IMG/VR virus record: IMGVR_UViG_3300007540_000072
Coordinates: 1 to 29,118 of that record
Origin: a virus
DNA: 29,118 nucleotides
Reading direction: 5' to 3' (one strand)
Part shown: positions 1 through 29,118 of the stretch, piece by piece
How positions within the stretch are numbered: position 1 is the first letter of the stretch
Layout of the letters: every line of letters begins with the position of its first letter
Notes under the pieces: generated by a model
What the model was told of the DNA's origin: nothing
Databases searched by the model: none
What the model saw: only the letters and a program-made list of their open reading frames with translations
Translations under genes and position numbers: made by a program

Positions 1-983
1 ATTCTATTGCCGCTGCAGATACCTATCAAAACCTTGACACTGGTACAGCTGGCGACGCAAAACATATCAAGGTTAGTTTCCCTCAAGCTAGTGGCTATAC
101 AGATGATGATGAGTGGAAGATTACTATATCTAAAGAGTCTGATTTAATATTAAAGACCCCAGTAGGTAAGCGATGGGGCTTTTCTGATTTAAATTCTATA
201 GACCTTGAACTTCCTGGCACAGGCATTACAGCTATTATGTCATCAGCTGATAGGCTATTTGTTTTTAGTGCAAATGACTTAACTATTATTAATGTAGCTC
301 AGGATTATGAATATTTAGAAGCTACTCTCCCTGGTCACGGAGTCTCAGACCCTAAGATGGTAGTGAAAGTTGGAGAAGGTATAGCTTTTGTTAATGACCA
401 TGGCGTGTTTTATTTCGATGGCCGTGAAGTTATCTCTCTGTCTGATGATAAAATGGAGAGCTTTAGCTGGACTTCCGCTGCTGCTATAGGGTATCAACCT
501 GAAGAAAAGCTTATATTTGTATGGTATGCTACAGACGATGTTATTAGCTATAGCTTAGTTCAAAAAGCATGGGTAGGTATTACTAAGACAGTTTCTAATC
601 CACCAGATACTCAAACCTTATTATATAATAATAGGCCAATATGGATAACTGGTAGCGATGATTTTAAAATGTTTATAGATGATTATACAGTTAATGCATT
701 TAGCATGGTTACTGGCAAGATATCATGTGGAGACTTATCCAGGACTAAGAAGTTTATTAAAGCATATGTAAATATTGAGAATGGCGCTGAATTTGAGCTT
801 TATTATATGATTGATAGTGGAAGCTGGTCTAGTGCAATTAACCTTAGTAATGGCGAGTCAGAAGTCAATATCAAGAAGTCAGGTAAAACTATCCAATTTA
901 AAATAGAAAGTCGTGCCACAATTGATGAAGGTACTATTATAAGTGACTTAAGTTTAGTATACAGAGAAAAGACAATAAGATAA
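1..983 (+). CDS. Virion structural protein, beta-rich, 5' truncated by window edge
   Basis: The frame is open from base 3 to the TAA at 981-983, giving at least 326 residues, so the true start lies before the window. An internal ATG at 237 exists but has no good ribosome site and the protein-like frame continues upstream of it. The sequence alternates short hydrophobic strands with turns (for example LFVFSANDLTII, GIAFVNDHGVFYFDG), a blade-like pattern seen in beta-propeller tail or head-tail joining proteins of podovirus-type phages. No catalytic motif is visible. It is followed with a TAATG overlap by the next gene, as in a virion operon. Tail or stopper function is an inference from fold pattern and position. 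Confidence 0.75.
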   Translation, partial: SIAAADTYQNLDTGTAGDAKHIKVSFPQASGYTDDDEWKITISKESDLILKTPVGKRWGFSDLNSIDLELPGTGITAIMSSADRLFVFSANDLTIINVAQDYEYLEATLPGHGVSDPKMVVKVGEGIAFVNDHGVFYFDGREVISLSDDKMESFSWTSAAAIGYQPEEKLIFVWYATDDVISYSLVQKAWVGITKTVSNPPDTQTLLYNNRPIWITGSDDFKMFIDDYTVNAFSMVTGKISCGDLSRTKKFIKAYVNIENGAEFELYYMIDSGSWSSAINLSNGESEVNIKKSGKTIQFKIESRATIDEGTIISDLSLVYREKTIR

Positions 984-1156
984 TGAGAAGTAAAGAAGAC
1001 AGAAGAGCATTACATATAACACCTCAAAAAACTATTCGTACTGCTACGAAGTTTCCTAATGCAACTAGAATAGTTCAAGCAGGTGGGAAGATTTATCAAG
1101 AAACTAAAATAGATGGTCAGACTTTATATACTGAAGTCAAGACCTCAAAGGAATAA
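983..1156 (+). CDS. Small phage protein, 57 residues, unknown function
   Basis: A 57-codon gene begins MRSKEDRRALHITPQ and ends TSKE. Its ATG (983-985) overlaps the TAA of the upstream structural gene (TAATG), and its TAA at 1154-1156 lies one base before the next ATG at 1158, so it fits the operon spacing exactly. The protein is basic and polar with a likely beta-hairpin (ATRIVQAGGKIYQETKIDGQ) and no membrane segment. It is probably a small virion or assembly protein, but I do not recognise a family. Confidence 0.7.
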   Translation: MRSKEDRRALHITPQKTIRTATKFPNATRIVQAGGKIYQETKIDGQTLYTEVKTSKE

Positions 1157-1157
1157 T

Positions 1158-1784
1158 ATGAGCTTTAAATCAGCCTTAAGAAATACTCAGATTAATCAGC
1201 GTTATAGGCAGAATGCAGCTGAATTACAAAATATTGATAGAGGTATAATAGATTCACAGAATGCATATGCTCGTCAAGATAATTTGAAGAATAATGCATT
1301 GCAAGCATTAGGCTCAACTAGTTTATTAGCAGGCAGTCTTGGTAAAAACCTTACTGATTGGGGACAGAATATTGGATTCGCTGGTGAGCAAGGGTTACAG
1401 TCTGGGGGGTTAATGAATATGCTTAATCCATTTAAAAAGGGTGGTTTTGGTCAAACATATTCCAAGGATGATGGTCCTAATATGACTATAGAAGACCTTG
1501 GTAAGACTAAGAACCTTATGGACTGGAGTAATGCCTATATGCCAAAAAATCCTTTAGAGTTTGGAGATGCTTCATCAATAAGTATGGCTGATAATCCTAT
1601 GATAAGCTTAATGAGTCTCTATAATCAAAGATTTAATCAGCCTGAAAAGGTTGACAAGAAGGTGGTTAATGATAACTATAGTCCGCTTATGCCACCTAAA
1701 ATAGGTAATGTTCAGAGTGAAGCGGATAAGATTCTTAACCCACAAGAACAGTTAAGATATCAACAGTTGTTTGGAGATAAATAA
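1158..1784 (+). CDS. Putative internal virion protein, 208 residues
   Basis: I place the start at ATG 1158 (MSFKSALRNTQINQRY), preceded by AAGGA at about 1149, rather than at an in-frame ATG at 1113 that lies inside the preceding small gene. The N-terminal third is helical, with NQ-rich polar sequence (residues 1-50), then a glycine/leucine-rich stretch (about 50-100). The rest is polar with several proline-containing turns. The stop overlaps the next ATG (TAATGG). Its place just before the giant protein, with similar neighbours, suggests a capsid-internal or ejected protein. No enzymatic motif is visible. Confidence 0.75.
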   Translation: MSFKSALRNTQINQRYRQNAAELQNIDRGIIDSQNAYARQDNLKNNALQALGSTSLLAGSLGKNLTDWGQNIGFAGEQGLQSGGLMNMLNPFKKGGFGQTYSKDDGPNMTIEDLGKTKNLMDWSNAYMPKNPLEFGDASSISMADNPMISLMSLYNQRFNQPEKVDKKVVNDNYSPLMPPKIGNVQSEADKILNPQEQLRYQQLFGDK

Positions 1785-2455
1785 TGGCGAACTTTAAAAG
1801 ATGGGATACTGCTAGCCCAGTATTCGACCCAACAGCTCATATAGCTAAAGTAGCTACTGGCCCTGCAATTAAAACAGTATCCAAAGGTATGGGTCTTGGC
1901 ATGGCAGGCCTAGGTAAAGCTGGCGCTTTCATGTCAGGAGCAGCTAATATCCTTGGTCCAGTTTCAATGGGTCTTCAAGTAGCTGGTATGTTACATGGTG
2001 CATGGAATCAAGCTAAACAAGCAAATAAAATGAAAGCCGATTTAGCTAAAAAGGCTGATACCATTCAAAATCAAATAACTCAAAACTCAGTAGCTTTAAG
2101 AGGCGACCTGTCTGATATAGATGAAGAATATCAAGGTAAGCAAACTGACCTTGGTGAAAGCATTGGTGAGACATTAGAAGACGCAACTAAAAGCCTAGGT
2201 AAAACTATTAAGCGTGGCAGAGGGCTATTAACAGGCGCAGAAACAATAAGTAAACAAGAGATTATGGATGATACAGGCAACTTTGCTGAACGCAGCATGG
2301 AAAGACTTAATACTCAACGAGGTGGGGATTATGCTGGCATTATAGACCCTTACAATAGACAGCAAGCACAGAGCCATCAATCTTTGCTAGATATAGCATC
2401 ACAACGTAAACAATTAGAGAGTCAAGACTCTATGTGGGAGAATTTATTAGGATGA
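1784..2455 (+). CDS. Putative internal virion/ejection protein with Gly-Ala hydrophobic segment, 223 residues
   Basis: The start ATG overlaps the preceding stop. Residues about 28-75 are a Gly/Ala/Met-rich hydrophobic stretch (GMGLGMAGLGKAGAFMSG and following) that could insert in a membrane, followed by a long charged helical region (about 80-140) and a glutamine-rich C-terminus. A membrane-active segment plus helices is the usual make-up of ejection proteins that follow the DNA into the host in podovirus-like phages. The stop overlaps the next start in an ATGA arrangement. The role is inferred from composition and position only. Confidence 0.7.
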   Translation: MANFKRWDTASPVFDPTAHIAKVATGPAIKTVSKGMGLGMAGLGKAGAFMSGAANILGPVSMGLQVAGMLHGAWNQAKQANKMKADLAKKADTIQNQITQNSVALRGDLSDIDEEYQGKQTDLGESIGETLEDATKSLGKTIKRGRGLLTGAETISKQEIMDDTGNFAERSMERLNTQRGGDYAGIIDPYNRQQAQSHQSLLDIASQRKQLESQDSMWENLLG

Positions 2456-3519
2456 GTAACACAATAAACGATTTAATTCAATTTGCAGATACACTACAAC
2501 GCAGAAAGGTTGAAGATAGGCGCTATCAAGACCAGAAAAATATGCAACTTGCTCAGATAGCATCAGTTAAGGATAAAGAGCATAAAATTATCGGTAGCCA
2601 GCATTTACTTAATAATGCAATGATGAAATTTAATAAAAGCGGATGGGAAGATGGTATATATAAGAGCTCTGATGTAAACTCTGATGATGTGCTACAAGAA
2701 TACTTGACGGATATGGATGAGAAATATGGATTAGCGGGTGATGCTATTCAAGTTGGCGAAGCTCTAAGCAATCAGAAATCCAAGCAACTGGTAAAGGATG
2801 CATCTGAACTTAACCTAAGGATTAGAGCTTGGGATGAGCAAAATAAAAATAAATACGCTAATATGAATCCATTTGATAATTATAAATTAGCCCAAGATAG
2901 AAAGGCCTATTTAAAGTCTCTTAATGCTGACGAGCTATATGCCAAGTTGTATGGGTCTTTTGGTGAAGCCAAAGCGATGGAAGGTACAGGATTAACTCCT
3001 GCAGATTTCGGTAAGGATGCAAGTTGGTTTCAGAAGCATCCAGTATTGACTGGGCTTGGAGGGGCTGGAATTGCTGGAGCTGGTCTATTTGCTGGCAAAT
3101 CAGCTTTAGGCGCTACTGAACAAGCATTAAAAGGCATTAAAAAACCTAAAATGACGGCTAAGGTCTTAAAGGGCTTAAAAAAAATGGCTCCGTGGTTCGC
3201 TCCAGAAATTGGCAGAGCTATAGATGAGAAAACTGGTATGTCTATTCCAGCAGCACAATCAGCAGGTACAGCCTGGCTTGTTACAAAGGCTGGGAAAAAT
3301 TTATTAGATGGAGAGTTTGCCCAGTTCTTAAAGAAAAGGGTGCCAGATGTCATGGCTAAGGTTGGTAAAAAAGCCGCTGCTAAACATGTTGCTTCTGCAA
3401 GCACTGGAGTTGGCGCAAATCCATACTGGCAAGCAGGACTTATTGTAACTGATTTACTCGCTGCAGGCTATGCTATTCAGGAATTATATAAAGAGTGGGA
3501 AAACTTGTCTAGTAACTAA
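2452..3519 (+). CDS. Putative internal virion/ejection protein, 355 residues
   Basis: The best start is ATG 2452 (MSNTINDLIQFADTLQRR), whose ATGA overlaps the upstream stop and which has GGGAG at about 2436; an in-frame ATG at 2434 lies further inside the upstream gene. Residues 1-180 are charged and helical. From about 196 there is a glycine-rich hydrophobic segment (GLGGAGIAGAGLFAGKSALG), and another apolar helix lies near the C-terminus (YWQAGLIVTDLLAAGYAIQ). Together with its two upstream neighbours it forms a set of membrane-active, probably capsid-internal proteins in front of the giant protein. Confidence 0.7.
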   Translation: MSNTINDLIQFADTLQRRKVEDRRYQDQKNMQLAQIASVKDKEHKIIGSQHLLNNAMMKFNKSGWEDGIYKSSDVNSDDVLQEYLTDMDEKYGLAGDAIQVGEALSNQKSKQLVKDASELNLRIRAWDEQNKNKYANMNPFDNYKLAQDRKAYLKSLNADELYAKLYGSFGEAKAMEGTGLTPADFGKDASWFQKHPVLTGLGGAGIAGAGLFAGKSALGATEQALKGIKKPKMTAKVLKGLKKMAPWFAPEIGRAIDEKTGMSIPAAQSAGTAWLVTKAGKNLLDGEFAQFLKKRVPDVMAKVGKKAAAKHVASASTGVGANPYWQAGLIVTDLLAAGYAIQELYKEWENLSSN

Positions 3520-3539
3520 TTAAGGGGTAATTTTACCAC

Positions 3540-6500
3540 ATGGCAGAACAACAATTTCAACCTCTTTGGACTAAAGAGCAGTTAAAACAGTTTACTACAC
3601 TATATGAAGGCAGAGGACATCTGCTTTCCCCTGAAAATAAGCAAAAGATAGAGCAGCACTCAGCATATTACAACGTCCCTTTCTATGAAGGTGAAGGTAG
3701 TATTATCAAGGGGATTAAGGCTGCTGGAGCGGGCATTGTTGACGCTCTAACGCTTAATCTTTTTGCGTCTCATGAGCCTCCAAAATCGCAATCTGAAGCT
3801 ATAGCAAAAAACATAGGGCATCTGATTGGTTTTGCTCCATCAATAATGTCTGCTCCATTAAGGGCTTTGGCGGGAGCGAGCAGAAGCAGAGGGCTTGCAA
3901 AAGCTGCAGGATACATTGCAAAGCAAGGTAATAAAATCTCTCCCTCAATGATTATTGCAGACAAGGCTACTAAGGTAGCTGATAAAGCCGCTAATGTTGG
4001 ATTAAATTTAGTTAATGCAGAGAAGATTAGCACGCTAACTGGCGCAAAAAAACTATTATTAGGTGGGCCTGCTAGAAGTATCGCTCGTCAATCATTTCAT
4101 CTTGGAGTAGCATCAGCAGCAGGAACTCTGCCTGATATTATTCAAGGTAATATTAATAGCACTTGGGAGGCGTTTAAAGGTGGTGCTACAGCTGGAGCTG
4201 CATTTGGAGTTATAGGTGAAACTATAGGCCCAATGAGCCATGCATCACTCAAAAAATTATTTGATAATCCTAAAACAGCAGCTCAAGGTAGTACTGCCCT
4301 AAAGGCTATATCAGGCTCTTTAGTGCAAGGGAATATGGCAGCCGGTCATGGCGCTACTAACCCAGAGTTAGTATATGAGTATCTTTTAGGTGCTTATTTT
4401 GGTGGGCATGCAGGGACATGGTATAAGACTCGAGCTCAAAAACTTGCTAATGAAATAGATTCTCAGAAATCTGGCACTGAATCTCAAAGAAAAGAATACA
4501 ATGAATGGGCAAAACAAACTGGGAAAGACTTACAGGCTCATTCAAAAGTAAGGGATGAACCTATCGAAGTTAGGGAGGCTTTGAAAGATTTACAAGCAAT
4601 GCCTGATTTTGGAGACCCTTATGATAATTTAACAGGAAATTATAAAGACCAGTTAAAGAAAGAGGCAGGCTTAAAGGATGTTCAAGTTACCCCTATCGAA
4701 AAAACTCCTGAAGGTTTTGTTGATAAAGGTGAATATGTTGCTGGCAGAAAAGTTGTTACTGTTACAGAAAGTGCCCTTAAAAAGGATAACTATATAGCAA
4801 CTACAGGTACTAAGGGTGACGCTGTCCTCTCTAATATTGCAGGGAAATATGGCTTACCATCATTTAATTATGTACCTCGAAGACCACCTAAAGAGATTCG
4901 TGCAGGGCTTGATAGACCTTTAAGCGAAGACCAAATACAAGAAGCTAATAAGCATATATCTAAAGCTTCTAAAAGCCTATCTGAGGTTGTTGAGCAGCCA
5001 GATGGTACCACAAAGACAATTCCATTGCCATTAGCCAATATAGACCCTTATAAGCGTACTTTAATCTCTAAGAATTATTGGGCTGTTAAAAATGCTAAAG
5101 AAGTATATTTGGTTACTGAACTACGTGGTGATACTGGCAATAAAATCGTTACAGATAGTATCCAGAAATGGCCAGCTCAAATGGCTAAGGATTTAGGAAA
5201 AGATTTATTTGTCTTGGATTCATCCACCAATAGATGGCATGAGTGGAATAAGCTTAGTAGACGTTTTGTACCGTTAGCCGACAATGCATCTCCCAAAAAA
5301 CCTTCTGATTCTATAGCCCTTTTAGGTGGAGATAGAGCTACTCAGTCGCGGGCTATAAGGCAGTCTATTGATACATGGCTATCTAGTCATTATAAGAAAA
5401 ACCCTATTGCAGGTGAGGTGGCTAGAAGAACTAGAAGGGTTCAAGCAGACTTAATTAAGGAAACTCAGCAATTAAATGCTCAAAAAGAAGGTATCCAGAA
5501 AGTATTAAAAGATTTATCTCAAGTAGAGCAGACCGATGATATTATAGCTCAAGTTAAGGGGTTAGAGAGCACCCTTGATAAGACTAATAAAGCTTTAGAG
5601 TTAATTGAAAGCCAGACTACTAAAACTTTTATAGAAGAGGCAATACAAGAAGAAGCTAAGACCAATGAGGTTATTGCAGAAAAATTAGATTTTGATACTG
5701 AAATAACAGATAAAGAAATTTATAAGACATCGATATATTTATCTGATAAATATTTTGAAGAGTTTTGGGGAGCTAGGGCTGGAATTGAAACATCTTACAA
5801 CCAGCATATTAAGAAAATAGAAATATCCCAAGCCATTGATGATATTATCTATAAGAAGCATGCAGAACGAGGCTCTAAGAAAAATCGCTCAGAAGATGCA
5901 ACTAAGGATATAGAAGATTATATTAACGATAAAGATAGTCAGTTTGATAAAACAGACTTTAAATTACCTGAGCAAGCTAGAGGGGATATTAGACAGGCTA
6001 TATCAAGATATAATTTAGGTGCCCCTGTTTACCATTTAGCGTCTGATGGAATTACATATTATAAAATCCCTGGCAATAATCAGGTCTCTAGAGGAGGGAC
6101 TCGTAAGAACCAATTAGAACCTGAAAAATATATAGAATCAACCTATAAGAATGCTGCAGAAGCTGCAGGTCTTGAGGTTAAAGAGCCTTTTATGTTCACC
6201 CTGGACCATGTAACGCGATTTAATAAAGACCGTGGCTTTAATGTGGATATGGAATTATCTAGATTTAGGCAACAAGCAGACCCTGCAGAGTACCGAGCTT
6301 TTATAAAAAATGTTGCGGAAAAAGCTGACAAAGAAGGTATGTATATATTTGGTGGGGCTAGCGATAAAGACAGGCTTTATTTTATTAAATATCACCCTCA
6401 AGCCAGTGAAACTGTTCAGAAAAATACTCAATTATTTTTTAATCAGCTTTCAAAGCAAGGGTTGTTCACTAAAGAGGACTTGACTCTTTCAAGGAAGCAG

Positions 6501-9500
6501 TCTGCTCAAGATGGCATGACTCGTAGTCAGCATGACAAAGCCTTGATATCTAATATACTCTATGATTTAAGTATGAATGGACAAACAATTTATGACATTC
6601 CTAAGTTTCTTAAGTCTGATGCTCAATTCGTAAAAGGCTCTGCTGGATTTAATAAACGTGCTCAAATATGGTTTACAAATTCATATCCTGCTGATGCTGA
6701 ATTTATCAAGTCTAATTACATTAATGATGCTGGACAGTCTCTATTAAATAAGAACGGTAAGTATAACACTATTATGGTTAATGACTTACCTGAGCATATC
6801 AGAAATAAGATGGATAAAAAGCATCCAGATTATGATAAAGATTTTACTTTTGCTAAAAATTCATTAGATAACATAGAGAATCCAGAAAATGTTGATGGCG
6901 CTATTATAGTTCCTGATAATTTACTTAATGTAATTAATAAAGACTTTGGGGTTCCTAAATCTGGCCAGAATAAGTCATTCATAATCTCTCCCGATAGAGA
7001 GCATGGAACATTACTTGGTAAGTATATGATGCATGGAGCAGGCCCAGAATTAAGTAAAATGATGGAATCTCAAGGGCTTCATATGATTATGCAAGAAACT
7101 GCTGTTAAGCAGCGTGGTACACGTGAAATAGGTGATTATTTTATTAAGGATGGGGAGCTTGATATACAAGCAAAAACTTATGAAATAAGCCCTGAAGATG
7201 TTAAAGGTTCATATGGCGTATATGGTAATGACCACTTCTTTGATACACAAAGGCTACCTAAACAAGTTATGCTTAATATGCTTGAGTCTAGCTTTAATCC
7301 AATGAGTCAAGATGTTATTAATGAGTCTTTTGATAAGATTATAGGCAATCGCTGGAATGGTGAACCAGAGTTTCAGAATAAGCTAAAGAATTATTTAGAA
7401 GATTCGGCAGAGGGAATAGAGCCAAGCTCTAGAATACCTAACTTAATTAAGAACATTGAAAAGATACCAGTCTTTGACCTTGTAGAGGCTGTGCGCTCTG
7501 AAAGCTCTCCTCAGTTAGCAGAAGCATTGTATCAGAAAATGCTTAAGGTTAATAAGGAAAATGTAGCTATTGAGCATAGGGATGGTGATATTAATTCAGG
7601 GCAATACAAAGAATATCTAACTGAATTAAATGAGTTTAATAGTATTACGGACCGGTTGATTAAAAATGCTACTGCTATAGCAGAAGAAGCTAGAAGCGCT
7701 GGAAGTAATATTACTGCCGATTCAATCTATAATCATAAGTTTATTCGAGACTTTAAAGCTAGGGCTGTACAAAGCTTTTTAATTAATACTGCAGCTAAAC
7801 CTTTTATGGGTAACTCTGGGGCTGCATATATGCGTCCATATGATAAAGCTATGCGTATCAATCTTGATAAGGCTAATGAATTGCTTGATTTAAATCATTT
7901 GAATGGCATTAATAAAAATGATGAAATATTCTTTTTAGATAATTTTCATAAAAAAGTGAAAATATATTTAAATGATGCTAGAGGGTCAGAGTATAAAAGC
8001 ACCCTAGGTGAAGTATTTTCTGACTATTCTAAGCTTCAATCAAAAAAGCGTAATAAAGCTGATAATGAGCGTTTAGCATATTTAGAAGAAGTTTTAACTG
8101 CTGCTACAGTAAGAGTGCCAATGGATTCAGTATCAGGCATGCGTATACTTAAATTTGGTGGCTTTACTGGTAGAGATGGGCATGGCATATTATTACATTC
8201 TAAGGCAATGAGAGCAGAAGGTGGAGCCGACCTTGATGGGGATAAAGCCTTCTACTATTTTGGCGGCACTCGTGGTATGTCTAAAGATATGATGCAAGAG
8301 TTTCATAAGAATAAAAAAGAATTTGAATATACTGATGCTAAAGGTGAAATTTATACTAAGGATAATAAAGAGGCTCTAATTAATCAGGATATTACTATAG
8401 CTGGGGTAAAGTATAAAAAAGGTACTCCTGTCAGGGAACTACTTATTGCGCGCGCAGAAACTGAGCAAGATAAAAATAAAATGGCATTAGCTGAAAGTTC
8501 ATTAAGCCATTATGCCCCCTCTGAACGTATACGTATATCTTCAGCTGCAGTAGATGGGCGTAATCAATTAGGTCCAGCAGTTTCTAATTCTCAATTAATG
8601 AAAGGTGCTTTTAATTCAATAGTCGCCTCTGGTGGTACAGATGTACTTAATTTTAAAGATATCTATCTTGGAGATATTGGTGTTACAATTAAAGCTAAAA
8701 ATGATAAGGATAGTGTTTTACTGCAAAGAGATATAAGTAGAGCGCAATTAGGCTTAGCATCTGACCCTATGGATGAGCTTGGTCTCTCTAGTATTAAGTC
8801 ATGGAAGAAGATTCTATGGGACTCGTACTTTGAGGTAATAGATGCCAAGACTAAGGATGGCAAACGAGTTCCTAAGGCTGAATTAGCTGCCCTTAAGGAG
8901 AGATTATCGCAGGTAGATGAGCTAGACTTTAGTTATACTAATTCAGGCTTATTCGGCGATTTTGTTAATCTAAATAAGGGGTTGTGGGGCAGAAATTATA
9001 CGGAAAATAGAGCATTTGATATGTATGAGATACAAGATTTATTAAGCTCTTCAATGAATATTTTAGAACGTAAAGGTGCCTCTAATTCATTTTTACCTAA
9101 AATTGGAAATCTGTTTGTTAATTTAGACTGGTCAGATTCTCCATTTACCCGACTTAACAAGCAAAAACTTTTATATTCATATATCCAGACTAATAATAAA
9201 TTAAAAGCTCGTAAGCCTTTACAGGAACTATTAGGTCGTTCAAGTATGAAAGTTCCGTATACTGAACAGATATCTAATATATTGGAAACTAAGTATAATG
9301 ATAGGGTCTATTCAATTTATCGACCGTCTGATAGAGTAGATGCTGCTGGTAGCGTTGATGTGTTTAATAGAATTATTAAAGGGACTAGATATTCTGATAG
9401 AGCAAAAGGAATTGAAGGTATTTCTGATAATACTACAGATGGCTTTCATTTACGACTTAAAATGCTTAATAAGATGGTGAAGCAGGGTGAAGACTTTATT

Positions 9501-12500
9501 GTTAATGATATTACTGATATGATAACCCTTAATCTTATTGATGATATTATGAAAACTAGCAATATCTCGCCTAAAAGATTTCAGGCTATTTCAGAAATGG
9601 TGGATTATCTTAAAAAGAATAGTTATTTAATGATGCGTGATAGGCAAAATCTTGAAGCTAGATTATCAAGCATCAAAGATAAGCGTATTCGTGAAATATT
9701 CAAAGGGGCTACTGATGAAATATTTAAAGGCGGTAAGGAAGTTAAACCTGGTGAAGACCCAATTAGAACATCTGAAATGGACCAAGTTGCGATTGACCAA
9801 CAAATCAAGCAATTTAGAAAAAAGGCGGGATTAAATAAGGCTGAAAATATGCTCTTTGACCAGTTGATGCTTGGGTCAATCACTAGAGGTACTAAGCTCG
9901 ATAAAATTGAAGCTTTTGAGTCTGAAGCTAAGAGAACTAAAAATAAAATTGCTTTAGATTATATTAAGAATTTAAGAAACTTAAATTCTAAAACAAACCT
10001 TGGTAGGTTAGGGTTTAGCAGCAGCGCTATTAATGATTCATCTGTTCGTTTGCATCTTAGGCGGTATATGGAAATGATGAATGAAAATTATATCCCTCTA
10101 AATAAAACTGAATTAGCATCGCTTGATAAAGCTCTTGGTAATATTATAGATACACCTCCATCTATGCCTAATGTTATATCAAAGATGGCCACGAATACTG
10201 GCTTTGAAGGTATTGACACTAAAGCTAGGCCTACTAAAAATAAAGAGCTTGCAAGCTTGGTATCAGAAACTGCTGTTTTATTAAAAAATCATCCTGATAT
10301 CGTTAAGAAAAAATCTGGTGAAGATTTGAATGAGTTCATTAGAGGATTGCCATTTATAAGAAAAGATTTCGATGCGATGAGTATTGCGGACGTATATAAA
10401 CTCAATGCATATTTAAAGCAGGTCAAGGAAGGTACTATATGGCAAAGAATTAAAGATACCTTTGGTAAGGATAAAAAAGCCCTTTCTTTTAGGCATTACC
10501 AACAATTACCTAGTACAGTCAGTAGAGAGCTTGAGGCTACAGAGATAAACCTTATTCGCAAAGAAGGGTATTTTACTGATGCTAAGGGTGAGTTGCAATT
10601 TGGTAAAATTAAGGTTCCTACTCAATTTATAGATACATTGACCAATAGTATAGGTAGAATGACCGAGATGGGGACTCAGGTTGGAGATAAGCTTGTTAGT
10701 AGATTCCAAGAAAGTCAGTTATTTTATCAAGGTGTTGAAGATGCAGCACGTTTATGGGAAGTTGCTATTAGACAGCGAGAATATGATGGTCGTCATGAAT
10801 TAAGAAGTATCCGTGAGAAGTTAGGTAAAGACCCTAAAGCTACAGAGCGTTCTATTAAATATATGGAACAAAATTTAAAGGATGCTAAGAAAGCAATAGA
10901 CTGGACTAAAACTCAAAATAAAAAATATTTAGTAAACCTCCCTGAAGGTAGAGTTGAGCGGACTGGAAAGCAGATTATAGACAGGATTAATAAAAATTTA
11001 ACTGAATATATGGAAGAAATGCATACCATTATTCGCGGAAGAGAAGAATTTCGTGGCGAGCAATCACCATATTTTATAGAATGGTATGATAAAGAGCAAT
11101 TATCACCTAAATACAATCATACAGCTTTTTTAAAGGATTTAGATACCTATCTTAATGGTCGTGTGCCTTTGCGCTGGAGAAAGGTTATGAAGAGCACTAA
11201 TGAATCAATCCCTAGTATATTTGGTATTGATGGCGTTAGAGCTATGATGCGTGAAATGCATATTGAATTTTTAATGGAAATAGGTAGAAATAAGGGTGGT
11301 GAAGTTGGAAAGAAATTTATTGAAAAGGCTCGTGAATTATCAGATTATCCTGTAAAGGAAACTGGAAAGCTATCCTTTGAATCATATTTCCCAAGAATGT
11401 TCTTTGAACCAGGTGTAGTTAAAAAAGGATTAAAGGCGGCTACACAAGAAATTATTAATGATAAGACGCTTACATCTGAAGCAAGGATTGATAAGTTAGT
11501 TAAAATTCAAAATAAATATAAACGACTTGATGGTGATTATTTCTTTGAAGAAATGGAAGATGGCCCATTATATGATTCTTTAACTAAAGCATTGCATGCA
11601 AAAGAAGAAGTTTCTAGTGAAAGAATGAAAAACTGGTTCAGCCTTGATGCTAGTACAGGTAATATGAGGAGCCGTGAGCATAGTACTGAAGGTTGGAGTG
11701 TTGCTCCTACTTCTGTTGAGGCATATGTTAGGTCATTAAGCAATACATATTTTAAAGGCCTTGCTGGGATGATATCTCGTAATATTGTTTCCAATCCTGA
11801 AACTGGTGTATACAAGAAATTAGTTAATAAGTGGGGGGTTGAGAATGCAGAAGCATGGACTGAATATGCTAAATTATATGTTAATGATGCTTTAGGTAAT
11901 CCTGTAACTATCTCAGAGAAAATGATGAATGACCCTAAAATGGCCTTGAAATATTCTCCATATGCAAGATGGGCAGATAATAGGGTTGCAGACAAACTAA
12001 GTAAATGGTCTGCTAAATTGGGTATAAAGGGGGTTGTTGATAAGGATGGCCAAATTTTAGGCGGAGTTAATGAGTATGATGTAAAAAGATTATCTCAAAT
12101 GGAAGCTAGATTTCAAATGGCTTCTTTGCTTGCTCATCCAAAATCAATGGCTGCCAACCTTATGGGTGGTACATTACATACCTTGCAAAGCTCAGGATTA
12201 AGTGCATTTAGGAATGTATTTAATTATGAATATTTACAAAATATTAATCCAAAGTTAAAAAGTCGCTCTGATGTTGAAGATATGGTAATGGACCATGGAG
12301 TTTTACCTCAATGGATGATATATGAATTAGGGTTGCAAAAAGAATTTCAAACTAATCAAGGTAAAGAAAGCCTTAAAGTTATATCTGATTTCATTAAGCG
12401 TAACCCTAATGCAAAACCAAAAGAATTAACAGAGTATTTAAAATCTATTGGCTCAGGCATTAGCGAAAAGACTTCTAATTTTGCAGCTAAATTTATGACT

Positions 12501-13271
12501 GTACCTGAAAGAAAGCTTCGTACCGATGCATTTATGGCTCATTATATTAAGGCATGGGAATCATTTGGTGGAGCTATTAAAGACCCTAATCATCCATTTT
12601 TAATTGAAATGGCTAAAAAGGGTGTTGAAGCTACTCAATTCCTTTATTCAGCTCCATATAGGCCTGCTTATGCAAGAACATCATTAGGAAAGGTAATGAC
12701 TAGATTCCAAATGTATGCATGGAACTCTGTTAAGCTACGTGGTGATGTGATGAGAAGACTGGAAGTGGCAGGATATAAGCCTAATAGCCCTGAGGGCAGG
12801 GAAGCAACAAGGTTTATTATGGGCGATATGTTTATGCTATCCTTAGCTAATATATTTGCTTATTCATTATTTGAAAATAACTTACCTCAACCTTATGGAT
12901 GGTTTCAGGATACAGCTGATTGGATTTTTGGAGATGAGAAAGAGCGAGATAAAGCTTTCTTTGGCACCTATCCTACAGCAATTGCTCCATTGCAAGCTAT
13001 TACACCTCCAATAGGCCGTGTTGGATTAATTATATCTAATATATTAAATGGGGATATGGAAAGAGTTACGGATTATTATATACATACAATGTATCCGTTT
13101 GGTAGAATGGGTCGTGATATTTATGGAAAAGGTGGGATATTAGAAGCCCCTATTAGGCTTGTAGATAAGTTAACTGGTATACCTTTGACCCAGATACAAA
13201 GAAAGACAAAAAGAATGCGTGAGCAGGAATCTGAGTTTTTATATCCTAAAGCATTTACAGGTGGATACTAA
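3540..13271 (+). CDS. Giant virion-associated protein (3243 residues) with DLDGD motif, candidate two-barrel RNA polymerase
   Basis: One uninterrupted frame starts at ATG 3540, with AAGGGG about 12 bases upstream, and fills a third of the window. Seen directly: an apolar/amphipathic N-terminal region (about 45-80), a coiled coil at about 630-705, and at residues 1564-1568 the motif DLDGD within GGADLDGDKAFYYFGG. About 40 residues earlier is RVPMDSVSGMRILKFGG. This order resembles the second double-psi barrel of two-barrel polymerases: DFDGD in cellular beta-prime, DLDGD in QDE-1-type RNA-dependent polymerases and DxDGD in the virion-packaged polymerase of crAss-like phages. A hydrophobic stretch lies near residues 3096-3115. 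The position after ejection-type proteins suggests that it travels in the virion and is injected. Polymerase activity is an inference; the rest of the chain is unrecognised and may be a multi-domain 'polyvalent' protein. Confidence 0.85.
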   Translation: MAEQQFQPLWTKEQLKQFTTLYEGRGHLLSPENKQKIEQHSAYYNVPFYEGEGSIIKGIKAAGAGIVDALTLNLFASHEPPKSQSEAIAKNIGHLIGFAPSIMSAPLRALAGASRSRGLAKAAGYIAKQGNKISPSMIIADKATKVADKAANVGLNLVNAEKISTLTGAKKLLLGGPARSIARQSFHLGVASAAGTLPDIIQGNINSTWEAFKGGATAGAAFGVIGETIGPMSHASLKKLFDNPKTAAQGSTALKAISGSLVQGNMAAGHGATNPELVYEYLLGAYFGGHAGTWYKTRAQKLANEIDSQKSGTESQRKEYNEWAKQTGKDLQAHSKVRDEPIEVREALKDLQAMPDFGDPYDNLTGNYKDQLKKEAGLKDVQVTPIEKTPEGFVDKGEYVAGRKVVTVTESALKKDNYIATTGTKGDAVLSNIAGKYGLPSFNYVPRRPPKEIRAGLDRPLSEDQIQEANKHISKASKSLSEVVEQPDGTTKTIPLPLANIDPYKRTLISKNYWAVKNAKEVYLVTELRGDTGNKIVTDSIQKWPAQMAKDLGKDLFVLDSSTNRWHEWNKLSRRFVPLADNASPKKPSDSIALLGGDRATQSRAIRQSIDTWLSSHYKKNPIAGEVARRTRRVQADLIKETQQLNAQKEGIQKVLKDLSQVEQTDDIIAQVKGLESTLDKTNKALELIESQTTKTFIEEAIQEEAKTNEVIAEKLDFDTEITDKEIYKTSIYLSDKYFEEFWGARAGIETSYNQHIKKIEISQAIDDIIYKKHAERGSKKNRSEDATKDIEDYINDKDSQFDKTDFKLPEQARGDIRQAISRYNLGAPVYHLASDGITYYKIPGNNQVSRGGTRKNQLEPEKYIESTYKNAAEAAGLEVKEPFMFTLDHVTRFNKDRGFNVDMELSRFRQQADPAEYRAFIKNVAEKADKEGMYIFGGASDKDRLYFIKYHPQASETVQKNTQLFFNQLSKQGLFTKEDLTLSRKQSAQDGMTRSQHDKALISNILYDLSMNGQTIYDIPKFLKSDAQFVKGSAGFNKRAQIWFTNSYPADAEFIKSNYINDAGQSLLNKNGKYNTIMVNDLPEHIRNKMDKKHPDYDKDFTFAKNSLDNIENPENVDGAIIVPDNLLNVINKDFGVPKSGQNKSFIISPDREHGTLLGKYMMHGAGPELSKMMESQGLHMIMQETAVKQRGTREIGDYFIKDGELDIQAKTYEISPEDVKGSYGVYGNDHFFDTQRLPKQVMLNMLESSFNPMSQDVINESFDKIIGNRWNGEPEFQNKLKNYLEDSAEGIEPSSRIPNLIKNIEKIPVFDLVEAVRSESSPQLAEALYQKMLKVNKENVAIEHRDGDINSGQYKEYLTELNEFNSITDRLIKNATAIAEEARSAGSNITADSIYNHKFIRDFKARAVQSFLINTAAKPFMGNSGAAYMRPYDKAMRINLDKANELLDLNHLNGINKNDEIFFLDNFHKKVKIYLNDARGSEYKSTLGEVFSDYSKLQSKKRNKADNERLAYLEEVLTAATVRVPMDSVSGMRILKFGGFTGRDGHGILLHSKAMRAEGGADLDGDKAFYYFGGTRGMSKDMMQEFHKNKKEFEYTDAKGEIYTKDNKEALINQDITIAGVKYKKGTPVRELLIARAETEQDKNKMALAESSLSHYAPSERIRISSAAVDGRNQLGPAVSNSQLMKGAFNSIVASGGTDVLNFKDIYLGDIGVTIKAKNDKDSVLLQRDISRAQLGLASDPMDELGLSSIKSWKKILWDSYFEVIDAKTKDGKRVPKAELAALKERLSQVDELDFSYTNSGLFGDFVNLNKGLWGRNYTENRAFDMYEIQDLLSSSMNILERKGASNSFLPKIGNLFVNLDWSDSPFTRLNKQKLLYSYIQTNNKLKARKPLQELLGRSSMKVPYTEQISNILETKYNDRVYSIYRPSDRVDAAGSVDVFNRIIKGTRYSDRAKGIEGISDNTTDGFHLRLKMLNKMVKQGEDFIVNDITDMITLNLIDDIMKTSNISPKRFQAISEMVDYLKKNSYLMMRDRQNLEARLSSIKDKRIREIFKGATDEIFKGGKEVKPGEDPIRTSEMDQVAIDQQIKQFRKKAGLNKAENMLFDQLMLGSITRGTKLDKIEAFESEAKRTKNKIALDYIKNLRNLNSKTNLGRLGFSSSAINDSSVRLHLRRYMEMMNENYIPLNKTELASLDKALGNIIDTPPSMPNVISKMATNTGFEGIDTKARPTKNKELASLVSETAVLLKNHPDIVKKKSGEDLNEFIRGLPFIRKDFDAMSIADVYKLNAYLKQVKEGTIWQRIKDTFGKDKKALSFRHYQQLPSTVSRELEATEINLIRKEGYFTDAKGELQFGKIKVPTQFIDTLTNSIGRMTEMGTQVGDKLVSRFQESQLFYQGVEDAARLWEVAIRQREYDGRHELRSIREKLGKDPKATERSIKYMEQNLKDAKKAIDWTKTQNKKYLVNLPEGRVERTGKQIIDRINKNLTEYMEEMHTIIRGREEFRGEQSPYFIEWYDKEQLSPKYNHTAFLKDLDTYLNGRVPLRWRKVMKSTNESIPSIFGIDGVRAMMREMHIEFLMEIGRNKGGEVGKKFIEKARELSDYPVKETGKLSFESYFPRMFFEPGVVKKGLKAATQEIINDKTLTSEARIDKLVKIQNKYKRLDGDYFFEEMEDGPLYDSLTKALHAKEEVSSERMKNWFSLDASTGNMRSREHSTEGWSVAPTSVEAYVRSLSNTYFKGLAGMISRNIVSNPETGVYKKLVNKWGVENAEAWTEYAKLYVNDALGNPVTISEKMMNDPKMALKYSPYARWADNRVADKLSKWSAKLGIKGVVDKDGQILGGVNEYDVKRLSQMEARFQMASLLAHPKSMAANLMGGTLHTLQSSGLSAFRNVFNYEYLQNINPKLKSRSDVEDMVMDHGVLPQWMIYELGLQKEFQTNQGKESLKVISDFIKRNPNAKPKELTEYLKSIGSGISEKTSNFAAKFMTVPERKLRTDAFMAHYIKAWESFGGAIKDPNHPFLIEMAKKGVEATQFLYSAPYRPAYARTSLGKVMTRFQMYAWNSVKLRGDVMRRLEVAGYKPNSPEGREATRFIMGDMFMLSLANIFAYSLFENNLPQPYGWFQDTADWIFGDEKERDKAFFGTYPTAIAPLQAITPPIGRVGLIISNILNGDMERVTDYYIHTMYPFGRMGRDIYGKGGILEAPIRLVDKLTGIPLTQIQRKTKRMREQESEFLYPKAFTGGY

Positions 13272-13474
13272 CGACTTTGTACTTTTTCTAGTAGTAATCC
13301 TAATATAGATGTATCAGCACAATCTGCGTGTAAATTAACAGTTTCTTCTGCATATAAACCACCTGATTCAATAAACCCATAAGACATACTTATTACTGGC
13401 GTATTAGGCCCCATTAAGTCCTTACATATCGGACATATTGAATAAGTATGCTCTACCTCATTAATTACCTTCAT
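13268..13474 (-). CDS. Small Cys-containing protein, 68 residues
   Basis: Starts at ATG 13474 (MKVINEVEHTYSICPICKDL), with GGGG/GAAG upstream; a TTG two codons earlier is possible. A CPIC pair near residue 14 and an HADC near residue 50 suggest one small zinc site. Its last four bases overlap the last four of the giant gene on the opposite strand. It is the final gene of the leftward early region. No known function. Confidence 0.65.
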   Translation of the reverse strand: MKVINEVEHTYSICPICKDLMGPNTPVISMSYGFIESGGLYAEETVNLHADCADTSILGLLLEKVQSR

Positions 13475-13769
13475 CTTCAACCATTCCCCATAGAAGCATT
13501 GTATATACTATAATATCAGTAAGCCTGCCTCTAACATCTTCTCTTTGCGATTTATGACCTTTAGTATATGATACTACGCCATCTATATGCTTTAATAAGT
13601 AGGTCATGAGAGCGGTTTCTCGAGTTATATCAAGGGTGTTAGCTACACGTTCAAAATTAGCGAAGACATTGTCTTCATCATGCGCGTATTCCTTCTGCCC
13701 CGACTGCCTCGTCTTTGTTATTTCCGTCAGTATCCGCTCCATCAGCAGATTCATCTTCTTTGTTGTCAT
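13461..13769 (-). CDS. Small helical early protein with YAHDEDNVFANFERVA motif, 102 residues
   Basis: ATG 13769 is preceded by AGAGGA at about 8 bases, so I keep this start even though it makes the gene overlap its upstream neighbour by 91 bases. The core pattern (KEYAHDEDNVFANFERVA, then a helical stretch with KHIDGVV and REDVRGRLTDIIVYTMLLWG) is one I associate with a widespread family of small phage early proteins with an all-helical, MazG-like appearance (acidic residues on helices). The specific enzymatic role is not established from the sequence. The gene sits in a run of small overlapping early genes. Confidence 0.7.
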   Translation of the reverse strand: MTTKKMNLLMERILTEITKTRQSGQKEYAHDEDNVFANFERVANTLDITRETALMTYLLKHIDGVVSYTKGHKSQREDVRGRLTDIIVYTMLLWGMVEDEGN

Positions 13770-13968
13770 TGTTAATTTCCTCTAATTTTGTGTCAAGAAA
13801 CTTTTTAAACTTCTTGCTATCTTTTTTATATTCAATATACATATCTATAACGCCATACAGTTCACTAATCCTTTCTTGAGCTATTTGCAACTCTTGAATA
13901 AGTGAGCTAACAACCTTAACTACATCCTTGATACCTGGTTTCTTATTATGTTGTTTAGATTTAGTCAT
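13678..13968 (-). CDS. Small coiled-coil protein with acidic tail, 96 residues
   Basis: Starts at ATG 13968, overlapping the end of the upstream gene by 8 bases. Residues 15-70 form a predicted helix/coiled coil (SLIQELQIAQERISELYGVI), followed by an Asp/Glu/Asn-rich C-terminal tail. The acidic tail is encoded in the stretch that also encodes the N-terminus of the next gene in another frame. A low-complexity tail may therefore be partly a by-product of overlap. No family recognised. Confidence 0.65.
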   Translation of the reverse strand: MTKSKQHNKKPGIKDVVKVVSSLIQELQIAQERISELYGVIDMYIEYKKDSKKFKKFLDTKLEEINNDNKEDESADGADTDGNNKDEAVGAEGIRA

Positions 13969-14185
13969 CTAATATACCTTCCTTCATTCGTTTACGATAA
14001 TTTTTACTGCCATAGACTTCTCTATAGACACATTTTCTACACACTATAACTTCACGGGGCTCCCAATCAGGTACGAATTGTTGAGGTTTATACTTGAAGG
14101 GAGTCCGCTTTACGAAGTCATTACACATTTCACATTTAGTCAGCGGCGTTGTTGTCGTCCTCTTCGCTATCAGAGTCTTTGTCAT
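13961..14185 (-). CDS. Zinc-finger-like small protein, 74 residues
   Basis: Two CxxC pairs are visible (CEMC near residue 18 and CRKC near residue 49), separated by an aromatic, basic linker, as in a small zinc ribbon. The start at ATG 14185 makes a 50-base overlap with the upstream gene; a later start would remove the first CxxC, so I prefer the long form. The C-terminus is basic (YGSKNYRKRMKEG). Nucleic-acid binding is plausible but inferred. Confidence 0.65.
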   Translation of the reverse strand: MTKTLIAKRTTTTPLTKCEMCNDFVKRTPFKYKPQQFVPDWEPREVIVCRKCVYREVYGSKNYRKRMKEGILDD

Positions 14186-14543
14186 TGTCGCTTTCTAATG
14201 TTAGGCCTGTAGCCTTAATAAGTCCATCTATTTCAGCTTCAGCCAGTATATTATGGATATCCTGGTAAGATTCCTGATGAGTGTCCATATGTAATTTAAG
14301 CTCAGCTTTAATGTTCATTCTTTCTCCATCATCAAGGTTTATCTCTTCCATAATCTTATTAACTGTTAAATACAGAAGAGCTGCATCTTTTGACAGTAGC
14401 AGCTCCTCAAATATACGAACTTTATGTTCATCCTCCAAATCATCCGTAGCCACTGCCTTCCCCATCTTGTGGAGTATTGCAGTAACATCACTTAATAGCA
14501 TAAGCAAGAAGTGTTTTGGATATGAAGAAATTCCATCCATCAT
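14136..14543 (-). CDS. Early protein with acidic C-terminus, 135 residues, unknown function
   Basis: ATG 14543 overlaps the upstream TGA (ATGA). The protein is mostly helical for residues 1-115 (HFLLMLLSDVTAILHKMG; EEINLDDGERMNIKAELKLH) and ends in a strongly acidic tail (SDNDKDSDSEEDDNNAAD). The tail overlaps the next gene's start region. No catalytic motif is visible, and the acidic tail could mimic DNA or simply result from the overlap. Confidence 0.65.
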   Translation of the reverse strand: MMDGISSYPKHFLLMLLSDVTAILHKMGKAVATDDLEDEHKVRIFEELLLSKDAALLYLTVNKIMEEINLDDGERMNIKAELKLHMDTHQESYQDIHNILAEAEIDGLIKATGLTLESDNDKDSDSEEDDNNAAD

Positions 14544-14809
14544 TTGCTAACTGTCCCAATCTTATTCTTATAAAGCTCTTCAAGCCTTTTGATTGTCACC
14601 TTTATTAATTCTGGCGTCACAGTTACATGAAATTCAGTCTTGTTACCTAAGCCAATCTTACTAAACTTACGTAATTGATTTTTATAAAAAGCAACTAATC
14701 CCAGTGGAGATGCAAGCCTATCGTTGATAGAATAACTTGACATATTTCTGCCCTTTTCTGAGTTGATTTGCTTTAAATAAGCCTTGGTTAGGCCATCTAA
14801 TTCGCTCAC
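14540..14809 (-). CDS. Small early protein, 89 residues, unknown function
   Basis: Starts with GTG at 14809-14807, overlapping the upstream TAG (TAGTG), and ends in an ATGA overlap with the next gene. The sequence is mixed helical/strand and basic (LGLVAFYKNQLRKFSKIG; TPELIKVTIKRLEELYKNK). There are no Cys pairs or membrane segments. Tight coupling on both sides supports it as a real gene of the operon; the function is unknown. Confidence 0.65.
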   Translation of the reverse strand: MSELDGLTKAYLKQINSEKGRNMSSYSINDRLASPLGLVAFYKNQLRKFSKIGLGNKTEFHVTVTPELIKVTIKRLEELYKNKIGTVSK

Positions 14810-14982
14810 TATAGTTTCCCTTCTGGCTCTTTCTTAGGAGCCTGTTTAGATTTTGGAGCTGTTTCAGGATTTTCAAGCCAATTTATTCTTTGGACAATCA
14901 CCTTTATTCGCTCTTCAATAATAAGCAGCCTTTCAAATATAGACTGCAAGTCATTATTATATTCACCTATTCTATCTCTCAC
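14809..14982 (-). CDS. Small coiled-coil protein, 57 residues
   Basis: Starts with GTG at 14982-14980, overlapping the TGA of the upstream gene, and its TAG overlaps the GTG start of the following gene. The N-terminal 36 residues (DRIGEYNNDLQSIFERLLII, then EERIKVIVQRINWLE) form an amphipathic coiled coil. The last 20 residues are Lys/Pro-rich. The perfect stop/start couplings on both sides are the main evidence that it is translated. Function unknown. Confidence 0.65.
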   Translation of the reverse strand: MRDRIGEYNNDLQSIFERLLIIEERIKVIVQRINWLENPETAPKSKQAPKKEPEGKL

Positions 14983-15272
14983 AGTCCAAGCTCCTCAAGC
15001 TCTTTATGTACTACAGGCTTGATTGTGTCTGGAATATGTTCAAAGAATTGCATTAGTATGTTATAAGCCTCTTCATAGGCCTTTAAAGGCGTTTGGCTTA
15101 TTGGGTGGGTAGATTGCTCCATTACAAGCTTAAGTGCCTGTATCCACCCAACATTGACGTAATAGTCATTGTCTTTAAAATCAGCCACTTCTTGAGGGTT
15201 AGCATTTTCATAACTCTCATTTACTCTTAGGCACTGTTCTAGTACCCTTTTTATCTGGTTTTCTCCCAGCAT
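14979..15272 (-). CDS. Small helical early protein, 97 residues
   Basis: I start it at ATG 15272 (MLGENQIKRVLEQCLRV), which has AAAGGAG six bases upstream; a longer in-frame start at 15359 would run through a separate small gene in another frame. The protein is acidic and helical (YYVNVGWIQALKLVMEQ; YEEAYNILMQFFEHIPD). It overlaps the upstream small gene by 56 bases and its TGA overlaps the next GTG start. Function not recognised. Confidence 0.65.
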   Translation of the reverse strand: MLGENQIKRVLEQCLRVNESYENANPQEVADFKDNDYYVNVGWIQALKLVMEQSTHPISQTPLKAYEEAYNILMQFFEHIPDTIKPVVHKELEELGL

Positions 15273-15363
15273 CTGTATCTCCTTTCTTGAAGATTCTATT
15301 AAATTTGTCGGCATAATCTTGCGACCAAGGTATTCTCTTTTTGTCACCTTTACCTGCATTCAT
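15217..15363 (-). CDS. Small basic phage protein of the GKGD type, 48 residues
   Basis: Reads MNAGKGDKKRIPWSQDYADK, continues FNRIFKKGD and has a Lys/Arg-rich tail. This N-terminal GKGDKxR...Y...F..IF layout recurs in very small proteins of many tailed phages, function unknown. It overlaps the end of the upstream zinc-ribbon gene by 14 bases and the next gene's start by 56 bases, in a different frame from both. Its family-like sequence is what makes the long version of the following gene unlikely. Confidence 0.65.
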   Translation of the reverse strand: MNAGKGDKKRIPWSQDYADKFNRIFKKGDTDAGRKPDKKGTRTVPKSK

Positions 15364-15553
15364 TGCACGACTCTCTTTTTAATCCATATGTAGGCATATC
15401 AGGTAGCTTAGTATATAGCATACCATCCTGATTGCCCCAGTATGATTGCCATACAGATTTACATGATTCACAAAACCTTAGTGGTGTTTGTGGCTCAGAT
15501 TTCCTTGGCTCTGGTATTTTATGCTTCAAATAATATTCTATTTCTGTCTTCAT
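15350..15553 (-). CDS. Zinc-ribbon protein, 67 residues
   Basis: Begins MKTEIEYYLKHKIPEPRKSE at ATG 15553. Contains CESC near residue 28 and CNEC at the C-terminus, a two-knuckle zinc ribbon, with an aromatic stretch between them (WQSYWGNQDGMLY). Very short proline/Cys proteins of this kind are common in phage early operons. It lies 16 bases downstream of the radical SAM gene. Exact role unknown. Confidence 0.65.
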   Translation of the reverse strand: MKTEIEYYLKHKIPEPRKSEPQTPLRFCESCKSVWQSYWGNQDGMLYTKLPDMPTYGLKRESCNECR

Positions 15554-15569
15554 TCTAACCTTTCATATA

Positions 15570-16445
15570 TTAAAATATATACCTAATTGTATTCCAAGGT
15601 ACTATACTGGTATGCTTAAGCTTAAACTTCTTTATGTATTCCTTTTTGTAGAATCTATTGTATCTAATATTAGTGTTACCATATTGAGAAACCTTAGTTT
15701 CCTGTATATCAGGAGTCCATAAGTAGTCTTCACCTTGTATATCATTTTTCTTGTTATATTCATGCATTTTTGGATTATGTGTCATAAATATACATTCAGA
15801 TAGTACATCTTTTTTGATATTATTCCTAACATTATCATTAACAAGCTCAAATAAGTCTTGATAGTCATCAAGCCACCCTGTATAATGCACTATAGGGCTG
15901 TAGTTAATATGCACATCATAACCTGCATCATAGAAATCATTTATTGCCTTGATTCTGTCTATAATTTGACTGGTATTAGGCTCTAGTTTATCGGATAATG
16001 CTTGAGGCATCAGGCTATATCTTATTCTTATCCTTCTATCACCATTTTTATCTCTAGAATCATAACTTAAAAGCTTTCTATTTACATATTTTGTAGCCAT
16101 AGTAGCCATTATAGGCAAGCCACACTCTTTAAAGCAGTTAAATATAAATTCCCAGTCATGGTATTTAGAATGTAATACAAAATCTTCATTGCAACTAATG
16201 TCATAGGTCCAAAATTTGTCATGTGTTTGGTTAGGCGTTTTTGGCCCAAGCATAAATGCATGTTCAAATATTTTATCAAAGATTTGCCCTGGATTATTTG
16301 CAATTGTTAAACCATTAGGTAAGTGTCTACGCATATAGCAATAGCTACATTTGTATAAACATCCAAAACCAAACGATGGTGATATATAATCACTGCTTCG
16401 CCCTGATTCCCTAATTTTCATAGATTTTCTTGTTACATACTTCAT
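15570..16445 (-). CDS. Radical SAM protein, spore photoproduct lyase-like, 291 residues
   Basis: The N-terminal segment contains FGFGCLYKCSYCYMRRH with the CxxxCxxC cluster at C29, C33 and C36, which binds the 4Fe-4S cluster that cleaves S-adenosylmethionine. The surrounding layout (SPSFGFGC, later INYSPIVHYTGWLDDY) is like the spore photoproduct lyase-type radical SAM family found in phages and bacteria. ATG 16445 overlaps the upstream stop (ATGA). The substrate is unknown: repair of UV-damaged DNA or modification of a base or protein are all possible. A Cys well after the cluster (C131 region), used by true photoproduct lyases, is not obvious, so I do not assign that reaction. Confidence 0.8.
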   Translation of the reverse strand: MKYVTRKSMKIRESGRSSDYISPSFGFGCLYKCSYCYMRRHLPNGLTIANNPGQIFDKIFEHAFMLGPKTPNQTHDKFWTYDISCNEDFVLHSKYHDWEFIFNCFKECGLPIMATMATKYVNRKLLSYDSRDKNGDRRIRIRYSLMPQALSDKLEPNTSQIIDRIKAINDFYDAGYDVHINYSPIVHYTGWLDDYQDLFELVNDNVRNNIKKDVLSECIFMTHNPKMHEYNKKNDIQGEDYLWTPDIQETKVSQYGNTNIRYNRFYKKEYIKKFKLKHTSIVPWNTIRYIF

Positions 16446-16642
16446 TTTTTGCTTCTTAATGATTCAGCTCGCTCTAATCTAGCATAAGCTTTTTTTTCTT
16501 TACAGTCATGAGGTTGACCAGTTTTTTTATTAAACAGTCTCCATCCATATTCTGTATCAGCCCAGTGGACTTTTCTAGAATCACATCTACAGTATTTACA
16601 ACCTCTAGATATGTATCCAAATTTTTTAGTTTTAGTATACAT
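16442..16642 (-). CDS. Small zinc-binding protein, 66 residues
   Basis: Start chosen at ATG 16642 (MYTKTKKFGYISRGCKYC), which follows GGGAG; an in-frame ATG further upstream lies past that ribosome site. Cysteines C15, C18 and C20 and a C-terminal HDC near residue 45 frame a GWRLFNKKTGQPHDC segment. This is a pattern of small phage zinc-ribbon proteins. Its last bases overlap the start of the radical SAM gene (ATGA), so the two are probably co-translated. Confidence 0.65.
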   Translation of the reverse strand: MYTKTKKFGYISRGCKYCRCDSRKVHWADTEYGWRLFNKKTGQPHDCKEKKAYARLERAESLRSKK

Positions 16643-16663
16643 AATACTCCCAATTAATCCCCT

Positions 16664-16766
16664 AGCCACAGGATTTTAGATTGCTAATTCGTGGTCAACA
16701 ACTGAAATCACTTAACTTGGATGAATGTAAATAACAAACCATGTTAATTAATATTCTCCTGTGGCT
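16664..16766 (-). other. Intergenic 10-bp perfect inverted repeat, possible RNA structure
   Basis: The arms AGCCACAGGA (16664-16673) and TCCTGTGGCT (16757-16766) are exact reverse complements, 83 bases apart, in the gap between the HNH gene and the zinc-ribbon gene. No good gene lies between them. A stem-loop in the leftward transcript is the simplest reading; a processing site or a remnant end of an inserted element are alternatives. Confidence 0.5.
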
Positions 16767-16781
16767 CTCTTGGGGAAACTT

Positions 16782-16985
16782 TTAAAACATGTCCTTGCCA
16801 GCTAATTTTCGGTTTATATAACCTCTAACCCATTCTTTTTGGGTATCTAGCCATTGGACAACACCTTGATATTCTTTGGTCGTTAGTGGACCTTTGCGTG
16901 TATTGCAACGCTTACAAATCATCTCTAAGTTTTTAGGAGTTGAGTCCCCACCATTACTAAGAGGTACCATATGGTCACACACCAT
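16782..16985 (-). CDS. HNH endonuclease, catalytic part downstream of an amber codon
   Basis: From ATG 16985 the frame gives 67 residues with DHMVPLSNGGDSTPKNL and CKRCN, the second half of an HNH nuclease (the catalytic His next to Asp, then the second zinc CxxC). The first zinc pair (KCKYCRN) is encoded just upstream in the same frame at about 17010-17021. No ATG, GTG or TTG lies between it and the TAG at 17043-17045. A protein starting at 16985 would lack the zinc site and probably not fold. The complete nuclease seems to be the joined reading 17282-16782; see the separate finding. Confidence 0.7.
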   Translation of the reverse strand: MVCDHMVPLSNGGDSTPKNLEMICKRCNTRKGPLTTKEYQGVVQWLDTQKEWVRGYINRKLAGKDMF

Positions 16986-17042
16986 ATTCCTAACATCAAG
17001 TATATTCCTACAATACTTACATTTATTCCCGTAAGCTCGTAG

Positions 17043-17282
17043 CTATAGTCTTCTAATCTCTGATAAAGAGATATCAAATACAACTTCATATTCCTTACTC
17101 CTTCTTTTTAAAGTTGAACGCAAAGTAGAACTTTTTTTCATTACTCTATGGAATATTCTTTGGGCATGATTTCCATGCATGCTCTTGAGGATAGGAAGAA
17201 ATTGTTCTTCCCAGAATAACGTTGATTTAGCCTTTCGAGGGGCTTTTACACCCCTCCTTGGCTTTTTAGCAGAAGGCTTCAT
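17043..17282 (-). CDS. N-terminal part of the HNH gene, or separate 79-residue basic protein
   Basis: Reads MKPSAKKPRRGVKAPRKAKS, a Lys/Arg-rich start, then FWEEQFLPILKSMHGNHAQR and YEVVFDISLSEIRRL, ending in TAG at 17043-17045. The same frame continues after the TAG into AYGNKCKYC and the rest of an HNH nuclease. The end of this part (FDISLSEIRRL) followed by the AYG-x-KCKYC segment is the normal continuous layout of phage HNH proteins. So this is most likely the N-terminus of one 166-residue gene, either read through, mutated or affected by a base error. Confidence 0.65.
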   Translation of the reverse strand: MKPSAKKPRRGVKAPRKAKSTLFWEEQFLPILKSMHGNHAQRIFHRVMKKSSTLRSTLKRRSKEYEVVFDISLSEIRRL

Positions 17283-17284
17283 AC

Positions 17285-17506
17285 CTATACGGTAGGTGTA
17301 CCTTTTAACGTGTACACAGCATACGTATTACCACCACGAGTTATCATGTTGGTTTGGATATCAAACCCCTTCTTCCTCCAATTAAATATAATTGCAGATA
17401 AACGGTAAATACCAAAACGAGTTAGTGCTTGACGTCCATTAATAGTACGTCCTCTAAGCATATGATTTAGCAGTTTTTGACTGCGACTTAAGGTTTTTCT
17501 TGCCAT
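17285..17506 (-). CDS. Helix-turn-helix DNA-binding protein, 73 residues
   Basis: The sequence contains a winged-helix-like core: GRQALTRFGIYRLSAIIFNW, then RKKGFDIQT and a beta wing (YAVYTLKG). This matches the small phage helix-turn-helix family with the ALxxFGIxRLxxxIxxLRxxGxxI pattern. ATG 17506-17504 overlaps the stop of the upstream gene (TAATG). It probably binds DNA as a local regulator or replication accessory protein. No operator was identified. Confidence 0.7.
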   Translation of the reverse strand: MARKTLSRSQKLLNHMLRGRTINGRQALTRFGIYRLSAIIFNWRKKGFDIQTNMITRGGNTYAVYTLKGTPTV

Positions 17507-17676
17507 TATTTACTCCATCCTATTGAGGTTGTAAGTTGTAGTTTCCATAAACTAAGGTGTAGTGTAGTGTTAAGGTATTCATCATCGATGTCTCCTGCAA
17601 TACCAATACTTAATATTCTAAAAAAGGTTACGACAAGAGTTTTCTCGTCAAACGCTATATCTAGTAAAAATCCCAT
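17506..17676 (-). CDS. Small protein between primase-helicase and HTH gene, 56 residues
   Basis: Reads MGFLLDIAFDEKTLVVTFFR and ends TSIGWSK. ATG 17676 overlaps the TAA of the primase-helicase gene (TAATG), and its own TAA overlaps the ATG of the helix-turn-helix gene (TAATG). Couplings of this kind on both sides are hard to get by chance. The protein is hydrophobic at the N-terminus but has no clear membrane helix. Function unknown. Confidence 0.6.
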   Translation of the reverse strand: MGFLLDIAFDEKTLVVTFFRILSIGIAGDIDDEYLNTTLHLSLWKLQLTTSIGWSK

Positions 17677-19445
17677 TAGTCTATCTCAACTTTCTCTAAT
17701 CTAAAGCTAGGTCTCCACTCAAGTTGCGCATCAAATAGTTCTCCATCTGTATTTTTAAATAGTTGAACTTTCTTTATAGCGCTTTTAGCTTGACCGTTGA
17801 GGCCTATAACTTTCCTACTGGCGTTTTCAATTGCTCCAGACCCCTTGCCAGCATATAGGTCTAGAACTTCGTTTCTACTATACTCACGAGCTACTTGAGA
17901 TACTTGTATAATAATTAAATCATTATTAACTGCCATATTCGACAGGCTGTGAGAGATATATTTTATCTGCTCATACTCGCCTCGTTTATTAGTTTCGACT
18001 AAGTCAATATAGTCTACAATAACAACAGCTGGTTGTAATGTTTTTATTTTACTTTGTATCTGCTCTAACGTTGGAGCTATAGTCTGTATTACTAAGTGGC
18101 TAAGCTTATCTTTGTGAGCGTCATAAACATCTTCATAGTTTTCAGTTACTTCATCTTTTGATAAGCCTGATACTATCTGTAAGTGCCTACGATGCATATA
18201 CCATGCACTAAGCTCTAGTGATAAGAATAAGGTTGGTATTTGCCAATCAGTTACGATTCTATCTTCAACAAAATCTACACCTAATGCTATATTCTGAGCA
18301 AATGTAGTTTTACTTGAGCCTGTAGGCCCAAAGATAGTTACAAGTTCACCTGGATAGATGATACAATCCATATCTTTAGGTAGATGAAACATCTTCCCTA
18401 AATCAATTGAACGTCCACCAAAATCCGTTGTCATTCTTTCACGAAACTCTTCTTGCAAGTCACTAGCGCTTTTTACATCAATGGTATAATCTTTATGTTT
18501 AAAGTGTATACATTTAGTTTGACAATGCTTAAGCATCAGCTCATCATTACATCCGTATTGATAGCCTTTGTTATAAGTTTGCTCTACTTTATCTACTACT
18601 ACTTTATCATCTAAAGATTTATCATTCCAATGCAACATAGCAACCTTGGTAAATTCTGAAGGTATACCATTACGCCGAAAATGACTAGCAATTCGCATCA
18701 CTGTATTATTTCTATTGCCACTTTGAGGGCCACCATTAAGCATTCTCTGTATACAGGGAACAACCTTGGTGTTTTCAACAGTTTTAGAAAACTCTTGAAT
18801 CCTAGGAGTACTAGTAATAATATACTCCTCCAGTTCTCCATCTCCCATTAACTCTTCGTATGGGAAATCAAGTCTTGGTGTTTTAGCAAGCTCATGTATT
18901 TCAGCAGGAGTCTTATGCATTAGTTCCTTTACAGTTAAAGGAATCTTATGTAATCCTGTTTTCTTATTTACAGTATGTGCAACCCGATAGATTGCAGTCC
19001 TAATATATACCATCTCATCTATGCCAGGTAATAGTTTGGCCATAGTCTGTTTAACAATATAAGGGAGGTCTTCTGAGGGAGCGAAATTAAAGCTTTCATT
19101 AGATAAAATTAAATGATAGCCCGTTCCACTGAAATAAGGTTGTATTGCTGATTTAGGGTGTACTCCGCAATCCTCTAAAGCATGAACACATACTAGTGTT
19201 CGCCTTAAGGTTTCTTCGTCAGAGTTTTGGCCCTTGTCAATATCAACAATAATCTTATCTATGTGTCTTTCGCCATAATAAGAACTGACTGTTCCTGATT
19301 CTTCAATAGCAGCCTTAGCCGCTTCATCATAAAGATATACTGAACGATAAAGCGGTACTTCTGGCTGTATATACTTAGCTAAATCACCCTTCTCTATGAG
19401 AACATTTCTGCTTCTTGGAGAGTTCTGAGCGATTTCTACAAACAT
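17676..19445 (-). CDS. Bifunctional primase-helicase, 589 residues
   Basis: N-terminal primase of the archaeo-eukaryotic type: acidic pair in KIIVDIDKG (D68, D70) and FSGTGYHLIL (about 105-114), the position of the active-site His motif. A Cys/His cluster (C299, H307, C308, C312, H314) may be a zinc or iron-sulfur site. C-terminal RecA-fold helicase of the DnaB group: Walker A GPTGSSKT (373-380), Walker B VVIVDYIDL (474-482), and IIIQVSQVAR as the arginine/glutamine-containing strand. It would unwind the fork and lay primers for the phage genome. Start overlaps the upstream stop. This is the main replication gene here; no DNA polymerase lies in the window. Confidence 0.88.
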   Translation of the reverse strand: MFVEIAQNSPRSRNVLIEKGDLAKYIQPEVPLYRSVYLYDEAAKAAIEESGTVSSYYGERHIDKIIVDIDKGQNSDEETLRRTLVCVHALEDCGVHPKSAIQPYFSGTGYHLILSNESFNFAPSEDLPYIVKQTMAKLLPGIDEMVYIRTAIYRVAHTVNKKTGLHKIPLTVKELMHKTPAEIHELAKTPRLDFPYEELMGDGELEEYIITSTPRIQEFSKTVENTKVVPCIQRMLNGGPQSGNRNNTVMRIASHFRRNGIPSEFTKVAMLHWNDKSLDDKVVVDKVEQTYNKGYQYGCNDELMLKHCQTKCIHFKHKDYTIDVKSASDLQEEFRERMTTDFGGRSIDLGKMFHLPKDMDCIIYPGELVTIFGPTGSSKTTFAQNIALGVDFVEDRIVTDWQIPTLFLSLELSAWYMHRRHLQIVSGLSKDEVTENYEDVYDAHKDKLSHLVIQTIAPTLEQIQSKIKTLQPAVVIVDYIDLVETNKRGEYEQIKYISHSLSNMAVNNDLIIIQVSQVAREYSRNEVLDLYAGKGSGAIENASRKVIGLNGQAKSAIKKVQLFKNTDGELFDAQLEWRPSFRLEKVEID

Positions 19446-20047
19446 TACAGAGCTTCAGCTGATACTACTGGATTGCTTGATTTAGGCTCATCAGTAGCTT
19501 CATTTAAGTAGTTGTTATTCTTCATCCACTTAACATAACTTGCCATCTCTTCCTTACCTTTCTCGGTATTAGGATAGAGCTTAACTAGCATATTGTTGAA
19601 TGTAGTTCCAGTTTTCTTATTAAGAGCTTTATAAACATAAGCTACATAATCTAGCACTGGGTCAGTACCTGGCATGAAGTTACTACAGTAATTAGCGTTT
19701 AAGAATCCTGCGATGTCAGCGATAGGTTTACCATCGTTGTCTTCCCATTCACCTTTAACGTTAAGCCCTGCTTCACAGCCTAGAGCGTCAAATATACGAT
19801 ATACCTTGTCTAATACACCACCTGGGGCAATATTACCTGAACTGTCTTTTTCAAAACCACCAGCTACTTGCATTTTGCGAGTATACTTTGAGTTCTTTAA
19901 AGCAAATTCAATTTCAAGATATACATCAGACCAGTCAAACTCTGATGACCTATCAGTAAACCCTACTACTCCAACTTCACATACACCTGTAAATTTCACT
20001 CCACCAGTATTTTCTGCTGGTTTAGGGGTTGGTCTAAATATAGCCAT
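19445..20047 (-). CDS. Putative single-stranded DNA-binding protein, 200 residues
   Basis: The N-terminal two-thirds are beta-rich (GVKFTGVCEVGVVGFTDR; YLEIEFALKNSKYTRKM), the kind of strand pattern expected for an OB fold. The C-terminus is polar and slightly acidic. It lies between a Sak4-like ATPase and a primase-helicase, with one-base overlaps at both ends, and phage Sak4 genes are often next to an SSB. No diagnostic motif is present, so SSB is inferred from fold pattern and neighbours. Confidence 0.55.
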   Translation of the reverse strand: MAIFRPTPKPAENTGGVKFTGVCEVGVVGFTDRSSEFDWSDVYLEIEFALKNSKYTRKMQVAGGFEKDSSGNIAPGGVLDKVYRIFDALGCEAGLNVKGEWEDNDGKPIADIAGFLNANYCSNFMPGTDPVLDYVAYVYKALNKKTGTTFNNMLVKLYPNTEKGKEEMASYVKWMKNNNYLNEATDEPKSSNPVVSAEAL

Positions 20048-20712
20048 TATTTTCCTTCCTTCTTATAGATTTTGGTCCAATCGAAAGGCATTACTTTACC
20101 ACGCAAATGGTCACAACGACTACCTGCCTCTAAAGCTTTACCTGATTCAAATGAAACCATAAGGTTATCTTCTTCACGAAACATATAGCCAATTGCATCT
20201 GCATTAGCCATAATCTTATTCTTTAATTTACCTGATATATCAAGGCTTTCAGGTTCTATTGCAGTTGAATTATCGATAGGTGAAGCTGTCTTTCTATGGC
20301 CAATTAATATTAAATGGTCACATAATGAAGATAGCTTTTTAATGTTATTCATTACTCGCTCGCGAACTAATCCGAATCCTTTACCAAAAGGTAAATCGTT
20401 TATGCTTTCAATGTCATATTCTTTACAAACATCTTTTTCTGTCCATTCTACTATCTTGTCAATAGTATCAAGTGCAAAGTATTTGTATTCATGACCATCT
20501 GTTGCATCAGCATAAAATTGCAACAGCTCTTCTTTGGAATTGACTGTATGGAAGTAACCATCAAGCATATCACCACCTCGCTCAGTATCGATAATTAAAC
20601 AATTATCAAGCTTACTAAGCATAGTAGTTTTACCAACTTTAGGTGCTCCATACAGTAACATTATTCCTGGGTTTACGGAAATTGCTTTCCGTTTTTCTTT
20701 TTTCAGTGCCAT
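20047..20712 (-). CDS. Sak4-like RecA-fold ATPase (single-strand annealing/recombination), 221 residues
   Basis: Start at ATG 20712 (MALKKEKRKAISVNPGIMLL), which has AAGGAG upstream; an in-frame ATG 27 bases earlier lacks one. Walker A is GAPKVGKTT at 22-30, followed by LIIDTERGG and the Walker B-like YKYFALDTID at about 70-80, then HLILIGHRKTA. This is the layout of phage Sak4/AAA_24 proteins, minimal RecA-type ATPases that promote single-strand annealing with an SSB. It adjoins the putative SSB and primase-helicase. The specific assignment rests on motif order and context. Confidence 0.75.
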   Translation of the reverse strand: MALKKEKRKAISVNPGIMLLYGAPKVGKTTMLSKLDNCLIIDTERGGDMLDGYFHTVNSKEELLQFYADATDGHEYKYFALDTIDKIVEWTEKDVCKEYDIESINDLPFGKGFGLVRERVMNNIKKLSSLCDHLILIGHRKTASPIDNSTAIEPESLDISGKLKNKIMANADAIGYMFREEDNLMVSFESGKALEAGSRCDHLRGKVMPFDWTKIYKKEGK

Positions 20713-20790
20713 TATAGCTCCTTGAATTAAATGGGCCACAACCGAAGTTATGACCCATATTTTGTCCTAAATCACAAAAGTAATATATAG

Positions 20791-21450
20791 CTATCCAGCG
20801 CTATAAACAAGCTTATTATTAGGAAATGTAAAGATAATTTCACTATTAAATTGCTCATTATTCATCACCTTTTTCACTGCATTAGCTATAAATGCACCAC
20901 TCATATTTGAGCAGTAACTAGTAGCTTTTGCATTGCAGGGTTCACTACTTGCTGAATCATCAGAATACCAAGTATTAACATAATCCTGTAATCTAGGATT
21001 TTTAAGTATGTATTGACGATATTGCTCAGAGCCCATACGGCCATCAATCAATAAAGACGGCTTATTACCTCTTTGTAGAGCTATTTTCGCAGCCTCTAGT
21101 CTAGCTTGCATGCTATCAAAGCCTAATATTACTACATCACTCTCATTAAGAGGCTTGATAAACTCAGTGAATAGTCCGAATTGTGTATGCACAGCTACTG
21201 CAGGATTAATTTCCTTTAGATGTCTGTCTAATGCATCAACTTTTCTTTTACCCACATCTCTTATTACATAATGACTTACTCCGATATTCTGTACCTCAAC
21301 TTTATCAAGGTCATAGAGTACAAATTCATCTACTCCCATCCTTGCTAATTGAGTGGCTGCGGAACTGCCAATAGCTCCGCAACCTAAAATATGAAATATC
21401 TTGTCCTGAAAGTCATTTATCAGTCCACTACTTCTTTCATTAAACCTCAA
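20791..21450 (-). CDS. E1/ThiF-like activating enzyme, 219 residues
   Basis: N-terminal Rossmann motif HILGCGAIGSSAATQLARMG (glycine loop 23-28), then the acidic strand end FVLYDLDKVEVQNIG (D47/D49, N55) and FDSM (D112), as in the ThiF/MoeB/E1 superfamily that adenylates the C-terminal glycine of ubiquitin-like proteins. Candidate transfer cysteines are C172 and C180 (EPCNAKATSYC). The zinc-binding CxxC pairs of MoeB are absent, and at 219 residues the protein is shorter than usual. ATG 21450 overlaps the JAMM protease stop. Its partners would be the small beta-grasp protein and the E2-like protein upstream. Confidence 0.85.
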   Translation of the reverse strand: MRFNERSSGLINDFQDKIFHILGCGAIGSSAATQLARMGVDEFVLYDLDKVEVQNIGVSHYVIRDVGKRKVDALDRHLKEINPAVAVHTQFGLFTEFIKPLNESDVVILGFDSMQARLEAAKIALQRGNKPSLLIDGRMGSEQYRQYILKNPRLQDYVNTWYSDDSASSEPCNAKATSYCSNMSGAFIANAVKKVMNNEQFNSEIIFTFPNNKLVYSAG

Positions 21451-22424
21451 AACGGTATCTCCTCTGTTTTATGTTCGATATTTTCATAATAATCATCATC
21501 CCAATAGCTAATTATTGCATCTTCAAGACGCACACCATCAGTAAATGTGCTTACTGCAACATTATACTTTTTTAGCTTAGCATTTAGAGGCTTGATACCC
21601 TTTTCCCATGCATCTAGTGCGTCATTAGAGGTTTTCATTGAATCGCATAAATCAACTAGCTTGATTAAATCCTTATCTGCCTCATTTTTTACATTTTGAG
21701 GTATAGATGTAAAATTTACATGCTTTTGAGTATAGCTATTGAAATAAACACCACTTGAAATATCACCATAACCTCCATATCCGCCATAATAAGAGCCATC
21801 TGAATAATCATTTTCTCTATGATATCCATATGTTTTATTATTAACGCCTAATGGAAGGTAAGATTGTTCTCCAGGTTTAGCATATGTAAAAGTTGACGCA
21901 CTTTTAGTGCATTGTTCTTTAACTTCAGCTAATATTGCATCATCAATGTCTTCATCTACTGTTAGGAAGTTAAGTTCAACATTCTCTTCATGAAGAAATG
22001 GCTGAAAGAATTGAATCCTTAGCTTATATTCCTTCTTCAGATTAACAACCAATGAAACAGTCCAGTCTTTTGACGGCATATCTAATATAGTCGAATTATC
22101 AGTACCTGACCAAAATGCATCCATTGTATGATGGCTATGCCACCAACAAAAGCGTACATCTGGTCCATGTTTCATTGCAGTTTTTGCATAATACTGCGCT
22201 AATGCAGTTTCATCAAGGGTGCATAGGCTTCCTGATACAGTTTGTTCCATAATTACAGGTGTTTTTAGTACAAAATCACCTTCTTCATCTGGAACTACTA
22301 TCATTTGACCTGCAATCTCTGATTTAAACTCATTATATGATGCTGCAGCATAATTTATTACTTTCTGGAAGTCATCGGGATGTATCCAGAATTTAGTATC
22401 TTTATTTGCTTCTTTTTTAGTCAT
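21447..22424 (-). CDS. JAMM/JAB metalloprotease, 325 residues
   Basis: All JAMM ligands are present: E36 (SEIAGQMIV), then WWHSHHTMDAFWSGTDN with H96, H98, S106 and D109, i.e. HxHx7SxxD. JAMM proteases cleave ubiquitin-like proteins after their terminal Gly, maturing the precursor or removing it from targets. The small ubiquitin-like protein of this cassette ends GGK, so removal of one Lys would expose GlyGly. C-terminal residues about 180-240 are Tyr/Gly-rich, then helical. Start has AAGGAG; the stop overlaps the E1-like start. Only the zinc domain is recognised; the C-terminal half is unassigned. Confidence 0.88.
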   Translation of the reverse strand: MTKKEANKDTKFWIHPDDFQKVINYAAASYNEFKSEIAGQMIVVPDEEGDFVLKTPVIMEQTVSGSLCTLDETALAQYYAKTAMKHGPDVRFCWWHSHHTMDAFWSGTDNSTILDMPSKDWTVSLVVNLKKEYKLRIQFFQPFLHEENVELNFLTVDEDIDDAILAEVKEQCTKSASTFTYAKPGEQSYLPLGVNNKTYGYHRENDYSDGSYYGGYGGYGDISSGVYFNSYTQKHVNFTSIPQNVKNEADKDLIKLVDLCDSMKTSNDALDAWEKGIKPLNAKLKKYNVAVSTFTDGVRLEDAIISYWDDDYYENIEHKTEEIPF

Positions 22425-22432
22425 GTTTCTCC

Positions 22433-24118
22433 TTATAACCTGTTTGCAAAAGTAATTATTTCATTTTCTGGTGTTCTACCAGCTCTTTGACGAGCAATGT
22501 GATTAACTCGAATGATTTGAATAGATGTTAAGTCAAAATCTAAACCTAAATCATCTCTTATATATCTATAATAAATCTCTTCACATAACTTGAAGTGCTT
22601 TATAAAGATACTCGCATTATATTCTTTTAGGTCCATAATGTCTATAAATATCTTAGAAAACTCTGAGTCAGATGCAAAGCTATTACCCATACCCTCTACA
22701 CCAAATATATCTAATAAATCTCTATTAAGGTCTCTTTTAACCTTGTTAGCAGCTTGGACATAAAGTCTATTTAGATATTCTTCAAAATCTTCCATATCCT
22801 CGAACCTACTGAAGTTGATATTTGAGTATTCTAGCCATTTTTCCATAACGAAATGGTCCCATGCATGTTTTTCATCATCATCTGAAAATGAAAGAACCGT
22901 TGGCTCTTCTGTCCATCCTAGATATATATTACAGTCTTTGATAAGTTGGCAATTACTGCAGAATGTTTCTATGAAATCTTCTTTAGTAATATCATTATAG
23001 TCTTCAACTTGCATACTACATAAGCTAGTGCTTCCATGCCAATCATTATCATTAACCTGCAAAGGCTTGCCAAATACACTCTTATAATATCTGTTTAATG
23101 GATTGATATCATTTTTTGGATAGTATGATGACCATCTTCTAAGAAGTGGTATAGCAGGTATTATATTGCCAGATGCAAATAAAGATAAGATTCTCTCTTC
23201 AAATGTTCCAAAGCATGTATTACCTGTACCATATTCACTAGCACGTCTTCTTATTGATGCAGTAGGATTACCTGTTACAAATGGGTGCCTTAATGCTTGA
23301 TATTTAGGCCATTCATATGTTAATCCAGCAAAATGTTGATTATAAGCAATATTTATATCACCATTAGCAACTCTTCTAGATATAGTAATTGCATCTCGAA
23401 TGCTAATGCTTTGAGTTACCAATAAATCGCCATATTCATAGGAATAAGTTGTATCCCCTCTGCTATTAGTTATATCTACTACTATATCCTTAATAGGAAC
23501 TGCAATATTTATAAACCATTTGCTTGGGTCATCGACTAAATTAACACTTTTAATATTTAAGCTAGAATTAGTAATACGTTCTACATTACCATTTCTATCC
23601 ATATGAGGTAATGCTGGTGTACCTGCTGGTAAATTTTCAGCATAATTCCAACCCTTATTAAACCATGGAATTTGAGATATCTCTACTTTAATATCATCAT
23701 TGGCTAATACAGATTGATTTAAGTTATTTACCAGTGTATCTAATGCCAGTTGACCTTCTACATCTTCAGATTGAAAGAATTTAATACCTTGCTTTCTAAT
23801 CTCTTTTAGCTGGCCATCTAATTGTAATGCTCTAGCTAATACTCCATTCAGCTCATATCTTTCAGAGCTAAATACAGCTTTTATTGTTCTAGCTGATTCT
23901 AGCCTAGGTTGTGCAACACGTCTAGATAGTTCTTTAAATTTTGCATAACTACCTTGCTCCCATCTACCTGATTTAATAACCTTGATATCAGTTTGATACT
24001 TTGAGTTAAATTCGTCAAGCTTGTCTAAAAATGGACCTGTTAGTCCAAGCATATGCACAGCGATAGGAGGCGCTTCTATTGTGCTATGTTTTTCTTTTAA
24101 TTCCAATGTTTCTTGCAT
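22433..24118 (-). CDS. Large E2-like protein of a ubiquitin-like conjugation cassette, 561 residues
   Basis: Start at ATG 24118, six bases after GGAG. The central region reads KYQALRHPFVTG and, about 20 residues on, GTGNTCFGTFEERI (Cys at about 302), the HPxV...G..C.G pattern of bacterial E2-like (UBC-fold) proteins in ubiquitin-like operons. It is followed by the typical helical SLFASGNIIPAIPLLRRW. The N-terminal 270 residues (helix-rich then beta-rich) and the C-terminal 200 (CSNCQLIKDC then helices) are not recognised. A CxxCx5C cluster near 387-396 could bind zinc. It lies between the ubiquitin-like gene and the JAMM gene. E2 identity is inferred from one motif plus context. Confidence 0.6.
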   Translation of the reverse strand: MQETLELKEKHSTIEAPPIAVHMLGLTGPFLDKLDEFNSKYQTDIKVIKSGRWEQGSYAKFKELSRRVAQPRLESARTIKAVFSSERYELNGVLARALQLDGQLKEIRKQGIKFFQSEDVEGQLALDTLVNNLNQSVLANDDIKVEISQIPWFNKGWNYAENLPAGTPALPHMDRNGNVERITNSSLNIKSVNLVDDPSKWFINIAVPIKDIVVDITNSRGDTTYSYEYGDLLVTQSISIRDAITISRRVANGDINIAYNQHFAGLTYEWPKYQALRHPFVTGNPTASIRRRASEYGTGNTCFGTFEERILSLFASGNIIPAIPLLRRWSSYYPKNDINPLNRYYKSVFGKPLQVNDNDWHGSTSLCSMQVEDYNDITKEDFIETFCSNCQLIKDCNIYLGWTEEPTVLSFSDDDEKHAWDHFVMEKWLEYSNINFSRFEDMEDFEEYLNRLYVQAANKVKRDLNRDLLDIFGVEGMGNSFASDSEFSKIFIDIMDLKEYNASIFIKHFKLCEEIYYRYIRDDLGLDFDLTSIQIIRVNHIARQRAGRTPENEIITFANRL

Positions 24119-24130
24119 TGTAATCTCCAA

Positions 24131-24371
24131 ATTTGCTAAAAGGGGACGGACCAGGCAGGGACCCTCGGGTAATGATGTGGAAGAATCCCCTAATAGCGTT
24201 TCAAAACTGCAGAATAAGACGGATGGAGGGAGTTGTTGCGGGACCTCTTGGTACGTGAGTAATCAGCGGACTATATGAGTATCCAAAAAGGATTAATAGA
24301 CGTGTTATTTCATGGACTCTGGGTTGCGCGTAACTAATCGCAAAGATTTCTTATTCTACTCCAAAAGCGAT
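24131..24371 (-). other. 241-bp intercistronic stretch, GC-richer, no gene found
   Basis: Lies between the ubiquitin-like gene and the E2-like gene. It is clearly richer in GC than its neighbours (for example GGGACGGACCAGGCAGGGAC at about 24142-24161). Leftward there is an open frame of about 55 codons but with no plausible start codon. The 3' end holds the GGAG of the E2-like gene. A structured leader or RNA is possible; I see no long stem. Confidence 0.4.
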
Positions 24372-24596
24372 TTACTTACCGCCTTTTACTCCTTCAGAAA
24401 CGTGCGAAACCATCGCATCTTCTGTTAGAGGTGTACTGTCAACTGCAATTACCTCACCGACTGCTATAGAACCGGTTAAACCCAATTCTTCACGCAATTC
24501 ACCTACGGTTGTTGCTGTTGTTTCAGTATCTACAAAATTAAGACCACCATTCATTAGTTTAATAGTGATTCTTGTGATAGTTGTTTCTATTGCCAT
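24372..24596 (-). CDS. Ubiquitin-like beta-grasp protein, PRTRC protein C/ThiS-like, 74 residues
   Basis: ATG 24596 has AAGGAG upstream. The pattern is a beta-grasp: strand pair at 6-22 (TRITIKLMNGGLNFVD), helix VGELREELGL, strand GEVIAVDS, and a final strand DAMVSHVSEGVKGGK. It ends GlyGlyLys, so the activated C-terminus would be Gly-Gly after loss of the Lys. It resembles PRTRC protein C and ThiS-type proteins. With the E2-like, JAMM and E1-like genes just downstream it forms a complete conjugation set. It starts only 76 bases after the repeat array ends. Confidence 0.8.
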   Translation of the reverse strand: MAIETTITRITIKLMNGGLNFVDTETTATTVGELREELGLTGSIAVGEVIAVDSTPLTEDAMVSHVSEGVKGGK

Positions 24597-24671
24597 GTTG
24601 TATTTCTCCTTAAGTAAGAAAATATAAATCTAATACGGTTTAGTAACATAGTACCGCAAAATACTCCTGAC

Positions 24672-25095
24672 TGACAAAGTCATTAGATTTGATTAGTTGT
24701 CGAAAATTGATACATTTTATGCAGATGAGTTTATCAGCCAGTATGATACATTCATGTTCTGTGGGTTTATGTCGTCTTCTGATACATTACTTGAAGATGG
24801 AGTTATTCTCCTCCTTGATACATTCTCTGATTTTGGGATTCTGCTAAATCATGATACATTGGGCTTAGGTGGTGGTCTTGCCATAGCTGATACATTAAAG
24901 TGCCAATGGATTACTCCTTCTCCATGATACATTTGCTCTTCGTGGGATTCTTTCTCCGCCTGATAAGCCCCACATTTCTGCAGGGCTTGATACATTTGTT
25001 TATAGTGAGTTTATCTCTTAGGCTGATACATTTCCAGGGTGTGGGATGCTACGTCATAGTGATTCACTTCATTCATTTGGGATTCTACGTTCTGG
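24672..25095. repeat. TIGR-like array: twelve 36-bp units of two conserved and two variable 9-mers
   Basis: Read on +, each unit is block A (TGATACATT) + 9 variable bases + block B (consensus TGGGWTTMT) + 9 variable bases. A starts at 24708, 24744, 24780, 24816, 24852, 24888, 24925, 24988 and 25024 (all exact), with degenerate copies at 24672, 24961 and 25060. B starts at 24726, 24762, 24798, 24834, 24870, 24907, 24943, 25006, 25042 and 25078, plus a weak copy at 24690. Steps are 36 except 37 after 24888 and 27 for the unit at 24961, which has lost about nine bases. The variable 9-mers are all different. Period 36 with two 9-base guides per unit is the reported architecture of TIGR arrays (tigRNAs), and the adjacent gene is of the matching protein class. 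Confidence 0.9.
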
Positions 25096-25961
25096 TGGTT
25101 TAATCCTAATTTAGCCTCATGATACGGTGGGAAAGCTGGTAATCCTTCAATAGCCTTCCAATTCGTATACAAGTCAATGATGAACATCTTAATCATATAG
25201 CGTATAGCCATATTATGCTTATGTCCCTTAGATTTCTCTACATGAGCTGGCATATTATCTAAACGATGTCTATAATCGTCATAAACCTTACGATAAGGAT
25301 TATTTAATGCACCTGCTCTCAAGAATGAACTACCTAATACACCTACTAATTTAGACTTTAAGAATGGATTAAAAGATATACCTTGCTTGGTCTGCTCTTT
25401 ACCATCTTTATCTAAATAAGCTGATTCTACTAAATGTTCTTTCTTGCGAGAACGTCCAGCACCATTGACTACATCTAAACCTGCATATTTCCACATAGAA
25501 CTACTATATTTAGCTTTATGTATGTCAAATTCAGTTATCATTACTGATGCCATTGCTGGGCCAACACCTTTAACACCTTTTAAATAGTCTGTCCATATAG
25601 GATAGTCTGCTAATACCTTCTCTAATTGCTTAAAATGACGTGCTTCACTAGATTCTAAACCAAAGTATTGGTCTACTAATATAAGCTCAGTCATTGTTGA
25701 GATAAGGCCATTTTCAGCCTGACGTACCTTTCTAGGCAGTCTTACTACTCCTGCTGTTAATAATCTATACTCTTTTCTTAAAGTATCTAATATATTAATA
25801 GCTTCTTCAGGTGATTCTTCAGGTTCTTTTGAGCCTGGTTCAATACCTAATTTACATTTAAAATTAATAACTATACGATTACCAGTTGCTTGGCGTAGCT
25901 TTTGTATATCATATACGCCTCTAACAATGGTCTTTAAATTACTTATCATTTCTGTTGCCAT
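25011..25961 (-). CDS. Tas-like/IS110 Tnp-domain protein (no nuclease domain), 316 residues
   Basis: ATG 25961 follows AAAGGAG. Residues 125-165 read YLKGVKGVGPAMASVMITEF and MWKYAGLDV, the helix-hairpin-helix and GL(D/A) signature of the C-terminal domain of IS110-family transposases (Transposase_20). GRSRKKE near 171 sits where IS110 enzymes carry their Ser. The N-terminal DEDD RuvC-like domain is missing: residues 1-120 are helical. IS110 proteins bind a bispecific guide RNA, and Tas proteins of TIGR systems have a related RNA-binding (Nop) core. With a 36-bp dual-guide array starting inside its own 3' end, I read it as a nuclease-less Tas-like protein. The last 28 residues or so are encoded by array units. 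A stand-alone transposase remnant is the alternative. Confidence 0.8.
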   Translation of the reverse strand: MATEMISNLKTIVRGVYDIQKLRQATGNRIVINFKCKLGIEPGSKEPEESPEEAINILDTLRKEYRLLTAGVVRLPRKVRQAENGLISTMTELILVDQYFGLESSEARHFKQLEKVLADYPIWTDYLKGVKGVGPAMASVMITEFDIHKAKYSSSMWKYAGLDVVNGAGRSRKKEHLVESAYLDKDGKEQTKQGISFNPFLKSKLVGVLGSSFLRAGALNNPYRKVYDDYRHRLDNMPAHVEKSKGHKHNMAIRYMIKMFIIDLYTNWKAIEGLPAFPPYHEAKLGLNHQNVESQMNEVNHYDVASHTLEMYQPKR

Positions 25962-25984
25962 AGTTCTCCTTTAATTGCGATTAA

Positions 25985-26085
25985 AATAATGCAAGGTGCG
26001 CTAGCTGTCTTAGTAGGATTTCGTTCATGACAAGGAATCGTTAAGATTCAATCAGTATCATGCAAACACCATACCTTGCATTATT
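25985..26085 (-). ncRNA. Structured RNA candidate upstream of the tas-like gene
   Basis: Arms AATAATGCAAGGT (25985-25997) and ACCTTGCATTATT (26073-26085) pair perfectly over 13 bp and enclose 75 bases. Inside, nested arms pair too: CATGA (26026-26030) with TCATG (26058-26062), and GAATC (26035-26039) with GATTC (26045-26049), leaving a five-base loop. It ends 24 bases before the tas-like start, the place where IS110 elements encode their bridge RNA. It could be a guide-related RNA, a leader controlling tas translation, or a processing signal. Confidence 0.55.
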
Positions 26086-26135
26086 AGTTATTTATTTAGA
26101 AAGGAATATCACTTGATTCTGTGACTAAATATAAT

Positions 26136-26211
26136 AAAAAGAGAGTATCAAATAGGTCAAATAAGGAATGCCTTGGCTGGCCTCACGGTTACAGCTCTCT
26201 ACTCTCTTTTT
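26136..26211 (-). terminator. Branched terminator-like hairpin ending in T5
   Basis: In the leftward transcript AAAAAGAGAGTA (26211-26200) pairs with TACTCTCTTTTT (26147-26136), a perfect 12-bp stem whose 3' side ends in a T run. The 52-base loop holds a smaller hairpin (AAGG/CCTT). It lies directly after the 42-residue gene and before the structured RNA and the tas-like gene, so it may separate these transcripts. The loop is large for a classic terminator. Confidence 0.45.
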
Positions 26212-26213
26212 AA

Positions 26214-26342
26214 TTATGACTTGTACCAAATAGCGTAAAGTTGCCGTTTGGTCAGTCTATTGGCTTGCGCCTTCGTAAACCCACGATGATTCGTTACCCA
26301 GTTTACGAGTTGATGTTTGAAGTGATATGGACACTTGGTCAT
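26214..26342 (-). CDS. Small phage protein, 42 residues
   Basis: Begins MTKCPYHFKHQLVNWVTNHR and ends LTKRQLYAIWYKS, a basic, helical sequence of the small 'LTKxQLYAI' kind seen in phage early regions. The ATG (26342) overlaps the TGA of the upstream membrane gene (ATGA), so the two are probably translationally coupled. The TAA is followed at once by the terminator-like hairpin. Coding support: continuous frame, coupling, phage-like composition. Function unknown. Confidence 0.6.
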   Translation of the reverse strand: MTKCPYHFKHQLVNWVTNHRGFTKAQANRLTKRQLYAIWYKS

Positions 26343-26500
26343 TTTTCTTTAGACCATAGTAACACATATACTGTGAGGAATTGAAATAAGGTAAAACATA
26401 ACATTGGAAGAGCGTTATGTCCCATTATAAAGTGAATAATTGTAAACAATAGCCATAATAATGGCATTATTTCTATTAATACTTCTACAAGATACTTCAT
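26339..26500 (-). CDS. Small two-helix membrane protein, 53 residues
   Basis: Start at ATG 26500, four bases after AAGGAG, the best ribosome site of this gap. The protein starts MKYLVEVLIEIMPLLWLLFT, continues IIHFIM, and has a second hydrophobic segment (LCFTLFQFLTVYVLLW) before a KEK end: two membrane helices with a short GHNAL turn. The stop overlaps the next start. It could modify the host envelope or serve superinfection exclusion, as many small early phage membrane proteins do; no family is recognised. Confidence 0.65.
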   Translation of the reverse strand: MKYLVEVLIEIMPLLWLLFTIIHFIMGHNALPMLCFTLFQFLTVYVLLWSKEK

Positions 26501-26535
26501 ATTACTCCTTTGTTGTTGAATTTAAAGGGAGACAT
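26497..26535 (-). CDS. Possible 12-residue leader peptide with SD inside a hairpin
   Basis: The peptide MSPFKFNNKGVI has a strong AGGGAG five bases before its ATG (26535) and its TGA overlaps the ATG of the 53-residue membrane gene. The ribosome site (AGGGAGA, 26541-26547) is the exact complement of TCTCCCT (26526-26532), inside the coding part, so the ATG sits in the hairpin loop. This could control translation of the membrane gene. The very short length keeps confidence low. Confidence 0.3.
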   Translation of the reverse strand: MSPFKFNNKGVI

Positions 26536-26586
26536 AGCTATCTCCCTATGGTAATCTCACGCTTGCAAGCCATGGTGAGTAGTTCA

Positions 26587-26691
26587 CTAATTACCAAGTC
26601 GGGTTACGACTAGTACTTTACTTAAATTTAAGAGGCAAGCAAATAAAAGGAAAAGGCTTACCTCTAGTAAACACATGAATTTAGGCTTCAT
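26587..26691 (-). CDS. Possible small membrane peptide, 34 residues
   Basis: Reads MKPKFMCLLEVSLFLLFACL, then LNLSKVLVVTRLGN: a basic N-terminus and one membrane helix. ATG 26691 has only a weak TAGG upstream, about ten bases after the stop of the preceding small gene. The frame is short and the stretch also contains several inverted repeats (AGAGGCAAGC at 26631 with GCTTACCTCT at 26656; TAGGC/GCCTA at 26682 and 26696), so an RNA element is an alternative explanation. Confidence 0.4.
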   Translation of the reverse strand: MKPKFMCLLEVSLFLLFACLLNLSKVLVVTRLGN

Positions 26692-26700
26692 GCATGCCTA

Positions 26701-26892
26701 CTACACCTTATAAACGTAGTCAGGAGAAACTACTGGATTGTAATTTCTATAGCCTTGACTTAGAAGAGGTATGGTGTAAACCTCTGTAACGACACGGTAA
26801 GCTTGGTATAATTGTTGTGTCGTATTATAATAATTGGCGTTGATTGGATTACAAGGCTCAACGATTCCCAAAGCCTCAGATATGTCGTTAAT
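26701..26892 (-). CDS. Small protein, 63 residues, apparently with ATT start
   Basis: A protein-like frame, NDISEALGIVEPCNPINANY and onward to SPDYVYKV, ends in TAG at 26703-26701. It is open back to a TGA just before 26892. No ATG or GTG exists in it; an ATT at 26892-26890 overlaps the upstream TAA as ATTAA, just as ATG does in the other couplings here, with GGAGG 14 bases upstream. A TTG at 26871 is the other possible start and would lose seven residues. Tyr/Asn-rich, no known family. Confidence 0.5.
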   Translation of the reverse strand: MNDISEALGIVEPCNPINANYYNTTQQLYQAYRVVTEVYTIPLLSQGYRNYNPVVSPDYVYKV

Positions 26893-27061
26893 TGTTCACA
26901 ACAATACCTCCAAATGATACTGGTCCATTAAAATGTTTCATGCCTTGTTGCTTGGCATCTGTAATGGATACAGCGTTAAACATAAATACTCCAGACGTAC
27001 GATTACATATCATTCTGAAGCGTTTCTTTGCTCTATTATGAGCGGTTAATTTGTTTGCCAT
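26888..27061 (-). CDS. Small basic protein, 57 residues
   Basis: ATG 27061 has GGAG six bases upstream. The protein starts MANKLTAHNRAKKRFRMICN, very basic, continues SGVFMFNAVSITDAKQQG and ends SFGGIVVNN. A basic helix followed by strands suggests nucleic-acid or host-protein binding. Its TAA overlaps the putative ATT start of the following gene. Not recognised as a family; supported by ribosome site and composition. Confidence 0.6.
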   Translation of the reverse strand: MANKLTAHNRAKKRFRMICNRTSGVFMFNAVSITDAKQQGMKHFNGPVSFGGIVVNN

Positions 27062-27304
27062 AGGCATCTCCTTTTTTGTTTTGTAACATTTAAATGCTTG
27101 CTTGAGGTCTGTTCAGGTATCAGCAGAGATATTGTTACGGCCACCCTGATTCCATTATACTCCTGATAAATTACCCCTATTCTCAGGGTACATAACCATT
27201 CCTCAAACTTCGTAATGCTCTGTAAGAAGCAACTTTAGCGATACAGAATTAAATGAGCTTCACACCCATACATTACTTACGCATTATTAATTTTATGTGT
27301 GGTA
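27062..27304 (-). other. No gene found; leader region of the small-gene cluster
   Basis: The only leftward frames are 6-14 codons with partial ribosome sites (for example an MYPENRGNLSGV frame following GAGG). A TATAAT occurs on the leftward strand at about 27160 but without a good -35. I see no tRNA. This is probably untranslated leader, with a possible promoter feeding the small genes. Confidence 0.35.
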
Positions 27305-27379
27305 AAATAGAGTATATAGGCGTGCATGTGCCTACAGGAATAAAGTAAACACCTCCTAATGGAGGCATTCACTCTATTT
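27305..27379 (-). ncRNA. Three-way-junction-like RNA element after the first early gene
   Basis: AAATAGAGT (27305-27313) and ACTCTATTT (27371-27379) form a 9-bp perfect closing stem. Inside are TAGGC/GCCTA (27317-27321 with 27330-27334) and CCTCC-TAAT-GGAGG (27352-27365). In the leftward RNA the 3' arm ends in TTTT, like the element at 26136-26211, whose arms also contain AGAGT/ACTCT. It begins 15 bases after the stop of the 145-residue gene, so an attenuator or terminator is likely. Confidence 0.5.
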
Positions 27380-27393
27380 CTTCAGGGTTAGCT

Positions 27394-27831
27394 CTAAATA
27401 TCACCCTCGTCCACAAAGTAGGTTTCTCTCGGCTTTACATATACCAGAGATGCTACTGTAAATGGCTTTTCTAACGATGCACCAGCTTTATCAGCTGTAA
27501 TAGCATACACTCGCTGATTAGTCTTCTTACTCTTTTGTAGAGTGTAGAATGCATTAGGGATTATTTCTGTTTTACTATTATCCCCATTTACTTTTGCATC
27601 TAAATTACGTAAGGTGACAGAATCTAAACCGCCATTTTTGAGCAATTTGGTAGATGCTAAGTCAGATTCTGATAGTGCTCCGGCGAAAGTAAGCTTGATT
27701 TTATTCGGATTATACACTTTCTTACCATCCTCTTTAACATCAACCCAAGCCTCTTGGAATTGCACTTGTTTTACAGCATTAGATAAGCCTTCAACACCTA
27801 TACGGATTGGATTAGCTATGGTTTCAGACAT
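27394..27831 (-). CDS. First early gene, 145-residue protein of unknown function
   Basis: Start at ATG 27831 (MSETIANPIRIGVEGLSNAV), which follows AGGAG; a longer reading would start inside that ribosome site. The protein looks mainly beta-stranded with charged turns (KIKLTFAGALSESDL; AFYTLQKSKKTNQRVYAI; FTVASLVYVKPRETYFV) and no catalytic motif. As the first gene after the divergent control region it should be transcribed first on infection. A ssDNA-binding or anti-host role would fit, but nothing in the sequence proves either. Confidence 0.7.
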   Translation of the reverse strand: MSETIANPIRIGVEGLSNAVKQVQFQEAWVDVKEDGKKVYNPNKIKLTFAGALSESDLASTKLLKNGGLDSVTLRNLDAKVNGDNSKTEIIPNAFYTLQKSKKTNQRVYAITADKAGASLEKPFTVASLVYVKPRETYFVDEGDI

Positions 27832-27901
27832 TTTGTTTCTCCTATTAAACATTTAGAAATTAATTAAGGTTGGAGATATTACTTGAATCCCCTCATAACA
27901 A

Positions 27902-27933
27902 GCAGGGGAGAGCGTGGCGCCCCTGCGCCATGC
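27902..27933. other. GC-rich hairpin with two alternative folds
   Basis: GCGTGGCGC (27912-27920) pairs with GCGCCATGC (27925-27933) over 9 bp (one G-U) around the loop CCCT. Overlapping it, GCAGGGG (27902-27908) pairs with CCCCTGC (27920-27926), so both cannot form together. It lies about 70-100 bases upstream of the first leftward gene, in an otherwise AT-rich gap, and has no T run. A leader switch or an origin element are possible. Confidence 0.45.
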
Positions 27934-28185
27934 GACCATAACCACACAGCCTTGAAAACTTAGCCGAGACAAGATAAAGACGCTGTAAACTTAAATTTCA
28001 ACTAAAGTCTACCCCCATGCACCCTTTTTTCAAGGCGGTGGGGTTGATGGTATATCACGTAACCACATTCTACAGCAATTTTTTAGAAATGACTTTTTCA
28101 ACCTTTCCTAGTTGTCCATTAAACCCTTGATAAGGTTAATACGGGCAGGTTTCCATAATTTTTTTGTAGCTAAAAAAGAAAAGGC

Positions 28186-28215
28186 TTGACAAAGGTGTAC
28201 TTTTAGTTGTAAATT
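28186..28215 (+). promoter_or_regulatory. Sigma70-type promoter for the lysis genes
   Basis: TTGACA at 28186-28191 is a perfect -35. TAAATT at 28210-28215, after an 18-base spacer, is a fair -10. It faces the lysozyme-like gene, 139 bases downstream. The sites come from sequence match only. Confidence 0.5.
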
Positions 28216-28235
28216 TGGAGCACTGTATGGCGACA

Positions 28236-28326
28236 TAATTAGGCACATAAAGCCGCTTGAAGCCTAATTAACCAATAACAAGCATTTTATGAGTACTTAT
28301 AGCTTTTACGACGTAGATAGCGTCGT
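28236..28326 (+). promoter_or_regulatory. 5' leader with two hairpins
   Basis: TAATTAGGC (28236-28244) pairs with GCCTAATTA (28262-28270), 9 bp perfect with a 17-base loop. ACGACG (28308-28313) pairs with CGTCGT (28321-28326) around TAGATAG. Both lie between the promoter and the lysozyme-like ribosome site, so they may stabilise the mRNA or control its translation. Confidence 0.4.
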
Positions 28327-28353
28327 TATGTGATAACTATATTAAGGGACGTA

Positions 28354-28830
28354 ATGAATAACTTATATGAATATGTATTAAAGCATATTGGTGAACGATA
28401 TGGGCGGTCTGAGGACTTCTTAGAAGGTGTTATGAATAGAATAGCATGGCATGAATCAAGAAGTGTTGTAGATTGTAAGCAAATAGGTGGGGGTCCTGGT
28501 AGGGGCCTCTTTCAATTTGAAGAAGGGTATCAGCAAGGCGGTGAAACTGCTATGAAGAGACTTCTTAGGTGGTTTGTTAAGCATGATATAGATACACCTT
28601 CTTGGGTTAATGTAGGCGTAAATGGAGTAGATGCTTCTAAATTAGCTGCAGAGGCCCAAAAGATGATGTTTTTAGGTAATGTTAGGTATCATCCTAAGGC
28701 AAGCTTTAAGGGTTTGACAATAGACAACCTTAGAGAATGGTGGGCAGACTACCACTGGGCAGGGGATGCAAGTCATAGAGAGGGTCATATGAAGTCTTTT
28801 GACCATAGTATGGAGCATTTTAAAGGATGA
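28354..28830 (+). CDS. Lysozyme/lytic transglycosylase-like endolysin, 158 residues
   Basis: Start at ATG 28354, with AAGGGA just upstream; an in-frame GTG at 28330 is a poorer start. The motif AWHES (E34) followed by GGGPGRGLFQFE is the catalytic-Glu and glycine/Phe-Gln layout of lysozyme-superfamily muramidases and transglycosylases. The rest is helical (MKRLLRWFVKHD; EAQKMMFLGNVRYH). There is no signal peptide, so export needs a holin; the next gene is a short one-helix membrane peptide. It would cut peptidoglycan at lysis, or act in DNA entry if virion-borne. Confidence 0.75.
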   Translation: MNNLYEYVLKHIGERYGRSEDFLEGVMNRIAWHESRSVVDCKQIGGGPGRGLFQFEEGYQQGGETAMKRLLRWFVKHDIDTPSWVNVGVNGVDASKLAAEAQKMMFLGNVRYHPKASFKGLTIDNLREWWADYHWAGDASHREGHMKSFDHSMEHFKG

Positions 28831-28940
28831 TAGGATATTTTATTTTAGGATTTGTGTTAGTATTTGTAATACACTATATACTTAATGAAAATTCTGGATA
28901 TCTTGATGACTGGCGTTTTGATGATGAAGATTGGGATTAA
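28827..28940 (+). CDS. Single-helix membrane peptide, holin or spanin candidate, 37 residues
   Basis: The ATG (28827) overlaps the lysozyme-like stop (ATGA) after AAAGG. Residues 1-19 (MIGYFILGFVLVFVIHYIL) form one membrane helix; the remaining 18 are acidic (DDWRFDDEDWD). One helix plus a short charged tail directly after an endolysin gene suits a pinholin-like or spanin-like lysis protein; it could also be an unrelated membrane peptide. Confidence 0.6.
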   Translation: MIGYFILGFVLVFVIHYILNENSGYLDDWRFDDEDWD

Positions 28941-28961
28941 ACAAACAAAAGGAGATTAAAT

Positions 28962-29048
28962 ATGCCGTACGGTAAAGGAACATATGGGAAAAAGGTTGGC
29001 AGGCCACCTAAAAAGAAAACAATGCCTAGAAAGAAAAAGAAAAAATAA
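28962..29048 (+). CDS. Lysine-rich AT-hook peptide, 28 residues
   Basis: Reads MPYGKGTYGKKVGRPPKKKT, then MPRKKKKK. GRPPKKK is an AT-hook core that binds the minor groove of AT-rich DNA. Tiny MPYGKGTYG...GRPPKK proteins occur in many aquatic tailed phages, where they are thought to bind DNA in the virion or at packaging. GGAG lies seven bases before the ATG (28962). It fits an AT-rich genome. Confidence 0.65.
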   Translation: MPYGKGTYGKKVGRPPKKKTMPRKKKKK

Positions 29049-29051
29049 CAC

Positions 29052-29118
29052 TTGTATACTATAAATATACATCATAAAGGTGATGAAGAGCCTACTACTT
29101 ATAAGATATATAGAGAAG
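29052..29118 (+). CDS. Possible start of a further gene, cut by window edge
   Basis: A frame from TTG 29052 (YTINIHHKGDEEPTTYKIYR) is open to the end of the window and looks protein-like, but has no clear ribosome site. An ATG at 29083 in another frame follows AAAGGTG. Either may be the real start. Confidence 0.3.
   Translation, partial: MYTINIHHKGDEEPTTYKIYRE

Follow-up and report, generated by a model that had tools for sequence, protein, structure and literature searches.

The window analysed here, a virus record of 29,118 bases, carries an uninterrupted open reading frame (ORF) at positions 3540..13271 on the plus strand, which starts with ATG and runs for 3243 codons with no internal stop. 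According to the original prediction, the encoded protein contains the catalytic loop of a single-chain two-barrel RNA polymerase (RNAP) of the QDE-1/crAss-like kind and may be injected to transcribe early genes. Two-barrel RNAPs include both the cellular multisubunit enzymes and the eukaryotic RNA-silencing polymerases; to our knowledge, few single-chain two-barrel RNAP families of phages have been characterised.

The two signature motifs were confirmed: RVPMDSVSGMRIL begins at residue 1525, ahead of DLDGD at residues 1564-1568, and each occurs once in the protein. The layout of the giant gene and of the genes directly before it is as follows:

1113-1784, 1784-2455 and 2434-3519, plus strand: three small ORFs of virion/ejection type, with no informative family match.
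3540..13271, plus strand: the whole giant protein (ORF call; homologues at 76 loci).
3702..4439, plus strand: residues 55-300, an N-terminal segment rich in Gly/Ala and low in acidic residues that is conserved across relatives (alignment, composition).
4440..6149, plus strand: residues 301-870, a poorly conserved linker or insert (alignment).
6150..9539, plus strand: residues 871-2000, the predicted single-chain two-barrel RNAP module (AlphaFold2, Foldseek, VIA-align).
6966..7208, plus strand: residues 1143-1223, the beta-like double-psi barrel DPBB-A (DSSP string; approximate boundaries).
7260..7265, plus strand: invariant K1241-Q1242 after DPBB-A, near the conserved Q1116/K1119 of crAss RNAP (alignment).
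7308..7697, plus strand: residues 1257-1386, a helical connector joining the barrels in the neck/clamp-connector position (AlphaFold2 model), named by analogy with QDE-1 (PMC1750930) and PMC10770324.
7815..8261, plus strand: residues 1426-1574, the beta'-like double-psi barrel DPBB-B (AlphaFold2, VIA-align; approximate boundaries).
8112..8150, plus strand: RVPMDSVSGMRIL, residues 1525-1537, the counterpart of crAss R1322-x-P1324.
8229..8243, plus strand: DLDGD, residues 1564-1568, the predicted Mg2+-binding catalytic triad (alignment).
8517..8627, plus strand: residues 1660-1696, two long helices past DPBB-B with conserved PSxR and GRN (AlphaFold2, alignment), by position a bridge-helix candidate.
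8760..8783, plus strand: the nearly invariant SDPMDELG, residues 1741-1748 (alignment), by position a trigger-loop-region candidate.
12087..13184, plus strand: residues 2850-3215, a highly conserved, all-helical C-terminal region (alignment, model).

Relatives of the protein were collected from IMG/VR. A first scan with the catalytic region as query returned two informative relatives, L004, which is 59% identical to the window protein over its full length, and L005; a second scan, with a three-sequence alignment as query, recovered 76 loci with homologous giants, mostly of 2.8-3.6 kaa where complete. The 76 rows of the MAFFT alignment were reduced to 54 non-redundant sequences at 80% identity, which are 23-61% identical to the window protein. 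The related loci repeat the arrangement R[VT]P-x-D[SA]-x-SG...(25-30 aa)...GGAD-x-D-x-D, and, judged by sequence comparison, the recurrence of this motif pair across relatives is far beyond chance. In all 54 sequences, D1564, D1566, D1568, R1525, P1527, D1529, S1532, G1533 and H1553 are conserved, together with K1145, K1161, K1190, Q1191, K1241 and Q1242; the two members with no literal DLDGD (DLDAD in L069 and DTDGD in L082) keep the three aspartates. The catalytic residues are unchanged even where identity falls below 30%. DPBB-B carries the universal DxDxD that is a feature of two-barrel RNAPs, and the invariant K1145, K1161 and K1190 are candidates for the basic DPBB-A residues that face the active site in such enzymes. 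Conservation at ≥90% extends to 243 columns, concentrated in residues 1001-1242, 1501-1600 and 2850-3215, and is reached by no column of residues 301-850. Long lineage-specific insertions were observed within the polymerase module region of three relatives (L060:5315-10486, L061:7697-12334 and L078:1247-5440), where the equivalent of the window's 1130 residues spans 1398-1724 aa.

Searches of Pfam, PHROGs and PDB sequences with the whole protein gave no match, and a 60-sequence profile found chance-level matches only among PDB sequences. In cultured phages (50,697 records), four tblastn queries, namely the window protein plus three divergent relatives, returned nothing at E 0.01, and weak matches at E 0.1-4 were discarded as unrelated genes. 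A search of bacterial and archaeal genomes with the motif pattern yielded 20 stretches, with no relative among them; the literature searched, which included few subscription journals or preprints, held no description of the giant-RNAP family.

Structure prediction was more informative. AlphaFold2 modelling of residues 871-2000 with 60 sequences gave a mean pLDDT of 88.7 and a pTM of 0.87, and the predicted model has two DPBBs on one chain, A before B, so that double-psi barrels are placed around the motif as originally anticipated. Foldseek returned 11 PDB matches at E ≤ 0.001, every one of them a single-chain two-barrel RNAP, the best being 6vr4, the virion-packaged RNAP of the crAss-like phage phi14:2 (E 4.3e-11), followed by QDE-1 structures from E 2.7e-6; global TM-scores of the best matches are low (0.31-0.37) because the outer parts differ. 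VIA-align, in which models with no clear match reach a best Z of 7-8, gave Z 18.9 for QDE-1 (509 residues, 4.9 Å, ~11% identity), 16.8 for maize RDR2, 13.8 for P74-26 gp62 and P23-45 gp64, 12.2 for phi14:2 6vr4 (699 residues, 4.4 Å) and 11.2 for P23-45 gp96 (8h2m, 357 residues). Model residues 1-998 are matched by QDE-1, 6vr4, gp64 and RDR2. Structure matches in BFVD were headed by the unnamed protein A0A516LW39 (E 9e-53, TM 0.70), followed by crAss-like giants; to judge from the models, A0A516LW39 and similar unnamed BFVD proteins are probable family members.

Kinship with crAss RNAPs was also assessed at the profile level. An hhalign comparison of the profile of residues 1101-1800 with 14 crAss-type RNAPs scored 51.5 (pairwise E 9.9e-5), whereas the reversed profile scored 22.9 and the best of 60 column shuffles 24.2; its probability is only 58%, which makes the match a corroboration rather than a proof, and tblastn found no match at E 0.01. 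The alignment sets K1190 in register with phi14:2 K1065, R1525-x-P with R1322-x-P1324 and DLDGD with DFDID 1361-1365. Comparisons with single sequences were uninformative, and gp96 gave no significant sequence match by hhalign, profile included. In QDE-1, DPBB1 spans residues 690-792 (Q736, K743, K767) and DPBB2 residues 916-1018, with D1007/D1009/D1011 as counterparts of DLDGD (PMC1750930). Order and spacing lead us to suggest that K1161 and K1190 correspond to QDE-1 K743 and K767; of the two, K1190 alone was aligned, and to crAss only. Together, the structure model, the fold matches, the invariant residues and the profile–profile alignment strongly support the prediction of a single-chain two-barrel RNAP of the QDE-1/crAss kind, and we consider this model-based assignment of residues 871-2000 almost certain.

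Among known enzymes, the phi14:2 virion RNAP (6vr4, 2180 aa) shares with the window protein a giant single chain with both barrels, a place in a dsDNA-phage virion gene set, R-x-P and DxDxD in register and an aligned DPBB-A lysine. Its catalytic loop reads GSDFDIDK, compared with GGADLDGDK here, and Crassvirales genomes measure ~97 kb (phi14:2 ~100 kb), whereas the relatives' contigs reach ~56 kb at most. The terminase, portal and major head protein families of the L004 contig (phrog_38, phrog_156 and phrog_1328) did not recur in the four phi14:2 virion proteins scanned, all of them other than its terminase and portal. The giants could either branch off deep within the crAss RNAP family or stand beside it as its sister. 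P23-45 gp96 (8h2m, 5002 aa) is likewise a giant virion protein with an RNAP inside and a DFDGD motif, the virion location being putative for the window protein. The RNAP of gp96 is N-terminal, whereas here it is central (871-2000 of 3243), which rules out a gp96-type N-terminal tape-measure fusion. Further, gp96 is clamp-less, and its phage, which is long-tailed, encodes another RNAP, gp64 (PMC10770324), whereas no second two-barrel RNAP was found in eight genomes of the present group. QDE-1 and RDR2, which gave the highest VIA-align Z, have the same DPBB1-neck-DPBB2 order on a single chain; they differ in being eukaryotic, in acting on RNA or DNA templates and in not being virion proteins. 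The virion RNAP of the short-tailed phage N4, gp50 (~3500 aa), is likewise a giant located near ejection proteins, and is a T7-like right-hand RNAP; the analogy with it is functional only, the fold here being two-barrel. A T7/N4-type single-subunit RNAP was rejected, as Pfam RNA_pol PF00940 is absent from the protein and every fold match at E ≤ 0.001 is a two-barrel enzyme; a scan of 20 relatives for PF00940 was negative too, a weak result since the search's control also gave no match.

The genomic context was read in relatives with enough flanking sequence and holds for most of them. Typically, the gene for a large protein (~750-1700 aa) comes first, then two or three small ORFs, one of ~300-600 aa and the giant gene, which closes the late module or is its penultimate member and faces the leftward replication module. 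Downstream, there is sometimes one more rightward gene before the switch to leftward genes, often of ~115-145, ~140-170, ~150-190 and ~590 aa, the last represented in the window by a primase/DnaB-type helicase (17676-19445, profile matches). As for the claim that the gene sits after ejection-type proteins, its position stands: the ORFs directly upstream encode 223, 223 and 361 aa, and relatives have comparable genes ahead of the giant one; their role in ejection is putative. The L004 contig carries head-protein sequence at both ends; its terminase is clear by PHROG, even though a Terminase_6N search was almost blank. Because the L004 portal resembles P22-like portals from ~36 kb Vibrio phages, the phage is probably short-tailed. 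Among relatives, the larger contigs fall mainly between 42 and 56 kb. Eight genomes were read, of which G001 has L004 as its giant copy; no second protein in them carries both the RVP and DxDGD motifs, while DxDGD without RVP arises by chance in other large ORFs, so that one such protein was counted per examined genome.

The remainder of the window contains several further features. At 20791-24596 (minus strand) lie genes for an E1/ThiF-like protein (Pfam 1.1e-21; PADLOC E1-E2 6.5e-18), a JAB-like peptidase (0.00054), a 565-aa protein with no assignment and a 74-aa protein that ends in VKGGK and looks ubiquitin/ThiS-like by eye; by sequence, this is a possible phage ubiquitin-like conjugation operon, and similarly sized ORFs occur on the L004 contig. 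A 291-aa protein (15570-16445, minus strand) matches the spore photoproduct lyase (radical SAM) family at E 7.1e-19. Nine copies of TGATACATT are found at 24707-25064 in 36-nt steps (one of 37, one of 63), separated by spacers with a weaker common core resembling GTGGGATT. The array ends within the 3' end of an IS110-like ORF (25011-25961, minus strand) and has no equivalent in the other fetched loci; a frame shift inside it argues against a protein repeat. Terminator-like hairpins are enriched on both strands of 13272-29118 (20 against 8.3, sd 3.2, in shuffles), and ~1.4 kb at 25962-27393, which may harbour an origin, a promoter or a small RNA, contain several short hairpins and no ORF of ≥60 aa.

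As a whole, the locus is best explained by a giant virion protein with an embedded RNAP that is injected for early transcription, a reading we hold to be likely. The central ~1,100 residues (871-2000) would form a single-chain two-barrel RNAP, in which DPBB-A would supply the conserved lysines and DPBB-B R1525 and the Mg2+-binding D1564/D1566/D1568, with both barrels, the connector and the post-barrel helices within one polypeptide. The N-terminal segment of residues 55-300 (G+A = 30%) would be an ejection/virion-type region. For the C-terminal region, position and composition suggest virion packaging or delivery; its model (pLDDT 71) had no PDB match at E ≤ 0.001, and weak transporter matches were dismissed as helix packing. 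Both ends would most likely serve as packaging/ejection modules. The protein is probably packaged together with the small ejection proteins, would enter the host with the DNA and would transcribe the opposite-strand replication (early) genes off the incoming genome. Injection and early transcription are suggested by analogy with phi14:2, P23-45 and N4, and by this analogy we judge a virion location and an early-gene role to be quite probable. In crAss-like phages a packaged virion RNAP drives rifampicin-resistant early transcription (PMC10136315), and in P23-45 transcription of the pre-early genes falls to an RNAP fused to the tape measure protein (PMC10770324). Packaging and ejection fit the gene's place in the late module, its small virion-type neighbours and a Gly/Ala-rich N-terminus, none of which amounts to proof. 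The computations show homology, a fold match, conservation of the catalytic residues, a late-module position kept among relatives and one such protein per examined genome; that the protein makes RNA, reads DNA, is part of the virion, is ejected, transcribes early genes and recognises promoters is what we infer.

The promoter evidence bears on this role. The original prediction had pointed to few host-type promoters in the leftward region; the scan counted 62 sigma-70-like sites there, where shuffles gave 67.6 (sd 8.0), which shows no depletion or enrichment and leaves the argument without force. A search for repeated phage-specific promoter motifs between the genes of eight genomes gave none clearly above shuffles, the exception being low-complexity A/T in G007. 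Failure to find an early-promoter motif would suit a two-barrel RNAP that is made in the cell and, as P23-45 gp64 does, transcribes middle or late genes, with flanks that scaffold something else, and the VIA-align Z to gp64/gp62 indeed exceeds that to gp96. We nevertheless consider such a non-virion enzyme unlikely: the gene lies at or one place before the end of the late structural module, right after small virion-type genes, and not in the early one, giant size and a Gly/Ala-rich N-terminus are typical of ejected virion proteins, and no second two-barrel RNAP was found in the examined genomes.

Since the templates of 6vr4 (DNA) and QDE-1 (RNA/DNA) differ, the fold does not reveal which template is preferred. 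With the RNA-silencing polymerases QDE-1 and RDR2 giving the top VIA-align Z, the virion protein might instead act on RNA templates, as a primase, as another nucleotidyltransferase or as a nucleic-acid-binding ejection protein, and not as an early transcriptase. This is very improbable, because the phages have dsDNA, the relative's contig carries a terminase, a portal and a major head protein, and the window encodes a separate primase-helicase; moreover, the best Foldseek E-value belongs to a DNA-dependent virion RNAP, and QDE-1 takes DNA templates too (PDB entry titles). Finally, a structural decoy, in which DLDGD binds calcium or arose by chance and the protein is tape-measure-like with no polymerase function, would accord with the chance DxDGD motifs in other large ORFs and with the lack of recognition by any curated family, but is scarcely credible in view of the three aspartates, R1525, P1527, K1145, K1161 and K1190 being invariant in 54 sequences and of a confident two-barrel model at E 4e-11 to a known RNAP.

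Together, our results indicate a further family of the already known single-chain two-barrel RNAPs, in ~50 kb uncultured phages, which adds at least 54 non-redundant members that Pfam and PHROGs leave undetected. We lean towards the view that these phages, probably short-tailed, form a distinct and widespread lineage whose only phage RNAP is a giant virion-delivered two-barrel polymerase, of a family separate from those of crAss, P23-45 and YonO and structurally close to crAss RNAP and QDE-1. The family offers ready constructs for probing the minimal two-barrel polymerase, the threading of an enzyme through a phage tail and the crAss RNAP/QDE-1 junction in the tree. If the proposed role is true, an N4-like transcription strategy would be carried out by a two-barrel enzyme outside Crassvirales and Thermus phages, which suggests that host-independent early transcription is commoner in uncultured phages than annotations reveal.

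Follow-up and report, generated by a model that had tools for sequence, protein, structure and literature searches.

A predicted ubiquitin-like conjugation cassette at the head of a phage replication module

Conjugation of ubiquitin-like proteins (Ubls) in prokaryotes has so far been linked to defence against phages and to loci of cells and plasmids. Bacterial operons with a Ubl, an E2-like protein, a JAB protease and an E1 were already predicted in 2006 by Iyer et al. (PMC1779556), whose operon type 6d, in the sections of that paper used here, groups Ubl, JAB, E1 and E2 with a helical protein. The phage example in those sections is the tail pair of lambda/T1, formed by the Ubl-fold protein TAPI and the JAB-NlpC protein TAPK, which belongs to a tail module and, unlike the cassette described below, comes without E1 or E2. 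Another four-gene set, the ISG15-like defence operon BilABCD, is characterised in the portion of a review on which we draw (PMC11354881) by a two-domain Ubl, a two-domain E1 and a CEHH motif in its E2, with the JAB maturing the Ubl. As for a phage-borne complete Ubl/E2/JAB/E1 set, no description was found in the open-access literature searched, with bioRxiv outside the search, and other work may exist.

The DNA considered here, referred to as the window, is the whole of a linear IMG/VR virus record of 29,118 bases (IMGVR_UViG_3300007540_000072), and its linear form and size indicate that it is probably a fragment. A sequence-only reading of this DNA had proposed a four-part Ubl/E2/JAMM/E1 set, and all the corresponding ORFs were indeed found between 24596 and 20791, on the minus strand:

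24372..24596, minus strand: Ubl, 74 aa, beta-grasp, C-terminus VKGGK (one residue after GlyGly)
22433..24118, minus strand: E2-like protein with a putative UBC fold, 561 aa from ATG 24118, with Cys302, HPFV and a four-Cys segment
21447..22424, minus strand: JAMM/JAB protease, 325 aa, ligands E36, H96, H98 and D109 plus S106
20791..21450, minus strand: E1/ThiF-type adenylating enzyme, 219 aa, TTG start

The last three genes are compactly arranged, with a gap of 8 nt between E2 and JAB and a 4-nt overlap between JAB and E1, and the Ubl gene lies 253 nt ahead of the E2 gene. No minus-strand terminator-like site was detected in this 253-nt gap, and promoter-like matches occurred at chance level (29 observed versus 30.3 in shuffles). 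In view of this spacing, the single transcription unit that had been assumed is a presumption. The length of 561 residues given earlier for the E2-like protein was right, since GGAG precedes ATG 24118; an upstream TTG at 24130, which overlaps this GGAG, would extend the protein to 565 aa. Judged against a near relative (L006), the four genes are under purifying selection, with dN/dS values of 0.08 for the Ubl, 0.32 for E2, 0.20 for the JAB and 0.09 for E1. An Rfam search gave no match at gathering level.

When compared with the described systems, the window set shares with operon type 6d, as presented in the sections cited above (PMC1779556), the organisation in separate genes, a standalone Ubl with a terminal Gly, an E2-like protein with a conserved Cys, a JAB and a ThiF-type E1. 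The differences from that partial description are that type 6d occurs in bacterial and plasmid loci whereas the window set lies in a phage replication module, that the window E2 is far longer and has HPFV before the Cys as well as a four-Cys segment, and that there is little room for the JAB-N domain of type 6d in a JAB whose Prok-JAB match begins around 30 residues from the N-terminus. Similarity to Bil- and PRTRC-type sets had been noted in the sequence-only reading, and membership in either is not supported. For PRTRC, which we take to be the same as type 6d, the NCBIfam models stayed far below their cut-offs (14.1 of 101.8 bits for PRTRC_A, TIGR03735; 21.3 of 144.75 bits for PRTRC_ThiF, TIGR03736), the other PRTRC models gave no match, and neither the Ubl nor E2 matched any of them, so that this assignment was rejected. 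In the window ORFs covered by the Pfam and PHROG scans, which are those of a probable fragment and do not include every small ORF, there was no ParB-related gene. BilABCD, in the portion of the review consulted, likewise has Ubl, E2, JAB and E1 as four genes; however, the window Ubl is a single beta-grasp domain of 74 aa, its E1 of 219 aa has one ThiF match and one adenylation domain, its E2 is of the HP..C.G type, and the context is that of replication. No obvious CEHH pattern follows Cys306 (565-residue numbering) in the window E2, as judged by motif rather than by alignment with Bil E2s. With the two-domain Ubl and the E1 of two adenylation domains absent by length and motif, membership in Bil was rejected too.

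The CBASS pair Cap2/Cap3 shows the same ThiF/E1 chemistry and a JAB partner, but in the window E1 and E2 are separate genes and there is a dedicated Ubl; moreover, the Pfam and PHROG scans of window ORFs revealed no cGAS-like gene, next to which the E1-E2 fusion of CBASS type II would be expected. In favour of a counter-defence role, in which the phage E1, E2 and JAMM would upset a ubiquitin-like defence of the host (CBASS Cap2/Cap3 or Bil), e.g. by removing host conjugates or redirecting them, the window E1 is similar to the E1 portion of Cap2-type proteins according to the PADLOC models (best E 6.8e-18). Such a role seems decidedly improbable to us: a full private set with its own Ubl and invariant catalytic residues exceeds the needs of an inhibitor, and the JAB is only weakly like the PADLOC defence JAB model (E 0.028). 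The solved structures nearest to the Ubl model and to the JAB profile come from the ubiquitin/Rpn11 system of Caldiarchaeum subterraneum, which is cellular and archaeal, whereas neither a proteasome nor a RING E3 was found among the window ORFs scanned.

The relationship with this archaeal system was reached from two sides. For the Ubl, which like E2 went unmatched in Pfam, PADLOC and NCBIfam and matched PHROGs no better than by chance, the AF2 model (pLDDT 79.9, pTM 0.63) had Caldiarchaeum ubiquitin as its best Foldseek match (E 2.5e-3, probability 1.00), and VIA-align gave a best Z of 7.7 (rmsd 3.4, 66 aligned), so that model and both comparisons agree on the beta-grasp fold that had been predicted. 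For the JAB, the profile matched among PDB sequences the Rpn11-like protease of Caldiarchaeum (E 5.2e-6), and thus two parts of the cassette point to two parts of one known ubiquitin system. The match of the JAB to Pfam Prok-JAB was below the cut-off (E 5.4e-4, 20.3 of 25 bits); the JAMM Glu, two His, Ser and Asp (EXnHSHX7SX2D) were nevertheless present in 67/67 unique members and invariant in a 50-row alignment, in agreement with the claim of a JAMM protease with all its ligands. Similarly, the E1/ThiF-like assignment was corroborated by a strong match to Pfam ThiF (E 1.1e-21) and, among PDB sequences, by matches to TcdA, UBA5 and MccB. The candidate catalytic Cys of E1 lies within EPCNAKATSY, and this Cys and the adenylation residues were invariant in 58/58 sequences, as well as over 43 rows that include the E1s of crAss-like phages and Fpv1.

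A GlyGly was present in all 70 unique Ubls, 68 of them recognised by pattern and two by eye. In the 68 parsed sequences, the tail after GlyGly comprised 0-3 aa in 51, 6-30 aa in 14 and whole fused domains of 103-126 aa in three (L119, L152 and L168). Such tails and domains need removal before activation, in keeping with maturation of the Ubl precursors by the JAMM protease.

In the E2-like protein, HPFV (residues 282-285 in the 565-residue numbering) precedes the Cys that is Cys306 in that numbering and Cys302 in the 561-residue one. This Cys is kept in 94/94 members and Pro283 of the HPxI/V motif in 93/94, and each Cys of the four-Cys segment (C371/391/394/400 in the 565-residue numbering) occurs in 89-92 of the 94. 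The sequence-only reading had placed an E2-like region around Cys302, and structural comparison moderately favours a UBC-like fold there: the best VIA-align match of the E2 model, itself of intermediate confidence (mean pLDDT 67.6), was the UEV domain of TSG101, a UBC fold, with a Z of 5.5 that falls within the range where the program warns of a mere common arrangement (rmsd 3.8, 130 aligned, model residues 14-354). This UEV domain made up eight of the ten best VIA-align rows, and a UBE2D2 fusion reached Z 3.7. UEV domains themselves are not known to carry the catalytic Cys. Foldseek alone against PDB returned nothing at E <= 0.001, the E2 profile found only chance matches among PDB sequences with hmmsearch, and no match to the window E2 was obtained by tblastn in 50,697 phage records. 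In BFVD, Foldseek retrieved six matches at E < 1e-14, all of them without names, and A0A1B0WLX5 (420 aa, E 5e-3), whose length is that of the E2-like protein of phage Fpv1.

Sequence comparison with bacterial proteins offers a stronger bridge than these fold Z values. Three MAG contigs from a genome-collection scan keep the same gene order, with the E2 motifs HPHISQDGTPCLG, HPHISDGSICWG and HPHISNNDFCLG, and when the phage E2 profile was aligned with these bacterial E2s, of the HPHIS...CLG type, the HP and the Cys fell in register (hhalign probability 89%, P 2.3e-6). The MAG contigs carrying Ubl-E2-JAB-E1 sets are labelled Deltaproteobacteria, Calditrichaeota and Verrucomicrobia (L095-L097), and a ParB-like gene was recognised by eye in L096, about 0.7 kb after E1. 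As to the size of E2, the protein has a helical N-terminus, the four-Cys segment and a variable helical C-terminus, which bring its total length to about 410 to 690 aa from phage to phage. The extra parts expected of a large E2 with its own target-recognition domain are thus there; the recognition role is conjecture.

Viral contigs were scanned from two seeds. The JAB-seeded scan gave 94 relatives, 80 of which were kept (69 unique JABs), and the scan seeded with an E1 alignment that included crAss-like E1s gave 435, of which 80 were again kept (57 unique E1s in new loci). These numbers refer to unique protein sequences and not to independent lineages, as near-identical contigs remain, and the two seeds are not fully independent, several E1-seeded loci lying on contigs shared with the JAB scan. 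Leaving out the loci in which the contig end was too near the seed gene, E1 was found in 63/63 JAB-seeded loci whose contig extends far enough downstream, and E2 in 42/42 that reach far enough upstream. A Ubl was seen in 30/36 of these loci with a greedy gene caller and in 36/36 once the misses were resolved, five through Ubls present in the HMM results and the sixth (L054) by eye, as an HMM-invisible ORF ending in DDKTGGKIAFEEYLSA. Among E1-seeded loci the JAB was present in 45/45, E2 in 29/29 and the Ubl in 16/16. The order was always Ubl-E2-JAB-E1 on one strand, using HMMs built from the JAB-scan relatives, and being kept in both seed directions it led us to reject a chance assembly of four ORFs. 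With a shared order and invariant catalytic residues on many phage contigs, the association of the four genes is more than chance.

This association also bears on a sulfur-carrier function, in which the Ubl would be thiocarboxylated in the style of ThiS/MoaD for cofactor or tRNA modification. The best general matches of E1 are ThiF-type models, and the Ubl model also resembles ThiS/MoaD folds in VIA-align; yet the UBC-like protein with its invariant Cys, unneeded for sulfur transfer, was there in every testable locus of both scans, and no sulfurtransferase was found among the neighbours scanned. The ever-present E2 made us reject a sulfur-carrier operon, a reading to which we give hardly any credence. 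A working Ubl-conjugation system is, on the sequence evidence, very probable. Two further lines were unproductive: as a guide to the phage class, the terminase family PF03237 was sought in 24 longer contigs and had three weak matches, none above the cut-off, and in an E1 tree the plasmid E1s sat on very long branches, so that the tree was used neither for rooting nor for origin.

Downstream of E1, the genes of the window belong to DNA replication and recombination or lie among them:

20047..20739, minus strand: Sak4-like ssDNA-annealing ATPase (AAA_24); PHROG 124 E 7.7e-35, AAA_24 E 2.9e-28
19445..20047, minus strand: 200-aa protein flanked by the annealing and primase-helicase genes; without match in Pfam or PHROGs
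17676..19445, minus strand: primase/DnaB-like helicase; DnaB_C E 4.5e-15, PriCT_1 E 4.1e-5

An ssDNA-annealing gene follows E1 in 58/59 testable loci (26 ERF and 32 Sak4-like), and a primase-helicase lies downstream in 36/37. ERF and Sak4-like proteins are unrelated annealing families at one and the same place, and a place kept while the family varies suggests a functional neighbourhood. The 200-aa neighbour forms a cluster of 13 members, with a second cluster of about 180 aa (45 members) in the same position. As judged from gene order, the cassette is at the head of a phage replication module, and its position beside ssDNA-annealing and primase-helicase genes suggests replication or recombination targets, a proposal absent from the sequence-only reading. 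According to the parts cited of two papers (PMC11354881, PMC10286901), bacteria use four-gene sets made up of a Ubl, an E2, a JAB and an E1 for defence against phages, and by the same chemistry the tag could be placed, in a Bil-like way, on virion proteins, either those of the phage itself to control assembly or those of a competing phage for superinfection exclusion. We find this unlikely, given that in those 58 of 59 loci the cassette sits in the replication/recombination module and not beside recognised structural genes, in a strict gene order across many contigs.

Overall, we lean towards a complete, working system by which a presumably tailed phage attaches its Ubl to proteins, most likely those of replication/recombination, and removes it again. 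The Ubl would be trimmed after GlyGly by the JAMM protease, its C-terminal Gly would be adenylated by E1 and then held as a thioester on the E1 Cys, and the Ubl would be handed to Cys302 of the E2-like protein. Since the cassette lacks a separate E3, the choice of targets most likely resides in the extra parts of E2, so that the Ubl would pass to targets picked by its helical and four-Cys parts, and the tag could be removed again by the JAMM. While genes, order, catalytic residues, folds (that of E2 moderately), Ubl precursors and context can be read from the DNA, we infer the reaction steps and the targets. A cassette heading a replication/recombination module has the proteins of that process, from phage or host, as likeliest targets, and the tag may time or tether DNA replication or recombination; granted a working conjugation system, replication targets are a tentative proposal, with a chance that we put a little short of even.

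A second lineage of the cassette occurs in crAss-like phages and in the Flavobacterium phage Fpv1. In the cultured Bacteroides intestinalis phage crAss001, gp79 is a beta-grasp-like protein that has a KSG site and gp78 is E2-like (HSHV...PCTG), both as identified by eye; gp77 is a JAB and gp76 a ThiF protein. The order E2-JAB-E1 was kept in 7/7 genomes opened (L090, L091 and L098-L102: crAss001, five further crAss-type phages and Fpv1), with a Ubl-like gene ahead of E2 in six. In the seventh, cr106 (L101), the ORF before E2 has no beta-grasp part and an HNH gene is found there; our guess is that its Ubl is split. The JAB gene of Fpv1 (L091, 5671-7963) is broken up by an ORF on the opposite strand (6187-6936), which may be a homing gene or an intron. 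The crAss001/Fpv1 cassettes are like that of the window in the order Ubl-E2-JAB-E1, in a replication neighbourhood and in homologous E1 and JAB (hhalign probabilities of 99.9% and 96.5%), but their Ubl has, unlike the window one, a long C-terminal part after KSG. Profile matches between the E2s and between the Ubls of both lineages were not significant in hhalign (1.3% and 9.7%), and their equivalence is therefore based on order and motif. The crAss-group cassette is bordered by a DNA primase gene on one side and, after an intervening gene, by a uracil-DNA glycosylase gene on the other, and slightly upstream gp84 of crAss001 is Sak4-like (PHROG 2872, E 3.5e-35); no significant similarity was obtained when the profiles of the 200-aa neighbour and of the annealing genes were compared with those of crAss001 gp81 and gp84. 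Among the 50,697 phage records, relatives of gp78 were found in 74 and of the crAss001 E1 in 82. The main texts of a crAss genome survey (PMC7886860) and of PMC11348598 returned no ThiF, ubiquitin, JAB or metalloprotease by word finding.

It is conceivable, and we say so with reserve, that two or more distant phage lineages, cultured crAss-like phages of the gut among them, tag replication/recombination proteins with their own Ubl, with E2 acting as its own E3. Equally guarded is the parallel with the ubiquitination and SUMOylation of PCNA, of which a replication-coupled viral Ubl signalling would be an analogue in spirit. If true, a viral set inside a DNA-replication module would reverse the link of prokaryotic Ubl conjugation with cells, plasmids and defence, and protein tagging would become a core viral process; it would also explain genes of abundant gut phages that are labelled only as 'hypothetical', 'metalloprotease' or 'thiamine biosynthesis'. 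Both crAss001 on Bacteroides intestinalis and Fpv phages on Flavobacterium offer cultured models for direct target finding.

Some other observations concern the surroundings of the cassette and its relatives. At 24707-25086 of the window, the 9-mer TGATACATT is repeated at steps of 36 nt (also 72, 73 and 63), and another motif, similar to TGGGATTCT, follows 18 nt later. These iteron-like repeats, between a transposase-like ORF and the Ubl gene, are possibly a replication origin. The ORF in question (25011-25961, 316 aa; PHROG 4285 transposase, E 1e-36; IS110-type Transposase_20 below cut-off) overlaps the repeats with its 3' end. A plus-strand ORF of 3243 aa (3540-13271) has no Pfam or PHROG match. 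At 15570-16445 there is a radical-SAM protein like spore photoproduct lyase, whose cluster (12 members) is represented in other loci close to the cassette or in the E2-JAB interval, as checked in L028. Finally, the three Ubl fusions (L119, 637-1191; L152, 2288-2878; L168, 2713-3336) are reminiscent of the fusions of ubiquitin with ribosomal proteins, and the fused part of L168 weakly resembles DUF7303 (E 9e-5, below the cut-off).

What the first reader, a model, noticed from the sequence alone, without database searches (positions are those of the whole stretch)
24672..25095. Dual-guide 36-bp array (TIGR-like) in a phage
Twelve units share two conserved 9-mers (TGATACATT and TGGGWTTMT) in exact 9-9-9-9 spacing with two private 9-base variable blocks each. 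This is seen directly. It matches the published description of TIGR arrays (36-nt tigRNAs with two guides that read both strands of a DNA target), and the flanking gene is of the related IS110/Nop protein class. The third codon positions are also conserved and the 12-residue 'peptide repeat' of the + frame breaks at the 37-bp unit, so selection acts on the nucleic acid. Twelve guide pairs would specify up to twelve targets.
Basis: partly seen in the sequence, partly recalled or inferred. Interest (0 to 1): 0.95.

Follow-up and report, generated by a model that had tools for sequence, protein, structure and literature searches.

The report
Phage TIGR array with TasA protein
A phage carries a compact RNA-guided DNA-binding system of the recently described TIGR-Tas kind (an array of about eleven two-part guides beside its Nop-domain protein gene); the kind is known, but its near relatives show that whole guide pairs are replaced far faster than the protein gene and that the module swaps places with a ParB gene.

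Summary
The 36-bp dual-repeat array is real and is a TIGR array. The adjacent gene (25961-25011, minus strand) is a Tas protein: it exceeds the NCBIfam TIGR_Tas cut-off, and its predicted fold matches solved TasH and TasR (Z 20 and 19). It starts where their Nop domain starts, so it is nuclease-less TasA. Edge is AATGTATCA and loop AGAATCCCA-like. There are ten secure guide pairs plus a doubtful last one, not twelve, and the 9-9-9-9 spacing is interrupted by a 10-nt spacer and a 27-bp hairpin insert. Of 90 Tas relatives, 81 have a 36-bp array nearby, against 1 of 680 control segments. Edge repeats covary at pairs 2-7 and 3-6. New here: (i) a phage 99.95% identical over the adjacent 2.2 kb has a ParB gene in place of the cassette; (ii) guide pairs turn over as whole units much faster than tas. 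Pairs with tas about 99% identical or more mostly share all their guides; at 93-97% they share 0-50%. Targets were sought and none rose above chance. Guide processing and DNA binding are inferred from the published family.

The parts
25011..25961 (-). tasA gene, 316 aa: solo Nop-domain Tas protein, no N-terminal RuvC or HNH domain. Homology to relatives ends near residue 290; the last ~26 codons are read from the first array units
   Evidence: NCBIfam NF052498 E 5e-33, 114.8 bits over cut-off 100; AF2 model pLDDT 76; VIA Z 20.1 to TasH 9w04 residues 63-298 and 19.1 to TasR 9mty residues 109-303; tail compared
24672..25095 (-). TIGR array, 11 units; edge AATGTATCA, loop A[GT]AA[AT]CCCA, 9-nt spacers
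   Evidence: strand
25060..25095 (-). unit 1: A CCAGAACGT, loop AGAATCCCA, B AATGAATGA, edge AGTGAATCA (overlaps the tas frame)
25024..25059 (-). unit 2: A CTATGACGT, loop AGCATCCCA, B CACCCTGGA (10 nt, CTACACTGGA, in L002), edge AATGTATCA
24988..25023 (-). unit 3: A GCCTAAGAG, loop ATAAACTCA, B CTATAAACA (also in L003, at a different array position)
24961..24987 (-). 27-nt insert inside the edge before unit 4: perfect 9-bp hairpin with GAAA loop (AGCCCTGCA-GAAA-TGTGGGGCT) followed by TATCA
   Evidence: fold -13.6 kcal/mol, z -4.6; identical in L003
24925..24960 (-). unit 4: A GGCGGAGAA, loop AGAATCCCA, B CGAAGAGCA (one base different in L003)
24888..24924 (-). unit 5 (37 nt): A TGGAGAAGG, loop AGTAATCCA, B TTGGCACTTT (10 nt)
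24852..24887 (-). unit 6: A GCTATGGCA, loop AGACCACCA, B CCTAAGCCC
24816..24851 (-). unit 7: A TGATTTAGC, loop AGAATCCCA, B AAATCAGAG
24780..24815 (-). unit 8: A AGGAGGAGA, loop ATAACTCCA, B TCTTCAAGT (shared with L003)
24744..24779 (-). unit 9: A GAAGACGAC, loop ATAAACCCA, B CAGAACATG
24708..24743 (-). unit 10: A TACTGGCTG, loop ATAAACTCA, B TCTGCATAA
24672..24707 (-). unit 11 (doubtful): ATTTTCGAC AACTAATCA AATCTAATG ACTTTGTCA; most of it is also present in Tas-less relatives L060 and L121, so flank or remnant
24705..26127 (-). exchangeable cassette (leader + tasA + array); L060 has a ParB_N gene at this place

Best explanation
A phage-borne TIGR-TasA system. Shown: a solo Nop-domain Tas gene, followed on the same strand by a dual-repeat array of ten or eleven guide pairs whose edge repeats can form the two base pairs seen in this family. 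Inferred from the published family: the array is transcribed with tas, a Tas dimer shapes each edge repeat for cleavage into 36-nt tigRNAs, and each RNP binds an 18-bp duplex site (top strand 5'-A-rc(B)-3', 0-2 bp gap), one spacer pairing with each strand. Further inference: having no nuclease, it acts by unwinding and bending the site and so blocking transcription or replication of competing mobile DNA, or of host genes. Fast replacement of whole A+B units between near-identical phages fits changing targets such as competitors better than fixed self-regulation. Membership is close to certain (about 0.97); the role as a DNA roadblock against competitors is the likeliest function, but only about 0.5.
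For: NCBIfam TIGR_Tas above cut-off; PDB sequence hits TasR and TasH; fold Z 20.1 TasH, 19.1 TasR, then 14 for IS110-family IS621. 81 of 90 Tas relatives have a lag-36 array within about 1.2 kb against 1 of 680 segments of Tas-less relatives; 84 of 85 arrays lie on the tas strand. A DNA-only scan for the edge repeat at 36-bp spacing found further Tas loci at 32-44% protein identity (L022, L028, L057). Edge positions 2-7 occur as G-C 523, A-T 462, G-T 360 and the non-pair A-C only 40 times; positions 3-6 as C-G 1187 and T-A 82; loop repeats keep only 2-7. Guide turnover. Cassette exchange with ParB.
Against: No target found: no match with 0-1 mismatch in 1.4 Mb of related phages, 2-mismatch matches no more than for permuted guide pairs, and exact viral-collection hits few and scattered. 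No terminator was found after the array. Box D here is A[AGT], not the UG reported for TasR arrays. No transcript or protein data. Fast turnover could also reflect recombination without selection on targets.
Confidence: 0.9

Rival explanations
1. TIGR-TasA as a regulator of the phage's own genes or of host genes: guide RNPs bind promoters or genes and time expression.
For: TasA lacks a nuclease, so blocking is the natural outcome; some guide pairs are conserved between window and L003.
Against: No guide pair of the window or L003 matches their own or related genomes with fewer than 2 mismatches; most guides differ between phages 93% identical, whose own genes hardly differ.
Confidence: 0.2
2. 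TIGR-TasA as an RNA-guided DNA-bending aid for recombination or integration, or for partition, related to the ParB link.
For: The cassette exchanges with a ParB_N gene at one locus; published tasA-ParB operons and the suggested aid to integrases (PMC12045711); L013 has tas, array and a gene with a ParB-like GNHR motif in a row.
Against: No integrase was seen among the window genes that were checked; ten different guide pairs are more than one integration site needs; the L013 gene gave no PF02195 hit.
Confidence: 0.1
3. A protein-coding tandem repeat (plus-strand frame) rather than guide RNA.
For: Plus-strand frames of 76 and 67 aa cross the array.
Against: Neither plus frame spans the whole array, which also holds 37-bp and 27-bp steps; relatives keep the nucleotide motif with different frames; pairing covariation on the minus strand.
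Confidence: 0.01
4. Degenerate, inactive array beside a functional or decaying tas gene.
For: One hairpin insert, one 37-nt unit, degenerate end repeats, no terminator found.
Against: Nine of eleven edge repeats are identical, the tas frame is open and conserved, guides differ between close relatives while repeats stay constant.
Confidence: 0.06

Closest known systems
TIGR-TasA, dual-repeat type (Faure et al. 2025, PMC12045711; e.g. Flavonifractor plautii TasA)
   Same: Solo Nop-domain protein; alternating 9-nt edge and loop repeats with 9-nt spacers; array downstream of tas on the same strand; number of units in the usual 5-15; edge-repeat pairing; phage location
   Different: Box D is A[AGT] rather than the UG reported for TasR arrays; one edge repeat holds a 9-bp GNRA hairpin; the array overlaps the tas 3' end; the cassette is allelic with a ParB gene
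TIGR-TasR / TasH (PDB 9mty; 9w04 series)
   Same: Same Nop fold and coiled-coil (Z 19-20), same array plan
   Different: No N-terminal RuvC or HNH nuclease: window residues 1-3 align to TasR residue 109 and TasH residues 63-65
IS110-family RNA-guided recombinases (IS621, ISCro4)
   Same: Shared Nop-like RNA-binding domain (Z 14)
   Different: The aligned part begins at IS621 residue 123-124, so the N-terminal DEDD catalytic domain has no counterpart; a guide array instead of a bridge RNA
Box C/D snoRNP (Nop5, Prp31)
   Same: Nop fold (Z about 7.5), two guides flanked by box C/D-like motifs
   Different: No fibrillarin or L7Ae partner seen beside it; guides in a tandem array
VIPR (PMC13142463) and CRISPR
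   Same: Phage-borne or prokaryotic guide RNAs from repeat-bearing loci
   Different: Different protein class (RAMP or Cas); GGY/NN repeats or single long repeats, not two alternating 9-mers

Membership tests
TIGR-Tas | Adjacent gene encodes a Tas (Nop-domain) protein of the TIGR clade | tested here: met
   NF052498 above curated cut-off; best PDB matches by sequence and fold are TasR/TasH
TIGR-Tas | Array of two alternating 8-12-nt repeats separated by ~9-nt spacers, usually 5-15 units | tested here: met
   9-nt edge and loop, 9-nt spacers (two of 10 nt across window and L002), 10-11 units
TIGR-Tas | Array next to tas and conserved with it in relatives | tested here: met
   81 of 90 Tas loci; controls 1 of 680
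TIGR-Tas | Box C at the 3' end and box D at the 5' start of both repeats; edge repeat with one extra covarying pair | tested here: met
   [CT]CA at the end of edge and loop; pairs 2-7 and 3-6 in edges, only 2-7 in loops. Box D is A[AGT] instead of UG in this subfamily
[quoted passage not shown]
   No terminator found after 24672 on the minus strand; seen in relatives L158 and L028
TIGR-Tas | Transcription and processing into 36-nt tigRNAs bound by Tas | not testable with these tools
   Needs small-RNA sequencing
TIGR-Tas | Tandem two-strand DNA targeting | tested here: inconclusive
   Target searches gave nothing above permuted controls (collection scans 59-61, 83)
TIGR-TasA subtype | No nuclease domain fused to the Nop domain | tested here: met
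   Model residues 1-289 align to TasH 63-298; residues 3-278 to TasR 109-303; no Pfam domain matched
IS110 transposase | N-terminal DEDD catalytic domain and C-terminal catalytic domain with bridge RNA | tested here: not met
   Alignment to IS621 begins at its residue 123-124 with window residues 1-2; no Pfam IS110 domain; array instead
CRISPR | Single repeat of 25-36 nt with similar-sized spacers and cas genes | tested here: not met
   Two alternating 9-nt repeats; the gene beside the array is a Tas protein, and no cas gene was seen among the window proteins scanned
VIPR | RAMP-fold Vipr protein with GGY/NN tandem-repeat RNA | tested here: not met
   The protein is Nop-fold; repeats are 9-mers, not 5-nt GGY/NN

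The most novel reading that the evidence does not exclude
TIGR-TasA of phages is a strain-level, exchangeable competition module with an adaptive-like guide repertoire: whole A+B units are gained, lost, duplicated and exchanged much faster than tas evolves, without any known acquisition genes, and the module alternates at one locus with a ParB-type gene that may serve the same competitive end.
Probability: 0.35. Interest if true: 0.8.

Novelty: new member of a known kind. Interest (0 to 1): 0.5.

Why it matters
TIGR-Tas was described in 2025 and three questions were left open: the natural targets, how arrays grow and change, and what nuclease-less TasA does. This locus and its relatives do not give the targets, but they make the second question measurable: closely related phages that differ in whole guide pairs, arrays with duplicated units, one array of about 102 units, and a phage pair identical but for 1 base in 2.2 kb of adjacent sequence in which the TIGR cassette is swapped for a ParB gene. 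Such pairs are natural comparisons for a gain- or loss-of-function test.

Tried and rejected
Targets: window and L003 guide pairs were searched against all held loci in the published geometry and three control geometries; no 0-1 mismatch hits, and the apparent excess of 2-mismatch hits (15 against 7-8) shrank to the range of permuted pairings (12 against 4, 11, 1, 9). Larger arrays (L028, L057, L004, L007, L009, L022) also gave nothing above permutation. Four exact scans of the viral collection with guide pairs 3, 8, 4 and 10 gave 1, 7, 10 and 2 stretches; the ten for pair 4 include one homologous site repeated in eight related contigs, so about three independent sites. By my own estimate from the collection's size a few such hits per scan are expected by chance. 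Pfam and Rfam were uninformative for Tas and the array. The plus-strand reading was rejected. Looking for a ParB gene by PF02195 in L013, L022, L028 and L057 found none. The L004/L009 spacer-duplication signal was tested in the window array and is absent there. A preference of shared units for the distal end of arrays was seen by eye only and not tested.

Full report
Observation. The array at 24672-25095 is real. Lag-36 identity is 177 of 388 bases against 112 +/- 10 in equal windows elsewhere (maximum 139) and at most 149 in 5000 first-order Markov resamples. Read on the minus strand the unit is edge AATGTATCA, spacer A, loop AGAATCCCA or ATAAACCCA, spacer B. Eleven units can be parsed; ten are secure. 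The regular 9-9-9-9 plan is broken by one 10-nt spacer (unit 5) and by a 27-nt insert at 24987-24961, which is a perfect 9-bp hairpin with a GAAA loop followed by a second TATCA. The last unit is doubtful because most of its sequence also follows the ParB gene in relatives that have no array.

The neighbour gene. The 316-aa product of 25961-25011 (minus) exceeds the curated cut-off of NCBIfam NF052498, TIGR-Tas system RNA-guided endonuclease; its PDB sequence relatives include TasR and TasH. An AlphaFold2 model from twelve relatives (mean pLDDT 76) matches TasH at Z 20.1 and TasR at Z 19.1, then IS110-family recombinases at Z 14 and Nop5/Prp31 at about 7.5, the last within the range that can be mere common arrangement. 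The aligned part starts at TasH residue 63 and TasR residue 109, so the window protein lacks their N-terminal nucleases: it is TasA, and the word endonuclease in the family name does not apply.

Which strand. In relatives the array sits beside tas on the same strand and the repeats typically end in [CT]CA, the box C of the family. Of 85 arrays judged by that rule alone, 84 are on the tas strand; the window scores 18 on minus and 0 on plus.

Independent support. 81 of 90 Tas loci from viral and cellular collections have a lag-36 array within about 1.2 kb (59 downstream only, 15 upstream only, 7 both), while 1 of 680 segments from Tas-less relatives passes the same test. A scan by DNA alone for two edge repeats 36 bp apart returned 40 stretches, among them three further Tas loci at 32-44% protein identity, one in a 243-kb phage contig. 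Across about 1450 edge repeats, positions 2-7 are G-C, A-T or G-T in 93% of cases against 80% expected, with the mismatch A-C in only 40; positions 3-6 are paired in 92% against 83%; loop repeats keep 2-7 but not 3-6. These counts include related arrays and are not independent events, but the pattern is that of the TasR structure, where the edge has one more pair than the loop (PMC12045711). In the window's edge the pairs are A2-U7 and U3-A6. Box D is A[AGT] here, not UG; the paper allows such divergence.

Cassette exchange. L060 is 99.95% identical to the window over 2193 bases next to the cassette and 99.7% over 11 kb, yet has, in place of window 24705-26127, a 230-aa ParB_N protein gene. 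The more distant L121 has the same ParB gene at the same place (83% nucleotide identity between the two ParB genes), while L002 and L003 carry tas. L060 groups inside the tas-bearing set by backbone (99.95% to the window, 99.8% to L002, 92.7% to L003), so the place has probably changed hands at least twice. The published work reports tasA-ParB operons; here the two appear as alternatives. L060 is a single contig that reaches only about 110 bases past the cassette on one side, but L121 shows the same arrangement independently. No Tas gene was found in the L121 contig (47.6 kb) or in seven other contigs of this phage family.

Guide turnover. Between window and L003 (backbone 93%, tas protein 94%) only three of the ten secure guide pairs are shared, one of them with a single base change and one at a different position. 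Over 39 pairs of close Tas loci, those with tas 98.9% identical or more share nearly all spacers; at 98.3-98.8% they share about 23-51%; at 93-97.5% mostly 0-50%, with one pair (L157/L204, 97.5%) sharing 20 of 22. Point mutation at those distances would leave nearly all 9-mers within one mismatch, so units are replaced. A and B change together: 45 units share both, 13 share one, 101 share neither. Two arrays show duplicated units with diverging spacers (L004: 14 near-identical spacer pairs against 2.7 in shuffles; L009: 7 against 3.3); the window array does not. Some pairs compare overlapping sets of contigs, so they are not independent.

Targets. None found. Details and controls are in the tried-and-rejected field. 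This is an absence in the DNA held here, not evidence that targets do not exist.

Mechanism. Shown: gene, fold, array, strand, pairing pattern, exchange, turnover. Inferred from PMC12045711: 36-nt tigRNAs, a Tas dimer, two-strand pairing to 5'-A-rc(B)-3'. That orientation is my deduction from the reported 3' overhangs. Inferred further: with no nuclease, binding blocks transcription or replication of competing mobile DNA. Turnover argues mildly for moving targets, but recombination without selection would look alike.

Comparison and novelty. All testable defining features of TIGR-Tas are met except the terminator (inconclusive); processing could not be tested and target search was inconclusive. 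It is a new TasA member with some local variation. The exchange with ParB and the measured turnover were not found in the sections of the TIGR-Tas paper that I read, but supplements and subscription papers were not available, so priority is not claimed.

Noticed in passing
window 20791-24596 (minus): Four-gene run, conserved in order in about ten relatives: 74-aa protein ending VKGGK (ubiquitin-like?), 565-aa protein of unknown family (E2-like is a guess), JAB-like peptidase (below Pfam cut-off), ThiF/E1-like enzyme. Resembles a ubiquitin-like conjugation operon in a phage.
   Followed up: partly
L028 2694-6457: TIGR array of about 102 full units (3.8 kb) with the same edge repeat, stem-loop plus T-run (terminator-like by eye) before and after it; the published usual size is 5-15 units.
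   Followed up: partly
L004 array near 5600-5870; L009 array: Adjacent or next-but-one units with both spacers nearly identical, suggesting growth by unit duplication followed by spacer change.
   Followed up: partly
window 24961-24987; same in L003: Perfect 9-bp GNRA hairpin inside one edge repeat of a dual-repeat array, perhaps a step between dual-repeat and stem-loop arrays.
   Followed up: partly
window 24122-24371: 250-base noncoding gap between two genes of the operon, no Rfam family at gathering threshold; looks structured, not tested.
   Followed up: no
window 25988-25997 and 26073-26082: 10-bp inverted repeat (AATGCAAGGT / ACCTTGCATT) in the leader just upstream of tasA, part of the exchanged cassette (read by eye).
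   Followed up: no
window 25011-25095; also L003, L169: The tas reading frame runs on into the first array units, so changes of guides change the protein's C-terminal tail.
   Followed up: partly
window 3540-13271: Single 3243-aa open reading frame of unknown function taking a third of the contig; not examined.
   Followed up: no

What the first reader, a model, noticed from the sequence alone, without database searches (positions are those of the whole stretch)
25985..26085. 13-bp-stem structured RNA just 5' of the tas-like gene
A perfect 13-bp stem with nested internal stems lies 24 bases before the start codon. IS110 elements encode their bridge RNA in this position. The RNA carries TGATAC on the same strand whose array blocks read GTATCA, so the two RNAs could pair over six bases. 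It might be a second RNA of the system or a tas autoregulator.
Basis: partly seen in the sequence, partly recalled or inferred. Interest (0 to 1): 0.7.

Follow-up and report, generated by a model that had tools for sequence, protein, structure and literature searches.

The report
New conserved phage RNA, not tas-specific
The hairpin in front of the tas gene is a real structured RNA, but it belongs to a small, undescribed and extremely conserved family of phage RNAs that sits once per genome between many different early genes and only happens to lie beside tas here.

Summary
The stem at 25985-26085 (minus strand) is real (13 perfect bp, z = -3.6). It is not a second RNA of the tas (TIGR-Tas) system. 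A covariance model built from 12 short copies, without the window copy, finds the window copy at 53.5 bits. About 30 distinct copies exist on about 47 IMG/VR phage contigs. They share P1 - UAUGG - P2 - CCUACUAAGACANCUAGCGCA - P1'. The P1 sequence varies freely with pairing kept (covariation score 0.72, shuffles 0.21 +/- 0.03). The core is almost invariant, members score at least 37.6 bits against noise of at most 17, and each of 38 phage records checked has exactly one copy. There is no Rfam 15 match, none in about 85,000 prokaryote genomes, and no full-length match in known phages. Copies lie in sense orientation between varying genes: ssb|primase-helicase, ubiquitin-like|next gene, x|tRNA, hairpin|SPL-like, hairpin|tas. 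Tas and the element come apart: L003 has tas and array without the element; L014 the element without tas; L020 a parB gene instead of both. The window copy still carries an SSB C-terminal tail (ESSDIPF*), so it was brought in by recombination. Function is unproven; a cis-acting intercistronic transcript element is most likely. The TGATAC/GTATCA pairing is chance.

The parts
25985..26085 (-). The structured RNA element (101 nt; the conserved family unit is about 95 nt, 25988-26082)
   Evidence: model R1 hit 25989-26081(-), 53.5 bits, E = 1.4e-11
26073..26085 (-). P1 5' arm AATAATGCAAGGT (purine-rich in most copies; sequence free, pairing conserved)
   Evidence: covariation
25985..25997 (-). P1 3' arm ACCTTGCATTATT, followed by T-rich DNA
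26069..26073 (-). Conserved UAUGG, 5' side of the core (its first U overlaps the P1 5' arm; its last two G start P2)
   Evidence: UAUG invariant in 26 copies
26018..26068 (-). Variable P2 insert of the long form. It carries the A-U to G-C compensatory change against L015/L016/L018 and the chance TGATAC. Short copies have 4-9 nt here
25997..26017 (-). Conserved 3' strand CC-UACUAAGACA-G-CUAGCGCA (the last A pairs with the U at the end of the P1 5' arm)
   Evidence: invariant but for position N in all copies used; one further variant, C to T, in L193/L194
26096..26119 (-). Fossil end of an SSB gene: GAATCAAGTGATATTCCTTTCTAA = E-S-S-D-I-P-F-stop, matching the live ssb ends next to the RNA in L164 and L173
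26135..26212 (-). hp2, a second structured element on the promoter side; marks the border of the variable locus and stays when the element is absent (L003, L020)
25011..25961 (-). tas gene (316-aa Tas protein; Nop-type region about residues 84-275; TasA-like, no room for an N-terminal nuclease)
24708..25032 (-). TIGR array, AATGTATCA edge repeats mostly 36 nt apart

Best explanation
It is one copy of an undescribed, sharply bounded family of small structured phage RNAs: a freely varying clamp helix P1 holding a near-invariant core, with a hairpin P2 of any length. SHOWN: family membership, covariation of P1, near-invariance of the core, one copy per phage record examined, sense orientation between early genes, independence from tas, and arrival in the window by recombination with a fragment of an ssb|RNA|primase-helicase locus. 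INFERRED: it works in cis inside early polycistronic transcripts, as an intercistronic transcript element. P1 with its T-rich 3' flank acts as a terminator-like or processing stem, and the conserved core is recognised by a host-encoded or universal factor, or folds into an active shape by itself. This would decide whether the transcript continues, ends or is cut between the two genes. Identity: about 0.95 confident. Acting as RNA: about 0.85. The specific cis mechanism: about 0.4.
For: Model from 12 short copies finds the window copy, which was not in the training set, at E = 1.4e-11, with nothing between 17 and 37 bits. P1 covariation score 0.724 against 0.205 +/- 0.032, and collapse to 0.14-0.21 when one side is slid by 1-3 columns. 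Core invariant, including flanking bases not used for retrieval. One copy in each of 38 records even when 3 mismatches are allowed. Wherever a gene ends within about 85 nt upstream it is on the same strand, and the next start or RBS is often about 20-40 nt downstream of P1. The intergenic gap is often filled by the element, leaving little room for its own promoter. T-richness after P1: 4.7 of 8 against 2.4 expected, with terminator-like copies in L150, L171, L149, L141. Neighbouring genes vary and no protein family was common to all the records compared, which points to a host factor or a self-sufficient RNA. SSB tail fossil and four states of the locus.
Against: No transcript data. Several copies (L138, L139, L140, L153) lack a T tract, so a plain terminator is not general, and P1' is itself pyrimidine-rich. 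A constitutive terminator between ssb and primase-helicase would be odd. The interior fold is not settled: RNAfold gives a three-way junction for L141 and L174, but RNAalifold pairs UAUG with CGCA instead. Orientation bias could also reflect a DNA element aligned with replication. Records are fragments, so absence of partner genes is weak evidence.
Confidence: 0.45

Rival explanations
1. Trans-acting small RNA or decoy: the RNA is released from the operon transcript (P1 serving as stabilising or terminating stem) and the exposed near-invariant 19-nt strand binds a host or phage factor or pairs with a target RNA.
For: One copy per record, location unlinked to any gene, long invariant and possibly single-stranded stretch, terminator-like P1 in many copies.
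Against: Usually no room for a promoter of its own. Neither strand of the core occurs in about 85,000 prokaryote genomes, so it is not a copy or full complement of a chromosomal RNA or CRISPR repeat.
Confidence: 0.2
2. Self-cleaving ribozyme of an unknown class that cuts early transcripts between genes: variable stems around a fixed core.
For: Conservation pattern (free P1, free P2 length, fixed core) is that of small ribozymes; ribozymes are known in phages (theta ribozymes, PMC10879173); no partner protein needed.
Against: No match to any Rfam ribozyme; none of the copies found is circularly permuted, as ribozymes often are; no biochemical evidence.
Confidence: 0.18
3. DNA-level element (replication or single-strand initiation site, or recombination site) whose hairpin forms in single-stranded DNA.
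For: One copy per record, often within replication gene clusters; found at recombination breakpoints.
Against: Always in sense with a gene ending just upstream; T-rich flank on the RNA 3' side; it also sits outside replication genes (tas, tRNA, ubiquitin-like).
Confidence: 0.12
4. One reading: a second RNA of the tas system, bridge-RNA-like, or a tas autoregulator.
For: It lies 23 nt before tas in the window and L002; TIGR stem-loop units with terminal stems exist (PMC12045711).
Against: tas and array without element in L003; element without tas in L014 and on the other contigs searched; pairing with the array at chance level; no paired spacer/box arrangement shared with the array.
Confidence: 0.03
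5. Chance hairpin or inert mobile inverted repeat.
For: The locus is a recombination hotspot.
Against: P1 differs between copies with pairing kept, so it is not a set of terminal inverted repeats; near-invariant core in phages with little shared gene content.
Confidence: 0.02

Closest known systems
PeSL mobile regulatory cassettes of T4-type phages (Arbiol 2010, Comeau 2014, known here through PMC4503421)
   Same: Small intergenic stem-loop modules found next to different genes in related phages and linked to gene shuffling
   Different: PeSLs join a promoter to a terminator stem-loop and occur many times per genome; here one copy per record, no promoter match inside the element, and a near-invariant core that ordinary terminators lack
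HK022 put RNA (PMC9378689)
   Same: A phage-encoded structured RNA in early transcripts that acts alone in cis (works-like comparison only)
   Different: No sequence or structural comparison was made here; put suppresses termination, which has not been shown for this RNA
Theta ribozymes of gut phages (PMC10879173)
   Same: Small structured RNAs in phage genomes, sometimes beside tRNA genes (as L136)
   Different: HDV-like fold; no Rfam ribozyme matches here
TIGR stem-loop tigRNA units and IS110 bridge RNA (PMC12045711)
   Same: Terminal stem around a structured interior, close to a Nop-domain gene
   Different: Element occurs without tas, and tas with its array occurs without the element; not repeated; guide layout not seen
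manA, wcaG and PhotoRC-II motifs of cyanophages (PMC2864571)
   Same: Structured RNA motifs known mainly from environmental phage DNA
   Different: No match to these Rfam models in the window or in six short-copy contigs

Membership tests
New RNA family defined here (model R1) | P1 - UAUGG - P2 - CCUACUAAGACANCUAGCGCA - P1' in one strand | tested here: met
   53.5 bits, E = 1.4e-11, the window copy not being in the training set
New RNA family defined here (model R1) | P1 kept by compensatory changes across copies | tested here: met
   7 of 8 pairs changed on both sides in some copies; score far above shuffles and slid controls
New RNA family defined here (model R1) | Conserved interior three-way junction (P2 and P3) | tested here: inconclusive
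   P2 first two pairs kept in all copies with one G-C to U-A change; P3 CUA/UAG invariant apart from one C to T that keeps a G-U pair; RNAalifold prefers another pairing
Part of the TIGR-Tas system | Occurs together with tas and the array | tested here: not met
   L003 tas and array without element, L014 element without tas, L020 neither
Part of the TIGR-Tas system | Guide unit with two spacers between box C/D motifs, in an array | tested here: not met
   single copy; no shared repeat beyond a chance 6-mer
TIGR-Tas system (the neighbouring gene and array themselves) | Nop-domain Tas protein next to a dual-repeat array with about 36-nt units | tested here: met
   NCBIfam TIGR_Tas_endo 114.8 bits over cut-off 100; array spacing mostly 36
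IS110 bridge RNA | RNA at the end of an IS110 transposon with loops matching donor and target DNA | tested here: not met
   The gene scores 15.3 bits against a cut-off of 140 for IS110 transposase; the element is not tied to the gene
Any family of Rfam 15 | Score reaching the gathering threshold | tested here: not met
   searched up to E = 5 and 10
PeSL cassettes | Early promoter joined to a terminator stem-loop, many copies | tested here: not met
   one copy per record; promoter-like sites near the locus not above chance, none inside the element
HK022 put-like antiterminator | Suppresses pausing or termination in cis by binding RNA polymerase | not testable with these tools
   needs a transcription assay
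Self-cleaving ribozyme | Site-specific self-cleavage in vitro | not testable with these tools
   needs in vitro transcription

The most novel reading that the evidence does not exclude
The element is a previously unknown functional RNA class of phages (a ribozyme, an aptamer-type switch or a polymerase-binding RNA) with a near-invariant core of about 25 nt, spread as a mobile single-copy module between unrelated early gene pairs.
Probability: 0.35. Interest if true: 0.88.

Novelty: new variant of a known kind. Interest (0 to 1): 0.7.

Why it matters
A 44-nt RNA with a fixed core, present once per genome in phages of several gene contents, must do something that depends on exact nucleotides, and nothing in Rfam 15 explains it. 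It is short enough to test directly for cleavage, termination or factor binding. For the TIGR-Tas field it removes a tempting but wrong candidate for a second guide RNA: tas and its array exist at the same locus without it. The locus also shows tas with its array and a parB gene as alternative occupants beside a ubiquitin-like/JAB/ThiF cassette.

Tried and rejected
Rfam at loose thresholds on the window and on six short-copy contigs: nothing relevant. Named phages and plasmids by blastn: only partial or chance matches. Transposable inverted-repeat element: rejected because P1 differs between copies with pairing kept. Prokaryote or CRISPR-repeat origin: no hit in the genome collection with a strict and a looser pattern. 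A small ORF starting at the AUG in UAUGG: rejected, insert lengths are not multiples of three. A partner protein common to all carriers: none found by all-against-all comparison, though records are incomplete. Circularly permuted copies: none among pattern hits. Intermediate or degenerate copies in 1.5 Mb of related phage DNA: none. A P3-relaxed pattern scan gave only one new variant. UAUGG/CC-UAC-UAAG resembles the 11-nt GAAA-tetraloop receptor UAUGG/CCUAAG (from memory); not tested, kept as a lead. Five further pattern hits (L135, L142, L158, L159, L166) lack the stem and were dropped as chance.

Full report
Observation. On the minus strand, the coding strand of the neighbouring gene, it folds at -27.2 kcal/mol with z = -3.58. 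In random sequence of the same dinucleotide make-up such an inverted repeat appears 0.17 times per window. A second one, 26135-26212, lies just beyond it.

The neighbour. The gene 25011-25961(-) is a Tas protein: NCBIfam TIGR_Tas_endo at 114.8 bits over a cut-off of 100, PDB 9mty at E = 1e-11 and TasH at 5e-7. It is followed by an array of AATGTATCA edge repeats mostly 36 nt apart, as described for TIGR arrays in PMC12045711. That the locus is a TIGR-Tas system is therefore well supported.

The element is not part of that system. L003, a phage with 94% identical Tas protein and its own array, lacks the element completely: the second hairpin is followed directly by the tas ribosome-binding site. 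L014 has the element but has lost tas and the array, keeping only the last edge repeat. L020, with 99-100% identical flanks, has a ParB-like gene in place of both. Presence of the element and of tas are thus independent at one and the same locus. The six-base complementarity with the array is at chance level and is lost in L015, L016 and L018.

A family. Copies with the same arms were found in front of, or near, a spore-photoproduct-lyase-like gene in L015, L016 and L018, with an A-U to G-C double change in the interior stem. A blastn hit in L067/L069 then showed a copy with a different P1 sequence but the same core. A pattern scan with TACTAAGACANCTAGCG returned 52 contigs. About 47 of these carry real copies, recognisable by a stem directly outside the core, and 28 distinct sequences were extracted; L152, with an interrupted stem, and L193/L194 add two more. 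The consensus is [P1] UAUGG [P2, 4 to about 50 nt] CC UACUAAGACA N CUAGCGCA [P1'].

Statistics. On a 26-sequence alignment P1 pairs in 87.5% of cells; the covariation score is 0.724 against 0.205 +/- 0.032 in shuffles and 0.14-0.21 when one side is slid. A covariance model from the 12 short copies scores the window copy at 53.5 bits, E = 1.4e-11; real members score 37.6 bits or more and the next matches are at or below 17. Bases flanking the search pattern, which were not selected for, are as conserved as those inside it. Relaxing the proposed P3 in the last viral scan gave one extra variant only, which keeps the pair as G-U. The interior fold is not settled: RNAfold draws a three-way junction for the shortest copies, RNAalifold an extension of P1 through UAUG/CGCA.

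Distribution. Each of 38 records searched whole has exactly one copy, even with 3 mismatches allowed. There is no match in the prokaryote genome collection, only partial, chance-level matches in named phages, none in plasmids, and no Rfam family. Source habitats were not shown by the tools.

Context. Wherever a gene ends just upstream it is on the same strand, and the next start codon is often about 20-40 nt downstream. The pairs differ: SSB-like | primase-helicase (L164, L173, L147, and by resemblance L139; helicase and primase assignment for L164), SSB-like | probable primase (L141, L149, L174; assignment by gene order and acidic tail, no Pfam hit), ubiquitin-like | large gene of a JAB/ThiF cassette (L067, L140, L157, L161), an unknown gene | tRNA (L136, tRNAs), and here hairpin | tas. 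DNA after P1 is T-rich in most copies (4.7 of 8 against 2.4 expected), terminator-like in some.

Origin of the window copy. Upstream of P1 the window reads GAATCAAGTGATATTCCTTTCTAA = ESSDIPF-stop, the C-terminal tail of an SSB. In L164 and L173 the same tail ends a complete SSB-like gene directly before the RNA. The flank downstream of P1' also matches L164. The window copy was therefore carried in with a fragment of an ssb|RNA|primase-helicase locus.

Mechanism. Shown: family, pairing of P1, near-fixed core, one copy per record, sense orientation, mobility, independence from tas. Inferred: action at the RNA level in cis between early genes. A shared partner protein was not found, so the core probably meets a host-encoded or universal factor, or is active by itself. 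I rank a cis-acting transcript element first (0.45), then a trans-acting small RNA (0.2), a ribozyme (0.18) and a DNA element (0.12). None of these has been tested by experiment.

Novelty. Phage intergenic structured RNAs and mobile stem-loop cassettes are known kinds. This one is a new class among them by sequence and structure, hence 'new variant of a known kind'; if it proves catalytic or ligand-binding it would be a new class outright.

Noticed in passing
window 24372-26219 (-) and L002, L003, L014, L020: Hotspot between hp2 and a ubiquitin-like gene with at least four states: element+tas+array, tas+array, element alone, or a 248-aa ParB-like gene (PF02195). TIGR-Tas and parB alternate next to a ubiquitin-like/JAB/ThiF cassette (PRTRC-like).
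   Followed up: partly
window 26135-26212 (-): hp2 appears to be a second recurring RNA: core UAACCGUGAGG inside a small stem whose sequence changes with pairing kept (GCUG/CAGC, GCGG/CCGC, UGUG/CACA, GCUA/UAGC in L161, L028, L056, L054, L074). No Rfam match.
   Followed up: partly
window 16655-16775 (-): Third intergenic inverted repeat (AGCCACAGGA/TCCTGTGGCT) with a motif GUUGACCACGAAUUA also seen in L015, L019, L020 and L081.
   Followed up: partly
window 24372-24596, 22433-24130, 21447-22424, 20791-21450 (-): Phage-encoded ubiquitin-like protein (ends GGK), 565-aa protein without family, JAB-like and ThiF/E1-like proteins in one operon.
   Followed up: partly
window 3540-13271 (+): 3243-aa ORF with no PHROG match carrying GGADLDGDKAFYYFGG, reminiscent of the DxDGD motif of two-barrel RNA polymerases; possibly a virion RNA polymerase.
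   Followed up: no
window 24934-24996 (-): One TIGR unit is 63 nt instead of 36 and holds an inverted repeat (AGCCCTGCAG...GTGGGGCTT); repeat-like units also run into the end of the tas ORF.
   Followed up: no
window 15570-16445 (-); L015, L016, L018, L138: Spore-photoproduct-lyase-like radical SAM protein (PF20903) that recurs in several carriers of the element, including ones otherwise little related (G048, L177).
   Followed up: partly
L007, L008, L010, L012: More distant tas relatives have a repeat array (GCGAGCCA/GCGTGCCA with AACC-type repeats) directly 5' of tas, where the window has the element.
   Followed up: no
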